A stretch of DNA of 64,000 bases from assembly GCF_024398035.1 (NCBI RefSeq), contig NZ_CP073748.1, forward strand, positions 1,649,520-1,713,519. Direction: 5' to 3'. The notes beneath the pieces are model-generated. The model was given only the letters and a program-made list of their open reading frames with translations, was not told where the DNA came from and made no database searches. A program made the position numbers and the translations under genes. Positions 1-64,000 of the stretch are shown in pieces. Within the stretch, counting starts at the first letter, position 1. The number at the start of each line of letters is the position of its first letter. This DNA comes from Kordiimonas sp. SCSIO 12603. GTDB taxonomy: Bacteria > Pseudomonadota > Alphaproteobacteria > Sphingomonadales > Kordiimonadaceae.

Positions 1-563
1 CAGCGGGTGCCATCCCAGCTTTCATTGCTTTCGCGTGTTACATCTTTCGCCAGATCCATACCTTCAAGGCCCGGCCAATCTTTCGCTTGTTTGATGAGTG
101 CAGGAACATCGAACGCACCGTCTTTACTATAAGCAATAACACCGTTTGGTGCGCCGTTTTCGCGGATGTAGCGTGTCAGCTTTCTGGTGTCGATCCCGCA
201 GATGCCCACAAGGCTGTTTTTCTCTGTCCATTCTGCAAGATGGTGTTCAGCGCGGAAGCTTGATGGGTCAGTAATTTCTTCTCTGATAACAAGGCCCCGT
301 GCTGCTGGAGAGCGCGTTTCAATGTCTTCTATATTAGTGCCAACGTTCCCGATGTGAGGGAAGGTGAAAGTGATGATCTGACCCGCGTAGGATGGGTCGG
401 TCAGAATTTCCTGATAACCGGTAATGGAAGTGTTGAAACAAACTTCGCCGACGGTATCGCCTTCTCGGCCAAATCCATACCCCCAAAAAATAGTTCCATC
501 AGCAAGAACGAGAACAGCAGAAATATCATCCGCTGGAGGTGAGTACAGATCAGAGTCGGTCAT
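1..563 (-). CDS. carA: Carbamoyl-phosphate synthase small subunit (3' end cut by window)
   Basis: The reverse strand from an ATG at 563 reads about 187 residues that match the N-terminal domain of CarA. Visible family stretches include VLVLADGTIFWGYGFG near the start, GEVCFNTSITGYQEILTDPSY, and GICGIDTRKLTRYIRENGA further on. CarA supplies ammonia from glutamine to CarB for the carbamoyl phosphate used in arginine and pyrimidine synthesis. The glutaminase (class I GATase) domain lies beyond the window edge, so its catalytic residues cannot be checked. The gene is divergent from yqeY across 261 bases, a common alphaproteobacterial arrangement. Confidence 0.95.
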   Translation of the reverse strand, partial: MTDSDLYSPPADDISAVLVLADGTIFWGYGFGREGDTVGEVCFNTSITGYQEILTDPSYAGQIITFTFPHIGNVGTNIEDIETRSPAARGLVIREEITDPSSFRAEHHLAEWTEKNSLVGICGIDTRKLTRYIRENGAPNGVIAYSKDGAFDVPALIKQAKDWPGLEGMDLAKDVTRESNESWDGTR

Positions 564-824
564 GGTCAGGCCTTCTTTCACCAGAGTGTCACAATGTCGT
601 CCCTTGCATATCAAGGGATTAGCCGCTAGATAAACACACCTTAATAGGTATATTGGCTGCGGCCAAATTGACGGGACAATAATCAAACAAGGACTTGGGG
701 TCAAGGGAAAAATATTATAATTTTTCCTTTAAAATCAATGACTTAGCAAATTTTAATAAATTGCTAATTTTTGGGCTCTGCGATAGTATGGTGGCTTCCG
801 ACTCGTAGACCGGGGTACAAGGAT
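564..824. promoter_or_regulatory. Divergent carA / yqeY intergenic region
   Basis: This 261-base AT-rich gap must hold the promoters for both carA (leftward) and the YqeY gene (rightward). The stretch around 709-770 is very AT-rich. I see no convincing attenuator or operator. In one frame an ORF could be extended to a TTG at 771, but the family start is the ATG at 825. Confidence 0.4.
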
Positions 825-1280
825 ATGTTACGAGAAGATCTCACTAAAGCAATGAAAGCGGCGATGCTTGCAAAGGAAAAATGTAAGCTCACTACTGTTC
901 GTCTGATTCTGGCGGCCGTTAAAGAAAAAGATATTGAGCTGCGCTCAGAAGACCGTACACCTGAAGAGGATGATGCACTCATCACTGATATCCTCTCTAA
1001 GATGGTGAAACAGCGCAACGACAGCATCAAGGCTTATGAAGAAGCCGGACGCTGTGAGCTTGCTGAACGCGAGCGCGAAGAAATCAGTATTATTCAGGAA
1101 TTCCTGCCAAAGCAGATGAGTGATGATGAAATCACTGATGCTGCAAAAGCTGTGATTAATGAAATTGGTGCAGAAGGCCTTAAGGATATTGGCCGCTGCA
1201 TGGGGGCGCTAAAGGCTAAATACGCGGGCCAGATGGATTTCGCGAAAGCAAGCGTTACCATCAAGGGTATGCTGAGCTAG
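825..1280 (+). CDS. GatB/YqeY domain-containing protein
   Basis: A 151-residue protein beginning MLREDLTKAMKAAMLAKEK, the usual N-terminus and length of stand-alone YqeY proteins. The family resembles the C-terminal tRNA-binding tail of GatB (amidotransferase) but its role is unsettled. Typical motifs are LAEREREEISIIQEFLPKQM in the middle and DIGRCMGALKAKYAGQMDF near the end. I chose the ATG at 825 because the longer reading from TTG at 771 adds 18 residues that do not fit the family, and because AAGGA lies just upstream of it. In many alphaproteobacteria this gene sits between carA and dnaG, as here. A strong terminator follows. Confidence 0.9.
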   Translation: MLREDLTKAMKAAMLAKEKCKLTTVRLILAAVKEKDIELRSEDRTPEEDDALITDILSKMVKQRNDSIKAYEEAGRCELAEREREEISIIQEFLPKQMSDDEITDAAKAVINEIGAEGLKDIGRCMGALKAKYAGQMDFAKASVTIKGMLS

Positions 1281-1305
1281 TTTAAGCACCTATATATACA
1301 TTATT

Positions 1306-1347
1306 AATAGGGTGAAGCTGCGAACGTGGCTTCACCCTATTTTTTTG
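1306..1347 (+). terminator. Rho-independent terminator after yqeY
   Basis: The perfect inverted repeat ATAGGGTGAAGC / GCTTCACCCTAT (1307-1318 and 1329-1340) has a 10-base loop and is followed by a run of T to 1346. It ends the yqeY transcript, and sits just past the end of the small leftward ORF at 1352-1531. Confidence 0.9.
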
Positions 1348-1351
1348 CTGA

Positions 1352-1531
1352 TCATACATGACCCAGATGTTTTGCTGTTTTCGGGAAGTATGATTTTGAT
1401 TTTTCCGTTCTTTGGGAAGGCTTTGAAAGCTCTTTCCTTAATTCAGTTAAGGCAATATCATCGGTTGGTGCTAGCAAAATAGTAAGCCTTTCAAGAAAGC
1501 CAGGCTGTTGTGTGTCGGTGTTTTTCATCAT
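1352..1531 (-). CDS. Small protein of unknown function (59 aa)
   Basis: I do not recognise this protein. From an ATGATG at 1531 the reverse strand reads 59 residues starting MMKNTDTQQPGFLERLTILL and ending KTAKHLGHV before TGA. The support for a real gene is a good ribosome site, AAAGGA, five bases before the first ATG; use of the gap between a terminator and a divergent regulator; and a coherent, soluble, basic sequence with a hydrophobic helix (FLERLTILLA) and a charged helix (ALTELRKEL). It is divergent from the LysR gene at 1631, so LysR may control it. It is short enough that chance cannot be excluded. Confidence 0.5.
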   Translation of the reverse strand: MMKNTDTQQPGFLERLTILLAPTDDIALTELRKELSKPSQRTEKSKSYFPKTAKHLGHV

Positions 1532-1630
1532 TGTATCCTTTCATTTCTATAGGAGATATGATGAGATTTGACCAAATATACAAATTCGTAATATGAAGAC
1601 TAAGGCTTAGATAAATTAAGGCTTAAGCAA

Positions 1631-2527
1631 ATGGTTTTTAAATTACGCAGTCTTTCAGGGTTGATGGCGTTTGATGCCGCGGCACGGCACGGCAGTCTAA
1701 CGCTAGCAGCTAAGGAACTTGGTCGCACACAGTCTGCTGTGAGCCAGCAGGTGAAGCTTCTGGAAGAAGAAACTGGATTGAAGCTGTTTGTGCGAAAACC
1801 TCGGGAAGTTGCCTTAACGCCGGAAGGTCGGGCGCTGGCGGATAGTGTGCGCGAGGCATTTGAAGGGATTGAAGAAACCATCAATCAGCAGAGCAAGCGG
1901 GATGAGCCTAATGTGCTCAGGCTTACCACCTATCAATCGTTCGCCATAAATTGGTTGATTCCGAGATTATCCAAATTCAATGCGCGCCATCCGGAAATTG
2001 ATGTGATTCTCAATGTGGATGACAGACCGCAGGATATTCGTGCTGAAGGATATGATATCGCCGTGCGGGTTGGGCGTTATTCAAATGTACTGCTTAAAGA
2101 AATGTTTGCCCCCATTTATGCGCCTAGCTTGAGTGAGGGCAAGGATATAACCAAGGAGATTGCACATAGCTTTTCTCTCCTTGAGCACCAGACCAAAGAT
2201 GCATGGGCCAGTTGGTTTGATCTAAATGGTGTTGATATTACCAAAGTGAAAATTGCAGGGCGCTATAGCCATTCGGGTTTGCTTATTCAGGCGGCTGCCG
2301 CGGGGGCAGGGATTGCGCTTGTGCCTTATGCGATTGCTTCTAACGCTATTTTCGCGGGGCAGTTTAAGTGTGTGCGCGGAAAGCCACTTGATACGCCATA
2401 TGGTTATTACATTGTGCATGCACAGGAAGATAAGCCAGAAAAAGCTCGTTTGTTTGAAAGCTGGCTGATGGAAGAGTTTGCCGAAATGGAACGTCAGATG
2501 GCGCCTTATATTCAAGTTACAGAATAA
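1631..2527 (+). CDS. LysR-family transcriptional regulator (GcvA-like)
   Basis: A 298-residue LysR regulator. Residues 1-62 form the winged helix-turn-helix (LRSLSGLMAFDAAARHGSLT, then LGRTQSAVSQQVKLLEEE), and the rest is a type 2 periplasmic-binding-like effector domain. The start LRSLSGLMAFDAAARHGS resembles GcvA-type regulators. It diverges from the small ORF at 1352-1531, the usual position for a LysR target. The effector cannot be told from sequence. Confidence 0.9.
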   Translation: MVFKLRSLSGLMAFDAAARHGSLTLAAKELGRTQSAVSQQVKLLEEETGLKLFVRKPREVALTPEGRALADSVREAFEGIEETINQQSKRDEPNVLRLTTYQSFAINWLIPRLSKFNARHPEIDVILNVDDRPQDIRAEGYDIAVRVGRYSNVLLKEMFAPIYAPSLSEGKDITKEIAHSFSLLEHQTKDAWASWFDLNGVDITKVKIAGRYSHSGLLIQAAAAGAGIALVPYAIASNAIFAGQFKCVRGKPLDTPYGYYIVHAQEDKPEKARLFESWLMEEFAEMERQMAPYIQVTE

Positions 2528-2643
2528 AGCCGTCTGATAGACGCACTGAACCCTTGCATTTATAAAAGCATCTATGCGATTTTAATCTTTACGCGTACGC
2601 CCTGAGGCTGGGCGGTTTTCAATTTTTCTGAACGTGAGCAAAT

Positions 2644-4554
2644 ATGGCCTTTAGTCCGCAGTTTCTGGAAGAGCTTAAACAGCGTTTTACCCTGTCTGAT
2701 GTTGTTGGTCGGCAGGTAAAGCTTGTGCTGCGCGGGCGGGAACACCACGGCCTTTGCCCATTCCACAATGAGAAAACACCATCCTTCACCGTGAATGATC
2801 AGAAAGAGTTTTATCACTGTTTTGGGTGTGGGGCTCACGGTAGCGTTTTTGATTTCGTAATGAACACACAGGGGCTTACTTTCCCTGAAACTATTGAAAT
2901 GCTGGCCGCTGAAGCTGGCATGGAAGTGCCGAAGCAGTCGCGGGAACAGCAAGAGCGAGAGAAAAAGCGTGCCACACTTTATGAAGTGATGGATGCGGTT
3001 TCCAGCTGGTATCAGGCGCAGTTGATTGGCCAAATCGGACGCAGCGCATTTGATTATATTAAAGGGCGCGGCTTAACAGATGAAACGCTGAAGCGATTCG
3101 GGCTTGGATATGCACCCAATAACCGCTCCGCGCTTAAGGAAGCAATGCTCGCGCGGGGTATTGGTGAAGATCAGCTTATTGAAACTGGTATGCTCATTAA
3201 GCCGGATGATGGCAGACCAAGTTATGACCGATTCCGGGACCGTTTGATGTTCCCGATCACTGACCGGAAAGGGCAAACGATTGCCTTTGGTGGTCGTGCG
3301 CTTAGTAAAGATGCAAAAGCCAAATATTTGAATAGCCCTGAAACTACGCTCTTCCATAAAGGTGCAACACTCTATAATTGGGCAAACGCACGCGCAGCCA
3401 GCTATGACGCTGGGCAGGTGATGGTGGTTGAAGGCTATATGGATGTTATTGCCCTTGATCAGTTCGGCGTGAAATATGCGGTGGCGCCGCTTGGTACGGC
3501 CCTGACAGAAGACCAGATCGGTCATCTTTGGCATATGGCTGATGAACCGATTCTATCGTTTGATGGCGATAACGCAGGGGTAAGGGCAGCGAACAGGGCG
3601 CTTGAACGCGCGCTACCGCTTTTAAAGCCGGGAAAATCACTTCGCTTTATCATGATGCCTGAAGGCGATGACCCAGATACTTTGGTACAGCGTGAAGGTA
3701 AGCAAGCCATTGAGGGGATGATTGATAAGGCTGATCCCCTTGTGAATATGCTTTGGAAAGCGCTAACGGGCGCAGCTTCATACGATACGCCAGAACGCAG
3801 GGCAGGGCTTGAGAAAACGATTTTCGGTAAGCTTTCGGTTATCGAAGATGAAAATGTTAAAAAGCTCTATCAAAGTGAATACCGAAACCGGATTTTCAAA
3901 CTATTCCGCGGCGAACAATCGGGTGGCAGCAGCCGTAAAGGATCATACGGCAAGCAAGGCGGCGCGGGTATGGTACGCCGTAAGAGTGGCGGTCGGCTGG
4001 CAACAGGTTTGCTGGCATCAACAAGCATCGGAAGAAGCCGCGGTGAGAGCGCAATTTGTGAACGCCTTGAGCGTGTCATGATGCTGACATTGGTGAATCA
4101 TCCAGAGATTTTAGTGAAACATGAAGAGCATGTTGCGACTCTGCGGTTTACAGTGCCCGGGCTAGACGCTATACGCGATGCCTTGATCGAACAGGTAAAC
4201 GATGATGTTCCCCTTGAACGTGAGGCAGTTAAGACCTACCTTCACGAAAGAGGGCTGACAAACTCATTGGGTACTTTAACTCGAGATGAAACGCTGAAGG
4301 ACGATTGGTTCGCTTGGCCAGAAGCTGCACTTGCTGATGCGCTGACAGGTTTTGAGCATGTTTATAAGCGTTTTCAATATGTTACGGCTGCGCGTGATGC
4401 CTACAGGCAGGCTGAGGCAGAGTATGCGGCTGATATGACAGAAGAAAACCATGCACGGTTTGTTGCTGCGCAAGAGGCATATCGGGCACTGGAAGATAAA
4501 GAAGTTGATAAGGAAGGATACCGTCTCGAATCTGGGCGTATTTCGTTTGTTTAA
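2644..4554 (+). CDS. dnaG: DNA primase
   Basis: A 636-residue DnaG that makes RNA primers at the replication fork. The N-terminal CHC2 zinc finger is intact: C38 and H41 in LCPFHNEKTPSF, C59 and C62 in YHCFGCGAHG. The TOPRIM core follows, with VMVVEGYMDVIAL near residues 258-270 and SFDGDNAG further on. A basic, glycine- and serine-rich linker (about residues 420-460) leads to the C-terminal helicase-binding domain. It lies 75 bases upstream of rpoD, the conserved macromolecular synthesis order, without rpsU. Confidence 0.97.
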   Translation: MAFSPQFLEELKQRFTLSDVVGRQVKLVLRGREHHGLCPFHNEKTPSFTVNDQKEFYHCFGCGAHGSVFDFVMNTQGLTFPETIEMLAAEAGMEVPKQSREQQEREKKRATLYEVMDAVSSWYQAQLIGQIGRSAFDYIKGRGLTDETLKRFGLGYAPNNRSALKEAMLARGIGEDQLIETGMLIKPDDGRPSYDRFRDRLMFPITDRKGQTIAFGGRALSKDAKAKYLNSPETTLFHKGATLYNWANARAASYDAGQVMVVEGYMDVIALDQFGVKYAVAPLGTALTEDQIGHLWHMADEPILSFDGDNAGVRAANRALERALPLLKPGKSLRFIMMPEGDDPDTLVQREGKQAIEGMIDKADPLVNMLWKALTGAASYDTPERRAGLEKTIFGKLSVIEDENVKKLYQSEYRNRIFKLFRGEQSGGSSRKGSYGKQGGAGMVRRKSGGRLATGLLASTSIGRSRGESAICERLERVMMLTLVNHPEILVKHEEHVATLRFTVPGLDAIRDALIEQVNDDVPLEREAVKTYLHERGLTNSLGTLTRDETLKDDWFAWPEAALADALTGFEHVYKRFQYVTAARDAYRQAEAEYAADMTEENHARFVAAQEAYRALEDKEVDKEGYRLESGRISFV

Positions 4555-4629
4555 TACGAATCAGGACGGTTTTCTTTTTATAAATATGGTATAGACTGCG
4601 AGTCGCACGCAGATCTGGAGAAAATTTAC

Positions 4630-6648
<2,019 letters not shown>

Positions 6649-6659
6649 GACCAGCTCCT

Positions 6660-7592
6660 CTGTTTAAGCTTGGTAATATATTCAAAAAGGGTGGTCTTCG
6701 CTGGCTGCCCTTTTTTGCCTTTTGGTTAGGACTTGGTTTTCAGCCTGCTTCAGCTTATGTAGACGGCGCTGAAATAATGCATCAACTTGAGCGAGATGCT
6801 TATGGTCGCTTGATGGTTGGTGTACATGTGAACGGCGAAGGGCCTTTCCCTTTCATTCTCGATACCGGTGCCAGCCGAAGTGTTATTTATCGCTCTTTGA
6901 CAGCCTTGATGGATATTCAAGCTGTTCCCTTTAAATCCCGCAGTATTGTTACGGCGAGAGGATACAGGCGGGTGCAGGTTTTTGATGTGAGAGATTTGTT
7001 CGCGTTGGGGCAAACGCTACAGGTTGAAGATACTGTTGCTCTACCTGATGTTATTGGCTCACAGGCAAAGGGGTTAATCGGTGTGGATGTGCTCACCGGA
7101 AAAACATTGTTGATGAAACCAAAAGATGATCTGGCAGTTCTACTAGATTCATCTGATGATTTCCGTGAGGAAGATGGTTGGAGTTATATACAAGGACGCC
7201 CCGTCGCATACGGCTCGCTTGCTCTTGAAATTGAAATTGGCGGTGTAACGGTGCCGCTGATCGTAGATACAGGCGCTTCACATACTGTTATCAATACCTC
7301 TGGCGCAGAAGCAATGGCTCGTTCAGGCATAGAGGAAAAAGAGACATCAGCCCGTATTGCAGGAACCCGTTCAACAAAACAAATGCTGGTACCAGATCTT
7401 GTTTTAGGGGATTTGGAAATAGGAAATGCCGAGCTTTATGTAGCTGATATACCAGTTTTTGTCTTATTAGGTGCTTCGAATGTGCCGGCCATGATTCTGG
7501 GAATGGATGTTCTGGGGGAACATGAATTTGCTATCGATTTCAAAACTTGGCGGCTCTACATCAAGAACGCTGATAGAGCGGGGAAACAGTAA
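6660..7592 (+). CDS. Secreted retropepsin-like aspartic protease, duplicated domain; probable CTG start
   Basis: Two retroviral-type aspartyl protease folds lie in one chain. Each has its own catalytic motif: FILDTGASRSVI in the first and LIVDTGASHTVI in the second. The C-terminus MILGMDVLGEHEFAIDF is typical of bacterial retropepsins. The first ATG is at 6777, but it has no ribosome site and would remove the signal peptide. In the same frame from CTG 6660 the sequence reads a basic n-region (FKLGNIFKKGGLRW), a hydrophobic core (LPFFAFWLGLGF) and a PASA cleavage site. AGGA at 6647-6650, overlapping the rpoD stop, lies nine bases upstream. An in-frame TAG at 6630 rules out a longer start, and no ATG, GTG or TTG is available. 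Substrate unknown. Confidence 0.75.
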   Translation: MFKLGNIFKKGGLRWLPFFAFWLGLGFQPASAYVDGAEIMHQLERDAYGRLMVGVHVNGEGPFPFILDTGASRSVIYRSLTALMDIQAVPFKSRSIVTARGYRRVQVFDVRDLFALGQTLQVEDTVALPDVIGSQAKGLIGVDVLTGKTLLMKPKDDLAVLLDSSDDFREEDGWSYIQGRPVAYGSLALEIEIGGVTVPLIVDTGASHTVINTSGAEAMARSGIEEKETSARIAGTRSTKQMLVPDLVLGDLEIGNAELYVADIPVFVLLGASNVPAMILGMDVLGEHEFAIDFKTWRLYIKNADRAGKQ

Positions 7593-7594
7593 AT

Positions 7595-7631
7595 AAAAAC
7601 GCAGCAAACTCAAGAGGTTGCTGCGTTTTTC
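7595..7631. terminator. Bidirectional terminator between convergent genes
   Basis: A perfect 13-base inverted repeat, AAAAACGCAGCAA (7595-7607) and TTGCTGCGTTTTT (7618-7630), has a 10-base loop. A-runs and T-runs on both sides let it work in both directions, for the protease gene (rightward) and the flagellin gene (leftward). Confidence 0.9.
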
Positions 7632-7648
7632 AATTTAGATAAAGCTTA

Positions 7649-8479
7649 TTATTCTTGGAATAAGCTTACGATATTTGAAGGCTGGCTATTTGCAATTGAA
7701 AGCGCCTGTGTTCCAAGTGCCTGGCTAACCTGATCAGCAGCCAACTGCGCACTTGCTTCAGCAAGGTTGGCATCCACAAGATTACCAATGCCTTCCCGCG
7801 TTACATTCTCAAGCGTCTGAGAAAATTCTCTGGTCGCTGTGAATTCCTGTGAAGCTGCACCTAGCTCCGATAGGGAAGCAGTTACGTTTGCAATGCTCGC
7901 ATCAATCGCTGCAACAGCGGCTTGAGCGTCTGACGCAGTTCCAATGCTTTGGCTATCGGTAAGTGTTACATTCGGGCCACCCAGCGATAGATCCTGAGCG
8001 CCAACCGTAACACTGCTATCGCCGTCAGGGCTGGTAATTGCGCTAATGGCATCACCACCAGACTGGAGAGCATTTGTACCGTTAAAGCTTGAATTTTCAA
8101 CAATTCCGGAAATCTGGTCACGGAGCGCATTGAACTGTTGATTCAGTGCATCGCGGCTTGCGTCATCAAGACCAGGGTCTGATGCACGTACCGCTGTTTC
8201 GCGTAGTTCAAGAAGTGTGTTTGACACTTCTTCAGCGCCAGCGAGCGCAACGTCGGTTGTTGAAATAGCTCGGTCAAGCGATTGGCGTACACTATTCAGG
8301 CCACCAACGTCGCTTTCAAGGATTTGGGAAATCGCAAGCAGCGCAGCATTATCCTGCGGGCCGTTTACATCGCGGCCTGTCGTTACTCTTTCCTGTGTAT
8401 TGGCAAGAGAGCTATTTGCTTTCTGCAAGTTTTGAACGCCCTGCAAGCTGCCGGCGTTCGTGTTAATGGAGTTTACCAT
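7649..8479 (-). CDS. Flagellin
   Basis: A 276-residue flagellin. The N-terminal D0/D1 helices (VNSINTNAGSLQGVQNLQKA onward, including SLDRAISTTDVALAGAEEVS) and the C-terminal D1/D0 helices (ANLAEASAQLAADQVSQALG, ending SNIVSLFQE) are present. The central D2/D3 region is short. It forms the extracellular flagellar filament. It stands alone: no other flagellar gene is in this window. A weak sigma-54-like site precedes it (see 8530-8545). Confidence 0.92.
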   Translation of the reverse strand: MVNSINTNAGSLQGVQNLQKANSSLANTQERVTTGRDVNGPQDNAALLAISQILESDVGGLNSVRQSLDRAISTTDVALAGAEEVSNTLLELRETAVRASDPGLDDASRDALNQQFNALRDQISGIVENSSFNGTNALQSGGDAISAITSPDGDSSVTVGAQDLSLGGPNVTLTDSQSIGTASDAQAAVAAIDASIANVTASLSELGAASQEFTATREFSQTLENVTREGIGNLVDANLAEASAQLAADQVSQALGTQALSIANSQPSNIVSLFQE

Positions 8480-8529
8480 TGTCTCAGCACCATCTTCTAT
8501 GAACTTAATCTAAGCTCGCGGACCCCTCC

Positions 8530-8545
8530 GCAAACTTACACCCAA
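8530..8545 (-). promoter_or_regulatory. Possible sigma-54 promoter of the flagellin gene
   Basis: On the reverse strand the sequence reads TTGGGTG, then TAAG, then TTTGC, with GG and GC elements at the correct -24/-12 spacing but three mismatches in the -24 hexamer. The predicted transcript start is near 8518, about 39 bases before the ATG. Flagellin genes in several alphaproteobacteria use sigma-54, which makes this plausible. A GCGGA/TCCGC inverted repeat (8518-8531) overlaps it. Confidence 0.3.
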
Positions 8546-8622
8546 TTTTCATTATGGCAGTTTTTTACCCAAGAAGAAAGGAGTAGATAATATTGTAACG
8601 ATTGATTTACCGTCTGTTTACC

Positions 8623-9996
8623 TTATTCAGTGGGTTTTGTGCCTCGTATGGGCGGTAAAGGTTTATCTTTATTGCCGACTATGCCTTGCCGAAATAGCTT
8701 CACACCATTTTGCATCACCCACACCATACTGTTAAGTGCTCGAATACCATCTGCAGGGTTATCTGTAAGGTATATCAGATCAGCTTCTTTACCTTCAGTG
8801 ATAGAGCCTGTGTATTCATCAATGCCAATGATTTTAGCGTTGTTGAGGGTAGCCAGTTTTAGAACTTTAAGAGGAGGTATCTGAATACGTTCGTGAAGTT
8901 CCATTTCATAGGGTAGGGATGCTCCAAAAATTACGCTGGGTGTTCCTGCATCAGTGCCAATACCAACTAGTGCCCCTTTATTTACGAGCATAAGCGTATT
9001 TGCCCGCAGTATAGGTAGTTTGGCTTTCAGATACCGTGAGTTATCCCACCAATCTTCCCAGTTAGTCACCATAAGGTCTGAACCCATATTCTGGTAAAGC
9101 AGATTGGTGTTAATATTGTCTGGGTCAAAAACATGTTGTTCTTTAACGGAAGTTTGCACATCCGCTATGGCTTCAAACATAGCGAGGGTAGAAATATAGG
9201 GTATTTGTCTATCGCGTAGTGTGTTGATAGCCGCTTCAGAAAGCTGCTTATCAATAGTTCCTTGGAGAATGCCGTCCACACCCGCATTCAGCGCTGCCTG
9301 TACATCATCTGCTCTTGCTGCGGCTACATAAACCTTGCGCTTTAACCTGTGGGTATAAGCTGCTGTTTGTTCCAGCCATTCCACTGGGAATTTTTGCATA
9401 GGATTACTTGAAAGCCAGCTTTTATCATCAAAGCTAACTTTGACAGCATCAGAACCACTCGCGAGTGCTAGGTTAACGGTGTTACGTACCTCTGGGAAGC
9501 TTGTGACCTTTTTATCTCCCCAGCCTCCGGGAATTGTGATGCTTTGCCCGGCTGCGAAATAAGATGGATAATCGTTTGGCCTCTCTCGCACTGCTGCTTT
9601 CAGAGCGCGCATAACACCGCGTCTTACATTCGGGTCAAATGTAGTGGTGATACCCCAATATAAATTCCTGCGGTACAGGGCTAATCGTTCATCCAGGTTC
9701 CTTTTTGCAAAACCGCCATCAGCGATATGTTGGTGTGCATCAATAAGGCCAGGAATGAGGTACCCTCCTTCAAGGTCTATACGTTCACAGCCGCCGCATT
9801 TCCCTGTGTAATTGAAAGATTTAATAATACCGTTCTCAATCAGCATGTTATCAGCCATCAACATGCTTTCTGATGATGCTTCATAAAAGCTGAAATTTTC
9901 CAGCAAAATACGTTCAGTTTGGGCAAAAGCCTCAAAACTGGTTAATGCTAGAACAGATGCTATGGATGCTGCGATGGATAGGCGTTTTGAAAACAT
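8623..9996 (-). CDS. Secreted amidohydrolase-family protein
   Basis: A 457-residue amidohydrolase with a signal peptide (cleavage about FEAFAQ, residues 20-26). It has the metal-binding HxH in LIDAHQHIADGG and the late aspartate motif GIGTDAGTPSV, with NPADGIRAL near the C-terminus. These are imidazolonepropionase/prolidase-type features of periplasmic amidohydrolases often found in marine proteobacteria. The ATG at 9996 follows GGGGAG. Substrate cannot be assigned, and it is not in an obvious operon. Confidence 0.85.
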   Translation of the reverse strand: MFSKRLSIAASIASVLALTSFEAFAQTERILLENFSFYEASSESMLMADNMLIENGIIKSFNYTGKCGGCERIDLEGGYLIPGLIDAHQHIADGGFAKRNLDERLALYRRNLYWGITTTFDPNVRRGVMRALKAAVRERPNDYPSYFAAGQSITIPGGWGDKKVTSFPEVRNTVNLALASGSDAVKVSFDDKSWLSSNPMQKFPVEWLEQTAAYTHRLKRKVYVAAARADDVQAALNAGVDGILQGTIDKQLSEAAINTLRDRQIPYISTLAMFEAIADVQTSVKEQHVFDPDNINTNLLYQNMGSDLMVTNWEDWWDNSRYLKAKLPILRANTLMLVNKGALVGIGTDAGTPSVIFGASLPYEMELHERIQIPPLKVLKLATLNNAKIIGIDEYTGSITEGKEADLIYLTDNPADGIRALNSMVWVMQNGVKLFRQGIVGNKDKPLPPIRGTKPTE

Positions 9997-10159
9997 GCTA
10001 ACTCCCCGGTTTGCAGCGGTTAATTTTATTGGGCTTTTGAAGAATGTCTAGCAAGCAATTGTGGTTTTTGCATGTGCCAATGTTGCAAACAAGCTTGCTG
10101 ATGACCATATCAGAAGGCAATAATAATCATAAGTTTACATTTGAAGCGAGGACCAACCC

Positions 10160-10384
10160 ATGAATCAATATACTATGGTGTTTTTGATAGTTGTCACTGT
10201 AATGAGCAGCTTGGCTTTCAAAAACTGGGTGCAAATGAAATCAGATCAGGCAAAAGCAAAAATGAATGAACTGGGAGATGAAGCTTCCAGAAAAATTGCT
10301 GAACTTGAAGAGCGTGTGAAAGTACTAGAGCGTATCGCGACGGATAAATCTTCCCGATTGAGTGAAGAGATTGATGCTCTTTAA
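10160..10384 (+). CDS. PspB-like small membrane protein
   Basis: A 74-residue protein with one N-terminal membrane helix (about residues 5-20) followed by a charged coiled coil. The segment ELEERVKVLERIATD is characteristic of phage-shock protein B homologues, which regulate or stabilise envelope stress responses with PspC at the inner membrane. GAGG precedes the ATG. No pspA, pspC or pspF is nearby, so the role is inferred from similarity of form only. A terminator follows. Confidence 0.65.
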   Translation: MNQYTMVFLIVVTVMSSLAFKNWVQMKSDQAKAKMNELGDEASRKIAELEERVKVLERIATDKSSRLSEEIDAL

Positions 10385-10406
10385 TCGAGAGTAACCAGCA
10401 CCAAAT

Positions 10407-10442
10407 AAAAAGGCACCACATATACGGTGCCTTTTGTTTTTC
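10407..10442. terminator. Terminator after the PspB-like gene, shared with the TonB receptor gene
   Basis: The inverted repeat AAAAGGCACC (10408-10417) and GGTGCCTTTT (10426-10435) has an eight-base loop and is followed by GTTTTTC. The A-run on the left also allows termination of the leftward TonB receptor transcript ending at 10456. Confidence 0.88.
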
Positions 10443-10455
10443 TATTGCCGCTGCC

Positions 10456-12771
10456 TTACATTTTAAACTGAATTTGAAGGCCGTATGTACGCGGATCACC
10501 AAGTACTTCGCGGTTGTTCCGAAGGTCTGGCGAGCTTACATAATCCACATCAAACAGATTGTTGGCGAATACGAAGATACCAAAGTTTTCACCTTCGTAG
10601 CCGATACGAGTGTTCACAAGTGTTACTGCATCAACATCAGGATCAAGACCCGCGAACAGGCTTGGGTTTACAATAGCCTTTGCACTGCTACGGTAGTTCA
10701 TATTGAGGTTGGCAATAAAGCCGTTGTCACCGCGGTATGTAGCACCTGTGCTTACGGTCCATTTCGGGGCATCAGCAAACGGGCGGCCTGAAAGATCATA
10801 AGTTTCGGTTGGTGTTACAACTAGAAACTCTTTGAATTTGGTATCTGAGAAGCCGAGTGTCGCATAAAAGCTCAGGTTTTCGTTTGGTTGGTAGAAAGAT
10901 TCCAGTTCAAAACCGAGTACGCGTGAAGAACCAGCGTTTTCTGTTTGTCTGTCCAGATCATTTCCTGAAAGCTGAACATCAAGCTGCTGGTTTGACCAAT
11001 CAATATAGAAAGCGTTGGCGTTTACTGTAAGTGTGCGGTCTAGCCACTGAGAGCGGAATGACAGTTCGTAGTTCCAGGTGCTTTCCTGATCGAACGGCAC
11101 AGATGTAGCGCGTGCAACGTTGTTACTCAGGCCGCCAGAACGATAACCTTTCTGTATAGTGAAGCTTGTGGAAATATCGTCTGTCCAGCGGTATGTGGCC
11201 CCGAATTTAGGCAGGAACGCGTTAAATGTTGCTGAGTTTCTTGGCACTGTTGCAGAGGCTGAAGCTACCTGCCCATCAAGAACGCCGTTAATCCCTGCAA
11301 CGATTTGCGCGGTTAGCGGATCAAATGCTGGATTTGTGGGATCAGGGAAGAGGGCACGGTTGGTAACCACAGGGTTATTTGAATATTCGTTTGTCTGTTT
11401 CTCATGATCAATGCGGAAGCCACCGAAGATGGAGAAATTATCAGATACATCATATGTTACATCAGCAAATCCAGCGACAGAGCTGATATCCTGCGGCGCT
11501 CTCGTTAGGTAATTCACAACGACAGGATCAACAGGCCCATAGAGCGATAAAACACCATCTGCTAAAGCAATGGGTAGGCCAAAACCACCAACTGCAGGTG
11601 GAGCAGTAAGGATTTGGCGAAGGCCAAGGCTTTCAATGGTTAGGAAGGTTGTACCACCAAATTCTTCATCACCGCTTTCATTGAAATAATAAGCCCCGAA
11701 CACACCTTTCAGGCGGTCATATTCAAAGTTTATACGCAGTTCCTGTGTGAAGGTATCCTGTGGATTATCGTCGAATGTCGTACCAAGTGGCAGCGCTGAT
11801 GCATCGGAATCCCACTGGAACGAATAACGGTTTTCATTGTAGGACGTGATGGAAGTGAGGCTCCAAATATCGTTCAGTTCGTATGAAAGTTCTGCAGTGA
11901 AAATAGTGTTTTCGTTGCGTGTTTGTGTTGGGGCATCATAGTCAATCAATCGGTTGTTAAAGCGGTCCGGTGTATCGACGATAGAGTTGGCGTGGCCAGT
12001 TTCATGGTCATTATAGGCGGCAACAAAAAGTGCTCTAAACCCTTCCAGGCCTTCTGGCTCGATAAGAAGTTTGGCACGCAGCGTTGTATCATTATCGAAA
12101 TCAGATTTGATGCCCGTTGTGATATTATCAATGAAACCATCAAATTCTGTTGTTTCAACAGCTACCCGGAAAGCTACTTGATCTTCAATAAGCGGGCCGC
12201 CGCCAGCAAACGCATATTCTTCAAGACCGCCATTACCAAACGTAATCTGCCCGTGCGCATCCCATTCGTATGTGGGGTCTTGTGTGCGGATAACAACAGC
12301 GCCGGCTAGTGCGTTACGGCCTTGCAGAGTTGATTGTGGGCCACGAAGAATTTCAACCTGAGCAACATCCCAAGCTGTTAGCGGGCCTGTTGCAACTGCG
12401 CGGCGGGGAAGGGCTGCACCATCCACATATACGCTCGCAAGGTAGCTTGAACCGCCACCAGAAACGCTGAACGCATCAACACCGCGAATGTTGAAACCAT
12501 TGTTGGAGTTGGCGGATGATACGTTAGCTGTGCGCGCAAACACGTCGTAAACATTATCAATGTTTTCTACTTCAATGGTGTCAGCCGTAATAACGCGAAC
12601 ACTGGAAACTGTTTCCTGAAGTGATTTGGCACGCTTTTCACCAATCACAACAATTTCTTCAACAGGCTTGTCTGCTTCGGAAGTAGCCTCTGTTTCAGCA
12701 AGCAGGGGGGAGCTTGATAACGCAGCTGCTACAGCTATAAGGCTCGATCGGGTATATAGATTTTTCAACAT
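10456..12771 (-). CDS. TonB-dependent receptor (probable iron-siderophore uptake)
   Basis: A 771-residue outer-membrane receptor with a signal peptide (SSPLLAETEA region), a TonB box-like EEIVVIGEKRA, a plug domain (INDRGVD-type stretch FNIRGVDAFSVSGGGSSY and VEILRGPQSTLQGRNALAGA), and a 22-strand barrel ending in YGLQIQFKM with a terminal aromatic-type motif. It lies at the end of the DUF3325-DUF3649-PepSY gene set, which points to ferric-chelate import. A Fur-box-like site lies at 12795-12813, just before the start. Confidence 0.9.
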   Translation of the reverse strand: MLKNLYTRSSLIAVAAALSSSPLLAETEATSEADKPVEEIVVIGEKRAKSLQETVSSVRVITADTIEVENIDNVYDVFARTANVSSANSNNGFNIRGVDAFSVSGGGSSYLASVYVDGAALPRRAVATGPLTAWDVAQVEILRGPQSTLQGRNALAGAVVIRTQDPTYEWDAHGQITFGNGGLEEYAFAGGGPLIEDQVAFRVAVETTEFDGFIDNITTGIKSDFDNDTTLRAKLLIEPEGLEGFRALFVAAYNDHETGHANSIVDTPDRFNNRLIDYDAPTQTRNENTIFTAELSYELNDIWSLTSITSYNENRYSFQWDSDASALPLGTTFDDNPQDTFTQELRINFEYDRLKGVFGAYYFNESGDEEFGGTTFLTIESLGLRQILTAPPAVGGFGLPIALADGVLSLYGPVDPVVVNYLTRAPQDISSVAGFADVTYDVSDNFSIFGGFRIDHEKQTNEYSNNPVVTNRALFPDPTNPAFDPLTAQIVAGINGVLDGQVASASATVPRNSATFNAFLPKFGATYRWTDDISTSFTIQKGYRSGGLSNNVARATSVPFDQESTWNYELSFRSQWLDRTLTVNANAFYIDWSNQQLDVQLSGNDLDRQTENAGSSRVLGFELESFYQPNENLSFYATLGFSDTKFKEFLVVTPTETYDLSGRPFADAPKWTVSTGATYRGDNGFIANLNMNYRSSAKAIVNPSLFAGLDPDVDAVTLVNTRIGYEGENFGIFVFANNLFDVDYVSSPDLRNNREVLGDPRTYGLQIQFKM

Positions 12772-12794
12772 GTTTCGGTTCCTGAACCTAAATT

Positions 12795-12813
12795 GTTAAT
12801 AATTATTATTTGC
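12795..12813 (-). promoter_or_regulatory. Fur-box-like operator before the TonB receptor gene
   Basis: Read on the reverse strand, GCAAATAATAATTATTAAC matches 14 of 19 positions of the classical Fur box GATAATGATAATCATTATC. It lies 24 bases before the receptor ATG. It fits an iron-repressed internal promoter. The match was counted by eye. Confidence 0.45.
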
Positions 12814-12865
12814 AATTATAAAGCCTATTTGCCTTGAGGCTTTCAATCGCGTTTTTTGTGGGGAA

Positions 12866-14470
12866 TTACTCCGCAGGTTGTGCGGCCACTTTCCGGTGTC
12901 TGATCATTTCAGGACGTTTGAGCGGTATCTTCGAGGCAGAATAAATTAGTAAAGCACTAGCACCAAGCATCGTTAGATCAACAAGCGCTACAGCCCATTC
13001 ACCGGCAAGCAGGGTTTTAAAGAGATGATCACCAGTGAGCACGCCGTTTGCAACGGGTACTAAAATTGATACCGCGGCTGAAGCCTGCAAAAGAAGCTTG
13101 GTAGACCTGTAAGCATTACCCAAACCAAAGGCGAAAATGATGCTTAGAACCCAAACGCTAAAATAGGTGTTGCCAACAATGGTTTCTGTAACGCTGTAAC
13201 CAGCAGCAACGGCCATATGCTGGGCGAGAAACGCAGATGCCGTGGCCAATACCATGCCGCCGCATACACCCACTGAAAGTGCAGAAAGCCAGCGGTATGA
13301 ATTCATTGCTTCATTACCCTTGCGGCCTGTACGGCGTTCCATCCAAAGCAGAATGCCGGAAATGGAAAGCATGCTGGTGGATATGCCGAGAAGAGCGTAA
13401 AGCACCTTAAGGGCAACACCGCCGTATGTGGCATAGTGGAGCGGCACAATAGAATAATAGAAACGCATACCGATGCCGCTGGCGTGCCAATCCTTCGAGC
13501 TCAAGAATTCACCTGTTACGGCATGAAAGGATACAGAACCACGTGGTGCCAGTGCTGTGCGTGTTACATTCGGGATATCCAGATTGAATTCAATATAAGC
13601 GTTTTTATCACCGAAATTTTGGATAATGGCTGTTTCCATGGCCGTACCTGGCTGCATCTCAATAGCTTTGGCATGCAGTTCATCCAGATTTGTCATTGGT
13701 GCTGCCTCACCCACATACTGTGGCGGTGTGCCGAGGATGGCAGCTTGTGCGGCTGCGGTGTCTCCTTTGTAGGCAGCACCAGCCGCGATCAGTAACAGAA
13801 TGCCGGACAAGCCAATAAGCGCCCCTGTGAAGCCAATCATCGCATGGAAGATCAGCCCCCAAACACTCATGGCTTTGTGGCTGTCTGTGAGCATCAGACG
13901 TAAGCTGCGGCCTACACGGAAGCTGAACAGTTCCTTCAGGATTTTCTTATGAATGATCACCCCGGTGATAATAGAAAACATTAGAACCACACCCATAAAG
14001 CCCACAAGATAGCGACCCCAAGGTTTAGGAAGGTGAAGATCTGTGTGCATATGAGCCAGAAAATGGCCAACACCATCGTCACTGGTGTGAAGCATTTCAT
14101 TTGTTTCGGGATCGAAATTGAAATTCTGGCTATGGCCAGTATCAACATCCCGAAGGAAAATGCGAGCGAGGGGATAAAACTCGTTCGGTGGTACCGCTAC
14201 TACAAAATCAGCGTCGCCTTCAAACATGGCATCGGCTGCTTTTACAGTTTTATCCAGAGAAAACTCAGGCCCACTATAAGCACGGCGTAGCCGCTCATCT
14301 TCCCACAAGCCAACTTCATCAGTGAAAAGTGCTACGACACCTGAGAAACACACGATGAACATCAAAAGCCCTAGACCGATACCAGCCCAGGCATGACCTT
14401 CATACATCAGTTTGCGGCCAGCCTGTTTATCGGCTTTAGCCTGTAGTTGTTTGTTCTTATCAGCACTCAT
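12866..14470 (-). CDS. PepSY-associated transmembrane helix protein
   Basis: A 534-residue inner-membrane protein of the PepSY_TM family. A first helix (AWAGIGLGLLMFIVCFSGVV, preceded by EGHAW) is followed by periplasmic PepSY-like segments, a helix at about residue 155-175 (YLVGFMGVVLMFSIITGVII), and further helices including ISTSMLSISGILLWMERR near residue 365. Members are thought to act as ferric-siderophore reductases or accessory proteins in iron uptake. Its ATGA overlap with the upstream small gene and position before the TonB receptor support this. Confidence 0.85.
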   Translation of the reverse strand: MSADKNKQLQAKADKQAGRKLMYEGHAWAGIGLGLLMFIVCFSGVVALFTDEVGLWEDERLRRAYSGPEFSLDKTVKAADAMFEGDADFVVAVPPNEFYPLARIFLRDVDTGHSQNFNFDPETNEMLHTSDDGVGHFLAHMHTDLHLPKPWGRYLVGFMGVVLMFSIITGVIIHKKILKELFSFRVGRSLRLMLTDSHKAMSVWGLIFHAMIGFTGALIGLSGILLLIAAGAAYKGDTAAAQAAILGTPPQYVGEAAPMTNLDELHAKAIEMQPGTAMETAIIQNFGDKNAYIEFNLDIPNVTRTALAPRGSVSFHAVTGEFLSSKDWHASGIGMRFYYSIVPLHYATYGGVALKVLYALLGISTSMLSISGILLWMERRTGRKGNEAMNSYRWLSALSVGVCGGMVLATASAFLAQHMAVAAGYSVTETIVGNTYFSVWVLSIIFAFGLGNAYRSTKLLLQASAAVSILVPVANGVLTGDHLFKTLLAGEWAVALVDLTMLGASALLIYSASKIPLKRPEMIRHRKVAAQPAE

Positions 14471-14736
14471 GCGCCTGCTCCCCCCATAATGGCATAGGCA
14501 TTTGCACTGCCGGTAATTAGAATAATCAAGCCTGCATAGCCCCAGGCTTTGAGTGTTGATTTCACTGTGCAGAACATGATGCCAGCAACCGACCAGATGA
14601 CCGGCATGAGAATGGCACCGATGATCAAACGATCAGCCGCTAAATCGTAGGGCAGATAAATATTTAAGAAAGCACCGCCAAAGATCGCTACGAGCAGACC
14701 ACCGAATAGAGCACTGATTGCTTTACCTGCTGTCAT
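14467..14736 (-). CDS. DUF3649-like small membrane protein (iron-uptake accessory)
   Basis: An 89-residue protein with three hydrophobic segments (ALFGGLLVAIFGGAFLNIYL, LIIGAILMPVIWSVAGIMF, YAGLIILITGSANAYAIM). Size, topology and place next to PepSY_TM and DUF3325 genes match the DUF3649 family. I use the ATG at 14736, which overlaps the upstream stop (ATGA); a longer reading from 14913 runs antisense-like through the upstream gene. It overlaps the PepSY gene by four bases as well, so the set is translationally coupled. Confidence 0.7.
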   Translation of the reverse strand: MTAGKAISALFGGLLVAIFGGAFLNIYLPYDLAADRLIIGAILMPVIWSVAGIMFCTVKSTLKAWGYAGLIILITGSANAYAIMGGAGA

Positions 14737-15053
14737 GATGCAGCTCCCATTATAAGGGCACTGCAGCTTACAAAGGCAGAGATGGGGAAAAGCGCAGCTG
14801 CGAGCCTGGGCCTCACCGGGTGGAGTAAGACGAGCACAGTGCCGCCAAGCATAAAGAGCGCCAGCCAAATCACGATGCCTAACTCCCAACCGTAAGCCTG
14901 TTTCCAGCCCCATAGAGCAGCCAGATTAAGTGCTGTTGCAGCAACTTTATAAAAGCGTTTACTTAATTTGAGCGGCAGAATTTTGGGATCATTGGCCACA
15001 TACGGTAACATTGCCGCAAATAGGCTAAAGCTAGACAGAAACCAGATATCCAT
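14733..15053 (-). CDS. DUF3325-like membrane protein
   Basis: A 106-residue protein with about three to four membrane helices. GWELGIVIWLALFMLGGTVL followed by HPVRPRLAAA matches the family pattern of DUF3325 proteins (a Gly-Trp-x-x-Gly helix, then a basic RPR-type turn). It is first in a leftward operon with DUF3649-like, PepSY and TonB receptor genes. The function of the family is unknown; association with siderophore uptake is by neighbourhood. Confidence 0.7.
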   Translation of the reverse strand: MDIWFLSSFSLFAAMLPYVANDPKILPLKLSKRFYKVAATALNLAALWGWKQAYGWELGIVIWLALFMLGGTVLVLLHPVRPRLAAALFPISAFVSCSALIMGAAS

Positions 15054-15123
15054 TCGACAAGTACCCCAGTGTTGTCAATTCGGTGTAGCTGCATTCCAGT
15101 AGTTGCAGCGATTCTGGGGCATT

Positions 15124-15142
15124 AATAATGCGAGTCATTCTT
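15124..15142. promoter_or_regulatory. Fur-box-like operator upstream of the iron-uptake operon
   Basis: AATAATGCGAGTCATTCTT matches about 13 of 19 positions of the Fur consensus and has two half-sites (TAATG / TCATT) around a short centre. It is 71 bases upstream of the DUF3325 gene. With the site at 12795-12813 it suggests iron control of the whole unit. Confidence 0.35.
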
Positions 15143-15227
15143 ACTTGCAAGGTAAAATGATGCATTACTCATGTTTGCTGGTTTCCATACCCTGAGTTAC
15201 CTCAATACTTTAGGGTATTATTTTGTT

Positions 15228-16412
15228 TTACGCGGCTGCATTAACACCTCGTCTAAGTATCTGTATTGGTGAGTTTAGGCCAATATTGTCATTGGTTTGC
15301 TTAATTTTACCAAGCAGATGAGGGGTTAATACTGTACCTGCCGTTAGAACGAGTGAGCCGTATCTAGTGCGGATATCCTCTTCGATAATATCATCTTCCA
15401 CAAGGTCAGTTACTTCTACTGTCGTTCCCACGTGAACTTGGGGGTCTCCTTGTTGGTGCTTTTCATGAATAAGGATGTGTTCAAACTGTTCAAGCAGCTG
15501 AGGGTCATATGCACCGATATTTCGTTTTAACTCACCAAATGATTTATGGAGCGAGAAGTTGCCATTTGCATCAACTGCATGGGCGCTAAGATCATTCAGA
15601 ATTTTAAGGGTACGTGCCATTTTCGGGATTGAATTGCCCCAAACATCATCATTAGGCCAACCCGATCCATCAAAACCCTTATTTTGATACTGGATGGCAT
15701 CCGCTACATCTTTGAACATAGGTGTTTTATCAAGCACGCGGTTGGCTGAACTTGTCGCTTTTTCAACAAGACGATATTCTTCATCTGTAAGCTGCTCTGA
15801 AGCTTCAATTTTGCTTTGCAATTCTTCAGGCAAAGACAGCTTCCCAAGACCAGAGAGAATAACAGCACATTCAAGTTCAAACGGGTTAATATCTCCGATG
15901 TATGGGGCAAGTTGCTTTGCCCATGCTCGGGTGTATGGAGCAGCACCCGCGCTGTTGCCACCTTTAAAGGCGATAACTTCACTCATAAGAGTAAGGCCCT
16001 CCAGCAAGGTTGCTTCTGCTGAGGTACGTTCATTAACCTTGCTTTCAAATCTTTTTAGCGCGCTGCGAACAGCGGTGAGTACATCTTCTGGTGAGCATGG
16101 TTTTGAAAGTATTTTAAAAACATGTCCATCGTTTATAGCCTGTTGGGATGTTTCTTCATCCGCTTGGCCTGTCATCATGATACGCTGCATGTCCGGCGCG
16201 ATTTCTTTAGCTGCCTTCAGGAGCTCTAAACCATTCATTCCTGGCATGTTTTGATCCGTCACAAGAACAGCAAATGGCCCTTCTTCTTTAAGAAGGTTGA
16301 GTGCTTCCTGGCCGCTGGCCGCTGTGGAAAGGTTGATTTCCTTTCTAAGCCGGCGTCTGATTGCAGAGAGAAGTTGTAGGCTATCATCAACAAAAAGTAT
16401 TTTTTTAGTCAT
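15228..16412 (-). CDS. Response regulator with degenerate HD-GYP-type output domain
   Basis: A 394-residue protein. Residues 1-125 form a receiver with the phosphoacceptor D53 (VLVTDQNMPGMNG) and K104. The remainder aligns with HD-GYP phosphodiesterases, but the catalytic residues are lost: the usual LLHDIGK is ILSGLGK (S187, G188), and the DGSGYP-type motif is FDGSGWP with the preceding histidines and glutamate absent. Cyclic-di-GMP hydrolysis is therefore unlikely; a binding or scaffolding role is possible. Its start overlaps the stop of the HDOD regulator (ATGA), placing it last in an H-NOX / kinase / regulator operon. Confidence 0.8.
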   Translation of the reverse strand: MTKKILFVDDSLQLLSAIRRRLRKEINLSTAASGQEALNLLKEEGPFAVLVTDQNMPGMNGLELLKAAKEIAPDMQRIMMTGQADEETSQQAINDGHVFKILSKPCSPEDVLTAVRSALKRFESKVNERTSAEATLLEGLTLMSEVIAFKGGNSAGAAPYTRAWAKQLAPYIGDINPFELECAVILSGLGKLSLPEELQSKIEASEQLTDEEYRLVEKATSSANRVLDKTPMFKDVADAIQYQNKGFDGSGWPNDDVWGNSIPKMARTLKILNDLSAHAVDANGNFSLHKSFGELKRNIGAYDPQLLEQFEHILIHEKHQQGDPQVHVGTTVEVTDLVEDDIIEEDIRTRYGSLVLTAGTVLTPHLLGKIKQTNDNIGLNSPIQILRRGVNAAA

Positions 16413-17485
16413 GCTGCTTTCTCCTCTTGAATAGACAGGTTTTGAAGACGTTCAATAAACGATGCGATTGCCGGATTTTGCTGGTCAGCTGGTACACCTT
16501 CGTGTTGGAAGAACTGCCCAATGGCGGCGGCTACCGCTGCCTCATCAGTTGAGATATTGCTGGTCCAGATTTCCTTTAATCCCGAAACGATTTCCTGTGG
16601 AAATCCCCACAGATTTGCGAAGTTGATACAGAGGGTTTCATCCAGATAAGATTTTGCACCTGATGCAATGCCTAAAACTCTGCCCAAAGGGAGGAATTTG
16701 GCAAGCTGTCTGAGGAGAGCTGGGTCTAACTCATGCTCTGGAAAGTTATGGCAGTATGCATCAGCCATACGGGAATATTCCCCAGCCATATGAAGAAGGT
16801 CGTTTAATTCTTTGTGGTTAGGGCAGGTCGCGCTTGCTGGCTCCATAAAACGAGTTTGGTCTTTAAGAGTTGTCAGAACCTCTCTGCCCAGTGTTCTGAC
16901 AGCATCGCCAGGGAGCAAGGTTGTATGCCCGTTACCAAAATAGGCTGAATTTGAAAGCTGCAGCAGCTTGGCAGATAAAGCCAGATCATCACCAATTATT
17001 TCGGCCAGTTCGTTGGCATCAAAATCTGGCTGCTCAAAGATCCGGTTAATTTTCTCAGCGGTGCTATCCGGTGTTGGTAAAGCTTCAATAGCAAGAGGCC
17101 GCGAAGATTGCTCTGTTTCGAAAAGAGGAATTTGTTCTTCAAGAAGTTTAATCAGCTTCTGGCTGTCAAACGGCTTCGCAAGGAACTGGTGGGTGATACC
17201 AACCGCTTTAATAACAGCGTGATCTGCGGCTTGACCAGAAAGAATAAAACGGCATGTGAACGGCCAGTTTTCAGCAAGGCTTTCCATTAATCCGGCACCA
17301 TCCACATCTGGCATGCGCATATCGGAAACAATGATGTTTGCTGGCGTTTCTGACATAGCGATCATGGCTTCTTGTGCGCTCTCCACAAATCTCATATCCC
17401 AGTCCTTGCGTTTGCCTCTTAGAGCTCTACGAAGACCTCTTAGAACATCGCGTTCATCATCAACAAATAAGATGCTTGGTTTCAT
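16409..17485 (-). CDS. Response regulator with HDOD output domain
   Basis: A 358-residue protein with a receiver at residues 1-125 (D55 in IIVSDMRMPDVDG) and an HDOD domain at about 140-330 (ALSAKLLQLSNSAYFGNG, then AVRTLGREVLTTL). HDOD regulators appear in second-messenger and biofilm circuits, where they usually lack enzyme activity. It lies 14 bases after the histidine kinase gene, its likely phosphodonor, and overlaps the next gene by four bases. Confidence 0.85.
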   Translation of the reverse strand: MKPSILFVDDERDVLRGLRRALRGKRKDWDMRFVESAQEAMIAMSETPANIIVSDMRMPDVDGAGLMESLAENWPFTCRFILSGQAADHAVIKAVGITHQFLAKPFDSQKLIKLLEEQIPLFETEQSSRPLAIEALPTPDSTAEKINRIFEQPDFDANELAEIIGDDLALSAKLLQLSNSAYFGNGHTTLLPGDAVRTLGREVLTTLKDQTRFMEPASATCPNHKELNDLLHMAGEYSRMADAYCHNFPEHELDPALLRQLAKFLPLGRVLGIASGAKSYLDETLCINFANLWGFPQEIVSGLKEIWTSNISTDEAAVAAAIGQFFQHEGVPADQQNPAIASFIERLQNLSIQEEKAA

Positions 17486-17499
17486 AGCTGGCCTCCCAT

Positions 17500-18828
17500 C
17501 TATTGAGCATTAAGGGGCAGAGTGATTTTGAAACAAGTGCCAATACCCGCTTCTGTCTCTACCTCAATACTGCCACCCATACGCTGAGTGATGATTTTAT
17601 AGGTGATCGCAAGGCCTTGGCCTGTTCCTTTCCCAACTTCTTTGGTTGTGAAGAAAGGATCATAGATACGTTCAAGATATTTTTCCGGAATGCCGCAACC
17701 CGTATCAGTGATTTCAAGATGAACCGCAGAAGCACTTGAGCGGGTAGATATGTTGATAGCACCGGAAGATGATTGTTTCTGTTCTTCAATAGCGTGTGCA
17801 GCGTTTACGATAAGGTTCAACATCACTTGATTAATATCACCGGCGTTACCTTTGATATGGGGTAGGTTTGAATCAAGATCCAGATTAAGGTCTGCTACAT
17901 ATTTCCACTGGTTGTGAGTAACAGTAGCGGTGGTTTCAATCGCTTTGTTTAAGTCAATATCCGCAGTAGCACTTTGCCCGGGATGGGAAAATTCTTTGAT
18001 AGCAGAAACAATCGTACCGATACGTTCCATGCCTTCGAGGGACTGTTCGCCACAAGAAGGTAGTTCTTCCTGAAGAAACTCAAGATCAGCATCCTCTTCA
18101 GCATCTTTCAGCTTCTCGAGAATTTCAGCTTTATTGGGGGCCTCGAGGGAATTGATCGCCTTGCGGTACTCAGAAATAAGGCTTTCAAGATCCTCGAAGC
18201 TATCCTGTAAGAAATGGATATTGTCACGTACAAACTGAATAGGGGTGTTGATCTCGTGGGCAATGCCGCTGGCAAGCGTACCAAGCGCTTCCATCTTTTG
18301 GGCTTGGCTTAATTCCTGTTCAAGTTTACGGCGGCGTTTCTCTGCTTTCATGCGGCTGCTTAGATCACGGCAAATCCAAACGGTTTTAAAACCGTCTGCA
18401 ACTTCAATTTTTGAAACAGCAGCTTCAATAGGAAATGGTGTGCCGTCTGTTTTAAGCCCATGAAGGTCGAATAGTTCATCACTTTCCCCGCCCTTCTGGG
18501 TTAGGTATTCAACTGTGGCTCTATGATCCCCTTCAAAAAGAGGCGTTAAAGGTTTGCCCGTTGTTGCACCTTCCGCTCCAAACAGTTTACGACTGTGCTC
18601 GTTGGCGCGGATAATGATACCGTTCTGATCAACCATGAAAATAGCTGCGATGGTATGTTCTAAAATGGTTTCAATCTGCTGGCTTTGTTCCTGCAGGTTA
18701 CATGCTGTTTGGGATAGCTCTTTATTGGTTTGGTAAAGTTCATAGCTTTTTTGCTCAAGCAAGCTTTCAGCCTGTATTCTCGCGGCTTTTTCTCTGGCAA
18801 TTCTGCTTTCTAATATTTGGATATCCAT
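17500..18828 (-). CDS. PAS-domain sensor histidine kinase (H-NOX partner)
   Basis: A 442-residue soluble kinase without membrane helices. An N-terminal coiled coil (AREKAARIQAESLLEQKSYE), a PAS domain (about 52-165), a HisKA-type dimerisation region with H191 in SGIAHEINTPIQ, and a HATPase domain with N-box VNAAHAIEE, G1 DTGCGIPE and G2 GKGTGQGLA are visible. The start lies 10 bases after the H-NOX gene, and soluble kinases beside H-NOX genes are commonly their signalling partners. The same coiled-coil N-terminus recurs in the second H-NOX-linked kinase at 40566-42830. Confidence 0.9.
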   Translation of the reverse strand: MDIQILESRIAREKAARIQAESLLEQKSYELYQTNKELSQTACNLQEQSQQIETILEHTIAAIFMVDQNGIIIRANEHSRKLFGAEGATTGKPLTPLFEGDHRATVEYLTQKGGESDELFDLHGLKTDGTPFPIEAAVSKIEVADGFKTVWICRDLSSRMKAEKRRRKLEQELSQAQKMEALGTLASGIAHEINTPIQFVRDNIHFLQDSFEDLESLISEYRKAINSLEAPNKAEILEKLKDAEEDADLEFLQEELPSCGEQSLEGMERIGTIVSAIKEFSHPGQSATADIDLNKAIETTATVTHNQWKYVADLNLDLDSNLPHIKGNAGDINQVMLNLIVNAAHAIEEQKQSSSGAINISTRSSASAVHLEITDTGCGIPEKYLERIYDPFFTTKEVGKGTGQGLAITYKIITQRMGGSIEVETEAGIGTCFKITLPLNAQ

Positions 18829-18837
18829 CGGTGCCTC

Positions 18838-19380
18838 CTATGCCATTTTCTGGATCATAAAGGTGGCGCTCGTGCCTGTTTCGCACACTTTTTCACGGGT
18901 GATGGAAACAGCAACTTTGAAATGTTCAGCACATGCTGTGATCAAGCCTTCGGCCAAATCCGCAAAAGGACACCGGGATTTATAGTCAAACAACAGTGTG
19001 CCATTCTGCGGTTGTTCGCAGGCGATAGTTGGAAGCTGCGCATCAGGGTAGAGCTTTTTAACTTCAATATGGATGTAATCTTCGATGCTTTCCAAAAAGG
19101 AGAAAATATCCTGATTAGTATCAATATGCTCAGGGAAGTTTTTCACAAGCGCAAAGAAAAGATACTCGCCAAATGCTTTCACCAGTTGCGATACAGGTGT
19201 TTCTGTACGTTTACTGAGAGCAACTACAAGCGCGACTAGCTCCTTGTAATCATATGTGCCAACCGATGTGTAGGCACCGCCTGTTTTCAGATCGCACGCA
19301 AGGATAATTTCTTCGGTTACAAGCGGAGAAAATACTTCATCCACCATGCTTAGAAATTCTGTAAAAACGATACCTTTCAT
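18838..19380 (-). CDS. H-NOX heme domain protein, copy 1 (altered YxSxR motif)
   Basis: A 180-residue H-NOX, the full family length. MKGIVFTEFL opens the domain; the predicted proximal heme ligand is H104 in DYIHIEVKKLYPDA. The propionate-binding motif YxSxR reads Y133-K-S135-R-C137, so the final arginine is cysteine, with an arginine one position earlier. H-NOX proteins usually bind nitric oxide and inhibit a partner kinase or cyclase. I use the ATG at 19380; the longer reading from 19431 precedes the family start. It heads an operon with a histidine kinase and two response regulators. Confidence 0.88.
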   Translation of the reverse strand: MKGIVFTEFLSMVDEVFSPLVTEEIILACDLKTGGAYTSVGTYDYKELVALVVALSKRTETPVSQLVKAFGEYLFFALVKNFPEHIDTNQDIFSFLESIEDYIHIEVKKLYPDAQLPTIACEQPQNGTLLFDYKSRCPFADLAEGLITACAEHFKVAVSITREKVCETGTSATFMIQKMA

Positions 19381-19485
19381 CGTGCTCTCCAATCGTGGTT
19401 CATTCCGAACTTGATTGAAGTTTGCCACCAATGGCGGAACTCTACAGTCCCCATTTGGGGAGGGGGATAAAATTAATTTAAATTT

Positions 19486-20490
19486 TTAGATGTTTGAGCC
19501 AGCAGTGAGCACAAGTCGGATAAGATCAGCCTGGCGGTTTGTTTGGGTTTTTTGGAATATTTGCTTCAGGTAAGTACGCGCGGTGGAAACAGTAATATCA
19601 TTTGCTTCAGCGGCTTTTTCAATGCGTTCACCAATCACAAGTGCATGGGTAAGATTAGCTTCTGAGGGGGTTAAACCAAACAGGTTTGCAATGGCTTCAG
19701 GATCGGGAATGATAGGTCTGTCAGGGTCTGAAACAAACATTACAGCATAGCCGCCCATATTTCCGCTACCATCTTCAAGTGGTGAGATAGCAAGGCATAA
19801 TGCCCGCCGCATATCAGAGCGTGTTACCGCCATGATACCTTCATTTAGTTCGTCCAGATTATTGTTTGCAGCAGCGGCGATGAGTTCATGCAGGCGTTTG
19901 GTTTGTTCAGGTGTAGAGGCGCGGCATATTTCTTCATGCCCCCAATGGAGGCCATCTTCTTTCGCGAAGAGTTCAGCGCCTGCGCTGTTTACATATTGAA
20001 CTCTGGCATTTGCATCTAGCACAATAATCGCGAGCCTTAGGTGGTTTAGTGCTGCTGCACCAATACGTTCAGAAAGGCTGATCTTTGCTTTTGTGCGGCC
20101 GGTTGATCTGCGCCATGCCTCAACTGCATCTTCAATACCTTCAGCCAGTAAGTTGGGCTTACATGGTTTTGTATAAAACCGAAACACATTGGCGGTGTTG
20201 ATAGCGGTAAGAGTTAGGTCAAGATCAGTTGTGCCGGTTAGCATTATGGCTTTGGTACTGGTGACCGTTTCCCGCAGTTTAGAGACGAGGGATAGCCCTT
20301 CAAGTTCTGGCATGCGCTGGTCGCTTACAATAACCGCAGGCGGGTTCTTTTGTGCGGCCTCTAGCGCGGTTGTGGGATCACTGATGAAGGTTAGCTTATA
20401 ACCATCTAAGAGTTTGGACATTGCACGTTCAAGTGCATGAAGTACAAAGGGTTCGTCGTCTACGAACAGTATCTCTACAGGTTCTTCCAT
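19486..20490 (-). CDS. Response regulator, receiver plus PAS-like plus LuxR-type HTH
   Basis: A 334-residue protein. The receiver spans 1-125 (D57 in VIVSDQRMPELEG, K in FYTKPC). A PAS-like middle (VQYVNSAGAELFAKEDGLHW) follows, and the C-terminal helix-turn-helix is LuxR-like: LTPSEANLTHALVIGERIEK then STARTYLKQIFQKTQTNRQA. It is a DNA-binding regulator with unknown targets. It sits between the H-NOX operon and the end of the EPS operon, transcribed the same way; the gap to the H-NOX start is 105 bases. Confidence 0.85.
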   Translation of the reverse strand: MEEPVEILFVDDEPFVLHALERAMSKLLDGYKLTFISDPTTALEAAQKNPPAVIVSDQRMPELEGLSLVSKLRETVTSTKAIMLTGTTDLDLTLTAINTANVFRFYTKPCKPNLLAEGIEDAVEAWRRSTGRTKAKISLSERIGAAALNHLRLAIIVLDANARVQYVNSAGAELFAKEDGLHWGHEEICRASTPEQTKRLHELIAAAANNNLDELNEGIMAVTRSDMRRALCLAISPLEDGSGNMGGYAVMFVSDPDRPIIPDPEAIANLFGLTPSEANLTHALVIGERIEKAAEANDITVSTARTYLKQIFQKTQTNRQADLIRLVLTAGSNI

Positions 20491-20542
20491 GAGTTGCAGA
20501 GTAACATCAAAAAATCAGATATTCTACTATGCAGAAAGAAAA

Positions 20543-20571
20543 GAAAGTGAGGTGTTAAAAACCTCACTTTT
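20543..20571. terminator. Terminator at the end of the EPS operon
   Basis: The inverted repeat AAAGTGAGGT (20544-20553) / ACCTCACTTT (20561-20570) has a seven-base loop. On the reverse strand it is followed by a T-rich stretch (TTTCTTTTCTTTC), consistent with ending the leftward transcript that finishes with the REC-HPt gene. Confidence 0.8.
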
Positions 20572-20599
20572 GATGTTCTAGTCTCTGTGCATACCTCTA

Positions 20600-21292
20600 T
20601 TATTCTACGGCTGATGCCATTACAGCATCTATTTTTTCCTTCAGAAGTTTCCGTGTGTTTTGTGTCGCTGTAGGGCCAATTTCTCTTAGTTGTTCACTGC
20701 AACGAGAAGCAAAGCCTGATAGCTTGCTATAACCATATAGAGCCGCACTTCCTCTTAACTGGTGCAGTAGCGAACATAGCCGGTTGTATGGAATTGTATG
20801 GTTCAGTTTATTCGATAGCTCGCGCAAATGCGCTGTGTATGATTGTTGTAGTTCCCAGGCTTCTGCCTGAATATCATGTTTGGATGAATGGACATTTACA
20901 ATGTCACGTTCATGAAGGCGTTCCTTTAAGGTTGATATAAGGGCACTGATATCGAAAGGCTTTTCAATAAACTGAACGGCACCGGCTTTAAGCGCCTTTT
21001 TCTTTGCAGTTTCGCTGGAATCTGCACTCATCGCAATGCAGGTTGCCTGATGTTTAGCTGTTTTCACCTTTTTCAGAACAGAGGTTCCGTCACTGTCAGG
21101 TAAATTGAGATCAACCAGAAGCAGTTCAAATGGAAACCGCGAACTGAGCGAGTCTTCATAAAGCTTCAGTGCCTGTTCTGTGGTTTCAGCAATGGTAACG
21201 TTTGCACCTTCTGTTTTTAGGTTTGCTGCAAGAAACAATGAGATACTTGGAGTATCCTCTACAATTAAAATGCGTTTGCCTGTGATGCTCAT
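20600..21292 (-). CDS. Receiver-HPt phosphorelay protein
   Basis: A 230-residue protein with a receiver (ILIVEDTPSISL, D in LLLVDLNLPDSDG, K in FIEKPF) and a C-terminal histidine phosphotransfer-like domain whose phospho-histidine lies in LLHQLRGSAALYGYSKL. There is no DNA-binding or enzymatic output, so it should relay phosphate. I use the ATG at 21292, two bases before the upstream stop region; a longer reading adds six residues. It is last in the EPS operon, which suggests that polysaccharide synthesis is coupled to a phosphorelay. Confidence 0.8.
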   Translation of the reverse strand: MSITGKRILIVEDTPSISLFLAANLKTEGANVTIAETTEQALKLYEDSLSSRFPFELLLVDLNLPDSDGTSVLKKVKTAKHQATCIAMSADSSETAKKKALKAGAVQFIEKPFDISALISTLKERLHERDIVNVHSSKHDIQAEAWELQQSYTAHLRELSNKLNHTIPYNRLCSLLHQLRGSAALYGYSKLSGFASRCSEQLREIGPTATQNTRKLLKEKIDAVMASAVE

Positions 21293-21293
21293 G

Positions 21294-21767
21294 TTACCGC
21301 TTCTCTTCATACGTGAGTTTTTTGTTCCATTCTGAAATCATGTCACTGATGCCTGAGAAGGTTTCAGCGAAGGAAATCTTGTTTTCAGTTGGCTTAAGGT
21401 TTTCGGATTGAATATAAGCTTCAATCAGCTCATTCATGGCTTGAAGCTCATCAATGTTACCTTTATCGAACACACCGGCCGTGTGGCAGTTAACCAGACG
21501 TTTCAGAAGCTCAAGCTCCAGCGTGCCAGATAGAATGATCACCAGGCTATCAGGCGCTTGCTCTCTTACTTGTTCAGCCAGTCTTGCACCGCATTTTTGG
21601 CCATTAAAATCATTATCCAGAATATAGATATCATATCCGTGGATGAGCGTTTTTTGAGTGGATGAACTTACCTTTAGTTCGGGGAAACGTGCTTTTAGCT
21701 TTAAGGCCAGCATCCCCGTGTAGTGGAGATCATCATCAAGGATTAGCAGTTTATGCGACTTTTTCAT
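21294..21767 (-). CDS. Stand-alone receiver-like protein
   Basis: A 157-residue protein resembling a CheY-like receiver: acidic cluster LLILDDDL near the N-terminus, IYILDNDFNGQKCG around the expected phospho-aspartate, LSGT for the conserved Ser/Thr, and FDKGN for the lysine. A C-terminal tail of about 30 residues has no recognised domain. GAAGGAGT lies five bases before the ATG. It overlaps the Wzz gene by 17 bases and precedes the REC-HPt gene by one base, so it is tightly coupled to the EPS operon. Confidence 0.75.
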   Translation of the reverse strand: MKKSHKLLILDDDLHYTGMLALKLKARFPELKVSSSTQKTLIHGYDIYILDNDFNGQKCGARLAEQVREQAPDSLVIILSGTLELELLKRLVNCHTAGVFDKGNIDELQAMNELIEAYIQSENLKPTENKISFAETFSGISDMISEWNKKLTYEEKR

Positions 21768-23814
21768 CTTGTACTCCTTCGATCATAGGGGAAGTGGTTT
21801 CATGTTCCTTACAGCCCGGGTCACCCTTTTTCGGGTTTATGAACACAGGCAGTAGGTTTTTAGCTCGTGCGATCAGGCGGCGTGCTGGTCTTACCTTCAC
21901 CCCTGGCGCAACGTAGATTGATTGAATATCAGCGAGGCTTGGCAACAGGCGGCTTGAGATATGTTTCTCGGAAATTCCTGTATATAAAAGAACGAGATCA
22001 TACCCTGCACTCGCGGATTTGAGCCAATCCTGAGCTTGTTCAAGCGTATAGCCAGCTGCATCACTTGATTTGCCATACGGCACATAGTGGAACCCGTTAA
22101 TTTCGTGCTTTTTCAGTGGAGCTTTACCCCGTATCTGGTCAGAAAAACCAGTGGTGCTGCTGCTGTCTTCTTCTGAAGCACAAACCAACAATGTTCTTAG
22201 ACCCAAATTACTTGATACTTCGGCAAGTGAGGACAGTGGGATTTTGGTATCTTCTTCAAATCGTGTGATGCTGACAATGGTGGCGCTTCCTGAACGCCAC
22301 TGCTTCATAAGCTGCAGTTCACCAAGGAAGTTGATATAATCCATTTTAGCGGGCGACTTAGGGAAAACATGATTATCCACAGAGGGCGGCAATAACGCTG
22401 CCAGATCATCGCTGTAAAGGATACGGCCAGATAGTTGGCGCAGTATTAATATGCTTAAGGCACCTAACCCTGCACCCGCGATAAAACCGAGGGCTGCGAA
22501 TTGTTTACGTTTATCGGACGCTGGTATGTTTGGCATGCTGGCGCGGGATAAAATCTCGATAGTACCCGGTAAGCTGTTGCGGCTTTCTAAGCGTACCTGA
22601 TCAAGGATACGGCGGGTTTCAGCCAGCATGCCAGCGATCTGTGACTTTTCTTCATTAAGACGCTTCAGTTCAATTAGTTTGCCGTTCAGATCTTTGGCAG
22701 CGTCTGATAATTCCTTGCGGCGTGTGGATAGTTTCCGTTTAAGAGCATGAAGTTCGGCTAGGGACTGCGATTTTTCAGCGCCGTCTGTGCCGGTAATAGC
22801 ACCCGTTTTGCCGAGGGTGGCTATCAGCCGGCGGCGGCTTTCGATTGCGGTGTCGATTACATTCAGCGAGGCTGAAAGAGTCTGCACTTTTGGATGTGTC
22901 TTCTGATATCTGAGGAGTAGCTTTTGGAGCTCCGCAGCACGTTTAGCGCGCTCAAAAACCATATCTGCCATAGCCCGGTCGAGCAATGTGGCACGTTTAA
23001 TTTCCATGTCACCAGTATCAGCATCCAGTGCGCCGTTTGATGCTTCCATTTCAAGGAGCGTATTTGAAAGCTCGTCTATTCTGATATCCAGTTCTTCAAG
23101 CTGGGTAACCTTGGTAAGGTGCGCTTTAGCAAGAGATGAGGAATCATATTCTTCACCAACTGCAAGCAGCTTTTCACCGAGAAATTTCTGTTTGGAACTA
23201 AGTTCACTTACTCGTACCTCAAGCTCTCTGGCTCTCAGGGTTGTACGTGAGCCAGATTGTTCCATATGGAGCTTGCTATAACTTTCTAGAAGCGCGTTTA
23301 CAGACTGCTGAGCGTGTACGGCTGATGGATTTTTTGATGTGATTGAAATCAAGCCTTTAAGCTTCTTAATTGCAATGGAGTCTGCAAAATCTTTTAGTGT
23401 AGGGAAAGGTGCTGTTTCACCACGTTCTTCAAGTTTGTCTACAAAGATTTCATGGGCTCTTTCAAGAACCTGTTGGCTTTGCAGGTAAGTTGCTTCAGCG
23501 GAAACGAACGCATCGTAGAGACGAAGACGACTATCATCTTTATCGGCGTATAAAATCTTTGGAGACTTTGCAGCTACTCTAACCAAACCTTCACTTTCGA
23601 AAGTTGGTTTCGTAGAAAATAGAGCTGCTGCCCCTAGAAGAATACCAAGTACGAGAGACGTAACGATCGCTTTCAGCCATTGACCACGATAGAGCCGAGC
23701 AAGGGTTGCAATAGGATTCACGGGTTTTTCTTCGGCTTCCTCGACAAAGTCGCGAACCTGCCAAAGGTCTTCGTTCCCTATTGCTGTTTGGTTATGGTCT
23801 ATCGTATCGGTCAT
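21751..23814 (-). CDS. Wzz/GumC-type polysaccharide co-polymerase with degenerate kinase-like C-terminus
   Basis: A 687-residue inner-membrane protein. A first helix near residues 48-70 (AIVTSLVLGILLGAAALF), a long periplasmic coiled-coil region (about 150-420), and a second helix near 440-465 (FAALGFIAGAGLGALSILIL) are the Wzz layout controlling chain length. The cytoplasmic tail from about 500 resembles a CpsD/BY-kinase fold, but the expected Walker A (PGEGKS-type) is replaced by ITRFEEDTKIPLSSLAEV, and no tyrosine cluster is seen at the C-terminus. It is in the middle-to-end part of the EPS operon. Confidence 0.85.
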   Translation of the reverse strand: MTDTIDHNQTAIGNEDLWQVRDFVEEAEEKPVNPIATLARLYRGQWLKAIVTSLVLGILLGAAALFSTKPTFESEGLVRVAAKSPKILYADKDDSRLRLYDAFVSAEATYLQSQQVLERAHEIFVDKLEERGETAPFPTLKDFADSIAIKKLKGLISITSKNPSAVHAQQSVNALLESYSKLHMEQSGSRTTLRARELEVRVSELSSKQKFLGEKLLAVGEEYDSSSLAKAHLTKVTQLEELDIRIDELSNTLLEMEASNGALDADTGDMEIKRATLLDRAMADMVFERAKRAAELQKLLLRYQKTHPKVQTLSASLNVIDTAIESRRRLIATLGKTGAITGTDGAEKSQSLAELHALKRKLSTRRKELSDAAKDLNGKLIELKRLNEEKSQIAGMLAETRRILDQVRLESRNSLPGTIEILSRASMPNIPASDKRKQFAALGFIAGAGLGALSILILRQLSGRILYSDDLAALLPPSVDNHVFPKSPAKMDYINFLGELQLMKQWRSGSATIVSITRFEEDTKIPLSSLAEVSSNLGLRTLLVCASEEDSSSTTGFSDQIRGKAPLKKHEINGFHYVPYGKSSDAAGYTLEQAQDWLKSASAGYDLVLLYTGISEKHISSRLLPSLADIQSIYVAPGVKVRPARRLIARAKNLLPVFINPKKGDPGCKEHETTSPMIEGVQDEKVA

Positions 23815-23823
23815 GGCATTGGC

Positions 23824-24690
23824 CTATTTATTCAGTAGCTGACGAGCGCTTACATCGCTTTCCCAGGAGTTGCTATCTGGAGAAGCAATATAATTTCGGG
23901 CATGTGCAGCGAGCGCTGTGAAAGCAAAGACAGCAGCGCCTACCCAGTTTCCGGGTTTAAGGAAAAGGCGTTTTGCGAACAGGTAGGCGTTCGATTTACG
24001 TTTCTGTCCTCCGAGCGGCTCCATATCAGCTTCAAGCAATTTATTGCCTCGGTAAATGCGGCTCCGAACCTTGATTAGGTTGGTTAGATTCCTTGGAGGC
24101 TCAACATGGTATGGAGCGTTCTCAACCCATGTGGAATTGATGATCAGGCGCCTACGTATAAACTCATCGTCATTCAGTGTCTCTGGGATTTCTTGAAGTC
24201 GTTCTAAACCTGATTTACTTACTGCAAAAAAGCCGCCCATTTTTTGTTTGTCAAAATAGGGGTTCAGATACCAGGCCTTATAGAACGCCCTTACAGCCCA
24301 GCTAGCATTTTCGGTGCGGAACTTTGCTGTACCGTAGGCTAAAAACGCGTCAGACCAATTTAATCTGTGCACCATAGCGCGTACAGCGGGCGCAGTTGTT
24401 TTGATGTCTGCATCCAAAAAAACAAGTGGATAGGTTGAAGCAGTCTCAATACCTAAATTCAAAGCTTTTGATTTTGAAGCAATATCAGTGGTGATGATCT
24501 GAGCATCTGGTGCATATTCATTTGCAATATCTGCGGTGTTATCGCTGCAGCCATTGCATATGATGATAACTTCAAATTCATTTTGACGTGCGTCTTTCAG
24601 AAGTGACTGAAGTGTTTCTCCGATTACATTGGCTTCGTTATAAGCAGGTATAATGATGCTGCAGACTGGGTTTGAAACCGGGTTAAACAT
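23824..24690 (-). CDS. Glycosyltransferase family 2
   Basis: A 288-residue GT-A fold transferase. CSIIIPAYNEANVIGETLQS opens the domain, with ICNGCSDNT and the DxD-like metal site LVFLDADIKT around residues 85-100. C-terminal hydrophobic residues (VGAAVFAFTALAAH) may anchor it to the membrane. It likely adds a sugar to the lipid-linked EPS repeat unit. It overlaps the upstream PssE-like gene by eight bases. Confidence 0.88.
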   Translation of the reverse strand: MFNPVSNPVCSIIIPAYNEANVIGETLQSLLKDARQNEFEVIIICNGCSDNTADIANEYAPDAQIITTDIASKSKALNLGIETASTYPLVFLDADIKTTAPAVRAMVHRLNWSDAFLAYGTAKFRTENASWAVRAFYKAWYLNPYFDKQKMGGFFAVSKSGLERLQEIPETLNDDEFIRRRLIINSTWVENAPYHVEPPRNLTNLIKVRSRIYRGNKLLEADMEPLGGQKRKSNAYLFAKRLFLKPGNWVGAAVFAFTALAAHARNYIASPDSNSWESDVSARQLLNK

Positions 24691-25183
24691 ATTCCAGCTC
24701 CCGTTCGTCTGTATTAATGAAGTTCGAAATTGCGCTGATCAACTTTGGCTCCGCACAAGAAGAAGCACATCTGCTAGCTTTGAGAGAGCTGATATGGCGC
24801 AGCTTTTCCATGAGGCTGCTTTCATCTTGAGCGACATGAATGCCAGCACGACCACGCAGATTAGCGACGGTAGCCAATTGATGATCATTACGGTGTTCAC
24901 CATATTTAGCGAGGCGGGGCATGATGATAATCGGTTTGCCGTAACGCATCGCGGTGAGAATTGTGCCCATGCCAGCATGCGAAACGATAACTTTGCAGTC
25001 TGCGATGTGCTTTGCAAATTGCAAAGGGGTAAGAGTGGCTGAAAAACTGATGCTTTCTGGTATTTTTCCTTGAGGGCCAATTTGTGCAAAACATTTGCTA
25101 ATGGATTGATTTTTATGGAGTTTATCCAGCGTTTCTACAAGTCTGTCAAATGGGAGCTGGGTTCCTACGGTAGCGAAAATCAT
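24683..25183 (-). CDS. PssE/Alg13-like glycosyltransferase catalytic subunit
   Basis: A 166-residue family 28 C-terminal-type domain: MIFATVGTQLPFDRLVETLD at the start, VIVSHAGMGTILTAMRYGKP as the nucleotide-sugar binding motif, and EHRNDHQLATV after it. In rhizobial and streptococcal EPS systems such proteins (PssE, Cps14G, Alg13) pair with a membrane partner of the PssD/Alg14 type, and that partner is encoded just upstream (25256-25720). The ATG abuts a T-run after a strong hairpin (25184-25226) which contains its ribosome site. Confidence 0.88.
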   Translation of the reverse strand: MIFATVGTQLPFDRLVETLDKLHKNQSISKCFAQIGPQGKIPESISFSATLTPLQFAKHIADCKVIVSHAGMGTILTAMRYGKPIIIMPRLAKYGEHRNDHQLATVANLRGRAGIHVAQDESSLMEKLRHISSLKASRCASSCAEPKLISAISNFINTDERELEYV

Positions 25184-25226
25184 AAAAAAACTCCTTCCAA
25201 GTTAGGTTGTTCTATCTTGGAAGGAG
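25184..25226 (-). promoter_or_regulatory. Terminator-like hairpin that contains the ribosome site of the PssE-like gene
   Basis: On the reverse strand an 11-bp perfect stem, CTCCTTCCAAG (25226-25216) and CTTGGAAGGAG (25201-25191), with a 14-base loop is followed by seven T (25190-25184) and then directly by the ATG at 25183. The Shine-Dalgarno GGAAGGAG is the 3' arm. When folded, the structure would both resemble an intrinsic terminator and hide the ribosome site. It lies inside the EPS operon, between the two halves of a two-component glycosyltransferase. Confidence 0.75.
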
Positions 25227-25255
25227 CAATGCTTGTGCCAGTGTTGAAAGGGTGG

Positions 25256-25720
25256 TCAGAGGACACTACCGTGGAATTCCACGCCCGCCTTTCTTGCTAC
25301 TTTGGGCCACTGCGAAAAAACTTTGTTCGCGTGAGAAGATACCAGTTTGGCAGACAGAGACATTTCTTCTGCGTTGGCTACACTATCAATAAACAGTGTT
25401 TTAGCACCGATTAGTTTACCGAAGCGGCAAGCAAAATATCCGTGCGCTGCACCAGTGGAGATAACCACATTGGGGCGGGTTATAAGCGTGATGTAGAGCA
25501 GTTTTAGGGCCATCATGATCAGGGTGAACTTCGTATCTCTATTCCCGTCTGTTACGGAATAAAATTTGCTGTCATTCACATCTGATTTTGATTCAGGGTT
25601 AACCGTTACGTATGTAACATCGCAATCCCTGAAAGCGGGCCGTAGCCTTAGCATTTGAACCCAGTGACCGCCTCCGGAGGCAACTGCAAGTACTTTGGTT
25701 TTTTTGTCCATATTCATCAT
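25256..25720 (-). CDS. PssD/Alg14-like glycosyltransferase membrane subunit
   Basis: A 154-residue protein: VLAVASGGGHWVQMLRLRPA near the start, VTYVTVNP, and a hydrophobic stretch (LIMMALKLLYITLI) before VVISTGAAHGYFACRFGKLI. These are Alg14/PssD hallmarks; this subunit holds the catalytic Alg13-like partner at the membrane. I start at the ATG at 25720 because AAGGAG lies eight bases upstream; the longer reading from 25939 runs through the upstream gene. Confidence 0.85.
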   Translation of the reverse strand: MMNMDKKTKVLAVASGGGHWVQMLRLRPAFRDCDVTYVTVNPESKSDVNDSKFYSVTDGNRDTKFTLIMMALKLLYITLITRPNVVISTGAAHGYFACRFGKLIGAKTLFIDSVANAEEMSLSAKLVSSHANKVFSQWPKVARKAGVEFHGSVL

Positions 25721-25724
25721 TAGC

Positions 25725-26954
25725 TTAGCTCCTTGTAGATGTTGCGGGGGATAGGATGGATTTATAAAGATCAAGCAATTTGGAAATTTTCTGTGGCCAT
25801 AACCCGATGTTGGTGATTTTTTCATAAGCACCCCGGGAAAGTTGCCTTCGCAGGGAAGGCATGGTTGCAAGAGTGCGAATAGCGCCGGCAATATGCTGTG
25901 AAAATTGCTCAGGGTTTGATACGTCAATTTTAAAGCCACACGTATCGTCGATCACGAAACCTGGACCGCCTCTGTCAGCTACAATGGCGGGTAACCCAAA
26001 ACTTAACGCTTCATAGATTACGCTACCGCTTGGTTCGCGGAAGCTCGGGAAACAGAATATATCTGCTTTTTTGTAAAGTTCATCTACGGCGCTTCTTGGG
26101 ATTTGGCCGTGGAAAGTCACAAGATGTTCTATGTTCAGCTCAGTCGCTAGTTCTTTACAGATTTCAATTTCTTCACCACGGCCAGCGACATCCAGATGAA
26201 CATTTGGGATATCTTGTACGAGCGCCAGTGCTCTGATGCAGTCACGTAAGCCTTTTGTTCTAACACCGCGTCCAACATGTAAAAGGCGAAGGCCAGTACC
26301 GCGTGTGCCTGATGCTCGGCGGTTAATCTGTTGAATGCCCAGCTCACTCATAACCTCAAAACGCTGGACTTGGCTTTGACCAATCAGATCCTGAACATAT
26401 GGTGCAACACCTAAGATCGCGCTGGCGTTTTGGTAACTGCTTTTAAGAAGCGGGTCAAAAGCCAGCCTAACCTGATCAATAAAACGAAACTTCGTGTACC
26501 ATGCTGCTGATTGGCATTCTTCTTTAAATGCATCAGGTGTTGATAGGCTGCCACCCAATGGGCCAAGTACATACGGTAGGTTGAAGGTTTTGAAAGGTGA
26601 TGGGAACCGCAATGCAATAGGTGAGAACTGGTGCCCTATATCGTAGGTTTTCTCGTCATTAAGCAGCTCTTTAATTTGTTTTTTGGCCCAGAAATAGAAA
26701 CTTGGGTACGAAAGTTTCGCCATTGCATTAAGGCGTTCAAATTTGCGTGCCCAACTTGGTTCGAAACGGGAAATTACTGTCACATCCGGCAGTTGCTCGG
26801 TAAGCGGTTTTCTACCAGGCCGTTCTTGAGCAATGAGCGTCACATTTGCAGCTTTTGAAAGTTCCAAAACCCACATGTATGCACACCACGCTTCACCAAC
26901 ATCCGTGCCGTCACAGTAAGGAGCAATAGCGATTATGTTTGGTTTCCAACTCAT
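25725..26954 (-). CDS. Glycosyltransferase family 4
   Basis: A 409-residue GT-B transferase. The C-terminal nucleotide-sugar domain contains LRLLHVGRGVRTKGLRDCIR, DIFCFPSFREPSGSVIYEAL (the E-x7-E type region) and GLPAIVADRGGPGFVI. The N-terminal acceptor domain is also complete. It acts at the cytoplasmic face on the growing EPS unit. It overlaps the upstream GT2 gene by four bases. Confidence 0.88.
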   Translation of the reverse strand: MSWKPNIIAIAPYCDGTDVGEAWCAYMWVLELSKAANVTLIAQERPGRKPLTEQLPDVTVISRFEPSWARKFERLNAMAKLSYPSFYFWAKKQIKELLNDEKTYDIGHQFSPIALRFPSPFKTFNLPYVLGPLGGSLSTPDAFKEECQSAAWYTKFRFIDQVRLAFDPLLKSSYQNASAILGVAPYVQDLIGQSQVQRFEVMSELGIQQINRRASGTRGTGLRLLHVGRGVRTKGLRDCIRALALVQDIPNVHLDVAGRGEEIEICKELATELNIEHLVTFHGQIPRSAVDELYKKADIFCFPSFREPSGSVIYEALSFGLPAIVADRGGPGFVIDDTCGFKIDVSNPEQFSQHIAGAIRTLATMPSLRRQLSRGAYEKITNIGLWPQKISKLLDLYKSILSPATSTRS

Positions 26955-27895
26955 AGCGAAACTCCTTTTTCTTTAGGCCAGGCTTTTACGAAATTGCGGC
27001 AAACGCCAATGAAATGACGCATGCGTTTATTGGTTCTGTTGCGCGGTTTGATGCTGTTTGAAAATGCCCAGTAAACTGCTCTGCTCAGGTTGAAACCCCA
27101 GAGAAGCAGAAATACAAACAGGGCTGTGAACCATCCGCTGTGTTTCAGATGTAGCCTAACAGTTGCCTGTGTAAGCATTAGGTCGCGTCGGTGATTCAGG
27201 CTTTTTGAACTGCCTCCACCCAGGTGTGTGATGGTCCCGATAGGCGCGAAATGAACTTCCTTGCCGCTACTGCGTAGGCGTTTGCACCAATCGGTTTCCT
27301 CGCCAAAGAAGAAAAAATCCTCGTCAAGAAGGCCGATAGTTTCAAAGCTTTCTTTGCGGGCAAGGAGATAGCAACCGGATATCGTTTCAACCGCCTGTGC
27401 GGTGTTGCGTTCAGAATATTGCATTCTATAGCGCTGGAAAAACTTCACACCGTTGATGTGGTCTAGACCAAGTGTTTGAATAGATAGGTTCAAGAGGCTT
27501 GGGAACTGGCTGGTACTGTGCTGCAAACTGCCGTCTTCATTAAGAACTTTACAGCCTAATGCGCCCGCGGAGGACGTGTTGTCCATATAATTCAGACTGG
27601 CCGTAAGAACAGCGCCGTGAACGATAGTATCTGAATTTAGCAGCAATATGTAATCACCTGAAGAAGCACCGATCCCAACATTGTTCGCAGCGGCGAAGCC
27701 CAGGTTCTTTTTGTTTTCGATCAAAAAAGCTGAAGGGAAATCACGTTTCACCATATTGGTGCTGTCGTCATCTGATGCGTTATCAACCACGATTACTTCA
27801 AACGGATAAAGAGGCGCATTTTCGTAAACTGATGTAAGGCAATCTTTCAGCAAATCTTCCGTATTCCAGTTGATGATGATGATTGAAAGTTTCAT
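26951..27895 (-). CDS. Glycosyltransferase family 2 (rhamnosyltransferase-like)
   Basis: A 314-residue GT2. MKLSIIIINWNTEDLLKDCL, EVIVVDNASDDDSTNMV, NLGFAAANNVGIGASSGDYI and LLLNSDTIV are the classical WbbL-type motifs, with DEDFFFFGEETDWCKRL later. A hydrophobic C-terminal segment follows. It overlaps its neighbours by four bases on both sides, within the EPS operon. Confidence 0.9.
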   Translation of the reverse strand: MKLSIIIINWNTEDLLKDCLTSVYENAPLYPFEVIVVDNASDDDSTNMVKRDFPSAFLIENKKNLGFAAANNVGIGASSGDYILLLNSDTIVHGAVLTASLNYMDNTSSAGALGCKVLNEDGSLQHSTSQFPSLLNLSIQTLGLDHINGVKFFQRYRMQYSERNTAQAVETISGCYLLARKESFETIGLLDEDFFFFGEETDWCKRLRSSGKEVHFAPIGTITHLGGGSSKSLNHRRDLMLTQATVRLHLKHSGWFTALFVFLLLWGFNLSRAVYWAFSNSIKPRNRTNKRMRHFIGVCRNFVKAWPKEKGVSL

Positions 27896-29175
27896 GCGAA
27901 TTTCTCCTTGAGCGGAAGAGAAGGGTATCTGATTTGAGGTTTACGGCGCGGGGCAAGTGCAGGAACAGAAACCGCTGCACCGCAGCCAAGCAGGAAGAAA
28001 AACTGCACCATTAGGGCATTCCAGAAATGAACGGTTAAGCCAGCCAGCGTGAAGCCAAGAATTGTAATGATCCATGCTTTTCTAGCGTTTGTCGTAAGCA
28101 TGCTTTTATTGCGGCGGCTTGTGGTTCTGCGCGCGATAAGAATAATTGCAATAACAAGGCAAAGAAGAGCAGGCAGCCCGTATCTTACTGTTGTAAGCAG
28201 CCAGTAGTTATCCATGGATGAGCTCATCCATGGTGCGCGGATCCAATCATTCAAACCGATACCAAAAAGAGGGTGGCGTGCAACTTCCGCTGTACCGTAA
28301 TTCCAGATATGAACTCGGTTATAGGCGCTGTTGGCACTGAAGGTCAGGTAACTGATGAAGATCAGAACCGGAGAGCGGTTTGACATGAGTGAAAGGATAA
28401 CCCAGCTGAAGCCGAACAGACCCAGAAGGATAGACCATCGGTTCGCAACACCTTTTGTAAACCTGTCCCAGGCGATTAAGCCACCTTGGAAAGCAAGCGC
28501 TGTGAAGGGTCCACCTGACAGAGAAAAGAAGGTTGCCATAACAATTGTGCCAAGGGTTTTTGTGCCCGTTTTATCAATTTTTTCCTTGATCAGAAGGTAA
28601 TAGGCTCCGGCAAATGAACTTGCTGCAAACACACCATAGAGAATTGGGTGTTCAAATGATGTGAAGGCGCGGGTCAGGCCAAGGCGTGGTTCGATATAGT
28701 GTGGGCCAGCACCACCAAGCACTGCTTTGAAAGGTTCACGAAGGATATGAAAACCTGTGAAAGATTCAAGAATTGCAAAACCAAGAAGTGTTGCCGTTAC
28801 AGTGAAAACCAGTTTGATAACGTTAGCGAAATCTTGTGCTGTTTTGATATAGGCCCGCGCTACTAAATAAGCACCAGATGTTTCGATGAAATAAATACCA
28901 CCTGTTTCAATGCCTGAGGCAAAACCCATGTTAATACAGAGCGCAATGGTGGCCCAGATACCGTGGAAAATAACCAAACCATCGAAGAAAGAGAAAGGTG
29001 TTTTAGTGTTGTTCAATACTGCATTGATGGCAGGGAACAACATGATGATAAGAGTGATCCGGTAAGGAGATAAACGAAGCGAGCCCAGAGAAATGGATGT
29101 CTCAGGCGGAAGAGTGAATGTGAAAAGCAAAATCACAATCGGAAGTGCTGGCAATGTGAATTGCCCTTGTTTCAT
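27892..29175 (-). CDS. O-antigen ligase / Wzy-like polymerase
   Basis: A 427-residue protein with about ten to twelve membrane helices. The large loop near the C-terminal third carries HPLFGIGLNDWIRAPW, resembling the Wzy_C / O-antigen ligase pattern. It should polymerise or ligate EPS repeat units at the periplasmic side. Coupled to the FrhB-like gene upstream by a four-base overlap. Confidence 0.82.
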   Translation of the reverse strand: MKQGQFTLPALPIVILLFTFTLPPETSISLGSLRLSPYRITLIIMLFPAINAVLNNTKTPFSFFDGLVIFHGIWATIALCINMGFASGIETGGIYFIETSGAYLVARAYIKTAQDFANVIKLVFTVTATLLGFAILESFTGFHILREPFKAVLGGAGPHYIEPRLGLTRAFTSFEHPILYGVFAASSFAGAYYLLIKEKIDKTGTKTLGTIVMATFFSLSGGPFTALAFQGGLIAWDRFTKGVANRWSILLGLFGFSWVILSLMSNRSPVLIFISYLTFSANSAYNRVHIWNYGTAEVARHPLFGIGLNDWIRAPWMSSSMDNYWLLTTVRYGLPALLCLVIAIILIARRTTSRRNKSMLTTNARKAWIITILGFTLAGLTVHFWNALMVQFFFLLGCGAAVSVPALAPRRKPQIRYPSLPLKEKFA

Positions 29176-30428
29176 TGCGCAGTCCCTTCATGGTTTTGGA
29201 ATGTGATTTTCTTCGCAAGGAATAGCTGCTTGACGATGATACGTTTCATAGTGCCTGCAACGGATTGCACCTTGCTTTTTAGGGGTAGTTTCCACCAGCA
29301 GATGAGACTTGCCTTAGTAAGCTTCGGCGCTTTCAGCCCCGCTAGTTTAAGAGCAAGAGAACGGCCCCATACAGCACCTTTTGTGGCGAATAGATTTGGC
29401 TGAGCCGCAAACAGAATTTCCGGTTTTTGTGGGATAGCTCGCAAATAGCCAGTTTTTATGGCTTTGCGAATAATTCTTTGGCCCCGCGCAGTGCGAACTA
29501 CGATAAGAGATTTACCGTGTTCTTCTTCCTCTGGTGGGTTCTGCCATGGATCACCCACGGAAATATCAGCAAGCTCACCTGTATGATCTGCGCATGTATG
29601 GCAGCGCCACTGACGTTGCTTTTGCAGGATATTGCCCCAACCATCTGCATAAGTTGTTTCAAAAGTGTGGGTTTCTCCGTTTGTGGTTTCCCATTCGGCC
29701 TTCATACTGCCCGGCCAGCCATTGCCACGATATTGAAGATTTTTCAGCGTGCGATCGTCTGTTGCACCGAGATAGTTCAGAAGATTATCTGTACCCTTGT
29801 GGCTTGGTGTGCCCGCACAGAAGATAGAAAGCGTTAGGCCGATTTTATTCTTCAGAAGTTGATTTTGGCGGCTCACTTTTTGAACGCCTTCAATATCGCA
29901 AGGCTTGCCAATAACAACAGATTGACCTTCTGTTTTTTCCAGTTCCGGCAATGCGTCACAAATACTGGCCGGGGCATAACGTGAACCAGCACCTTCCATG
30001 AGTTCGCCTTTGTTCGTGCTGAACGCCGCCATGTTATATTTGGGTTTGTCAGGGTTAGCTTTTATATGAAGAGCGTTGGTGAAGTTACGTTGCTCCAGGC
30101 AGTAGAGAGCAAGTGCCGTTATCGCACCGCCGCTGGAACCTTTGAAACGGATTTCAGCATCATCCGCATAGCCTTCCCATACCTCAAGGATTGGGCCCCA
30201 AGCGGTTGCTGTTAGATCGCCTGTTTCTATATTTGCTTGTTCATTATTCGCGCCTGGGCAGTGGTCAATAATATGGGCTTCAAGCTGCTCACTTAGTTTG
30301 CTGCATACCTTTGGGCGGCGGGCTTCATCTTCAGTTTCATGCATCTGGATATGCTTGGGTGCAATCGCGGCGCAAGCACCACAGCCATTACATAGTCTGG
30401 AGCTAAGAATTTTTTCCAATTCAGACAT
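29172..30428 (-). CDS. F420H2 dehydrogenase/FrhB-like iron-sulfur protein in EPS cluster
   Basis: A 418-residue protein with an N-terminal 4Fe-4S motif (C13, C16, C19 in RLCNGCGACAAI, with C42 and HCPG following) and a coenzyme F420 hydrogenase beta-subunit type body (FKGSSGGAITALALYCLEQ, VVIGKPCDIEGVQKV, LSIFCAGTPSHKGT, ADISVGDPW). Relatives occur in polysaccharide loci beside pyruvyl transferases, as here, where they may carry out a redox step on a sugar. F420 use cannot be assumed. It touches the flippase gene at 30428. Confidence 0.85.
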   Translation of the reverse strand: MSELEKILSSRLCNGCGACAAIAPKHIQMHETEDEARRPKVCSKLSEQLEAHIIDHCPGANNEQANIETGDLTATAWGPILEVWEGYADDAEIRFKGSSGGAITALALYCLEQRNFTNALHIKANPDKPKYNMAAFSTNKGELMEGAGSRYAPASICDALPELEKTEGQSVVIGKPCDIEGVQKVSRQNQLLKNKIGLTLSIFCAGTPSHKGTDNLLNYLGATDDRTLKNLQYRGNGWPGSMKAEWETTNGETHTFETTYADGWGNILQKQRQWRCHTCADHTGELADISVGDPWQNPPEEEEHGKSLIVVRTARGQRIIRKAIKTGYLRAIPQKPEILFAAQPNLFATKGAVWGRSLALKLAGLKAPKLTKASLICWWKLPLKSKVQSVAGTMKRIIVKQLFLAKKITFQNHEGTAQ

Positions 30429-31696
30429 TAGTTTGCCTCCCGAAGATTAGATTTTATGGTCGAAGCACGGCGTGCGAACTTTTGAGTTGGTACGCGGTTA
30501 CGAGCAGTGAAAAGAATGGATTGCACCACACAGGCAAGGATTTCACCAACACAGGCAGTTGCCAGTAACATTGGTAGTGAGCCGCCTGTGTAGATAAAGA
30601 AGGCTCCTAATACGGAAGCCACTACCCGGATGATGTTAGCTTTCAGTGGAATATCTGTTTGTCCAAGAGCTTGAGCTGCAATGGATACAGGGGTTCTGCA
30701 AAGCCTGATAGACTGAGCAAGGCCAACCAAAATAATGATCATCATTTCTGCTTTGAAATCTGCACCAAACAATATCGTAAGCGTTGGGTTCACAAGAATT
30801 ACAAAAGACATGAAGAAAACGAACATGATGCCATATGCCGCAACTTGAAAGGCAGTTACGCGTGAACTGAAGTTATTCCAGTTTTCTTTAGCAAGTACCA
30901 AAATTGGTAACCCAAGTGTAAGTGCTATCCGGCCGATAAGAAGAGCGGGAACCAAAGCTAGTTGGAACAGCATGGAAAAGTGTGCGAATTCGCTTGATGA
31001 CATAATTGAAGACAGGATTACCCGCTCGCCCTGCATGCTCCAAAACATGGTTAAGCTGGTTAAAAGAAGCGGAAATCCAAATTTAACCATTTCAATAAAT
31101 GTTTCTTTGTGTGCAGCTGCTTTATAGCTCTCACCAGAAAAAATATGGGATAGGGCGGTGTGCATACCCGCTTGAGCCAGCATGCAAGCGCAAACGATTT
31201 CCAAGCTTGGAACAATGGAAATTGATGTGAAGATTGCAAACGTGCCCAAAAGCATGGTGCTGCCTTCAACATATAAAGCTGGTGTGAAATTCAGGGTGCG
31301 CTGCTTTAGTCTGTAACCTTGGTGGGTAAAGCCTCTTATAAGTGCACTGCCAGCCAGGAATGCATAGCAGGCAAAGCTGATATTATGTACATTGTGAAGC
31401 CCCATGAGAAGAAGCATTGCTGCTAAAAACAAGCCTCTGATTTGTGCAATAGCATGTGAACCTGCAAGCGCTGCCTTCAGTTTATTTTGGTCTACTTGAA
31501 GGATATAGCGTTCGGTCGCCAGATCGGTCGACATGGCAAATAATCTGATAGCAAGAATAAGAAAGATAAATTCCCCAAGGCTTTCGGCACCTAGCAAACG
31601 GGCAATGATAACGTTCCTTAAGAACACACATCCTTCAAGCAACAGGTGGTTACCTGCAACGGTGCTGATTTTCTTTGCCATAGGAAGCTTAGGCAT
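30428..31696 (-). CDS. Polysaccharide flippase (Wzx/MOP family)
   Basis: A 422-residue membrane protein with about twelve helices; LLLEGCVFLRNVIIARLLGA and ESLGEFIFLILAIRLFAMSTD at the N-terminus are typical of Wzx flippases, which move lipid-linked repeats across the inner membrane. I start at the ATG at 31696 because GGAGG lies six bases upstream; the longer reading from 31729 sits wholly in the upstream gene. It overlaps that gene by eight bases. Confidence 0.87.
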   Translation of the reverse strand: MPKLPMAKKISTVAGNHLLLEGCVFLRNVIIARLLGAESLGEFIFLILAIRLFAMSTDLATERYILQVDQNKLKAALAGSHAIAQIRGLFLAAMLLLMGLHNVHNISFACYAFLAGSALIRGFTHQGYRLKQRTLNFTPALYVEGSTMLLGTFAIFTSISIVPSLEIVCACMLAQAGMHTALSHIFSGESYKAAAHKETFIEMVKFGFPLLLTSLTMFWSMQGERVILSSIMSSSEFAHFSMLFQLALVPALLIGRIALTLGLPILVLAKENWNNFSSRVTAFQVAAYGIMFVFFMSFVILVNPTLTILFGADFKAEMMIIILVGLAQSIRLCRTPVSIAAQALGQTDIPLKANIIRVVASVLGAFFIYTGGSLPMLLATACVGEILACVVQSILFTARNRVPTQKFARRASTIKSNLREAN

Positions 31697-32942
31697 AAAC
31701 CACCTCCAGTTTCTCTTTCGGCTCATCAAGGGCGTAGGAAATATCGTTCATTTGCTGAACCCAAACGCGCTTGGCGTTTGAAAGAGAGAAGGCCAATTCT
31801 GCTTTTGTTTTCCGGCGCTGATTGAAAGAAGCGAAGAGCGCAGAAACCACCTGATCCGTTGAATTTTTACGAAGATCAAATACCTGCTCTTGCTGGCCGC
31901 AGCTGGCGAATACGCCTTTTGCTTTCATGCTGTAAGCCATGTTGCAAACCGGAACGCCTGTTGAAAGCGCGGCGATGGTGGCGTGCATACGAGCACCTGT
32001 GAACCAACAAGTGTTAGATATGGTGCCTTTTAAAAGCTCTGGGCTGTTGGCATTTTCTTCGATTTGAATGCGGTCGCGATATTCGCTTGGTATAGCAAGC
32101 TTGAATGCCCGGGAAGCCACAAGATCACATTCGCTGCCGCCTGAGGGACGTACATGTGGTACTAGAAGTATATCTTTGTTGGTGTCTTCAAGAATTTTAA
32201 GGGCAAATTGAATAAGGCTTTGCTTATAGTCCGCTTTCAAGCCGAATTGTTCTGTTGCCGCTGCTGCATCATGCCATAGTAGGCCGCTTACATTAATGCC
32301 CACTGGCAGATCATCTGGCGTATTATCGCCGCCTACGCAAGGAAGACCAAAAGCAAGATCAACGCCTAAACGGTGCTTCTGCGGATCGAAGTCATCGCCT
32401 AACAAAGTTTGCAGGTTCTTGTAGCTATCTTCATCGCGAGCGTAAGCTAGGTGTGCAGCTTTTAAAATCTTACGTGCAATGCGGCGAGTTTTTGTGAATT
32501 GGTATGGGCCATAGGTTTGCGGCAACAAAATAAGCGGAACGCCTGAATCAATAGCCATCAACTTTGGAACGGTGATTTGTTCAAACCGGGCTGGGCCATA
32601 CATATCTGTAAAGCTATCGCCGCCGCTTACATCAAGAACTGCATCAGCATTCTTTATGGCGGATAGGATAGGCGAAGGTAGGCCGAACATCTGACGCATG
32701 CGAACTTGGTGCATGTTATTTGGCTGATAAAAACGTTTGCCCGGCTTCAATGCTAAAGTGCGGTAATGCAAAGAAAGCAATTCTCCAAGCCGCATACTGC
32801 CACCGTTATCAAGTACAGTAGCTTGTTGTAGACCGCGTTTGTCCAGCGCTGAAAGAAGAGAAAGCGCTAAAGCTGTAACACCGTGGTTTCCGGTATCAGG
32901 TGCCGCGCCGGCGAGGATGATATTTGTAAGCTGTTTTTTCAT
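31689..32942 (-). CDS. Polysaccharide pyruvyl transferase family protein
   Basis: A 417-residue protein. IILAGAAPDTGNHGVTALAL is the family N-terminus, with DAVLDVSGGDSFTDMYGP, LPQTYGPYQ and ARDEDSYKNL in the first half, and TGARMHATIAALSTGVPVCN in the second. The enzyme would transfer pyruvate (a ketal) from PEP to a sugar of the EPS. First gene of the leftward EPS operon. A sigma-54-like site ends almost at its ATG (see 32954-32970). Confidence 0.9.
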   Translation of the reverse strand: MKKQLTNIILAGAAPDTGNHGVTALALSLLSALDKRGLQQATVLDNGGSMRLGELLSLHYRTLALKPGKRFYQPNNMHQVRMRQMFGLPSPILSAIKNADAVLDVSGGDSFTDMYGPARFEQITVPKLMAIDSGVPLILLPQTYGPYQFTKTRRIARKILKAAHLAYARDEDSYKNLQTLLGDDFDPQKHRLGVDLAFGLPCVGGDNTPDDLPVGINVSGLLWHDAAAATEQFGLKADYKQSLIQFALKILEDTNKDILLVPHVRPSGGSECDLVASRAFKLAIPSEYRDRIQIEENANSPELLKGTISNTCWFTGARMHATIAALSTGVPVCNMAYSMKAKGVFASCGQQEQVFDLRKNSTDQVVSALFASFNQRRKTKAELAFSLSNAKRVWVQQMNDISYALDEPKEKLEVVYA

Positions 32943-32953
32943 GCCTTAACTAT

Positions 32954-32970
32954 GGCAACAGCTATGCCAA
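32954..32970 (-). promoter_or_regulatory. Candidate sigma-54 promoter for the EPS operon (very close to ATG)
   Basis: On the reverse strand TTGGCAT, AGCTG and TTGCC give a -24/-12 element with the proper five-base spacer and two deviations from TGGCAC-N5-TTGCA. The -12 cytosine at 32955 predicts transcription starting near 32943, one base before the pyruvyl transferase ATG. Either the mRNA is leaderless or the site is not used as a promoter. Confidence 0.45.
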
Positions 32971-33028
32971 GATGACTCAAAAGATAGGCCTTTGATTTTA
33001 AAGAATATTTTAAAAAGGCGATTGAATT

Positions 33029-33090
33029 ATTTGCAATTTGGCATTTCCAATTTTGCCAAAAAGCTAGCTGCAATTCGCAAAATGCAAAGA
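33029..33090. promoter_or_regulatory. Putative enhancer region between the divergent EPS operons
   Basis: The stretch includes ATTTGCAATTTGGCA (33029-33043), the inverted repeat TTTGGCA-N10-TGCCAAA (33037-33060), and AATTCGCAAAATGCAAAG further on. The first element recurs, with 13 of 15 bases identical, upstream of the second H-NOX operon (43526-43540). It lies 110-124 bases before the rightward sigma-54 promoter, a usual distance for activator binding. A PrsR-type protein is the natural candidate to bind it. Confidence 0.5.
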
Positions 33091-33151
33091 AGGTTTATTT
33101 TGCAGTATTGGAAAATTGTTGAATTTATAAGGAGTTAGAGTTTTAGCTCCG

Positions 33152-33167
33152 TTGGCACGAAGGTTGC
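33152..33167 (+). promoter_or_regulatory. Sigma-54 promoter of the export/exosortase operon
   Basis: TTGGCACGAAGGTTGC matches TGGCAC-N5-TTGC at every defined position. The predicted start is near 33179, 27 bases before the ATG at 33206, leaving room for the AAGAGG ribosome site. A sigma-54 activator is encoded at 39133-40551. Confidence 0.85.
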
Positions 33168-33205
33168 GCTGTTTATGGCTATCTTAATTAATAAGAGGCT
33201 GAAAC

Positions 33206-34933
33206 ATGACACAACAAGCTCCATTTTTTAAAGCCGATGTAATTCAGAAGTGGAAGCAGCACGATTGGGCGCGTTCTTCTCAGCCATATAATGTTTGGTA
33301 TGCTATTCAGCGGTGTATAGCTGGCCTGTCGTTGCTTCTCTTATCTCCTTTGTTTTTGGTTTTATTTGTTGCCGTGAAACTCAATTCGCGCGGTCCCTTT
33401 ATATATAAACAGAGTAGGCCTGGGTTTAAGGGCAAGACATTCACAGCCTATAAAATCAGAACCATGAGTGTGGGAGCTGATAAAGATCTGTCTCGTGCAA
33501 GGCAGGTTAGCAAAGATGATCCAATGGTCACCGGGATTGGTAAAATTCTGCGTGACTTGAAGATTGATGAATTACCCCAACTCTTTAACGTTCTTAAAGG
33601 TGAGATGGCTCTGGTAGGGCCTCGTCCCATTGCGCAGAGCTTACAGGAAGAGCTGGAAGGTAAAATTCCAGGTTTTTCTAGGCGGTTGAATGTACTTCCG
33701 GGGCTTACAAGTCTGGGTCAGGTTTGTATTTTTGATAACGCTGGTGCTGAGCATGTTGTAGATGATTGGAGTACAAGGTTTGAAGCTGAACTGGATTATC
33801 TTCACAAGCATTCATGGCGCTATGATATTGCGATTATTGGCCTGACATGCCTCTTTATCTTTAAGAAAGTAGCGCGGAAAGTTCCAAAATATGTAAAGCC
33901 TCTCGCGCTGTGTATTATTTTTGTTTTTCTTGCAGCTTGCAGCGAGAGATTAGCTACTCGCCCGTTTAATGAAGCAGACACCGCGTACGAAAAAGATATC
34001 CGTGCCTACGGAGACCGTATAGACCCCGCGCTTGTTGAAATAGAGCCCGTAGCCATTGATGTAGAAGCTTCTGAATTTGAAGATCCGGTTTACCGCGTTG
34101 GTTCGGGGGATGCCCTTAGTATTAATGTTTTTGGTGAAGAGGGGTTGGATGATCTGCTTGTACAGGTAGATGGTGATGGCTTTATTCAACTTCCTTTCCT
34201 TGAGACTGTGAACGTAGCAGGGCGGAGCCTTAAAGAAATTCAAACCGTTCTTAAAGCTGGTTTTGCCAAACAATTCCGCAATCCATGGGTTGTGGTGAAC
34301 ATGGCATCCCACAAAAGCCGTCCGGTTTATCTGTTGGGGCAGTTTAATAACCCTGGTGTGATTTACCTTGATGGTCCGACTAACCTTATGCAGGCCGTGA
34401 GCTTGGGACGCGGCTTATCGGAAGCTGCATATCTTAGGGGTGCAAGGCTATGGCGTAATGGTGATATTGCAGCCGTGGACTTGAAGGCGCTTCTGATGGA
34501 GGGCAAGGCAGAGCACAATATTACGCTGAGGGCGGGTGATACACTCGTTGTACCCAGTGCCCGAGATAATAAAGCCTTCGTAATGGGGGCTGTTGTACGA
34601 GCTGGCGCTGTACCATTTTCCAATGAACCAATGACTCTTCTTAAGGCTCTTACACAAGTGGGTGGGCCAGTTAAATCGGCAGCCCTAATGAGCCAGGTTC
34701 GCATTATCCGCACACACTCTGCCATTGAAGGGCAGCTTATTCTGGTGAATGCGGATCACATCCTTAAAGGCAAGGTTCCTGATCTTGAGCTTATGCCTGA
34801 TGACATTGTTTATGTGCCTGATAACTGGATTGAAGGCTGGAACCAGTTTGTGCGCGCTATTGCTCCCACCATCCAACTTGCTGGGGGTGCCTTACAGCCA
34901 TTCATCCAAGTTAAATTTCTGAAAGGAGACTAA
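33206..34933 (+). CDS. Fusion: EPS sugar transferase plus Wza-like export lipoprotein
   Basis: One 575-residue frame holds two proteins usually separate. Residues 30-225 are a bacterial sugar (phosphoglycosyl) transferase of the small PglC-like kind: a membrane helix (CIAGLSLLLLSPLFLVLFVA), YKIRTM, KDDPMVTGIGKILRD, KIDELPQLFNVLKGEM and LVGPRP. After a basic stretch (FKKVARKVPKYVKP) comes a lipoprotein-like signal with lipobox LAAC, cysteine at 245. Residues 290-575 are a polysaccharide export domain (VYRVGSGDALSINVFGEEGL, SLBB-like repeats, LMPDDIVYVP). No in-frame ATG, GTG or TTG precedes the lipobox, so separate translation seems unlikely. It heads the rightward operon. Confidence 0.88.
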   Translation: MTQQAPFFKADVIQKWKQHDWARSSQPYNVWYAIQRCIAGLSLLLLSPLFLVLFVAVKLNSRGPFIYKQSRPGFKGKTFTAYKIRTMSVGADKDLSRARQVSKDDPMVTGIGKILRDLKIDELPQLFNVLKGEMALVGPRPIAQSLQEELEGKIPGFSRRLNVLPGLTSLGQVCIFDNAGAEHVVDDWSTRFEAELDYLHKHSWRYDIAIIGLTCLFIFKKVARKVPKYVKPLALCIIFVFLAACSERLATRPFNEADTAYEKDIRAYGDRIDPALVEIEPVAIDVEASEFEDPVYRVGSGDALSINVFGEEGLDDLLVQVDGDGFIQLPFLETVNVAGRSLKEIQTVLKAGFAKQFRNPWVVVNMASHKSRPVYLLGQFNNPGVIYLDGPTNLMQAVSLGRGLSEAAYLRGARLWRNGDIAAVDLKALLMEGKAEHNITLRAGDTLVVPSARDNKAFVMGAVVRAGAVPFSNEPMTLLKALTQVGGPVKSAALMSQVRIIRTHSAIEGQLILVNADHILKGKVPDLELMPDDIVYVPDNWIEGWNQFVRAIAPTIQLAGGALQPFIQVKFLKGD

Positions 34934-34935
34934 TA

Positions 34936-35793
34936 GTGAAGAATTCTTCCAAAATTCTTATAGCCACTTTGCTTGGGACATTCTTGTCCGGGGCAAGTTT
35001 CGCTGGAACGGTCTCTCCAGTGCAGTCAAGCGCAAGGCCTTTTGGCCTTGAACCTATTGGTGATGTGCAGCTGAAGGGATCAGATGCTGCCGCTGCTGAT
35101 TTTGTCGCTAATGATCTTTCAAACCTGCAGGCGATTGTAAATAATACGCTGACAGAAAGCCAATCTATTGGTGATGTATCATCAATCGCACTTGACCCCT
35201 CAGATTTGTTTCTAAGTGAAACATCATCTGTTAGATCGTACTTTATTGGTGAAGGTGCCGGTTACCGGAATAGTCTCGGTGTTTATACTGGCGATAGTTC
35301 GGATGGCCTGAATGGCGATGCTTCGCTTATTTTGCCAGATGCTAGCACCAGTGGATATTACAGCTATCTGAACTCGGATTACCGTTCAAGCAGTTACCCC
35401 GTTGCACCGGGAGATTTTGTTGACCTTGGCGAATTTGAAGCTGGTACACAACTCAATCTGTTCCTGATAGCAAACGGCGCTTCAGGAGGCACAACAACCT
35501 ATTTCACCGATATGGCGCTTAATCCGGATGATATTGATCATTTCGTTGTTCTAGCTACTCCTAACAGTCCGTACTTGCTTGTAGGCGTTGAGGACTTACT
35601 CGGAGGTGGTGACGAAGACTATAACGATGTGGTTGTAGCGCTTGATGTAGGTACCGTAAATGCCAGTAAGATGATTGCGAATGCAGTACCGCTCCCAGGG
35701 CCGGTAGCTGCCCTTCTTGGCCCGCTTTTCTTACTTGGTTTTGCTAAACTTCGTCGCAAGAAAACAACCGATGAGATGGCGGTATGCGCTTGA
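34936..35793 (+). CDS. PEP-CTERM-like exosortase substrate with DUF4114-type domain
   Basis: A 285-residue secreted protein. A signal peptide (to about SFAG, residue 24), a middle with GGGDEDYNDVVVALDVG typical of DUF4114 calcium-binding-like domains, and a C-terminal sorting signal from residue 251: VPLPGP motif, hydrophobic helix, then KLRRKK. This is the tripartite form recognised by exosortases. Start is GTG at 34936, eight bases after AGGAG. It lies immediately upstream of the exosortase gene, overlapping it by ten bases, so it is probably a dedicated substrate. Confidence 0.88.
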   Translation: MKNSSKILIATLLGTFLSGASFAGTVSPVQSSARPFGLEPIGDVQLKGSDAAAADFVANDLSNLQAIVNNTLTESQSIGDVSSIALDPSDLFLSETSSVRSYFIGEGAGYRNSLGVYTGDSSDGLNGDASLILPDASTSGYYSYLNSDYRSSSYPVAPGDFVDLGEFEAGTQLNLFLIANGASGGTTTYFTDMALNPDDIDHFVVLATPNSPYLLVGVEDLLGGGDEDYNDVVVALDVGTVNASKMIANAVPLPGPVAALLGPLFLLGFAKLRRKKTTDEMAVCA

Positions 35794-37139
35794 TTTTGAG
35801 CAAATATCGTCTTGGTGCTTTAGCTGCAATGGTTGCAGTGGGTTTTTACCTGCTGCTACCACTGCTGGAAGCCAGCCTGAAGACAGATCACTGGGCTATC
35901 ATAGCTTTATCTATGTTTAGCATTTTATTAATTGCCGCAGGAAAGTCGGACGAAAGAGTTTTCGGGCGTGGATGGCTGTTGCTCTTAAGTGCTCTCGCAT
36001 TTCTATTGCATATTGCGCTGGATATTCAAAAACTCGTCTATCTATCAGGCATGTTCCTGATCGTGTTCACCATATCAGAGTGCTTTAAACTATCTTTTAA
36101 AAAGACTGTTTGGATTACAGTGTGTGGGGTGTTGATGCTTCCAGTTCCTTACGGTTTGGAACAATCTGTGGGGGTGTGGCTTGCTACTATTGAAGCAGAA
36201 ATGTTTGTTACACTGGCCCAACTTTTGGACCTGCCAGTGTACAGATATGGATCACAGGTGGTTTCTGGTGAAGTAACAGTTACTATCAACACAAATTGCA
36301 GCGGTACACTGCTGTTCATCCCTGCATTCCTCGGCTGTTTGGTATGTGCTTCCATTCGGGATATTTCCCTTAAAGGTAAGCTGGGTATCATTGCTTCAGC
36401 TTTGCCTATTGCTATTGGGGTGAACCTTCTTCGCTTGTCTGTTTTATTGATTTTGAATTTTCAGGCACCGGAAGATTTAGTGAATACCTTCCATGACTTC
36501 CTGGGCTGGTTTATCATGCCAGTTGTTTGGCTTTTGCCTGTTTTAATCTTCCTACCACTTAATGAATTGGTACTGCCAGACATTAGACTATGGTCAGAGC
36601 AGACTGCCGCCTTTGCTTTTGCTTTAACTGTATCCAGCGTGAGTTACACGGCTTTAAGCGTAACTGAGAAAACGGATATCGAAGTAATTAGCGAGGTACC
36701 AAACTACGTAGCTGGATGGGTTGGTGAGCGGACAGATATTTCAGCTGAAGAACAAAAAATCATCAGTGCTGATTTTCTATCCCGTAAAACATTTTATGCA
36801 CCGACCAGCGAGAGGCAGTTAATTCTGACCGCCATTTTCCATGAAGACAGCAATAAATCGCAGCAGCATTCGTCAGCCATATGTTTTCGCGCGCTTGGCT
36901 GGATTGTGTCTCATGTGGAATTTCAAGATGAAAACATAGATGCCAGTATTGAACATCTGTTGGTGCGCAGCCACGCACAGGTTCAGGCAGTCGCTGAAAT
37001 TGTGGCTGAAATACCGGGAAAAAAAGGACGATTACGTCTGCAAATTGTGGAAGATCCCAAAATTCCGTTGTCTGCACGTAGGGCAGTTGCTCTGCAATTT
37101 CTGGAACAAATTCAATCTCGTTTGGGGAAACAATCATGA
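35784..37139 (+). CDS. Exosortase fused to EpsI-like domain
   Basis: A 451-residue inner-membrane protein. Residues 1-260 have about eight helices and the exosortase triad: C172 in NTNCSGTLLF, R217 in NLLRLSV and H237 in NTFHDFLGW. Residues about 290-451 resemble EpsI (DUF3485): a GW motif (VAGWVGERT), Y-type core, and HSSAICFRALGWIVSHVEF, equivalent to the VCYPGxGW signature. Exosortases cleave and anchor PEP-CTERM proteins. Overlaps the substrate gene by ten bases and the TPR gene by four. Confidence 0.9.
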   Translation: MRLILSKYRLGALAAMVAVGFYLLLPLLEASLKTDHWAIIALSMFSILLIAAGKSDERVFGRGWLLLLSALAFLLHIALDIQKLVYLSGMFLIVFTISECFKLSFKKTVWITVCGVLMLPVPYGLEQSVGVWLATIEAEMFVTLAQLLDLPVYRYGSQVVSGEVTVTINTNCSGTLLFIPAFLGCLVCASIRDISLKGKLGIIASALPIAIGVNLLRLSVLLILNFQAPEDLVNTFHDFLGWFIMPVVWLLPVLIFLPLNELVLPDIRLWSEQTAAFAFALTVSSVSYTALSVTEKTDIEVISEVPNYVAGWVGERTDISAEEQKIISADFLSRKTFYAPTSERQLILTAIFHEDSNKSQQHSSAICFRALGWIVSHVEFQDENIDASIEHLLVRSHAQVQAVAEIVAEIPGKKGRLRLQIVEDPKIPLSARRAVALQFLEQIQSRLGKQS

Positions 37140-39136
37140 AACGTTTGATCGTACTAATATTGTTGATCGCCGGGTTGGCGACTGGCGGATTTTACAGCTT
37201 TAAACAACATCAAAGAAGTAAATGTGAAGCCTGGCTCGCTGAGGCTGATCAATTTATGCCACAAGGGTATTATGCTTCTGCTATTGAAGTGTTGACCCTG
37301 TATTTCTCCAATAAGAATTGTCGAACCAAAACGGATATTCACGCAATAACGCTTCTTTCTGAAGCACGCCTTCATGTTCCCTTGCCGGATAACGCGCATC
37401 TGGCGCAGGAGATTATGCTGAATAAACTTGGATGGAGCCTAAAGCGGGACCCCCGCTACCACTTGCCGCAAGCTGTGGCGTATCTTGGTGGTGAGAAATG
37501 GTTAGAGGCACAGAGAAGTGCCAGAAAGGCGGAGGGCCAACAGGCTGCGTTAATCTTACTAGCAGCATCTATTAAATTGGATGATGAAGAAAATATACTT
37601 CATGCACTTGAAGAATTACATTCCGTTGAAACCTCGCCACTCGTATGGGCAATTGTGGAAACTTCATTAATATCAGCCGAGGCGGTACAGTTTGACGTTA
37701 AAGATATCGTGCCTTCTATCCCCCGTGAATGGCGAACGTTTGCATCCCGTATTTTGGCTCCTTCAGTACCAGATGGTTTCATGTTTTTGGAACAACTGTC
37801 TTTAACTCCTTTAGAAGGAGAAGACTTAACAATTGCAACATCCTTACTTCTTTCTGAAGGAAGACCTCTTGACGCGATTGCAGCACTTGAAAACGCTTCG
37901 GAAGGTTTAACTGCCGAGCAGGCAAGCCTGTTAGCCAAACTATATTGGCGGATTGGTATGTTTCATAAACTTGTTTACCGGTTTCCTGAGAATATTCTCG
38001 ATACGGCCCCTTTATTAAACGTGCAGCTATTAAAGTGCCTTGGGGCCTATGCTTTAGAGGCCAAGTGTGAGTTCAAAATGGATACGGCTGACATTCAAAA
38101 ACGATACGGTAAATATGCTGCATCAGTTTGGGGTGAATTAGCTCAAAATCTCTCTAATGGAAAAATAGAATATGCGCCGACACTGAATGCTTTAGAGCGT
38201 GCGGGGGATATTCTGCCTGATATGGGACCAATCTTTCAGCTAAAGAGTAAATTATATCAAGCAATTGGTGAGAATGAGCTTGCACTCATAGCGGAAAAGA
38301 ATGGAGCCATTCTTTCGGGTAAAGGCCCTGAATGGGCTGTGTTTGAAAATGCTGGCGAGAAAACTGACAATACAGAGATTTGCGAAGGTTTTGTATCTGA
38401 CGCGAAGATTGATAATCTGGCGCTCATAAGAGCCTGTGTCGAGGAAGCAGATAAAACAACTAACCTTCATGTAGAGGCGATTAAAAACGCCAGTCCTGAA
38501 AAAGCGATATTCTGGCGCCTGGTTGAAGCTCGGTATCTTTTGATGTCTGGCGAAAGTGCTCAAGTAGCAAAAGCTATTCAGATTTTGAGGCCTGTTCTTA
38601 AATGGGCCCCTAATAACGCGCGTGCTTTCCAGCTTCTATCAGTTGCATACGCTTATTTTGATGATCTCGAAGCCACCTATGCTCATTTAGCAACGGCCGT
38701 TAAATTGCGTCCTGAATTTACAGTTGAGGCAACAAGGCTTGCGCTGGGTTTTTATCAAAACGGCAAGGAATTGTCTGGCAAGCAGCTGGCGCACTGGTGG
38801 GGGGCTTTTACACATATTGAACTAAATCAATATAACAGGTCTTCGGAAGTAGAACTCCGCAATCTGGTAAGGGATCGGTTGATGCTATTGGCTCAAATAG
38901 CGGAGGACAGTAAAGATCATGATCTTGCTCTCGCGGTATATCTAAAACTTCTTGAAATAGAAGAGGTTAATCATATTGCGCTCAATAACCTTGCATACAA
39001 ATTATATGAAACCCAGGGTGATTTGCAGCATGCGCTAGAACTAGCTGAAAGAGCCGTAAAGCTTGCGCCGAATGTTACTGAATATCAGGCAACACTCTCT
39101 GATATTCAGCAAGCAATTGAAGCGCAAGGATCTTAG
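37136..39136 (+). CDS. TPR-repeat protein of the exosortase locus
   Basis: A 666-residue protein with an N-terminal membrane helix (LIVLILLIAGLATGGFYSF) and a helical body. TPR-like motifs are clear near the C-terminus: LKWAPNNARAFQLLSVAYAY and ALNNLAYKLYETQGDLQHAL, ELAERAVKLAPNV. Long TPR proteins with this position are common in PEP-CTERM/EPS loci (PrsT-type), though I cannot confirm orthology. Its stop overlaps the stop of the convergent sigma-54 activator gene (shared TTAG, 39133-39136). Confidence 0.82.
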   Translation: MKRLIVLILLIAGLATGGFYSFKQHQRSKCEAWLAEADQFMPQGYYASAIEVLTLYFSNKNCRTKTDIHAITLLSEARLHVPLPDNAHLAQEIMLNKLGWSLKRDPRYHLPQAVAYLGGEKWLEAQRSARKAEGQQAALILLAASIKLDDEENILHALEELHSVETSPLVWAIVETSLISAEAVQFDVKDIVPSIPREWRTFASRILAPSVPDGFMFLEQLSLTPLEGEDLTIATSLLLSEGRPLDAIAALENASEGLTAEQASLLAKLYWRIGMFHKLVYRFPENILDTAPLLNVQLLKCLGAYALEAKCEFKMDTADIQKRYGKYAASVWGELAQNLSNGKIEYAPTLNALERAGDILPDMGPIFQLKSKLYQAIGENELALIAEKNGAILSGKGPEWAVFENAGEKTDNTEICEGFVSDAKIDNLALIRACVEEADKTTNLHVEAIKNASPEKAIFWRLVEARYLLMSGESAQVAKAIQILRPVLKWAPNNARAFQLLSVAYAYFDDLEATYAHLATAVKLRPEFTVEATRLALGFYQNGKELSGKQLAHWWGAFTHIELNQYNRSSEVELRNLVRDRLMLLAQIAEDSKDHDLALAVYLKLLEIEEVNHIALNNLAYKLYETQGDLQHALELAERAVKLAPNVTEYQATLSDIQQAIEAQGS

Positions 39137-40551
39137 ACAGCTTCTTTTTTCAGCCAGTCTTCTTTTTTACGGTAGATCGTGGAAGGGCTTACACCAAGTG
39201 AATCTGCGGCTTTCGGGATACTGCCGCTAAAAGCTTCAATTCGGTCTTCGATGATTTTCTTTTCGAGCTCCGCCAGTGTTGCCAGCGAATTGCCTTCCAG
39301 GCTAATTGCCTGAGAAGGTTGCTGCACAGGAATGCTGTTCGGAATTTCCTGAGAAATCGGAGATAGTGAACCAAGCTCTCCTTCAAGCGGTGGGAACATT
39401 TCCTGAGTAATCACTTCACCATCGTGAAGCACGGCCATGTTGCGGATTGTATTCTGTAGCTCCCTAACATTTCCAGGCCAGTTGTATGACATAAGTAGTG
39501 CTTGTGCACCTGCATCAAACCCTTGGAATTGTTTACCTTCTTCTTCTGAAAACTTAGCCAGAAAACTGGAAGCAATTTCAATCACATCCTGACCACGTGC
39601 GTTTAGTGGAGGCAACGCAATCGGTACAACATTAAGGCGGAAATATAGGTCTTCTCTGAACCTGCCGGCACGCACTTCTTCAATCGGATTTCGGTTGGTG
39701 GCGCAAATTACCCGCACATCTACATGTTCAGGCTGAGAAGCACCAACAGGGTGAACCATGCTGGTTTGAAGAAAGCGCAGAAGCTTTTTCTGCAAGGTTA
39801 AATCAAGCTCACACATTTCATCCAGAAACAGAGTACCACCTTCTGCGGCTCTTGCCGCACCTTCACGGTTTGAAATCGCCCCGGTGAAGGATCCTTTCAG
39901 ATGACCAAATAGTTCTGATTCCAAAAGATCATGGGGAATAGCAGCGCAATTTACAGGAATAAAAGGCTTTTTCGCGCGAGGTCCAGCTTTGTGAATGGCC
40001 TCCGCGCACAGTTCTTTACCTGTGCCCGACGCACCTGTGATAAATACTGTCGCCTTCGATGCAGCCACGTTTTCAATGGTTCTGTAAACACGCTGCATGG
40101 AGCTGGAGGAGCCAATGAAATCGTGGAATGAGCCGCTTTGATGTGTTTGGCGAAGTGTATCAATTTGCTCCCGGAGCATTACCCTTTCAAGCGTGTTGTT
40201 CACTGTTGTGATCAAACGGCTTTCGCTGAAGGGTTTTACCAGATAATCAAGCGCGCCTAGCTTCATTGCATGCACCGCATTATTCAGCGAGGAATCCGCT
40301 GTGATGACAATTGCAGGCGTTTCGTTCGGCGTTCCCTGAATTTCTTCAAGAAAACTAAGCCCGTCACCGTCTGGAAGGTTGAGATCAAGAAGCAGTAGAT
40401 CATAGTTTTCTTCTTTGATCGCTTCTCTGGCGGCAGCAAGTGTTTCAACGCTCTTTACGCCTAAGCCAGCCAAATTGAGCTGCTTTTCATAGAGAAGAGC
40501 CATAGAGAGAACATCTTCGATAAGTAATATCTTGCTTTCGAGGGTCGTCAT
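39133..40551 (-). CDS. prsR: Sigma-54-dependent response regulator, PrsR-like (PEP-CTERM-box regulator)
   Basis: A 472-residue NtrC-family activator. Receiver with D56 in LLLLDLNLPDGDG (1-120); AAA+ domain with Walker A GASGTGKE (173-180), sigma-54 contact loop GSFTGA (220-225), and Walker B GGTLFLDE (238-245); Fis-type helix-turn-helix at the C-terminus (IPKAADSLGVSPSTIYRKKE). A PrsK/PrsR pair controls PEP-CTERM and EPS genes through sigma-54 in several bacteria. Here the gene follows a hybrid kinase by 14 bases and the sigma-54 promoters at 33152 and 43427 are its likely targets. Confidence 0.9.
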   Translation of the reverse strand: MTTLESKILLIEDVLSMALLYEKQLNLAGLGVKSVETLAAAREAIKEENYDLLLLDLNLPDGDGLSFLEEIQGTPNETPAIVITADSSLNNAVHAMKLGALDYLVKPFSESRLITTVNNTLERVMLREQIDTLRQTHQSGSFHDFIGSSSSMQRVYRTIENVAASKATVFITGASGTGKELCAEAIHKAGPRAKKPFIPVNCAAIPHDLLESELFGHLKGSFTGAISNREGAARAAEGGTLFLDEMCELDLTLQKKLLRFLQTSMVHPVGASQPEHVDVRVICATNRNPIEEVRAGRFREDLYFRLNVVPIALPPLNARGQDVIEIASSFLAKFSEEEGKQFQGFDAGAQALLMSYNWPGNVRELQNTIRNMAVLHDGEVITQEMFPPLEGELGSLSPISQEIPNSIPVQQPSQAISLEGNSLATLAELEKKIIEDRIEAFSGSIPKAADSLGVSPSTIYRKKEDWLKKEAV

Positions 40552-40565
40552 AAAGCTATCCTCCG

Positions 40566-42830
40566 CTATCTATATAATTTACCGGTATCTTCAATCATCT
40601 GAAGGCCTTTAGGCAAGGTCTCACAAATGGTGCGGCCGGTATTTAATGTTTCTGTTACCAGTTCATTTTTCCAGTGAACTTGTGCCTGTTCGGATAAATG
40701 CTGAATACGCGGCAGGCCAAATGTACCGCTTACGCTCTTGAGCTGGTGAGCCATTTTAGCGACATGATCCGGGTCATGATTTTGAAGACCTTCCCGCATA
40801 CCATCAAGAATTTTGCTCAAATCTTTAAGGCTCTGATCAATCAATAAACCGCAACTTTCCTCATCCAGCGTTTCCAGTAAACTTCCAAGTCTTTCCTGTT
40901 CGAAGAAAGGAATAGCGTTCTCTTGGTCTAAATTCTCGGTTATCGGTTCTGCCGTATCGCCGGATAGGTCAAGTGCGTTTTCAATCGCGTAATATAGTTG
41001 TTTTCTGTTGAAAGGCTTTGTCACCAGATCAACCATCCCTGCAGATTGGAAATCCTGCCGGTCTTCATCCATGCCGTGGGCAGTTAGCGCATATATTGGA
41101 GGTGCGGTTTCTTTGCCCAGCATTTGTATGATACGTTTAGTCGCTTCAATGCCGTCCATGCTTGGCATGGCAATATCCATGAAAATAATATCATACGAGT
41201 GCCTGCGCGCGGCCTCTACAGCTTCAATACCATTGTTAGCGATAGTAACCCGGCAACCAAACCGTTCTAGCTCGGTGCGTACGATGATTTGGTTGGTAGG
41301 TACATCTTCAGCCACCAGCACACGGGCTCTTCTATTCAGCCTCTCTTTGAAGTTTGTAAGAATGCGTTCTTCGGTTTGAGGTTGGCTCTCAGCGGCGGTG
41401 GCCACTTTAAAGTCCGCAGCTAACCAGAAGGTTGCTCCGTTGCCCAATTGGCTCTCTACACCCACTTCACCAGCCATAAGGCGTGCCAGCTGCCTGCAAA
41501 TAGCCAGGCCAAGACCTGCACCTTCAACGTTTGATCTGCTTTGTGTACGTGTTTGTGAAAATTCTTCAAAGATAATAGCTTGGTCCTCAAGGCTAAGGCC
41601 GATACCAAAATCCTGAAGTTGAAACCTTAATTGATTGCTGTCTTCAGACGATGAATTTGCGCATGTTACTGCGAGTACTAGTTTTTCAGTTTCCGAATAT
41701 TTCAATGCGTTTGAAATATAATTGTTGATAATTTGCCGTATTCTGGCGGGGTCACCCCAATAAGCACCCTTAACCTCATCATCGATACAGATATCCAATG
41801 TACAATTTTTTGCTTCCATATGCGGGTGCCAAAAATATTGGATGGAACCAATCAATTCGCGCACGGAAAATACAGATGGTTCAAGCTTCAATGTGCCGGC
41901 TTCTGTACGAGCAAAATCAATAACATCATTTAGAAGTGTGTGAAGGGTTTGGCCGCTGGTTTTGGCCATATCCACAAGAGCTGATGATCTACTAGGCAGG
42001 TCTTCATCTCCAAGCAGGTCAAGGCTGCCTAATATTCCGCTTAGAGGCGTACGAATTTCGTGGCTGATTGCCGCAACAAACCTGGATTTAAGGGCGCTAT
42101 GTTCTTCTGCTTTATCTTTTGCGGTCTCTAGTTCTTCTTTTAGGGAGGTGAGCTGTTTTACCTTTTCTTCCAGCTCATTTGCTCTTGTTTCCACTTCTTG
42201 CTGGGCCTGACGTTCGGCGATTTTAGCCGCAGCATATGATGCCACTGTTCCTAAAATTTCTAAATCATTCTCATTGAAATGGTGTCTGTCTGGGTGTTCG
42301 CAATCAATCACACCAAGAAGGCGGTCACCGTGGATCATCGGTACACAAATTTCAGAACCGCCAGGCATTACATCTGGCACGTATCGAGGGTCGTTTGTTA
42401 CATCGCTGATAATTTCCGCTTCACCGGAGAGAGCAACATTCCCTGTAATACCTTGCCCTAATGGAATTTCCAGAGGATTGAGTATCTCGTGCCCTTGAGG
42501 GTTTTTCTCCGCAATCGCAGCGGTTTGGATAAGGCGCTGAGTACCTTCATTAAACAGATAGAATACACAATCGGTGAAACCCAATTTACCAACAACTTCT
42601 TTAGCCACATACCAGCCAAGCTCATCAACGGTTTTAAGTTCGGTAACCGCAATGGCAAATTCATTTAAAATATGAAGCCGCCGCTGGTGTCCTTCATTAC
42701 TTCGCGACAAGCTTTCATTCAGTTTGTAGAGCTCAAGGCTTTTTGCCTCAAGCAACTTTTCAGCCTCTATACGAGCTTGTTTTTCACGTTCGTAACGAAG
42801 TTTATCGATATTTTTTGGCAAGCTGTTCAT
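40566..42830 (-). CDS. Hybrid histidine kinase: GAF, HisKA, HATPase, receiver, HPt
   Basis: A 754-residue soluble kinase. An N-terminal coiled coil (YEREKQARIEAEKLLEAKSL), a GAF domain (about 50-205), HisKA with H257 in AISHEIRTPLSG, HATPase with N-box INNYISNALKYSE and FQLQDFGIGL, G2 GAGLGLAI, a receiver (MDIAMPSMDGIEATK, K in VTKPFNRK), and an HPt domain with AHQLKSVSGTFG. The N-terminal coiled coil is also in the other H-NOX-linked kinase. It follows H-NOX 2 with an ATGA overlap and precedes the sigma-54 activator, its probable final phosphate acceptor. Confidence 0.9.
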   Translation of the reverse strand: MNSLPKNIDKLRYEREKQARIEAEKLLEAKSLELYKLNESLSRSNEGHQRRLHILNEFAIAVTELKTVDELGWYVAKEVVGKLGFTDCVFYLFNEGTQRLIQTAAIAEKNPQGHEILNPLEIPLGQGITGNVALSGEAEIISDVTNDPRYVPDVMPGGSEICVPMIHGDRLLGVIDCEHPDRHHFNENDLEILGTVASYAAAKIAERQAQQEVETRANELEEKVKQLTSLKEELETAKDKAEEHSALKSRFVAAISHEIRTPLSGILGSLDLLGDEDLPSRSSALVDMAKTSGQTLHTLLNDVIDFARTEAGTLKLEPSVFSVRELIGSIQYFWHPHMEAKNCTLDICIDDEVKGAYWGDPARIRQIINNYISNALKYSETEKLVLAVTCANSSSEDSNQLRFQLQDFGIGLSLEDQAIIFEEFSQTRTQSRSNVEGAGLGLAICRQLARLMAGEVGVESQLGNGATFWLAADFKVATAAESQPQTEERILTNFKERLNRRARVLVAEDVPTNQIIVRTELERFGCRVTIANNGIEAVEAARRHSYDIIFMDIAMPSMDGIEATKRIIQMLGKETAPPIYALTAHGMDEDRQDFQSAGMVDLVTKPFNRKQLYYAIENALDLSGDTAEPITENLDQENAIPFFEQERLGSLLETLDEESCGLLIDQSLKDLSKILDGMREGLQNHDPDHVAKMAHQLKSVSGTFGLPRIQHLSEQAQVHWKNELVTETLNTGRTICETLPKGLQMIEDTGKLYR

Positions 42831-43378
42831 ACAGGTATTTGTATCTCAAAGATTGTATGATTACCATCATGTGTTTGATGCGAGGTTTCACTTATGATTT
42901 TGTGCGCGTTTTTGAAATAGGCAAGGCAGGCACTTGTTAAACCGCGGGCAACAGCAGCCAGCGGACGCTGTGATCTATATGTTAATTGGTATTTTCCATC
43001 TTTTCCCTCTGTTAGAATAATTTCTGGGGGGCGAGCGTCAGGATATAGCTTCTTTACTTCCACATGAATATGGCTGCCGACCTGATCAAGGAAATCCAAG
43101 CCGGAAGTAACACCCTCAAAATATTGAGGAAAGAGCTCAGCGAAACGGTGAAGCAATACTTTGCCAAACTGTTCGGCGATGTCATTCGGGTCTCGCTTTA
43201 GATGCTCAGACAGTGCAACATGAATATGGGCAAATTCTTCAAAGCTGTAATTACCGACAGAAGTGTATGAGCCGTTTATTTTATCACGAAGATCAAACAG
43301 AATTTTCTCAATATCGGCCTCAGATGTGAGGCTCGCCGCAAAATCCAGGTATTCCGTAAATAAAATGCCCCGCATCAT
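42827..43378 (-). CDS. H-NOX heme domain protein, copy 2 (canonical motifs)
   Basis: A 183-residue H-NOX. MRGILFTEYLDF opens the domain; predicted proximal ligand H105 in SHIHVEVKKLYPDA; the YxSxR motif is intact (Y134-R-S136-Q-R138). It should sense nitric oxide (or oxygen) and modulate the adjacent hybrid kinase. I use the ATG at 43378, the first of two adjacent ATGs, after AAGG; the longer reading from 43600 covers the promoter region. Its stop overlaps the kinase start. Confidence 0.92.
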   Translation of the reverse strand: MMRGILFTEYLDFAASLTSEADIEKILFDLRDKINGSYTSVGNYSFEEFAHIHVALSEHLKRDPNDIAEQFGKVLLHRFAELFPQYFEGVTSGLDFLDQVGSHIHVEVKKLYPDARPPEIILTEGKDGKYQLTYRSQRPLAAVARGLTSACLAYFKNAHKIISETSHQTHDGNHTIFEIQIPV

Positions 43379-43425
43379 TTTCACCTTTGCAAAATAGAAA
43401 TTGAAACCTTGTCGGGCTTCCCAAA

Positions 43426-43442
43426 TTGCAACAGACGTGCCA
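43426..43442 (-). promoter_or_regulatory. Sigma-54 promoter of the H-NOX 2 operon
   Basis: On the reverse strand TGGCAC (43442-43437), five bases (GTCTG) and TTGCAA (43431-43426) match the -24/-12 consensus perfectly. The predicted start is near 43416, 38 bases before the ATG at 43378. It implies that the sensor operon, including its own sigma-54 activator, is activated by itself. Confidence 0.85.
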
Positions 43443-43485
43443 GCAACCATGATAGTGGTTTCGCTTAAAAACCGAGGTAGCACGC

Positions 43486-43545
43486 CCCTATCTTTGCATA
43501 TTGCAAAAGCATAATGCGAAAACCTTTCCAAAATGCAAATGTTAT
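43486..43545. promoter_or_regulatory. Putative enhancer region upstream of the H-NOX 2 promoter
   Basis: It contains the palindrome TTTGCA-TAT-TGCAAA (around 43493-43507) and TTCCAAAATGCAAAT (43526-43540). The second, read on the reverse strand, is ATTTGCATTTTGGAA and matches ATTTGCAATTTGGCA at 33029-33043 in 13 of 15 positions. It lies 84-114 bases upstream of the sigma-54 promoter. Confidence 0.5.
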
Positions 43546-43594
43546 AAAAGTTAAGAGATGGGGTTGAAAATGGGTGGGTTAACGTTTTTAACGG

Positions 43595-43620
43595 CGGCAC
43601 GGGAAATGTATCCCGTGCCG
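43595..43620. terminator. Terminator-like hairpin after the symporter gene
   Basis: A perfect 10-bp stem, CGGCACGGGA (43595-43604) and TCCCGTGCCG (43611-43620), with a six-base loop. It is placed eight bases after the symporter stop on the leftward strand. There is no clear T-run on either side, so it may stabilise the mRNA 3' end rather than terminate alone. Confidence 0.55.
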
Positions 43621-43627
43621 ATGGGGG

Positions 43628-45199
43628 CTAAATAAACAGTGTGGGTAGTAGTGTAGAGATAAGCAGCATGGCAGCGAATGCGCCGAGCATAAGACTGAGT
43701 TCTTCTATGGTGATTAAAGCACCATTTCCAGATTGCTTGGTGGCAATATCAAGATCAGTACTTTTGCGTAGATAAGACATGGCCAGGCCAATTGCGAGTG
43801 CGCTAACGCAGCCAATAAAGTTCCACCACAGCCAGAATACTTCTGGCACCATAAGCCAAAGATACATATTGATGCCGACACCCGTGATCAGGCCGAGATT
43901 TGCGTCACGTGAACCAATACGTTTGAACATGATTGCCATCATGAACGTTGCCAGGATAGGACCGTAGAAAACAGAACCAATTTTATTGATGGCTTCAATC
44001 ACTGTATCTGCAATATCACCGCCAAATACTGAGAAAGTTACAATCACAATACCCCAGAAAAACACCATGATACGTGACCATGATACATACTGTTTTTCGC
44101 TAAGTTCGCGGCCTGTAAGGCGCGTGAAATCTTCCATGGAAACAGCTGTCAACGAATTCAAAGTAGAACTGAGGGATGACATGGCGGCTGCCATAAGGGC
44201 AACCACTAGAATACCAATGATACCATGCGGCAGGTAGTTCACGATAAACAGTGGTACCATCAGGTCTGGCTTATCTTTAGGGATGAGCGAGAGGAATTCT
44301 GGTGTTGTTAATGTGAAGGTGCCAAGCACTAGTCCTGTCAGGCAGTAGAGCATTACCATAGGAAAACGCAGAAGGCCGTTCATCAACAGGATTTGGCGAA
44401 GTGTTTTTTCACTACTTGCGGAAAGGGAACGCTGCGCCTGTGTCTGGTCGCAGCCATAATAGGAAGCATAGAGAACAATACCGCCAAAGATCATCGGCAT
44501 CAGGCCCCATTCATCACCATTGAAACCGAAAGAATCCGCGCGGATAACGTCTAAGCGTGATGTGTCTACATTTGCCACAAGTTCATCAATACCGCCCAGA
44601 TTGTGTAGAGCAAAAGCGCCTACTATGATCACACCAAAGAAGATAAGCCCCATCTGGATGGCATCAGAATAAACAACAGCTTTCATTCCGCCCTGAAGAG
44701 AATAGATAATGGTAATAACCCCAATTACGGAAATGGAGGTCCAGAAGCTGATCCCCATCATCCCTTCGAGAATAAGCGCAGTGGCATACACCATAATGCC
44801 CGTACCGAAGGAGCGGCTGATCTGGAATACAATACTGATAAGCATGCGCGTGGAAATGCCAAAACGCCCTTCAAGATATTCATAAATGCTCACCACACTG
44901 GAACGGTATAAAGGAGGCAGGATAAACATCAGCAGCAGGATCATCGCCAGCGGTACAGCAAATTCGTACGCCAGCCACACCATGCCGCCGCCGTTCTTTA
45001 GGCCTACAAAAGCAGGGGCTGAAATGAAGCTTATTGCGGAAAGTTGCGTTGCCATTGTTGAGAGCGTGAGCGGAACAGTGCCCATGCTTCGGCCGCCAAG
45101 GAAATAATCCTTTTTGTCGGTGTTCTCTTTGAAGAAATATCCCATCCCCAACAAGGCAATCAGATATCCTGCGATAATCGCATAATCCAAAAAGTTCAT
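43628..45199 (-). CDS. Sodium:solute symporter (SSS family)
   Basis: A 523-residue transporter with about thirteen to fourteen helices. FFKENTDKKDYFLGGRSMGT and LSTMATQLSAISFISAPAFV near the N-terminus, and YSLQGGMKAVVYSDAIQMGL are SSS-family motifs. It uses a sodium gradient to import small solutes such as sugars. Next to a GH63-type hydrolase transcribed the same way, it is the likely inner-membrane importer of the substrate of this catabolic locus. Specificity is inferred from context. Confidence 0.87.
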   Translation of the reverse strand: MNFLDYAIIAGYLIALLGMGYFFKENTDKKDYFLGGRSMGTVPLTLSTMATQLSAISFISAPAFVGLKNGGGMVWLAYEFAVPLAMILLLMFILPPLYRSSVVSIYEYLEGRFGISTRMLISIVFQISRSFGTGIMVYATALILEGMMGISFWTSISVIGVITIIYSLQGGMKAVVYSDAIQMGLIFFGVIIVGAFALHNLGGIDELVANVDTSRLDVIRADSFGFNGDEWGLMPMIFGGIVLYASYYGCDQTQAQRSLSASSEKTLRQILLMNGLLRFPMVMLYCLTGLVLGTFTLTTPEFLSLIPKDKPDLMVPLFIVNYLPHGIIGILVVALMAAAMSSLSSTLNSLTAVSMEDFTRLTGRELSEKQYVSWSRIMVFFWGIVIVTFSVFGGDIADTVIEAINKIGSVFYGPILATFMMAIMFKRIGSRDANLGLITGVGINMYLWLMVPEVFWLWWNFIGCVSALAIGLAMSYLRKSTDLDIATKQSGNGALITIEELSLMLGAFAAMLLISTLLPTLFI

Positions 45200-45247
45200 T
45201 AATCCCTCCCTACGAATTACTTAGTGTATAGGTGACGAAACGAGCCG

Positions 45248-47086
45248 TCACTCTGCTTCTTTTTTGTGCAGATATTCCGCCATCAGGAGGAAGCTGCTTG
45301 CAGTCCATGTAAAGCCCCGGTCACGTAGGCGTTCGCCCGTTAGTGCATGATGGTTTTCTGCAAAATCGAATTCCTTGCACATGCCGCAAAACCGTTTTGC
45401 AATATCGGTTGCAAGATCTTCAAACCCGCTTCTTAAAAGTCCGCTGAAGAACAGATAAGTGGAAGGTCCCCAGATAGGACCCCGCCAATAACCATCATCC
45501 ATGAATTTTGGGCTGTCAGGATGTTCGGTTGCCAAGCCGTAAGGTGTGATAAAGCGTTTGATTTCAGAAACCAGCTTTCCTTTTATGTCCTCTGGTAGGC
45601 GATCTCCCAGCAGAATAGGCATGCAGTAGATAAGGCTATCAGAGGTGATAGTTTCACCGCGAACCGCTCCTTTGGCAGTAAATTTTTCGCCGTCCCAAAG
45701 CTCTTTGATGAGGTTGGTATACAAAGCGTCTGCGGCTTCTTTCCAGCTTTTGGCTTTTGCTGCAAAGCCATGTTCTTTTGCGAAAGAGGCGAGGGCATCA
45801 CACTGAACAATCAGGAAGGTGTTTAGGTCAGGGCCAATCACGGGCACTATTTCATCAAACATAGTGGCGTTATCCCAGCCACTGTCATACCCGTGCATAT
45901 AGTGCGCAAGTTCATTTGCTTCTAGGCGGCGATGATTTAACCAGAAGTTGGTCCAGCTTTCGATGGAGTAAAACAGTTCCAGAGCTTTTGTTTCATCAAC
46001 TTGACCGCCCATACGGTTTTGCAGCTCTTCCAATGTCCAGCCATGGATTGGCGGCTTGGTATAGTTGAAGATCATATGAGTATCGTTATAGGCATCTGGG
46101 TAACAGCCAAATTCATCTTGCTCATCGGCTACCACCAGCATTTGATCCCAGGCTAGGCTGTTAAAAGCCGTACGGTCTGAATTTGAAGCCAGTGCCAGCG
46201 CGTTGAAGCAGTGATCCCAGCTCCAGATACGGCACATATAGTTTTTTGACATCAGCATCGTGTCACGCTTTAAAAGGCCATGCGGCTTCACGGTGGCAGA
46301 CCATGTTATGTAAGCAGCCAGTTTTCTCGCAGCTTCAAGGGCCGGGCTGGCTGGTGGTGTGTTTTCCAGCCATTCGCTAAAATCAGCAGCTACGTCAGAT
46401 TTACAAATATCGAAGTTGGCGCGGTTTGGTTTGGTCCATACGCTTACAAAAAGGTCAACCGCAATTTCCCAACTTTCGCCGGAAACATTAACCTGTACCT
46501 CAAATTCTTTACCTGTCTCAGCTTCTCGTTCTGAGTAGATACCCATATGTCCGGAAAGGCGCTCAATCTGAAACTTTCTGTGGATGGGGAGAATGTTGAA
46601 TGTGGCTACTGAGCAATCGCCATGATCTGCTTCCAGTGTGTTTACCTCAGCTCGTTCTCTGGGTTTCAGGCTTAATCGGCAGTCCCCAGTTCCTTTAATA
46701 CGGATAGTATCGGTGCCGTCAAATACCGCTTCAATTGATTGTCCCTTATGTTCCCAAAGGAGCGATGTTGGAGTTGCCACAGGCCTTGATTTTATATCTG
46801 GATCTGTAAATTCGGGGATGAGTTCAATGACAGGCTTCGCATCGTGATGGTGGCATTTGATATAGTGGCGATCTAGATCGTATGGTTCAAATTTGGCGAT
46901 AAGGGGTGTGATTGAAAGCCATGAACCTCTTCTGCTGAAGGATACATCTTCAAGATTGACATGAACATCTGAATGCAAATTGCCGGACATAAACAAACCT
47001 TTAACTGGCGCAAGTGCGCGTTCCAAACCCGCTGAGATTTTGAATTTAAGCGGTTTTTCAAATAAATTGGAACCGGTTTCTATCAT
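45248..47086 (-). CDS. GH63/MGH1-like glycoside hydrolase with N-terminal beta domain
   Basis: A 612-residue protein without a clear signal peptide. The N-terminal 230 residues look like a beta-sandwich. The (alpha/alpha)6 catalytic part has WSWDHCF near 283, GYDSGWDNATMFDE near 398 (likely acid residue), and AENHHALTGERLRDRGFTWT near 570-585 with the probable base glutamate. These motifs are shared with mannosylglycerate/glucosylglycerate hydrolases and GH63 glucosidases. It follows the LacI-type operators at 47067 and 47144 and precedes the symporter. Confidence 0.82.
   Translation of the reverse strand: MIETGSNLFEKPLKFKISAGLERALAPVKGLFMSGNLHSDVHVNLEDVSFSRRGSWLSITPLIAKFEPYDLDRHYIKCHHHDAKPVIELIPEFTDPDIKSRPVATPTSLLWEHKGQSIEAVFDGTDTIRIKGTGDCRLSLKPRERAEVNTLEADHGDCSVATFNILPIHRKFQIERLSGHMGIYSEREAETGKEFEVQVNVSGESWEIAVDLFVSVWTKPNRANFDICKSDVAADFSEWLENTPPASPALEAARKLAAYITWSATVKPHGLLKRDTMLMSKNYMCRIWSWDHCFNALALASNSDRTAFNSLAWDQMLVVADEQDEFGCYPDAYNDTHMIFNYTKPPIHGWTLEELQNRMGGQVDETKALELFYSIESWTNFWLNHRRLEANELAHYMHGYDSGWDNATMFDEIVPVIGPDLNTFLIVQCDALASFAKEHGFAAKAKSWKEAADALYTNLIKELWDGEKFTAKGAVRGETITSDSLIYCMPILLGDRLPEDIKGKLVSEIKRFITPYGLATEHPDSPKFMDDGYWRGPIWGPSTYLFFSGLLRSGFEDLATDIAKRFCGMCKEFDFAENHHALTGERLRDRGFTWTASSFLLMAEYLHKKEAE
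47067..47082. promoter_or_regulatory. LacI-type operator candidate 1
   Basis: TTGGAACCGGTTTCTA is a near-palindrome centred on CG, the usual LacI-family layout. It overlaps codons 2-7 of the GH63-type gene (ATG at 47086). It shares 12 of 16 bases with candidate 2 at 47144-47159, about 77 bp away. Confidence 0.45.
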
Positions 47087-47143
47087 TGGAACTGGATAAT
47101 TTCAACGAAAATAATTGTTATGAAAACATTGTATGTCTAATTA

Positions 47144-47159
47144 TTGGTACCGATTTCAA
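47144..47159. promoter_or_regulatory. LacI-type operator candidate 2
   Basis: TTGGTACCGATTTCAA is a near-palindrome centred on CG, resembling candidate 1. It lies in the divergent gap between the hydrolase and the glycerate kinase genes. A LacI regulator is encoded at 48522-49535. Confidence 0.45.
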
Positions 47160-47229
47160 TTTTCACTTGCTATAGCTGGTGAGGGGATTTATTTCTTGGT
47201 TATGTGTTTTGTTATAAGTGGAGCGGGTG

Positions 47230-48498
47230 ATGTCTGGATTGAGAAGGCGAGAGGAATTAATGCGCGAGATGTTCCGCGCTGCTGTTGCTGCGGTCCATCC
47301 GGAAGCATGTTTGCCTCGCTATCTATTGGCAACAGATAATTTCTCTGGTCGAACTATCGTTCTCGCAGCGGGCAAGGCAGCGGCTGCAATGGCTGTTGAG
47401 GCGGAGAAAATACTCGGTTCTGTGGAGGGGCTTGCAGTAACGCGTCATCACCATCTTCCTCAGGAGATGCCGAAGCATATCAGGGTGATTGAGGCAGGCC
47501 ATCCTGTGCCAGATGATGCCAGTGAGAAGGTGGCTGCTGAAATGCTCACGCTTGCTGAAAGTGCGGGCGAGGGTGATCGGGTTATTGTTCTGATGTCAGG
47601 CGGGGCATCAGCGCTCTTGTCCGCCCCTGTTGCTGAAATTGATTTTGAAACCAAAAAGGCGGTGAATAAATTCTTGTTGCATTCGGGTGCTGCAATCTCA
47701 GAGATGAACTGCGTCAGAAAGCATTTGTCACGTATTAAAGGTGGGCGTTTGGCGAAGGCTGCATACCCCGCAAGCGTTGAAACTTATGCTATTTCTGATG
47801 TGCCCGGCGATGTCCTTTCAAATATTGGATCAGGACCAACATGCGGGGATACTTCGACGCTAAAGGAAGCCAGAAATATTCTAAACAAATATGGATGGAA
47901 TGGTGATACTGGAGTTCTAGCGGCTATTGAGAATGAAGGTAATGAGACACCAGTACCCGAAATATTTATGGACAATAAAGAGCTGATTATAGCTAAAGCC
48001 GCTGATGCACTTACTGCAGCAAAGCAGTTAGCAGTAAAGGATGGCCGGCAAATATTGATGCTGGGCGATGATATTGAAGGTATTGCCGGTGATGTGGCGC
48101 AGGAACATGCAAAGCTTGTTCGTGAATGTCGCGCTAAAGGTGGGCGATGGGCTATTATCTCTGGTGGTGAAACCACTGTTGAGGTTGGAAACCCAAGCGG
48201 AAAAGGCGGTCGGAACCTTGAATATTGTGCGGCACTGGTAGAAGCGCTTGCTGGTATGAAAGGTGTTTCCGGGTTGGCATGCGATACTGACGGTATAGAC
48301 GGTACTGAAGATGTAGCTGGTGCGGTTTTTGATGAAAATACATTATCCGCATTCGAAGGTGCTGGCGTTTCGGTGGCAGAAGCAAGGGCTACAAATTGTA
48401 CGTATCAGCTTTTTGAAGCAATTGATGCATTGATTAAAACCGGGCCAACCCTTACCAATGTGAACGATTTTCGCGTCATTCTGATTGATGATGTATAA
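47230..48498 (+). CDS. Glycerate 2-kinase (GckA/TtuD, DUF4147 family)
   Basis: A 422-residue kinase of the MOFRL/DUF4147 type. LRRREELMREMFRAAVAAVH, VLAAGKAAAAMA near the start, VLMSGGASALLSAPV in the first third, CVRKHLSRIKGGRLA, and WAIISGGETTVEVGNPSGKG later are family signatures. It phosphorylates D-glycerate to 2-phosphoglycerate. I use the ATG at 47230, six bases after GGAG; a GTG at 47218 is also in frame. It fits the disposal of glycerate released from a glycosyl-glycerate. Confidence 0.9.
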   Translation: MSGLRRREELMREMFRAAVAAVHPEACLPRYLLATDNFSGRTIVLAAGKAAAAMAVEAEKILGSVEGLAVTRHHHLPQEMPKHIRVIEAGHPVPDDASEKVAAEMLTLAESAGEGDRVIVLMSGGASALLSAPVAEIDFETKKAVNKFLLHSGAAISEMNCVRKHLSRIKGGRLAKAAYPASVETYAISDVPGDVLSNIGSGPTCGDTSTLKEARNILNKYGWNGDTGVLAAIENEGNETPVPEIFMDNKELIIAKAADALTAAKQLAVKDGRQILMLGDDIEGIAGDVAQEHAKLVRECRAKGGRWAIISGGETTVEVGNPSGKGGRNLEYCAALVEALAGMKGVSGLACDTDGIDGTEDVAGAVFDENTLSAFEGAGVSVAEARATNCTYQLFEAIDALIKTGPTLTNVNDFRVILIDDV

Positions 48499-48521
48499 GT
48501 AATTGAAGTTTGGAGCTTTCT

Positions 48522-49535
48522 TTGGTTAATCCCGAAAAAAATACTGGTGTGACAAGTATTCTTGCTGTGGCGAAAGCAGCTGGGGTTTCCAAGGCTACTG
48601 TAAGTCGGGTCTTGAATAACCGTCCGGGAGTGAATGCGAAAACCAAAGCAAAAGTTCTAAAGGTTATTGAGGACACCGGTTATCAACCGGATGAAACAGC
48701 CCGTAACCTGTCTTTTGGTAAAAGCTCTAAAGTTGGTTTGAATACTGGCTTCAGTAGTCAGCTGAATGTGCATTTCTTCCTGTTCAGGCAATATCTGGAA
48801 TCTGCTCTGTTTTCGAAAGGTATGCGAGTTGAACAGCTGCCAACCGATGAGCGGGGACTTTTTCCTGCGACTGCAGATCATATGGTTATTGCATCCATTT
48901 ATGATGATGATCCCAGAGTGGCATATCTGCAGGAGCGTAATATTCCATTTGTCTCGCTCGGTAAAAGTAGTGCCGATTTTTGGGTGGCCTCTGATGAATA
49001 TAGCGGCGGTCAGCAGGCTGCAGAGCATCTGCTGAAATTGGGGCATAAGGACATCCTGGTGTTAGCGGGTAGTGTGTCTGGCGATGGGGCTATGTCGTCT
49101 CCGCTTCATACTCGCGCTACTAGCGAGCGTATTCGAGGCGTGCGAGATGCGCTGGGGGCTGCTGGTATTGAGCTTCCAAACAAGCATATTCTTGAAGGTG
49201 ACTTCACGGGGCTTGGTGCCTTTCTTGCTGTCAGGCAGGCTATTCGTGATGGTTTGAAGTTTACAGCGATTTTTGCGCTTTCTGATGTGATGGCTGCTGG
49301 CGCTATTAAGGCGCTAGAGGATCATGATCTTAGGGTGCCGGATGATGTTTCTATCATCGGGTATGATGAAATCCCGGAAGTTGGTGAGGCGATCACCACT
49401 ATTCGGCAAAATACTGAAGAACTGGCCCATGCAGTGGCTGATCTGCTTGATGATGCGATCGAAGGCGCAGAGGCGCGTAGTATTACGGTACCTGTCGAAT
49501 TAGTGGTGCGAGGCACCACTCAACAATTACGTTAA
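48522..49535 (+). CDS. LacI-family transcriptional regulator
   Basis: A 337-residue LacI protein. The helix-turn-helix and hinge are at the N-terminus (SILAVAKAAGVSKATVSRVL, NNRPGVNAKTKAKV), followed by a type 1 periplasmic-binding-like sensor (WVASDEYSGGQQAAEHLL, AIFALSDVMAAGAIKALED, DVSIIGYDEIPE). I favour the TTG at 48522 because GGAG lies six bases upstream; a TTG at 48510 is an alternative. It should control the surrounding genes through operators such as 47067 and 47144. Its stop overlaps the stop of the convergent ROK gene. Confidence 0.9.
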   Translation: MVNPEKNTGVTSILAVAKAAGVSKATVSRVLNNRPGVNAKTKAKVLKVIEDTGYQPDETARNLSFGKSSKVGLNTGFSSQLNVHFFLFRQYLESALFSKGMRVEQLPTDERGLFPATADHMVIASIYDDDPRVAYLQERNIPFVSLGKSSADFWVASDEYSGGQQAAEHLLKLGHKDILVLAGSVSGDGAMSSPLHTRATSERIRGVRDALGAAGIELPNKHILEGDFTGLGAFLAVRQAIRDGLKFTAIFALSDVMAAGAIKALEDHDLRVPDDVSIIGYDEIPEVGEAITTIRQNTEELAHAVADLLDDAIEGAEARSITVPVELVVRGTTQQLR

Positions 49536-50701
49536 ACCGTACTGTAAAAATATTTATGAAGTGGGAGCATTGCTGCCCCTAGCACTCCGCCATCCCCTGT
49601 ATGATCTGAAATAGTCAATCGCGGCATGGCGCGGGGTTCTGAACGTCTGCCATCATCGTAGATTTTCAGTTTTTCAATAAGCATACGGGCGAGCGAGCGT
49701 GGGATGCGCCCACCAAGCACGATGGCATCTGTATCCAGAATAGCAGCGATTGCGGAAACTACGAGTGATAGCGCAGGTTCCGTTTTCTCAATCCAATCCG
49801 TAACGCCGGGTTGCTCAGGATCAAATTTCGCTAGCATGTCAGAAATGCCTTCAATATCAGCGCCTTTTTCCTGAAGCATAGTGTGAAGGAGGTCCAGCAT
49901 TGGGCGTGGGTACATATTGCTAGGTACAATCAAACCAATCTCGCCAGCGTTACCGTTGCTACCTCTTAGCATTTCACCATTAATAACAATGCCGCCACCA
50001 ATGCCCGCGGCAATGAATAGATATGCAAAATTTTCGTAATCACGACCAGTGCCAAGGAGGCTTTCGCCCAGAGCTGCGACATTGCCGTCGTTCTCTACCC
50101 AAACAGGGAGATTGAGTTCTTCAGCAATGATTTCATCAATATCAATGAGGGCCCATTCACCAAGGCCTGGCGGTGTATTGAACTTTGACCTGCCGCCAAG
50201 ATTATAGCCGGAGATAGCAACACCAGCGCCAAGGATGGTATCGTGCTCGATATTATGTTCACTGGTGAAACTATCAAAAGACAGTTTGATCAGGTTAAGT
50301 ACCTCTTTCCGGCTCATGGAGGGGGGGATGTGCGTTGTCTCTGCTATCGTTTCGCCAGCCAGGTTCACTAGTGCGATAGCAACACAGTCTGTCATGATAG
50401 ATATGCCAATGGTGTAGGCGTAGTTTCCTACTATGCTTGTAGAAAGGCTTGGTTGGCCTCTTTTCCCGGTGGCAACGCGGTCGGATGCAATGAGTATTCC
50501 CTTTTCAATCATCCCTTTGATAAGGCGAGAAATGCTCTGCTGGGAGAACTCTGATAGCGAGGTTAATTCTGCCAATGTCAGATTGGGGCGTCTGATAAGC
50601 AGGGACAGGATTTTCCTCTCACTGAGTGAGCAGGGGGTGCGGGTCGAGTCTCTAAAAAATGGTGGTGTTGCAAAAGTTTTGTGACTCAGAAATCTGCTCA
50701 T
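49532..50701 (-). CDS. ROK-family transcriptional regulator
   Basis: A 389-residue protein: an N-terminal winged helix (LTLAELTSLSEFSQQSISRL) and a ROK sugar-kinase-like domain (GVAISGYNLGG, VENDGNVAALGESLLGTG, AAGIGGGIVINGEMLRGS, NAGEIGLI). The Cys-rich zinc site (CxCG...C) expected after GEIG in many ROK proteins is not present; the segment reads VPSNMYPRPMLDLL. Likely a sugar-responsive repressor of the neighbouring TonB receptor operon, from which it diverges. Confidence 0.85.
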   Translation of the reverse strand: MSRFLSHKTFATPPFFRDSTRTPCSLSERKILSLLIRRPNLTLAELTSLSEFSQQSISRLIKGMIEKGILIASDRVATGKRGQPSLSTSIVGNYAYTIGISIMTDCVAIALVNLAGETIAETTHIPPSMSRKEVLNLIKLSFDSFTSEHNIEHDTILGAGVAISGYNLGGRSKFNTPPGLGEWALIDIDEIIAEELNLPVWVENDGNVAALGESLLGTGRDYENFAYLFIAAGIGGGIVINGEMLRGSNGNAGEIGLIVPSNMYPRPMLDLLHTMLQEKGADIEGISDMLAKFDPEQPGVTDWIEKTEPALSLVVSAIAAILDTDAIVLGGRIPRSLARMLIEKLKIYDDGRRSEPRAMPRLTISDHTGDGGVLGAAMLPLHKYFYSTV

Positions 50702-51039
50702 TCTCGCGCTTTCAATCCTGTTTCATTGCGAAATCCTAGTACTGATACGCATACCTCTATGCCGGGCGTATGTTGTCTAAAATTCCAAATATTTCAGCGG
50801 TTTCGAAATCTTACTCTAGCGATTTATATGTATTTGGCAACTATAAAACTTAAATATAACTCATAATAAGTTTTAATAATTGTGAAAAATATGTTGCAAA
50901 TATAGTTTTTATTCACAATAGTCTCGACCTAAGAGCGAGGACCCGCCGAAATCCGGGGATTAGCTTAGAAGTCCATCGGCGTTTGACAGGGAAGGAAGGC
51001 GCAAGTTGGATGTGATATAGTGTAAATGGGAGGGATAAG
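50702..51039. promoter_or_regulatory. Divergent ROK / TonB receptor region with long leader
   Basis: This 338-base gap must hold promoters for the ROK gene and for the TonB receptor. It is AT-rich around 50815-50915. A weak possible stem, CGCCGA (50944-50949) with TCGGCG (50976-50981), would leave a 26-base loop. I see no riboswitch I can name. GGGAGGGATAAG precedes the receptor ATG. No gene is supported here. Confidence 0.4.
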
Positions 51040-53493
51040 ATGACGTTTAGCTCACTTAAAACCAAACTTTTAACCGGCGTAACTTTATTTGCTGTTGCGG
51101 GTGCTGCATCTGCGCAAGATGCGTCTGAAAAAGAAGAAAAAGTACTGTCTTTGGAAGAAATCGTTGTTACCGGTACGAGTAAAGCGCGTAGCAGCTTTTC
51201 TACGCCTGTTCAGGTAACGTCCATTTCTGAAGATCAGCTTCGGAAATTTACAGCAAGTAGCCAGGCAGATATTCTGCGTTCAGTAACAGGTATTAAAGCT
51301 GAAGGCGGTGGCGGTGAAGTTGCTGCGAACGTTTTCATTAAAGGTTTGCCGTCAGGTGGTCAGTTCCAGTTTACTCCGCTCCTTTATGATGGTGTTGCAT
51401 CCTTCAGTACATTTGGTCTGAACTCTTCAGCCTTTGATGTTTATTACCGTAATGACTTGGGCATTGAGCGCGTGGAATTTGTTCGTGGTGGTGTATCCAA
51501 CCTGTTCGGCCCGGGTTCAGTCGCTGGTGTTATCAACTATATCTCCAAAACGGGTGAAGATGAGCCAGAAGGTCAGGTACAGTTTGAAGTGGCTGAAGAA
51601 GGCCGGTACCGCGCCGATTTTGCAGCGAGCGGGCCGCTAAGTGCTGATGAAGGCCTTTATTACGCTATGTCTGGTTATTACCGCTATGATGAAGGGCCAC
51701 TTGATTCTGGTCTGCCAACTGAAGGTTACCAAATTCGCGGTAACATCAAAAAAGAATTTGGTGACGGATCTGGTTCCGTAACACTCTATACGCAGGTAAT
51801 TGATGATAAGGTTCAGTTCTTCCTGCCTTTCCCACTAGATGGTGATACGCGTGAACGCCCAACAGGTAATGATGGCGAAACTATCTATACGCTGCAAACC
51901 CGCGATGCATCACGCTTGAGCTATCAAACACCTGATGGTGTTTTTGAAACACCTATTGCAGACGGTGTTTCCACACAAGGCGCTACTTTTGCGTTAGCGT
52001 TTGAGAAAGAACTGGAAAACGGTTGGGGCTTTAACGGTAAAGTTAAATACTCTGATTATGATCACCAGTTTAACCTGTTCCTTGATGGTGATGGTATTGC
52101 GAATACACCAGAAACACAGGCTGGTTTCCTCGCGGCTCGCGGCTTAGGTGATCTTGCTGGTGCATCATTTACATTCACAGAATCTGGGCAGGCGCTTGGT
52201 GCGAATGATCTGCTGTTTGCCAACCGTATTTTGGATCGGGACCGTCCGGCGACAGATTTTACCAGTGAATTGAATGTTACAAAAACCTTTGATGCAGGTG
52301 ATTGGGAACACAGTTTCACGTTTGGTGGTTTCTTCGCAAACGCTGAAGCAGCGGATGATAATGTTATCTCAACATACCTTGGTGAATTCAATGATCAGCC
52401 GCGCCTTGTAGATCTTACCTATACGGATGAAAATGGTAATCCTGTTGTTTTCTCACTGAATGGTTTGACAAATGCTGGTGTTATTTTCTCTAATCGCGAA
52501 CATACAGCCAAGCGTATTGCAGGTTACATCGCTGATCAGTTTGAAAATGATCGCTGGGTATTTGATGTTGGTTTCCGTGTAGAACGGTTTGTAGGTGATT
52601 TCTTCCGTGAAGGAACAACAACAGCTGTAATTAATGATGATCCAGGCTTTGCTCCAGGCCTTCAAAGTGTAGTAACAGGTGATGGCTCCTTCCAGATTGG
52701 TTCTGTTTCTACAACAGAATGGGCGGTTGCTCTTGGCGCTCTATACCGTCTCAATGACAATGTGAACCTTTACGGTAACTTCTCTCGGGGTTTCTTCTTC
52801 CCGCAGCTTCGCAGTGTACGTGTAAATTCACTTGGCGAAACAGCTTCTTACGATGCTGAAATTATCAAGCAAGCGGAAGTAGGTGTGAAATATGGTTCAG
52901 CTAATTTTGCAGCAACATTCTCTGCTTTCTATGCCGAACTTGATAATCGTGCGAACGTTGATTTTGTAAATGACGGTAATGGCGGAGTTGTTGAAGAGGT
53001 AAGCCTTCAGTCAACTAAGTCATACGGTATCGAAGCTACTGCTTCATATAATATTACAGAAACACTGCGCGTAGATGCGAATGTGACCCTTCAAGATCAT
53101 GAGTTGACGCAAAATGATGGCAACCCGGCACTTATCGGCAATGAACTTCGCCGTCAGCCAAATCTGCTGTTTAACGCTGGTGTTTACTATGATGATGATA
53201 CCTTCGACGTATCCTTCTTCCAAAACTATGTTGGCGATAACTTCGCAAACGATTCCAACAGTGTTGAGCTGGATGCCTTCAGTATCTTCCGTTTGGACGC
53301 TGGTTACAGCTTCGGCTTCGGCGGTGAAAAGAACGCACGTATTGGGCTTGGCGTATTCAACCTGTTTGATAGTCAGGGCACAACAGAAGGTTCGCCTCGC
53401 CAAGGTACATCTCAATCAAATACAGGCAACTTTTTTGTAGGTCGCCCGGTTCTGCCACGCCGCGTAACACTGCGGTTTAACTACAAGTTCTAA
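51040..53493 (+). CDS. TonB-dependent receptor (probable carbohydrate uptake)
   Basis: An 817-residue outer-membrane receptor. A signal peptide (to about ASAQDA, residue 26), a TonB box-like EEIVVTGTSKA, plug domain (SISEDQLRKFTASSQADILR and VEFVRGGVSNLFGPGSVAGV), and a barrel ending in VTLRFNYKF with the terminal phenylalanine. It heads a rightward set with GH63-type hydrolase and sugar oxidation genes, so it is likely to import the locus substrate through the outer membrane. Not paired with a SusD-like gene, as usual in proteobacteria. Confidence 0.9.
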   Translation: MTFSSLKTKLLTGVTLFAVAGAASAQDASEKEEKVLSLEEIVVTGTSKARSSFSTPVQVTSISEDQLRKFTASSQADILRSVTGIKAEGGGGEVAANVFIKGLPSGGQFQFTPLLYDGVASFSTFGLNSSAFDVYYRNDLGIERVEFVRGGVSNLFGPGSVAGVINYISKTGEDEPEGQVQFEVAEEGRYRADFAASGPLSADEGLYYAMSGYYRYDEGPLDSGLPTEGYQIRGNIKKEFGDGSGSVTLYTQVIDDKVQFFLPFPLDGDTRERPTGNDGETIYTLQTRDASRLSYQTPDGVFETPIADGVSTQGATFALAFEKELENGWGFNGKVKYSDYDHQFNLFLDGDGIANTPETQAGFLAARGLGDLAGASFTFTESGQALGANDLLFANRILDRDRPATDFTSELNVTKTFDAGDWEHSFTFGGFFANAEAADDNVISTYLGEFNDQPRLVDLTYTDENGNPVVFSLNGLTNAGVIFSNREHTAKRIAGYIADQFENDRWVFDVGFRVERFVGDFFREGTTTAVINDDPGFAPGLQSVVTGDGSFQIGSVSTTEWAVALGALYRLNDNVNLYGNFSRGFFFPQLRSVRVNSLGETASYDAEIIKQAEVGVKYGSANFAATFSAFYAELDNRANVDFVNDGNGGVVEEVSLQSTKSYGIEATASYNITETLRVDANVTLQDHELTQNDGNPALIGNELRRQPNLLFNAGVYYDDDTFDVSFFQNYVGDNFANDSNSVELDAFSIFRLDAGYSFGFGGEKNARIGLGVFNLFDSQGTTEGSPRQGTSQSNTGNFFVGRPVLPRRVTLRFNYKF

Positions 53494-53515
53494 GTATTTG
53501 CAGAACCAAAGTTTC

Positions 53516-53539
53516 AGTGAGGGGAGGCTTCCCCTCACT
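53516..53539 (+). terminator. Hairpin after the TonB receptor gene
   Basis: A perfect stem AGTGAGGGGA (53516-53525) / TCCCCTCACT (53530-53539) with a four-base loop is followed by TCTATTAAG rather than a full T-run. It may act as a partial terminator that sets receptor expression above that of the downstream enzymes, which start at 53586. Confidence 0.65.
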
Positions 53540-53585
53540 TCTATTAAGCATCAGTAAGTTCGTAGTTATTTAAAGTAGATGTATC

Positions 53586-54881
53586 ATGGAAGCTGAGAAA
53601 ATTGAGCTTCAAGGCCCGACAAATAAAGCCTTGCATGAAGCCGCAGAAAAGATCCTGATCGAGAATGACCTGGGCGGCTATTCGGTACCAAACAGAGATG
53701 TGTATCCGTTCCAGTGGAACTGGGATTCTGCTTTTGTTGCTTTAGGATATGCGCAGTTCAATCTTGATCGCGCATGGCAAGAGCTTGAAACTCTTTTCAA
53801 AGGCCAATGGGATGATGGTTTCTTGCCGCAGATTATCTTCTGGAAAGATAACGCAGGATATTTCCCGGGGCCTGAGATTTGGCAAACAAATCAGCAGCCA
53901 CGTACATCCGGCATCAGTCAGCCACCTGTTGTGGCAACTATTCTTCGCCAGCTTTGGGAACAAAACCAAAATGCTGAAGCGGAAGAAAAAGTTAAACAGC
54001 TAATTCCCCAGGTGTTTGCCCTGCACCGGTGGTTCGCATCCTTCCGCGATCCACTAAAAAAGGGCCTTGTTGTAACTACTCACCCATGGGAAACAGGCCG
54101 CGATAACGCGCCGGAATGGGATGAGGCAGCTAAACGTGTTGATACCAGCAATGTTACACCTTATGTGCGCCAGGATACCAAGCATCTAGATAAGAAGATG
54201 CGTCCACACAAAGAGGATTACGATCGTTTTATCGCCATGGTGGAGTTCGGCCGTGATGCTGGTTGGGACCATAAAAAAATCATCGAAGAAAGCCCATTCC
54301 GTGTAGCTGATGTGGGCATGACAATGATGCTCCTGCGTGCGAACCGAGATCTTCTTGTATTGGCTGAGCAGTTTGGTTTTGAAGGTGAAGCTGAGTTCCT
54401 GAAAAATCAAATTTCTCTCTCTGAAACAGGTGTTGATTATCTTTGGAATGAAGAGAAGCAGGCTTTCTGTTCCCGTGATGTTATTTCAGGTGAAAGCACA
54501 GGTATTATCAGTAGCGCATCGTTCCTGAATTTTTACGCGGATGTTGGCTCTGCTGAACAGCGTGCCGCAACCGAAGCTCATATTGATCGGATTGCAAAAG
54601 TAAGCCAGTTTCTTATGCCAAGCCTCGCGCCGGGTGAGGAACAATTTGATGCAATGCGCTATTGGCGCGGCCCTATTTGGGCGGTTGTGAACTACATGAT
54701 TGCAACAGGCTGTGCCGAGCAAGGCCTTGAGAAGTGGGCTGATAAAATCAGAAACGATACTGCGGCGCTTATCAAAATCGCAGGATTCTCTGAAGCCTTT
54801 AATCCTGAAAGTGGTGAAGGAACGGGTGGTACAGATTTCTCCTGGACGGCGGCTATGTGGCTGCACTGGGCAGGAAAATAA
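53586..54881 (+). CDS. GH63 mannosylglycerate/glucosylglycerate hydrolase-like enzyme
   Basis: A 431-residue protein, close to the size of known GH63 mannosylglycerate hydrolases. It has FQWNWDSAF near residues 42-50, TTHPWETGRDNAPEWDEA near 165-180 (probable acid aspartate), YWRGPIWAVVNYMIATG near 360, and SEAFNPESGEGTGGTDFSWT near 398-417 with the probable base glutamate. No signal peptide, so it acts in the cytoplasm. It would release glycerate and a hexose. A single catalytic domain distinguishes it from the 612-residue relative at 45248-47086. Confidence 0.82.
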   Translation: MEAEKIELQGPTNKALHEAAEKILIENDLGGYSVPNRDVYPFQWNWDSAFVALGYAQFNLDRAWQELETLFKGQWDDGFLPQIIFWKDNAGYFPGPEIWQTNQQPRTSGISQPPVVATILRQLWEQNQNAEAEEKVKQLIPQVFALHRWFASFRDPLKKGLVVTTHPWETGRDNAPEWDEAAKRVDTSNVTPYVRQDTKHLDKKMRPHKEDYDRFIAMVEFGRDAGWDHKKIIEESPFRVADVGMTMMLLRANRDLLVLAEQFGFEGEAEFLKNQISLSETGVDYLWNEEKQAFCSRDVISGESTGIISSASFLNFYADVGSAEQRAATEAHIDRIAKVSQFLMPSLAPGEEQFDAMRYWRGPIWAVVNYMIATGCAEQGLEKWADKIRNDTAALIKIAGFSEAFNPESGEGTGGTDFSWTAAMWLHWAGK

Positions 54882-54883
54882 CC

Positions 54884-55678
54884 ATGCTTCAGGATAAGGT
54901 CATTATTGTCACGGGTGCCACTTCTGGCATCGGTTGGGGTATTGCGCAGGAAGTATACAGGCAAGGTTCAAAGCTTGTCCTTCATGGTCGTAGCCTTAAA
55001 GAAGCGGAAGCAGCGGTAGAGAAGCTGGGCGAAAGGGCCTTTCCTGTCGCGGGTGATCTGACTGATGAAATTGCTTTGGATGCTTTGGTGCCTGCCGCTG
55101 TGGAAGCATTCGGTAAGCTTGATGGCCTCGTAAACAATGCCGCAGTAATGACCCGGGATGATATTGAACACACCAATCGCGATTTGCATGATGAGATTAT
55201 GGCAATCAACTGCCGTGCGCCGCTGTTTCTCAGCCAATCTGCCATCAAACAGTTCCTGAGGCAGGGCTCAGAAGGTGCGATTGTTAATATCGGTTCCATT
55301 AATGCTTATTGTGGGCAAAACAACACCCTTACATATTCTATGGCAAAAGGGGCCCTTCAAACCATGACCCGAAATTTGGGTGATGCATTAGGGCCCCAGC
55401 GAATTCGTGTAAATCAGCTCAATGTTGGTTGGACGGACACTGAAAATGAAGACCGTATCCAGAAACTACAGGGTATGGGGGCAGACTGGCGGGATCAAAT
55501 CCCGCCGGTTTTTGCACCGTCCGGGCAGTTGCTTCAGCCTCACAACATTGCGGCACACGCTGTTTTCTGGCTTTCAGATTTATCTGCGCCGGTAAATGGC
55601 CAAGTATATGAAGTTGAGCAATACCCGGTAATTGGCCGCAATAAAATCAATGTAGCCGAAAGGGCGAGCAATGCGTGA
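54884..55678 (+). CDS. Short-chain dehydrogenase/reductase (candidate mannose/aldose dehydrogenase)
   Basis: A 264-residue classical SDR. NAD(P)-binding TGATSGIG near the N-terminus, NNAAV, and the catalytic S..YxxxK in NIGSINAYCGQNNTLTYSMA with K next are intact. I use the ATG at 54884, two bases after the hydrolase stop; an earlier start at 54857 lies inside that gene. Between a hydrolase and a mannonate dehydratase, it could oxidise mannose to mannonolactone, or reduce fructuronate to mannonate. Which reaction cannot be decided from sequence. Confidence 0.82.
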   Translation: MLQDKVIIVTGATSGIGWGIAQEVYRQGSKLVLHGRSLKEAEAAVEKLGERAFPVAGDLTDEIALDALVPAAVEAFGKLDGLVNNAAVMTRDDIEHTNRDLHDEIMAINCRAPLFLSQSAIKQFLRQGSEGAIVNIGSINAYCGQNNTLTYSMAKGALQTMTRNLGDALGPQRIRVNQLNVGWTDTENEDRIQKLQGMGADWRDQIPPVFAPSGQLLQPHNIAAHAVFWLSDLSAPVNGQVYEVEQYPVIGRNKINVAERASNA

Positions 55679-56867
55679 GGCATGGCGGTGGTTCGGCCCG
55701 AACGATCCCGTAAGTTTATCAGAAATACGCCAGACGGGTGCGACGGATATCGTTACGGCACTTCATGAAATTCCGATTGGCGATACTTGGCCGTTCGAGG
55801 CAATTCTTGAGCGCAAAAAGTTGATTGAAGAAACACCCGAGGGTTTATTTCCTCTGCGGTGGTCAGTCGTTGAAAGTGTGCCTGTTCATGACGCTATCAA
55901 GCGTGGTGATGCTGATGCGGGTAAATACATTCAAACATTTATCGAAAGTATGCGGAACCTGGCTGCTGCTGATATTCGGGTGATCTGCTATAATTTCATG
56001 CCTGTTATTGATTGGACCAGAACGGATCTGAGATACAGAACTGATAAGGGCGCTTATGCTTTGAAGTTTGATCATGATGTGTTTTCTGCTTTCGATCTTT
56101 TCATTCTTCAGCGTGAGGGTGCCGAAGAGGATTATTCCGCGGAAGAAATTGAGCGGGCAAGGCAAGTTTTTTCATCAATGAGCGCGGGTGAGAAAGATAC
56201 ACTTGCTCAAACAATTATGGCAGGCCTTCCCGGCAGAATGACAGATCAATACGGGATTGATGAATTTCGAAATGCCGTTGCGCGTTATGCAGACATCACC
56301 CGTGATGAGCTGCGAGGCAATCTTTTCAGGTTCTTAAAGGCAGTTATGCCAGTTGCTGAAGAGTTGGGGATGAAGCTTGCAATTCATCCAGATGATCCGC
56401 CACGTGATCTGCTGGGCATTCCTCGTATTATCTGTACCCCTGATGATCTTGAACTGTTGTTCAGCGAAATTCCAAGTACATCAAATGGTGTCACTCTGTG
56501 TGCTGGTACATTTGGCAGCCACCCGACCAACAATGTGGTTGAAATGGCCGATACGTTCGCTGACCGCATATATTTTGCTCATCTGCGCGGTGTTACCTTG
56601 GATAAGGAAAACCCACTTACTTTTACCGAAGACGAACACCTGGGTAGTGATCTGGATATGGTGGGTTTGATCCGTAACCTGCTCGCTGCAGAAAAGCGCA
56701 GGCCGGAAGGATATACAGGCGAAGTGTTCGTTCGGCCAGATCATGGCCACCTGATGATGGATGATGTGGGTAAGACAAGTAACCCCGGATATTCTGCGAT
56801 TGGTCGTTTGAAAGGCTTAGCGGAGATCAGGGGCGTGATCCGAGCTCTAGAGCAAACAGGTAGCTAA
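55671..56867 (+). CDS. uxuA: D-mannonate dehydratase
   Basis: A 398-residue UxuA. MREAWRWFGPNDPVSLSEI is the family start, with FMPVIDWTRTDL and the metal-binding LAIHPDDPP, LCAGTFGSHPTNN, FAHLRGV and VRPDHGHLMM motifs all visible. It dehydrates D-mannonate to 2-keto-3-deoxygluconate (KDG). It overlaps the SDR by eight bases. The set SDR-UxuA-kinase-lactonase is one tight operon. Confidence 0.95.
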   Translation: MREAWRWFGPNDPVSLSEIRQTGATDIVTALHEIPIGDTWPFEAILERKKLIEETPEGLFPLRWSVVESVPVHDAIKRGDADAGKYIQTFIESMRNLAAADIRVICYNFMPVIDWTRTDLRYRTDKGAYALKFDHDVFSAFDLFILQREGAEEDYSAEEIERARQVFSSMSAGEKDTLAQTIMAGLPGRMTDQYGIDEFRNAVARYADITRDELRGNLFRFLKAVMPVAEELGMKLAIHPDDPPRDLLGIPRIICTPDDLELLFSEIPSTSNGVTLCAGTFGSHPTNNVVEMADTFADRIYFAHLRGVTLDKENPLTFTEDEHLGSDLDMVGLIRNLLAAEKRRPEGYTGEVFVRPDHGHLMMDDVGKTSNPGYSAIGRLKGLAEIRGVIRALEQTGS

Positions 56868-56878
56868 CGGTGGCCGCT

Positions 56879-57790
56879 ATGCAGATTGCCATTGTTGGGG
56901 AATGCATGATTGAACACCGTGAAGGTACATCCGCGGGTGATCTTCATTTCGGTGGTGATACGGTAAACACCGCCGTTTATCTATCCCGCTTGTTAAGCAG
57001 CGAGAATGCGGATGTTTTATATGTAAGCCAGCTAGGTGGATCGGAAAAAGATAAACGGCTTTTAGCGTGTTTTAAGGATGAAGGGCTTAATTGTAGCATG
57101 CTGCCGTTACTGCCAGGAAGGCAGACGGGCAGTTATACAATTCACACAGATGAGACGGGTGAAAGGCATTTCACCTATGATCGTGCGCACTCTCCGGCGC
57201 GCGAAACTCTAAGGAGCATTGCTTGCAATGCAACGGGGCAACTGGCGAGCTGTGATGTCTTATATGTAACGGGCATCACACTCGCGATTTTTTCACCAGA
57301 AGATCGTGAAACGTTGCTTGCATTGATGGCAAAGATGAAAGAAGCGGGCAAACAGGTGGTGTATGATATGAACCACAGGCCCGTATTGTGGGAAAGCACG
57401 CAGATCGCCCGAGAAATACACCAGAGAGCAGCCGATGCCTCCAATATTTTTATGCCGTCGATAGAAGATCTGGAAATGGTGTTCGGAGCAGAAGAAAGTC
57501 TCTGTGTTATTGAAAAACAACAGGGCAGAGATGATTTGCTGCTGGTGCTTAAAAATGGTGGTGGTGAGCTGGCAATCTCGAAGGCTGGCAGGCAGTATGT
57601 TTACGGCCTGAGGGTAAATGAAAACGTTGTAGATACAACGGGCGCAGGCGACAGCTTTAACGCAGGGTTTCTTGCAGCGTATCTCACGAATGGGTCCATT
57701 GATGAGGCGGTAGAAAAAGCCCACCAGCTGGCATCAACGGTAATTATGCATCGTGGTGCAATTATTCCGCAAGAGGCTATGCCTTCATGA
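56879..57790 (+). CDS. PfkB-family sugar kinase (probable KDG kinase)
   Basis: A PfkB/ribokinase-family kinase of about 303 residues. MQIAIVGECMIEHREGTSAG and FGGDTVNTAVYLSRL at the N-terminus, DMNHRPVLW in the middle, and VVDTTGAGDSFNAGFLAAYL with the catalytic aspartate near the C-terminus resemble 2-keto-3-deoxygluconate kinases. It would convert KDG to KDPG. I use the ATG at 56879, since it matches the family start and GGTGG lies five bases upstream; GTG at 56870 is an alternative. Two to eleven bases after uxuA. Confidence 0.87.
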   Translation: MQIAIVGECMIEHREGTSAGDLHFGGDTVNTAVYLSRLLSSENADVLYVSQLGGSEKDKRLLACFKDEGLNCSMLPLLPGRQTGSYTIHTDETGERHFTYDRAHSPARETLRSIACNATGQLASCDVLYVTGITLAIFSPEDRETLLALMAKMKEAGKQVVYDMNHRPVLWESTQIAREIHQRAADASNIFMPSIEDLEMVFGAEESLCVIEKQQGRDDLLLVLKNGGGELAISKAGRQYVYGLRVNENVVDTTGAGDSFNAGFLAAYLTNGSIDEAVEKAHQLASTVIMHRGAIIPQEAMPS

Positions 57791-58662
57791 AGCCTGTTGT
57801 TGTTTCAGAGAACATTACCTGCACTTTAGGCGAAGGGCCAATGTGGTCCGCGCATCATGGTAAAATTTTCTGGGTAGATATCTTTGAAGGAATGGTACAC
57901 GGGCTTCATACCCAAACCGGCGAAACAAAAAGCTGGGCTATGGGGGCGCGAGCATCTGTCGTTGTAGAAGATGTTGATCATAACCTTCTTGTCGTATGTC
58001 AGAACTCTATCAAAAAACTCAATCCGTTAACCGGAAAGATAATAGAGCTATCAACGTTTGAAGAAGGGTTGCCCGATAATCGTCCTAATGATGGCAAGCT
58101 GGACCCAAAAGGCAGGCTCTGGTTCGGCACTTCAGATCATTTGGAACAGAATATTTCCGGCAGCATCTATATGCTTGATAACGAAGGTATGCTTCATAAA
58201 AAGCTAACTGATTTTGGTAATCCAAATACTTTTGCATGGAGCCCGGACGGTACGGTTTTTTACCTTGCTGACTCTGTAAAACAAACAATGTGGGCGTTTG
58301 ATTTTAGCTTGGAAACGGGCGAGCTTTCAAACCGCCAAGAGTTTTTCTCGCTTGCGGGCACTGATATTATCCCTGATGGTTCCGCTGTTGATGCCGAAGG
58401 CTATCTCTGGAATGCACAGTGGAACGGTTGGCGTATAGTACGCTATGCACCGGATGGTTCGGTAGACCGGATTATCAAAATGCCCGTTTCTTGCCCAACA
58501 AGCTGCGCATTTGGAGGGAATGACCTCGATATTCTGTATGTTACTTCGGCCAGAAAAGGGCAAACAGAAGCCCAGTTAGCAAGGCAACTGGGTGCAGGAA
58601 AGCTATTTAAAATCGATCTGGGTATAAAAGGCGCTTCAGTGGGGAATTGCTCTGTACAATAA
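57787..58662 (+). CDS. SMP-30/gluconolactonase family lactonase
   Basis: A 291-residue beta-propeller of the SMP-30 family. Metal-binding residues are in LGEGPMW (glutamate), RPNDGKLDP (asparagine/aspartate), FGNPNTFAWSPDG and LVADS-like YLADSVKQT, with IIPDGSAVDAEGYLWNAQWN later. It hydrolyses aldonolactones; in this operon the likely substrate is mannono-1,4- or 1,5-lactone. ATGA overlap with the kinase gene. Last gene of the operon. Confidence 0.9.
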   Translation: MKPVVVSENITCTLGEGPMWSAHHGKIFWVDIFEGMVHGLHTQTGETKSWAMGARASVVVEDVDHNLLVVCQNSIKKLNPLTGKIIELSTFEEGLPDNRPNDGKLDPKGRLWFGTSDHLEQNISGSIYMLDNEGMLHKKLTDFGNPNTFAWSPDGTVFYLADSVKQTMWAFDFSLETGELSNRQEFFSLAGTDIIPDGSAVDAEGYLWNAQWNGWRIVRYAPDGSVDRIIKMPVSCPTSCAFGGNDLDILYVTSARKGQTEAQLARQLGAGKLFKIDLGIKGASVGNCSVQ

Positions 58663-58754
58663 ATAGTGTGTTATACAGAAATTCATTGCTTAATATAAAA
58701 GTCTGTTCCTATGGGGAAAGGAACTGCCATTCTGGTAGATGAAGATGAAAAGGT

Positions 58755-58796
58755 AAACTGCCTGACCAAAAAAGGGGCGGCTGATCAGGCAGTTTT
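58755..58796. terminator. Bidirectional terminator between the sugar operon and gabT
   Basis: An 11-bp perfect inverted repeat, AAACTGCCTGA (58755-58765) and TCAGGCAGTTT (58785-58795), with a 19-base loop. The following bases are TTAGGGGG on one side and ACCTTTTC on the reverse, so the T-runs are short. It separates two convergent operons. Confidence 0.7.
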
Positions 58797-58806
58797 AGGG
58801 GGAGCT

Positions 58807-60084
58807 TTAAAGTTCCTTGAGGGATGCTTCCAGAATATCCAGACCCTCGTTTAGAATGTCGTTAGACGCGGTGAGGGCAGGTAGGAAACGAATAACATTG
58901 CCGCGAATGCCACATGCTAAAAGAATTAGGCCTTTTTCCGCCGCATGTTTCACCAGTGCGCCTGTAAGTTCCGCATTTGGTTTATTCGCATCACCTTCTT
59001 TAACGAGTTCAATAGCTATCATCGCGCCGAGGTTCCGCACGTTTCCGATACGGTTGTCATCCGCCTGTATTGCAAGAAGGCGTTGATTGAAGAGCGCGCC
59101 AATCTCGTTTGCGCGTTCACAGAGATTATCTTCCTTGATGATATCCAGAACCTTCAAGCCTGCAACGCAACCAAGTACTGAGCCACCATAAGTACCACCA
59201 AGGCCACCGGGCGCTGCGGCATCCATAATATCTGCTTTACCGATAACACCACTGATAGGGAAACCACCAGCCATTGCTTTGGCGACCGTCATCAAATCCG
59301 GTTCAACACCCATATGCTCTGTGGCGAAAAGCTTGCCTGTACGAGCAAAGCCCGTTTGGATTTCATCTGCAATCAGCATGATGCCGTGGTCATCACAGAT
59401 TTTGCGGAGTGCTTGCATAAATGTGGTTGGTGCTGCGTAAAAGCCACCTTCGCCTTGAACGGGTTCAAGGATAATGGCTGCAACTCTGTTTGGTTCAATA
59501 TCAGATTTGAAAATACCTTCGAGCGCGGTGAGGCTGTCTTCAGCGCTCACACCATGATAATCAATAGGAAAAGGTGCGTGGAACACTTCGCTTGGAAATG
59601 GTCCAAACCCAATCTTATAAGGGGCAACTTTACCTGTGAGTGCCATGCCCATCATAGTCCTGCCGTGGAAACCGCCCTTAAAGGCTATAACACCTGGCCT
59701 GCCAGTGTGAGCGCGTGCGATTTTGATAGCGTTTTCAACGGCTTCTGCACCAGTGGTTAGGAAAATAGTTTTCTTTGGTGTATCGCCGGGGGCTAAATCA
59801 TTCAGTTTTTCTGCAAGCTCAATATAGCTTTCATAAGGATTTACCTGAAAACATGTGTGAGAGAAATGGTCGAGCTGATCTTTCACGGCCTCTGTGATGC
59901 GCGGATCGCTGTGGCCTGTGTTACATACGGCAATGCCGGTTGCAAAATCAATATAACGCTTACCTTCGATATCAGTGATTTCAGCATTTTGAGCAGTAGC
60001 CGCGAAACGGGGATGCATGGTGCCAACACCGTGCGGTACAGCTTTCAAGCGGCGTTCCCAAAGCTCTGCATTTGTTTTTGTCAT
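58807..60084 (-). CDS. gabT: 4-aminobutyrate aminotransferase
   Basis: A 425-residue class III PLP aminotransferase. It has FATGIAVCNTGHSDPRI, FLTTGAEAVENAIKIARA, GFHGRTMMGMALTG, and the PLP lysine region LMTVAKAMAGGFPISGV following IADEIQTGFARTGKL. It transfers the amino group of GABA to 2-oxoglutarate to give succinate semialdehyde. I use the ATG at 60084 after GGAGGG; the longer reading from 60159 lies within gabD. The stop of gabD is one base away, so the two form an operon. Confidence 0.93.
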   Translation of the reverse strand: MTKTNAELWERRLKAVPHGVGTMHPRFAATAQNAEITDIEGKRYIDFATGIAVCNTGHSDPRITEAVKDQLDHFSHTCFQVNPYESYIELAEKLNDLAPGDTPKKTIFLTTGAEAVENAIKIARAHTGRPGVIAFKGGFHGRTMMGMALTGKVAPYKIGFGPFPSEVFHAPFPIDYHGVSAEDSLTALEGIFKSDIEPNRVAAIILEPVQGEGGFYAAPTTFMQALRKICDDHGIMLIADEIQTGFARTGKLFATEHMGVEPDLMTVAKAMAGGFPISGVIGKADIMDAAAPGGLGGTYGGSVLGCVAGLKVLDIIKEDNLCERANEIGALFNQRLLAIQADDNRIGNVRNLGAMIAIELVKEGDANKPNAELTGALVKHAAEKGLILLACGIRGNVIRFLPALTASNDILNEGLDILEASLKEL

Positions 60085-60085
60085 A

Positions 60086-61507
60086 TTATATCCCTCCGAT
60101 GAGGCTGTATTTAATTTCGGTATATTCATCAATGCCGTAGCGGCTGCCTTCGCGGCCAATGCCGCTTTCTTTCACGCCGCCAAACGGGGCAACTTCGGTG
60201 GAGACAACGCCTTCGTTTACGCCGACCATGCCGTATTCAAGTGCCTCCATAACGCGGAACATTCGACCCATATCTTTTGTGTAAAAATATGCGGCCAGGC
60301 CGTAAGGCGTATCGTTCGCCATACAGATCACATCGTCCTCAGTTTTGAATTTGAAAATCGGGGCAACAGGGCCGAAAATCTCTGCCTGTGTGATGCTGTT
60401 GGTGTGATCAATGTTAGTTAGTAGCGTTGGTTCATAGAAGTTGCCGCCAATAGTATGGCGTTTGCCGCCGAGCGCGACAGTCGCACCGTCAGCGACAGCA
60501 TTTTCAACCAGTTCTTCCACTTTGTTTATTGCGGCTTCGTTGATAAGGGGGCCAACAACAGTGCCTTCATCTGCGCCGTCACCAACGGTGAAGTCAGCTA
60601 CTGCAGCAGTGAATTTTTCAATAAAGTTATCATAGATATTTTCGTGTACGTAAAAACGGTTTGCGCATACGCATGTCTGCCCCGCGTTACGGTATTTACT
60701 GATAAGAGCACCTGCAACGGCCGCTTCAATATCTGCATCCTCAAACACAATGAAAGGTGCATTCCCGCCAAGTTCCATAGACACCTTCTTCACGGTGTCC
60801 GCTGACTGTGCCATCAGAAGTTTGCCAACTGCAGTGGAGCCTGTGAAAGAAATTTTCCGCACGGTCGGGTGTGTTGTAAGTACCTTACCAATTTCCACTG
60901 GATCAGTGGTGGTTACAATTTTGAAAACACCTTCAGGGATGCCCGCTTTAATCGCGAGTTTTTCAAGTGCAAGAGCAGACAGTGGGGTGGCTTCTGCTGG
61001 TTTGATCACGGCACTACAGCCAGCAGCCAGCGCCGGCGCTACTTTTCGAGTGATCATGGCGACTGGGAAATTCCACGGCGTGATAGCGCTGATAACGCCA
61101 ATTGGCTGTTTCAGCACCATAATGCGTTTGCCGTCAGCGTGGTGAGGCACGATATCACCGTACAGTCGTTTCGCTTCTTCTGCGAACCATTCAACAAACG
61201 AAGCCCCGTAAAGCACTTCACCGTTGGCTTCTGTGAGAGGTTTGCCGCATTCCGCTGTAATCAGGGCCGCCAGCGCATGCTGGTTTTCTATAATCAGGTC
61301 GTACCACGTGCGGAGAATAGCCGCTCTCGCTTTCCCAGTAAGGGTGGACCATTTTTTAAAAGCAATATCTGCATTTTCAATCGCATTTTCTACTTCGGCG
61401 ACTGAATAATTTTTTACTGTGAATAAATGATCACCATTTGCCGGGTTTTCCACAGAAAGCCCAGTGTCGGTGCGGTATTCAGCTATCAGACTGTCATACA
61501 AAGTCAT
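60086..61507 (-). CDS. gabD: Succinate-semialdehyde dehydrogenase
   Basis: A 473-residue aldehyde dehydrogenase close to GabD. It has VISAITPWNFPVAMITRKVA, ISFTGSTAVGKLLMAQSADT, SMELGGNAPFIVFEDADIEA with the general base, the catalytic cysteine in NAGQTCVCANRFYV, and EIFGPVAPIF. It oxidises succinate semialdehyde to succinate. Paired with gabT downstream, which supports the specific call. Confidence 0.92.
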   Translation of the reverse strand: MTLYDSLIAEYRTDTGLSVENPANGDHLFTVKNYSVAEVENAIENADIAFKKWSTLTGKARAAILRTWYDLIIENQHALAALITAECGKPLTEANGEVLYGASFVEWFAEEAKRLYGDIVPHHADGKRIMVLKQPIGVISAITPWNFPVAMITRKVAPALAAGCSAVIKPAEATPLSALALEKLAIKAGIPEGVFKIVTTTDPVEIGKVLTTHPTVRKISFTGSTAVGKLLMAQSADTVKKVSMELGGNAPFIVFEDADIEAAVAGALISKYRNAGQTCVCANRFYVHENIYDNFIEKFTAAVADFTVGDGADEGTVVGPLINEAAINKVEELVENAVADGATVALGGKRHTIGGNFYEPTLLTNIDHTNSITQAEIFGPVAPIFKFKTEDDVICMANDTPYGLAAYFYTKDMGRMFRVMEALEYGMVGVNEGVVSTEVAPFGGVKESGIGREGSRYGIDEYTEIKYSLIGGI

Positions 61508-61658
61508 GCATCTGCCCCTAAATTAAAATACTCATCGGAGCCTCGCAGATCGAACCACTGGTCGCTTGCCAAATTGGGCCAAGATTCTTGACCGCATATG
61601 CCATGCATAAGAGAGTGGAATATTCCTTTATGTGAGAGAGGAAATTGGGAAGTGTTTT
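61508..61658. promoter_or_regulatory. Divergent gabD / MFS promoter region
   Basis: A 151-base gap serving both gabD (leftward) and the MFS gene (rightward). I see no defined operator. GGAAG lies six bases before the MFS ATG at 61659. Confidence 0.35.
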
Positions 61659-62846
61659 ATGAAAATATTGAAGGCAGGTGCAGATTATTCACCTGATGCA
61701 AGAAGTTCTATTGTTGCGGCGGTTCTGTTGGGTATCGTCGCAAATATTTCTTTTATCATTCAGCCTGGTCTTGTAGGCGGGTTTGTCGAAGGTTTGGGAC
61801 TTGGGGAACAACAGGCTGGTGAACTTGCTGCCGCAGAAATGTTTGGCATTGCTATCGCGACTATTGTGTTGTCGCTTGCGAGCTTGAAGGTGAATTGGCG
61901 TGCCAGTTTTTTGTTCTTCTCTGCTGTCGCCATCGCCGGAAACCTTGTTTCCGCCTATATGACAGAATTTGCTGATCTGGTACTGGCAAGGTTGCTTTCC
62001 GGCCTTGGGCATGGTGGGCTGATTTCCCTGAGTTTTTCAGCCGTTGGTCTCACATCAAAAACAGATAGAAATATTGGTATCTATCTCGCTGTGCTTTTGA
62101 GTTACGGTGCTGTTGGGTTGCTGGCCATGCCGTCTCTTATGGCAACGATTGGTTTGAAAGGGATTTTCATCAGCTTCTCATTGGTTGTGTTGATTGGTAT
62201 AGGACTTGTTGGATATCTGCCGGATCAGGCGAAGAATGAGGAAGAAGTGCCTGAAGCAACTGAACCTCTTAACATTAAGCTGCTTGTTCCAGCCCTACTT
62301 GGGTATCTCGCATATAATATTTCGCAAGGTATTGTGTGGGCGTACCTGTTCCTGATTGGTGTTTCAAACGGATTGGAAGAACAGGTGGTGGCAAACGCTT
62401 TGTTTGTTTCACAGATTTTTGGTGTGCTTGGCGCACTTATCGCGATCGTGGTTTCCGCGCGAGTTGTTGGCCGGTTTGCGCCGCTCACTATTGGTATTCT
62501 TGGTGGAGCCGTGTTCATCGCACTCCTTTTGTTGAAGGTAGATTACTTCATCTATCTGATTGCTGTTTGTGGCTTTAACCTGATGTGGAATAAAGTGTTG
62601 CCGTTTATTCTGGCGGCGATCTCGGATTTTGACCTGCGTGGCAGGGTAATGCCATTCGCGCTTGCTATACAGATGTTTGGTTTAGCCGTTGGCCCTTATA
62701 TCGCTTCGCAAATTGTTGGTGATGGTGATTACCGGGCTGTTGAACTTGCGAGTATTTTCTTCTTTGTGCTGGGGTATATCTTGCTGATTGTTCCGATAAT
62801 GATGCGCAAGAAACAACAGAAACTAGAACTGAAGAAGGCGCTTTGA
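61659..62846 (+). CDS. MFS transporter
   Basis: A 395-residue protein with about twelve membrane helices. IVAAVLLGIVANISFIIQPG opens the first helix, LVLARLLSGLGHGGLISLSF resembles the MFS motif in helix 4-5, and MRKKQQKLELKK ends the protein. I use the ATG at 61659 (GGAAG upstream); a GTG at 61632 is in frame. Substrate unknown; the neighbouring gab genes suggest an amino-acid derivative, but this is a guess. Its stop lies inside the terminator hairpin. Confidence 0.85.
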   Translation: MKILKAGADYSPDARSSIVAAVLLGIVANISFIIQPGLVGGFVEGLGLGEQQAGELAAAEMFGIAIATIVLSLASLKVNWRASFLFFSAVAIAGNLVSAYMTEFADLVLARLLSGLGHGGLISLSFSAVGLTSKTDRNIGIYLAVLLSYGAVGLLAMPSLMATIGLKGIFISFSLVVLIGIGLVGYLPDQAKNEEEVPEATEPLNIKLLVPALLGYLAYNISQGIVWAYLFLIGVSNGLEEQVVANALFVSQIFGVLGALIAIVVSARVVGRFAPLTIGILGGAVFIALLLLKVDYFIYLIAVCGFNLMWNKVLPFILAAISDFDLRGRVMPFALAIQMFGLAVGPYIASQIVGDGDYRAVELASIFFFVLGYILLIVPIMMRKKQQKLELKKAL

Positions 62847-62860
62847 GCGCCTTCTTTTTT
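62834..62860. terminator. Terminator between convergent MFS and aldehyde dehydrogenase genes
   Basis: Perfect stem GAAGGCGC (62834-62841) / GCGCCTTC (62847-62854), a five-base loop containing the MFS stop, and six T at 62855-62860. Confidence 0.9.
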
Positions 62861-64000
62861 ATTGGTTTGCACCGTAAACAGATTTGACTTCGAGGAATTC
62901 TTCAAGGCCGTGCTTGCCCCATTCTCGGCCATTACCGGACATCCTAAAACCACCAAACGGGGCCGCGCTATCAAGCCCAGCGCCGTTCAGATGGACCATG
63001 CCCGTGCGGAGTTCAGAAGCTATCTCAGCAGCTTCCTTCGTTGTTCCTGCCCACACAGCACCAGAAAGTCCGTATTCGCTATCGTTGGCAATTTTGATGG
63101 CTTCTTCAATGCTTTCGTATGCCATCAGTGTGGCTACTGGACCAAAAATTTCTTCCCTTGCAATTGTCATATCTGGGGTTACACCACCAAATACAGTTGC
63201 TGGGATGAAATAGCCGTTTTCAGGTGTGAAAGCGGATTGGCAACCTCCAGCTAATAAAGTTGCGCCTTCTTCGATACCGATCTGAATAAGATCTCTGACC
63301 TTTCGGTATTGAGCGTTATTGGCCATTGGGCCGAGGTCCGAGGTATCAGATGCACTACAGGTCATCTCACTAGCGGTTTCTGCGGCAATCTTTGCGGCTG
63401 TCTTATAATCAACTTTGTGAACAAGAATGCGCGCTCTCGCATTACAGGATTGGCCGCTGTTAAGCATCAAGTCTTTAATCGTTGAAGCAACGGCTTCTTC
63501 AATAGGAGCAGAAGGGCATATGATCGCTGCTGATTTGCCGCCGAGTTCAAGCGATACTCGCTTAATTGTTGGTGCAGCCGCTTCACTGATAGCGATACCT
63601 GCGCGGGTAGAACCTGTGAAGGAAACCATATCTACATCTTTGTGCGCTGTGAGCGGTGCTCCAACACCTATGCCGTCACCGTGCACCAAGTTAAACACCC
63701 CTTCAGGTAAGCCAACTACATCGATGATTTCAGCGAGAATGATAGCGTCAAGCGGGGCAAGTTCTGAAGGCTTCAGTACCATTGTGCATCCAGCCGCGAT
63801 CGCTGGTGCAACCTTGGTGGCAATCTGGTTCATAGGCCAGTTCCAGGGGGTGATCATACCCACAACACCGATAGGTTCATGCCGCACTGTTGTTGTGCCA
63901 AGCTTTTCGCTGAAGGAATAGCTCTCAAGTTCTTTTAATATTTGCTCAAAATGCTGAGGTCCACTTGGCGCCTGAGCACCACGTGCGAGCGCCATTGGTG
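62859..64000 (-). CDS. Aldehyde dehydrogenase (5' end cut by window)
   Basis: The frame runs past the right edge; 380 residues are visible. They include VGMITPWNWPMNQIATKVAP, SFTGSTRAGIAISEAAAPTI, LELGGKSAAII, the catalytic cysteine in NSGQSCNARARILV, EIFGPVATLM, and PFGGFRMSGNGREWGKHGLE. This is a generic NAD(P) aldehyde dehydrogenase. The N-terminal coenzyme-binding part is partly missing, and the substrate cannot be told. Confidence 0.9.
   Translation of the reverse strand, partial: PMALARGAQAPSGPQHFEQILKELESYSFSEKLGTTTVRHEPIGVVGMITPWNWPMNQIATKVAPAIAAGCTMVLKPSELAPLDAIILAEIIDVVGLPEGVFNLVHGDGIGVGAPLTAHKDVDMVSFTGSTRAGIAISEAAAPTIKRVSLELGGKSAAIICPSAPIEEAVASTIKDLMLNSGQSCNARARILVHKVDYKTAAKIAAETASEMTCSASDTSDLGPMANNAQYRKVRDLIQIGIEEGATLLAGGCQSAFTPENGYFIPATVFGGVTPDMTIAREEIFGPVATLMAYESIEEAIKIANDSEYGLSGAVWAGTTKEAAEIASELRTGMVHLNGAGLDSAAPFGGFRMSGNGREWGKHGLEEFLEVKSVYGANQ

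Follow-up and report, generated by a model that had tools for sequence, protein, structure and literature searches.

Nitric oxide probably switches a sugar coat in Kordiimonas-type marine bacteria

Introduction

The exosortase/EPS locus of Kordiimonas sp. SCSIO 12603 adjoins genes for an H-NOX nitric oxide (NO) sensor, raising the question of whether NO decides when these bacteria make their coat. Here, we analysed a stretch of 64,000 nucleotides (positions 1,649,520 to 1,713,519 of NZ_CP073748.1), hereafter referred to as the window, together with related genomes. An NO sensor, a kinase and an activator travel with a gene block for making the coat and for sorting proteins to the cell surface, and therefore NO probably switches the sugar coat in Kordiimonas-type marine bacteria, as judged from sequence comparison.

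Table 1. Positions of genes and candidate regulatory sites in the window
Feature	Position	Strand	Basis or remark
REC-HD_5 and REC-HDOD response regulators	15228..17485	-	degenerate HD-GYP: SGLGK, YQN, GWP
PAS histidine kinase sharing the H-NOX-partner motif	17500..18828	-	
Second H-NOX, YKSRC replacing YxSxR	18838..19380	-	PF07700 122.8 bits
REC-Hpt protein at Wzz end of locus	20600..21310	-	Hpt match slightly under cut-off
EPS operon: pyruvyl transferase, flippase, FrhB-like, Wzy-like, glycosyltransferases, Wzz-like, weak REC	21294..32942	-	synteny
Two enhancer-like sites inside coding sequence	24993..25024	.	about 215-235 bp downstream of the 25225..25240 promoter
Candidate internal sigma-54 promoter before GT28-type gene	25225..25240	-	exact match
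Divergent sigma-54 promoter candidate, EPS operon, TGGCATAGCTGTTGC	32955..32969	-	1 mismatch
LuxO-type enhancer site TCGCAAAATGCAA between divergent promoters	33075..33087	.	1 mismatch
Sigma-54 promoter candidate, export/exosortase operon	33153..33168	+	exact TGGCAC-N5-TTGC
Fusion of sugar transferase and Wza-like polysaccharide export protein	33206..34933	+	internal lipobox
DUF4114 protein, VPLPGP...RRKK tail resembling exosortase sorting signal	34936..35793	+	tail read from the sequence
Exosortase family protein	35784..37139	+	PF09721 74.3 bits (cut-off 25.7)
TPR protein	37136..39136	+	weak PrsT match below cut-off
LuxO/SypG-like sigma-54 activator (REC-AAA-Fis HTH)	39133..40551	-	NCBIfam, solved relative
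Hybrid histidine kinase: partner motif (ARIEAEKLLEAKSLELY)-GAF-HisKA-HATPase-REC-Hpt	40566..42830	-	Pfam, motif, hydropathy
H-NOX (HNOB) NO sensor	42827..43378	-	PF07700 96.8 bits (cut-off 25.5), alignments
Sigma-54 promoter candidate, H-NOX operon, TGGCACGTCTGTTGCA	43427..43442	-	exact TGGCAC-N5-TTGC
Perfect LuxO-type enhancer site TTGCAATATGCAA	43494..43506	.	about 50 bp upstream of H-NOX promoter
Second enhancer-like site	43526..43538	.	1 mismatch

The H-NOX operon and its hybrid kinase

The H-NOX, kinase and activator genes, all three intact, form one operon on the minus strand with an exact sigma-54 consensus ahead of it. In agreement with the first-pass annotation, which had described an intact H-NOX gene overlapping the kinase gene and 14 bases between kinase and activator, the open reading frames share four bases (42827-42830) between the H-NOX stop and the kinase start, and 14 bases separate kinase and activator. 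A listed H-NOX reading frame starting from GTG 43600 was rejected as overlong; homology begins at ATG 43378/43375, which puts the candidate promoter some 50 bp ahead of the gene. The alignment places both the proximal His-105, unchanged in all 15 aligned H-NOX proteins, and YRSQR, which fits the YxSxR motif, in the H-NOX of this operon (H-NOX1). The distal tyrosine of H-NOX has a role in O2 binding, and H-NOX1 has a valine at the position that this tyrosine occupies in the O2-binding family.

The operon kinase combines an N-terminal H-NOX-partner motif with the kinase His and Asp residues, as an H-NOX-associated kinase does. His-257, Asp-552 and His-695 are invariant in 8/8 aligned sequences, and no membrane-like stretch was found in the protein, the highest 19-residue hydropathy being 1.09. 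The partner motif was derived in the present analysis, without a published source; the initial pattern was overly strict, matching 1/54 ORFs downstream of H-NOX elsewhere, and after widening upon inspection it matches 51/54 of them and both kinases of the window. The widened pattern also matches 2 of 920 non-kinase ORFs and 8 of 19 other kinases, six of which start directly after H-NOX. Two kinases of G025 and those of G044 and G019 are unmatched, their N-termini resembling near variants.

Identity of the activator

The activator had earlier been labelled PrsR-like. Its score with the PrsR model TIGR02915 is 352.7 bits, below the cut-off of 502.6, whereas the LuxO model NF041946 gives 555.7 bits, the top score among the NCBIfam families listed but below the cut-off of 800, which leaves the protein outside the LuxO equivalog. 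Genome-wide, the PrsR model has no match above its cut-off, the best (372.4 bits) being another gene, and the PrsR label was rejected. PrsK (TIGR02916) is outside the best 25 of the 142 families listed for the hybrid kinase, and the PrsK/PrsR identity of the pair is not supported. The closest solved relative of the activator is LuxO (5ep0, E 1.5e-125). With its REC-AAA-Fis architecture and LuxO-type sites at its likely targets, the activator falls in the wider LuxO/SypG-type group; its sequence identifies it as LuxO/SypG-like, with predicted DNA binding.

Sigma-54 promoters and LuxO-type enhancers

The genome contains rpoN, and the exact sigma-54 promoter candidates proposed earlier for the H-NOX and export/exosortase operons were recovered (Table 1). 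A lone match was rejected as proof, the counts being near chance both in the window (six with at most one mismatch against 3.9 expected) and in the genome (nine exact TGGCAC-N5-TTGCW sequences against five for the backward control); the candidates are credible because their position is conserved across genomes. The divergent pair between the EPS and exosortase operons lies about 200 bp apart in 9/9 genomes examined, and a site with at most one mismatch is found at the internal promoter near 25225, again in 9/9. Such a site also precedes six of the seven other operons with the same H-NOX-kinase-activator layout; G022 has none before H-NOX. Standing at conserved places before genes, these TGGCAC-N5-TTGC sequences are predicted promoters.

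LuxO sites have the consensus TTGCAWWWTGCAA, and SypG sites resemble them (PMC10162802, accessible text). Both exact fits to this consensus in the SCSIO 12603 genome lie in the H-NOX/EPS cluster, as do all three TYGCAWWWTGCRA sites; across the 11 locus-bearing genomes, 26 of 46 TYGCAWWWTGCRA sites fall in the cluster, at least eight of the 26 being the coding one. Enhancer sites with at most one mismatch occur within 300 bp upstream of 8/8 contiguous H-NOX-kinase-activator operons (each P <=0.045), the upstream regions having been grouped, and the Y/R positions of the motif allowed, after the sequences had been viewed. Raw counts were rejected as evidence for the motif, which is informative only by its place and A/T centre: TTGCANNNTGCAA with at most one mismatch occurs seven times in the whole window against 7.0 expected, and the loose form TYGCANNNTGCRA 13 times in the genome (4/13 in the cluster) against 10 in the control, neither being enriched. 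Taken by itself, the enhancer site that separates the divergent promoters falls short of significance (P 0.074 against shuffles), and a protein-preserving codon null gives P values of 0.03-0.13 in eight genomes for the two coding sites, which are therefore suggestive only. In G025, neither an enhancer nor a sigma-54 site was found before the H-NOX or activator genes, nor an enhancer between the divergent promoters, and the G019 cluster has no TYGCAWWWTGCRA site. The conserved promoter and enhancers before the H-NOX operon are, by comparison, signs of autoregulation, in keeping with the positive feedback suggested earlier.

A LuxO paralogue near rpoN (G000:C1:502892-504316), or another phosphodonor such as the locus REC-Hpt protein, which occurs in relatives too, could be the main driver, with the H-NOX branch merely trimming the output. 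Activator matches at E<=1e-100 are present in 37/59 genomes; every one of the 29 family genomes is among them, whether or not it carries the H-NOX locus. TYGCAWWWTGCRA sites exist in G008, G012 and G013, from which both the locus and H-NOX are absent. In G017 and G018 these sites are some 75-80 bp away from where the LuxO paralogue match starts, and LuxO-like paralogues may use the same enhancer sites. However, the confinement of the SCSIO 12603 TYGCAWWWTGCRA sites to the cluster argues against the paralogue as driver, as does the finding of the locus activator together with the locus, and the G000 paralogue has no TYGCAWWWTGCRA site in the 300 bp before its gene. We therefore regard this explanation as unlikely.

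Co-inheritance of the sensor with the exosortase/EPS locus

The exosortase is nearest to the VPLPA-type XrtD model TIGR04152, its 80.6 bits lying far under the cut-off of 400 and so outside XrtD, and it passes the wider models PF09721 and TIGR04178; the DUF4114 protein has no matching NCBIfam model. H-NOX is present in 10/11 family genomes with the exosortase/EPS locus and in 1/18 without it (Fisher P 5.8e-6, too small a value, the genomes being related), and within the genus in 7/8 with the locus and 0/11 without it (P 1.6e-4). The locus adjoins its exosortase in 11/11 genomes, gene order being altered and membership retained in G019 and G025. The absence of H-NOX from otherwise identical operons, which the first-pass annotation had named as contrary evidence, is seen in one of the 11, the 76%-complete genome G009, whose kinase differs as well. 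Thus, of the earlier proposal that NO controls the coat through PrsK/PrsR, the tie of sensor, kinase and activator to the exosortase/EPS locus is supported by comparison, and the PrsK/PrsR identity is not supported.

A profile built from 36 exosortases of the order matches 3/80 H-NOX loci, the 80 being the best of at least 590, and all three matches belong to this type of locus; none was found in the remaining 77 over the up to 10 kb covered on each side, the reach of the profile to distant exosortases being uncontrolled. One of these 77 is the second H-NOX of K. laminariae, a culturable relative that carries the same exosortase/EPS locus. No literature linking H-NOX with an exosortase or with Kordiimonas was found in open PMC.

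If the circuit controlled EPS and the exosortase operon were a passenger of the EPS locus, NO control of the exosortase would be incidental. The lack of profile matches in 76 other H-NOX loci is consistent with this, and in G020 the H-NOX, kinase and LuxO-like genes adjoin Poly_export and Bac_transf genes, several with enhancer sites before them, the two exosortases being on other contigs. However, a separate sigma-54 site, pointing away from the EPS operon, serves as the candidate promoter of the export/exosortase operon in 9/9 genomes, and exosortase and locus stand side by side in every one of the 11 genomes, making the passenger explanation improbable.

The second H-NOX operon

The other end of the exosortase/EPS locus is flanked by a second H-NOX operon (15228-19380), which the first-pass annotation had left out, as it had the divergent EPS promoter and the enhancer sites. 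An explanation in which H-NOX1 is no physiological NO switch and senses the redox or heme state, or in which the GAF domain is the true input, is highly improbable. In its favour, the different kinase of G009, which is without H-NOX, carries a similar GAF domain, and the Arg of YxSxR is missing from the second H-NOX. Against it, H-NOX1 retains His-105 and YxSxR without the distal tyrosine of O2 binders, and its kinase has the partner motif, which both G009 kinases lack.

Proposed circuit

From the observed gene content, intact domains, co-inheritance and conserved promoters and enhancers, we consider it likely that coat production is governed by a phosphorelay that is self-contained and responds to NO. 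When NO is absent, the hybrid kinase would autophosphorylate at His-257, and the phosphate would pass to its own receiver Asp-552, to Hpt His-695 and then to the LuxO/SypG-like activator. The activator would bind TTGCA-N3-TGCAA enhancers and open the sigma-54 promoters, driving its own operon as positive feedback, the operon for the export protein, the VPLPxP protein, the exosortase and the TPR protein and, divergently, the EPS operon. NO, the putative ligand, would act through NO-bound H-NOX, which would inhibit the kinase and leave less phosphorylated activator, so that the coat would be turned down once NO appears; the GAF domain may supply a second input. We infer the ligand, the direction of the effect, the phosphotransfer and the DNA binding.

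The exosortase locus thus has a sensor with, in principle, a known ligand, and candidate promoters and enhancers are mapped, so that the stimulus of exosortase control becomes testable.

Comparison with known systems

Comparisons with published systems draw on the accessible parts of the sources. PrsK/PrsR/PrsT of PEP-CTERM/EpsH systems likewise comprises a kinase, a sigma-54 response regulator and a TPR gene near EPS/exosortase genes, with sigma-54 sites (PMC1569441). PrsK is a transmembrane kinase whose stimulus was called obscure when it was named (PMC1569441); unlike PrsK, the Kordiimonas kinase has no membrane-like stretch and adjoins an NO sensor, and the Kordiimonas proteins are below the cut-offs of the PrsR and PrsT models. 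The second H-NOX operon resembles Shewanella HnoX/HnoK/HnoB/HnoC/HnoD in having a kinase and receiver proteins, a degenerate HD-GYP protein among them, but has REC-HDOD in place of the EAL protein HnoB (PMC6335343). The chances are about even that the family has its own NO-gated exosortase regulon, in which a LuxO-type H-NOX cassette occupies the regulatory place of classical PEP-CTERM PrsK/PrsR and supplies a defined chemical signal to the exosortase pathway; in this species two separate NO-sensing modules would bracket the locus, of which one would work at the level of transcription and the other probably via HDOD/HD-GYP-type outputs.

In V. harveyi, H-NOX/HqsK feeds LuxU/LuxO, a similar series of H-NOX, kinase, phosphorelay protein and LuxO; that relay is joined to quorum sensing and LuxR, whereas the Kordiimonas candidate enhancers lie directly at the EPS and exosortase operons (PMC3759921). 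In V. fischeri, HnoX-HahK acts on syp-dependent biofilm via SypF/SypG, and HnoX-HahK-SypF/LuxU-SypG likewise has an hnoX-kinase operon, the sigma-54 activator SypG and a polysaccharide locus as target; NO inhibits via HnoX, the direction proposed here (PMC12369376). SypG and SypF are outside the hnoX-hahK operon and the accessible text names no exosortase (PMC12369376), whereas in the Kordiimonas operon the activator is encoded together with the sensor and a kinase that contains an Hpt domain, and the operon itself has candidate enhancer and sigma-54 sites. The novelty is smaller than claimed earlier: the probable exosortase target and the one-operon form are new, but H-NOX to LuxO/SypG to biofilm is already known in Vibrio (PMC12369376, PMC3759921). 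The Vibrio-like logic from NO to LuxO/SypG is contained in one operon in Kordiimonadaceae, gained or lost together with its likely target genes, and the proposed Kordiimonas circuit resembles the Vibrio one, wired to a different export system.

Organization of the Exosortase/EPS Locus

The H-NOX gene overlaps the hybrid kinase gene by 4 bases, and the activator gene follows after a gap of 14 bases, in agreement with the first-pass annotation. This operon and the export/exosortase operon converge head-on, and the EPS operon is divergent from the latter. The genome of 3.85 Mb carries one rpoN gene.

Features of the window at and around the exosortase/EPS locus
Feature	Position	Strand	Remarks
H-NOX gene (H-NOX1)	42827-43378	-	Pfam HNOB
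Hybrid kinase	40566-42830	-	Pfam GAF-HisKA-HATPase-REC-Hpt
Sigma-54 activator	39133-40551	-	Pfam REC-Sigma54_activat-HTH_8
Export/exosortase operon	33206-39136	+	Sugar-transferase/Wza fusion, DUF4114 protein with VPLPGP tail, exosortase, TPR protein
Sugar-transferase/Wza ORF	33206-34933		Single ORF of 575 aa; internal lipobox LAAC
EPS operon	21294-32942	-	
Candidate internal sigma-54 promoter and enhancer-like sites	24993-25240		Before GT28-type gene; enhancer-like sites downstream within coding sequence; 9/9 genomes examined
H-NOX2 operon	15228-19380	-	H-NOX, PAS kinase, REC-HDOD, REC-HD_5 (degenerate HD-GYP); far end of EPS operon
H-NOX2	18838-19380		YKSRC where YxSxR expected, Arg lost

The fusion of the sugar transferase with the Wza-like export protein and its lipobox Cys are conserved in 9/9 aligned genomes, as if the ORF encoded a polyprotein cleaved by signal peptidase II; the two halves are in separate reading frames in the relative G009. 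The ~15 kb adjoining H-NOX1 (43628-58662; symporter, glycoside hydrolase and others) is missing here in K. laminariae; in that species H-NOX adjoins the homologue of 58807-60159.

Identity of the Activator

The activator, previously described as PrsR-like, scores 352.7 bits against the PrsR model (cut-off 502.6), and this model finds 29 matching places in the genome, none above the cut-off, with the locus activator ranking fifth. The top NCBIfam match is LuxO (555.7 bits over residues 10-467), and the closest solved structure is LuxO 5ep0. PrsR is therefore ruled out, and the activator looks LuxO/SypG-like; LuxO proper is not assigned because the score is below the cut-off of 800. A LuxO-like paralogue with 50% identity lies near rpoN (G000:C1:502892-510445), and a LuxO-type site is found ~75-80 bp from the start of a match similar to this paralogue in G017 and G018.

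Co-Inheritance of H-NOX and the Locus

H-NOX is present in 15/59 relatives. When the sugar-transferase/Wza gene is taken as the locus marker, 11 of 29 family genomes have H-NOX, 11 have the locus and 10 have both (Fisher P 5.8e-6, kinship of genomes uncorrected). Within the genus, H-NOX occurs in 7/8 genomes with the locus versus 0/11 without it (P 1.6e-4, kinship likewise uncorrected). The order H-NOX, kinase, LuxO-like gene beside TPR, exosortase, DUF4114 and sugar-transferase/Wza genes is seen in G000 (the window's own genome), G016 (K. laminariae), G003, G005, G006, G017, G018 and G022. The activator gene comes first in G019 and is divergent from H-NOX in G025.

The first-pass annotation regarded a locus without H-NOX in relatives as evidence against its reading; 10/11 locus genomes have H-NOX, and none was found in G009 (76% complete, 360 contigs). 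The locus of this genome contains two kinases, one a membrane hybrid kinase and the other a GAF kinase, both missing the H-NOX partner motif described below, and a LuxO-like gene is on another contig. This locus (L097 9459-13114) is possibly a natural sensor swap, in which these kinases replace H-NOX and its partner kinase. G020 is the reverse case: H-NOX, kinase and LuxO-like genes lie beside Poly_export and Bac_transf/WecG genes without the locus, and the stretch (L032 8194-19301) has no exosortase match. G044, which belongs to a different family of the order, has genes for H-NOX, a hybrid kinase and a LuxO-like protein near a DUF11 protein gene (L033 5825-10476). Its H-NOX gene is preceded by sigma-54 and enhancer sites, and its sole exosortase match is on a different contig.

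Candidate Promoters and Enhancers

The available text of PMC10162802 gives the LuxO enhancer consensus as TTGCAWWWTGCAA, and that of PMC10328515 gives LuxO sites from V. cholerae ChIP-seq. The 300 bp before H-NOX in the window contain one perfect and one one-mismatch candidate enhancer (0.04 expected; 0/1000 shuffles reach this). Allowing ≤1 mismatch in 17 upstream regions, an enhancer is found in 10 and a sigma-54 site in 9. The enhancer precedes 8/8 operons of the window layout; in G044 it lies ahead of H-NOX, and in G019 ahead of the operon that the activator gene leads. Among these regions only that of G022 is without a sigma-54 site. Neither site type (≤1 mismatch) precedes either H-NOX or either activator start of G025, or the H-NOX of G020, which is probably not first in its operon. 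In G020, LuxO-type sites precede the dehydrogenase gene that lies ahead of H-NOX (by ~110 bp) and the LuxO-like gene (by ~55 bp, 1 mismatch); the Poly_export and Bac_transf genes likewise have such sites upstream.

The sigma-54 site noted earlier before the exosortase operon is conserved as half of an outward-facing pair (≤1 mismatch, ~200 bp apart) in the CsaB-Wza intergenic region in 9/9 genomes examined, which are the 11 locus genomes less G009 and G017. A candidate enhancer (≤1 mismatch) lies between these promoters in all except G025, and just 3/9 genomes beat shuffles at 0.05 (window P 0.074).

Exact TTGCAWWWTGCAA occurs twice in the genome, both times inside the cluster. TYGCAWWWTGCRA, whose Y and R positions were permitted after the sites had been inspected, occurs three times, 3/3 inside the cluster (backward control 1), and 26/46 sites over 11 locus genomes are inside it (G019 0/3). 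Eight of these 26 were confirmed as the coding site in the GT28-type gene, a site that owes much to protein constraint. Across the genome, the looser TYGCANNNTGCRA shows no enrichment (13 vs 10).

Kinase and Predicted Signal Flow

The aligned kinases (8/8) all share His257, Asp552 and Hpt His695, so that phosphate could pass to the activator through a complete His-Asp-His relay encoded within the operon. The N-terminal motif ARxxAExxxExKSxxLY, broadened after a stricter first pattern failed, marks H-NOX partners, being present in 51/54 ORFs directly downstream of H-NOX (76 loci, other organisms) against 2/920 non-kinase ORFs and 8/19 other kinases. Both window kinases carry it, and those of G025, G044 and G019 have near variants only.

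According to the available text of PMC12369376, HnoX inhibits HahK and NO inhibits biofilm in Vibrio fischeri, whereas that of PMC3759921 has NO increasing V. harveyi biofilm via H-NOX/HqsK. Because these effects are opposite, the sign here, with NO turning the kinase down as borrowed by analogy from V. fischeri, is a prediction. It is fairly probable that the H-NOX-kinase-activator relay gates its own operon and the EPS/exosortase operons by NO, a confidence slightly lowered since part of the enhancer pattern had been chosen with the sites already in view.

The Second H-NOX Operon

H-NOX2 lies at the EPS-operon end only in G000 and G016 among 59 genomes; the second H-NOX of G025 is located elsewhere. 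Both genomes share YKSRC, which may alter heme binding. No sigma-54 or enhancer site (≤1 mismatch) is present in the 300 bp before H-NOX2 in either. Read from the sequence, the HD domain of REC-HD_5 is without HD-GYP residues and recalls Shewanella HnoD, as far as the available text of PMC6335343 describes it.

Comparison with Known Systems

As proposed in the first-pass annotation, H-NOX input to exosortase control appears undescribed, no open-access paper that mentions both having been found. The annotation also suggested a search for H-NOX beside PrsR-type activators and exosortase loci: exosortase neighbours were found in only 3 of the best 80 of at least 590 named H-NOX loci, all of this locus type, and the activator is not PrsR. 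The one-operon H-NOX layout with a likely exosortase target has so far been found only in Kordiimonadaceae. H-NOX control of LuxO/SypG is already known in Vibrio. Compared with Vibrio, the logic appears the same, and the one-operon layout, the candidate enhancers that sit at the structural operons themselves and the likely exosortase-operon target would be new.
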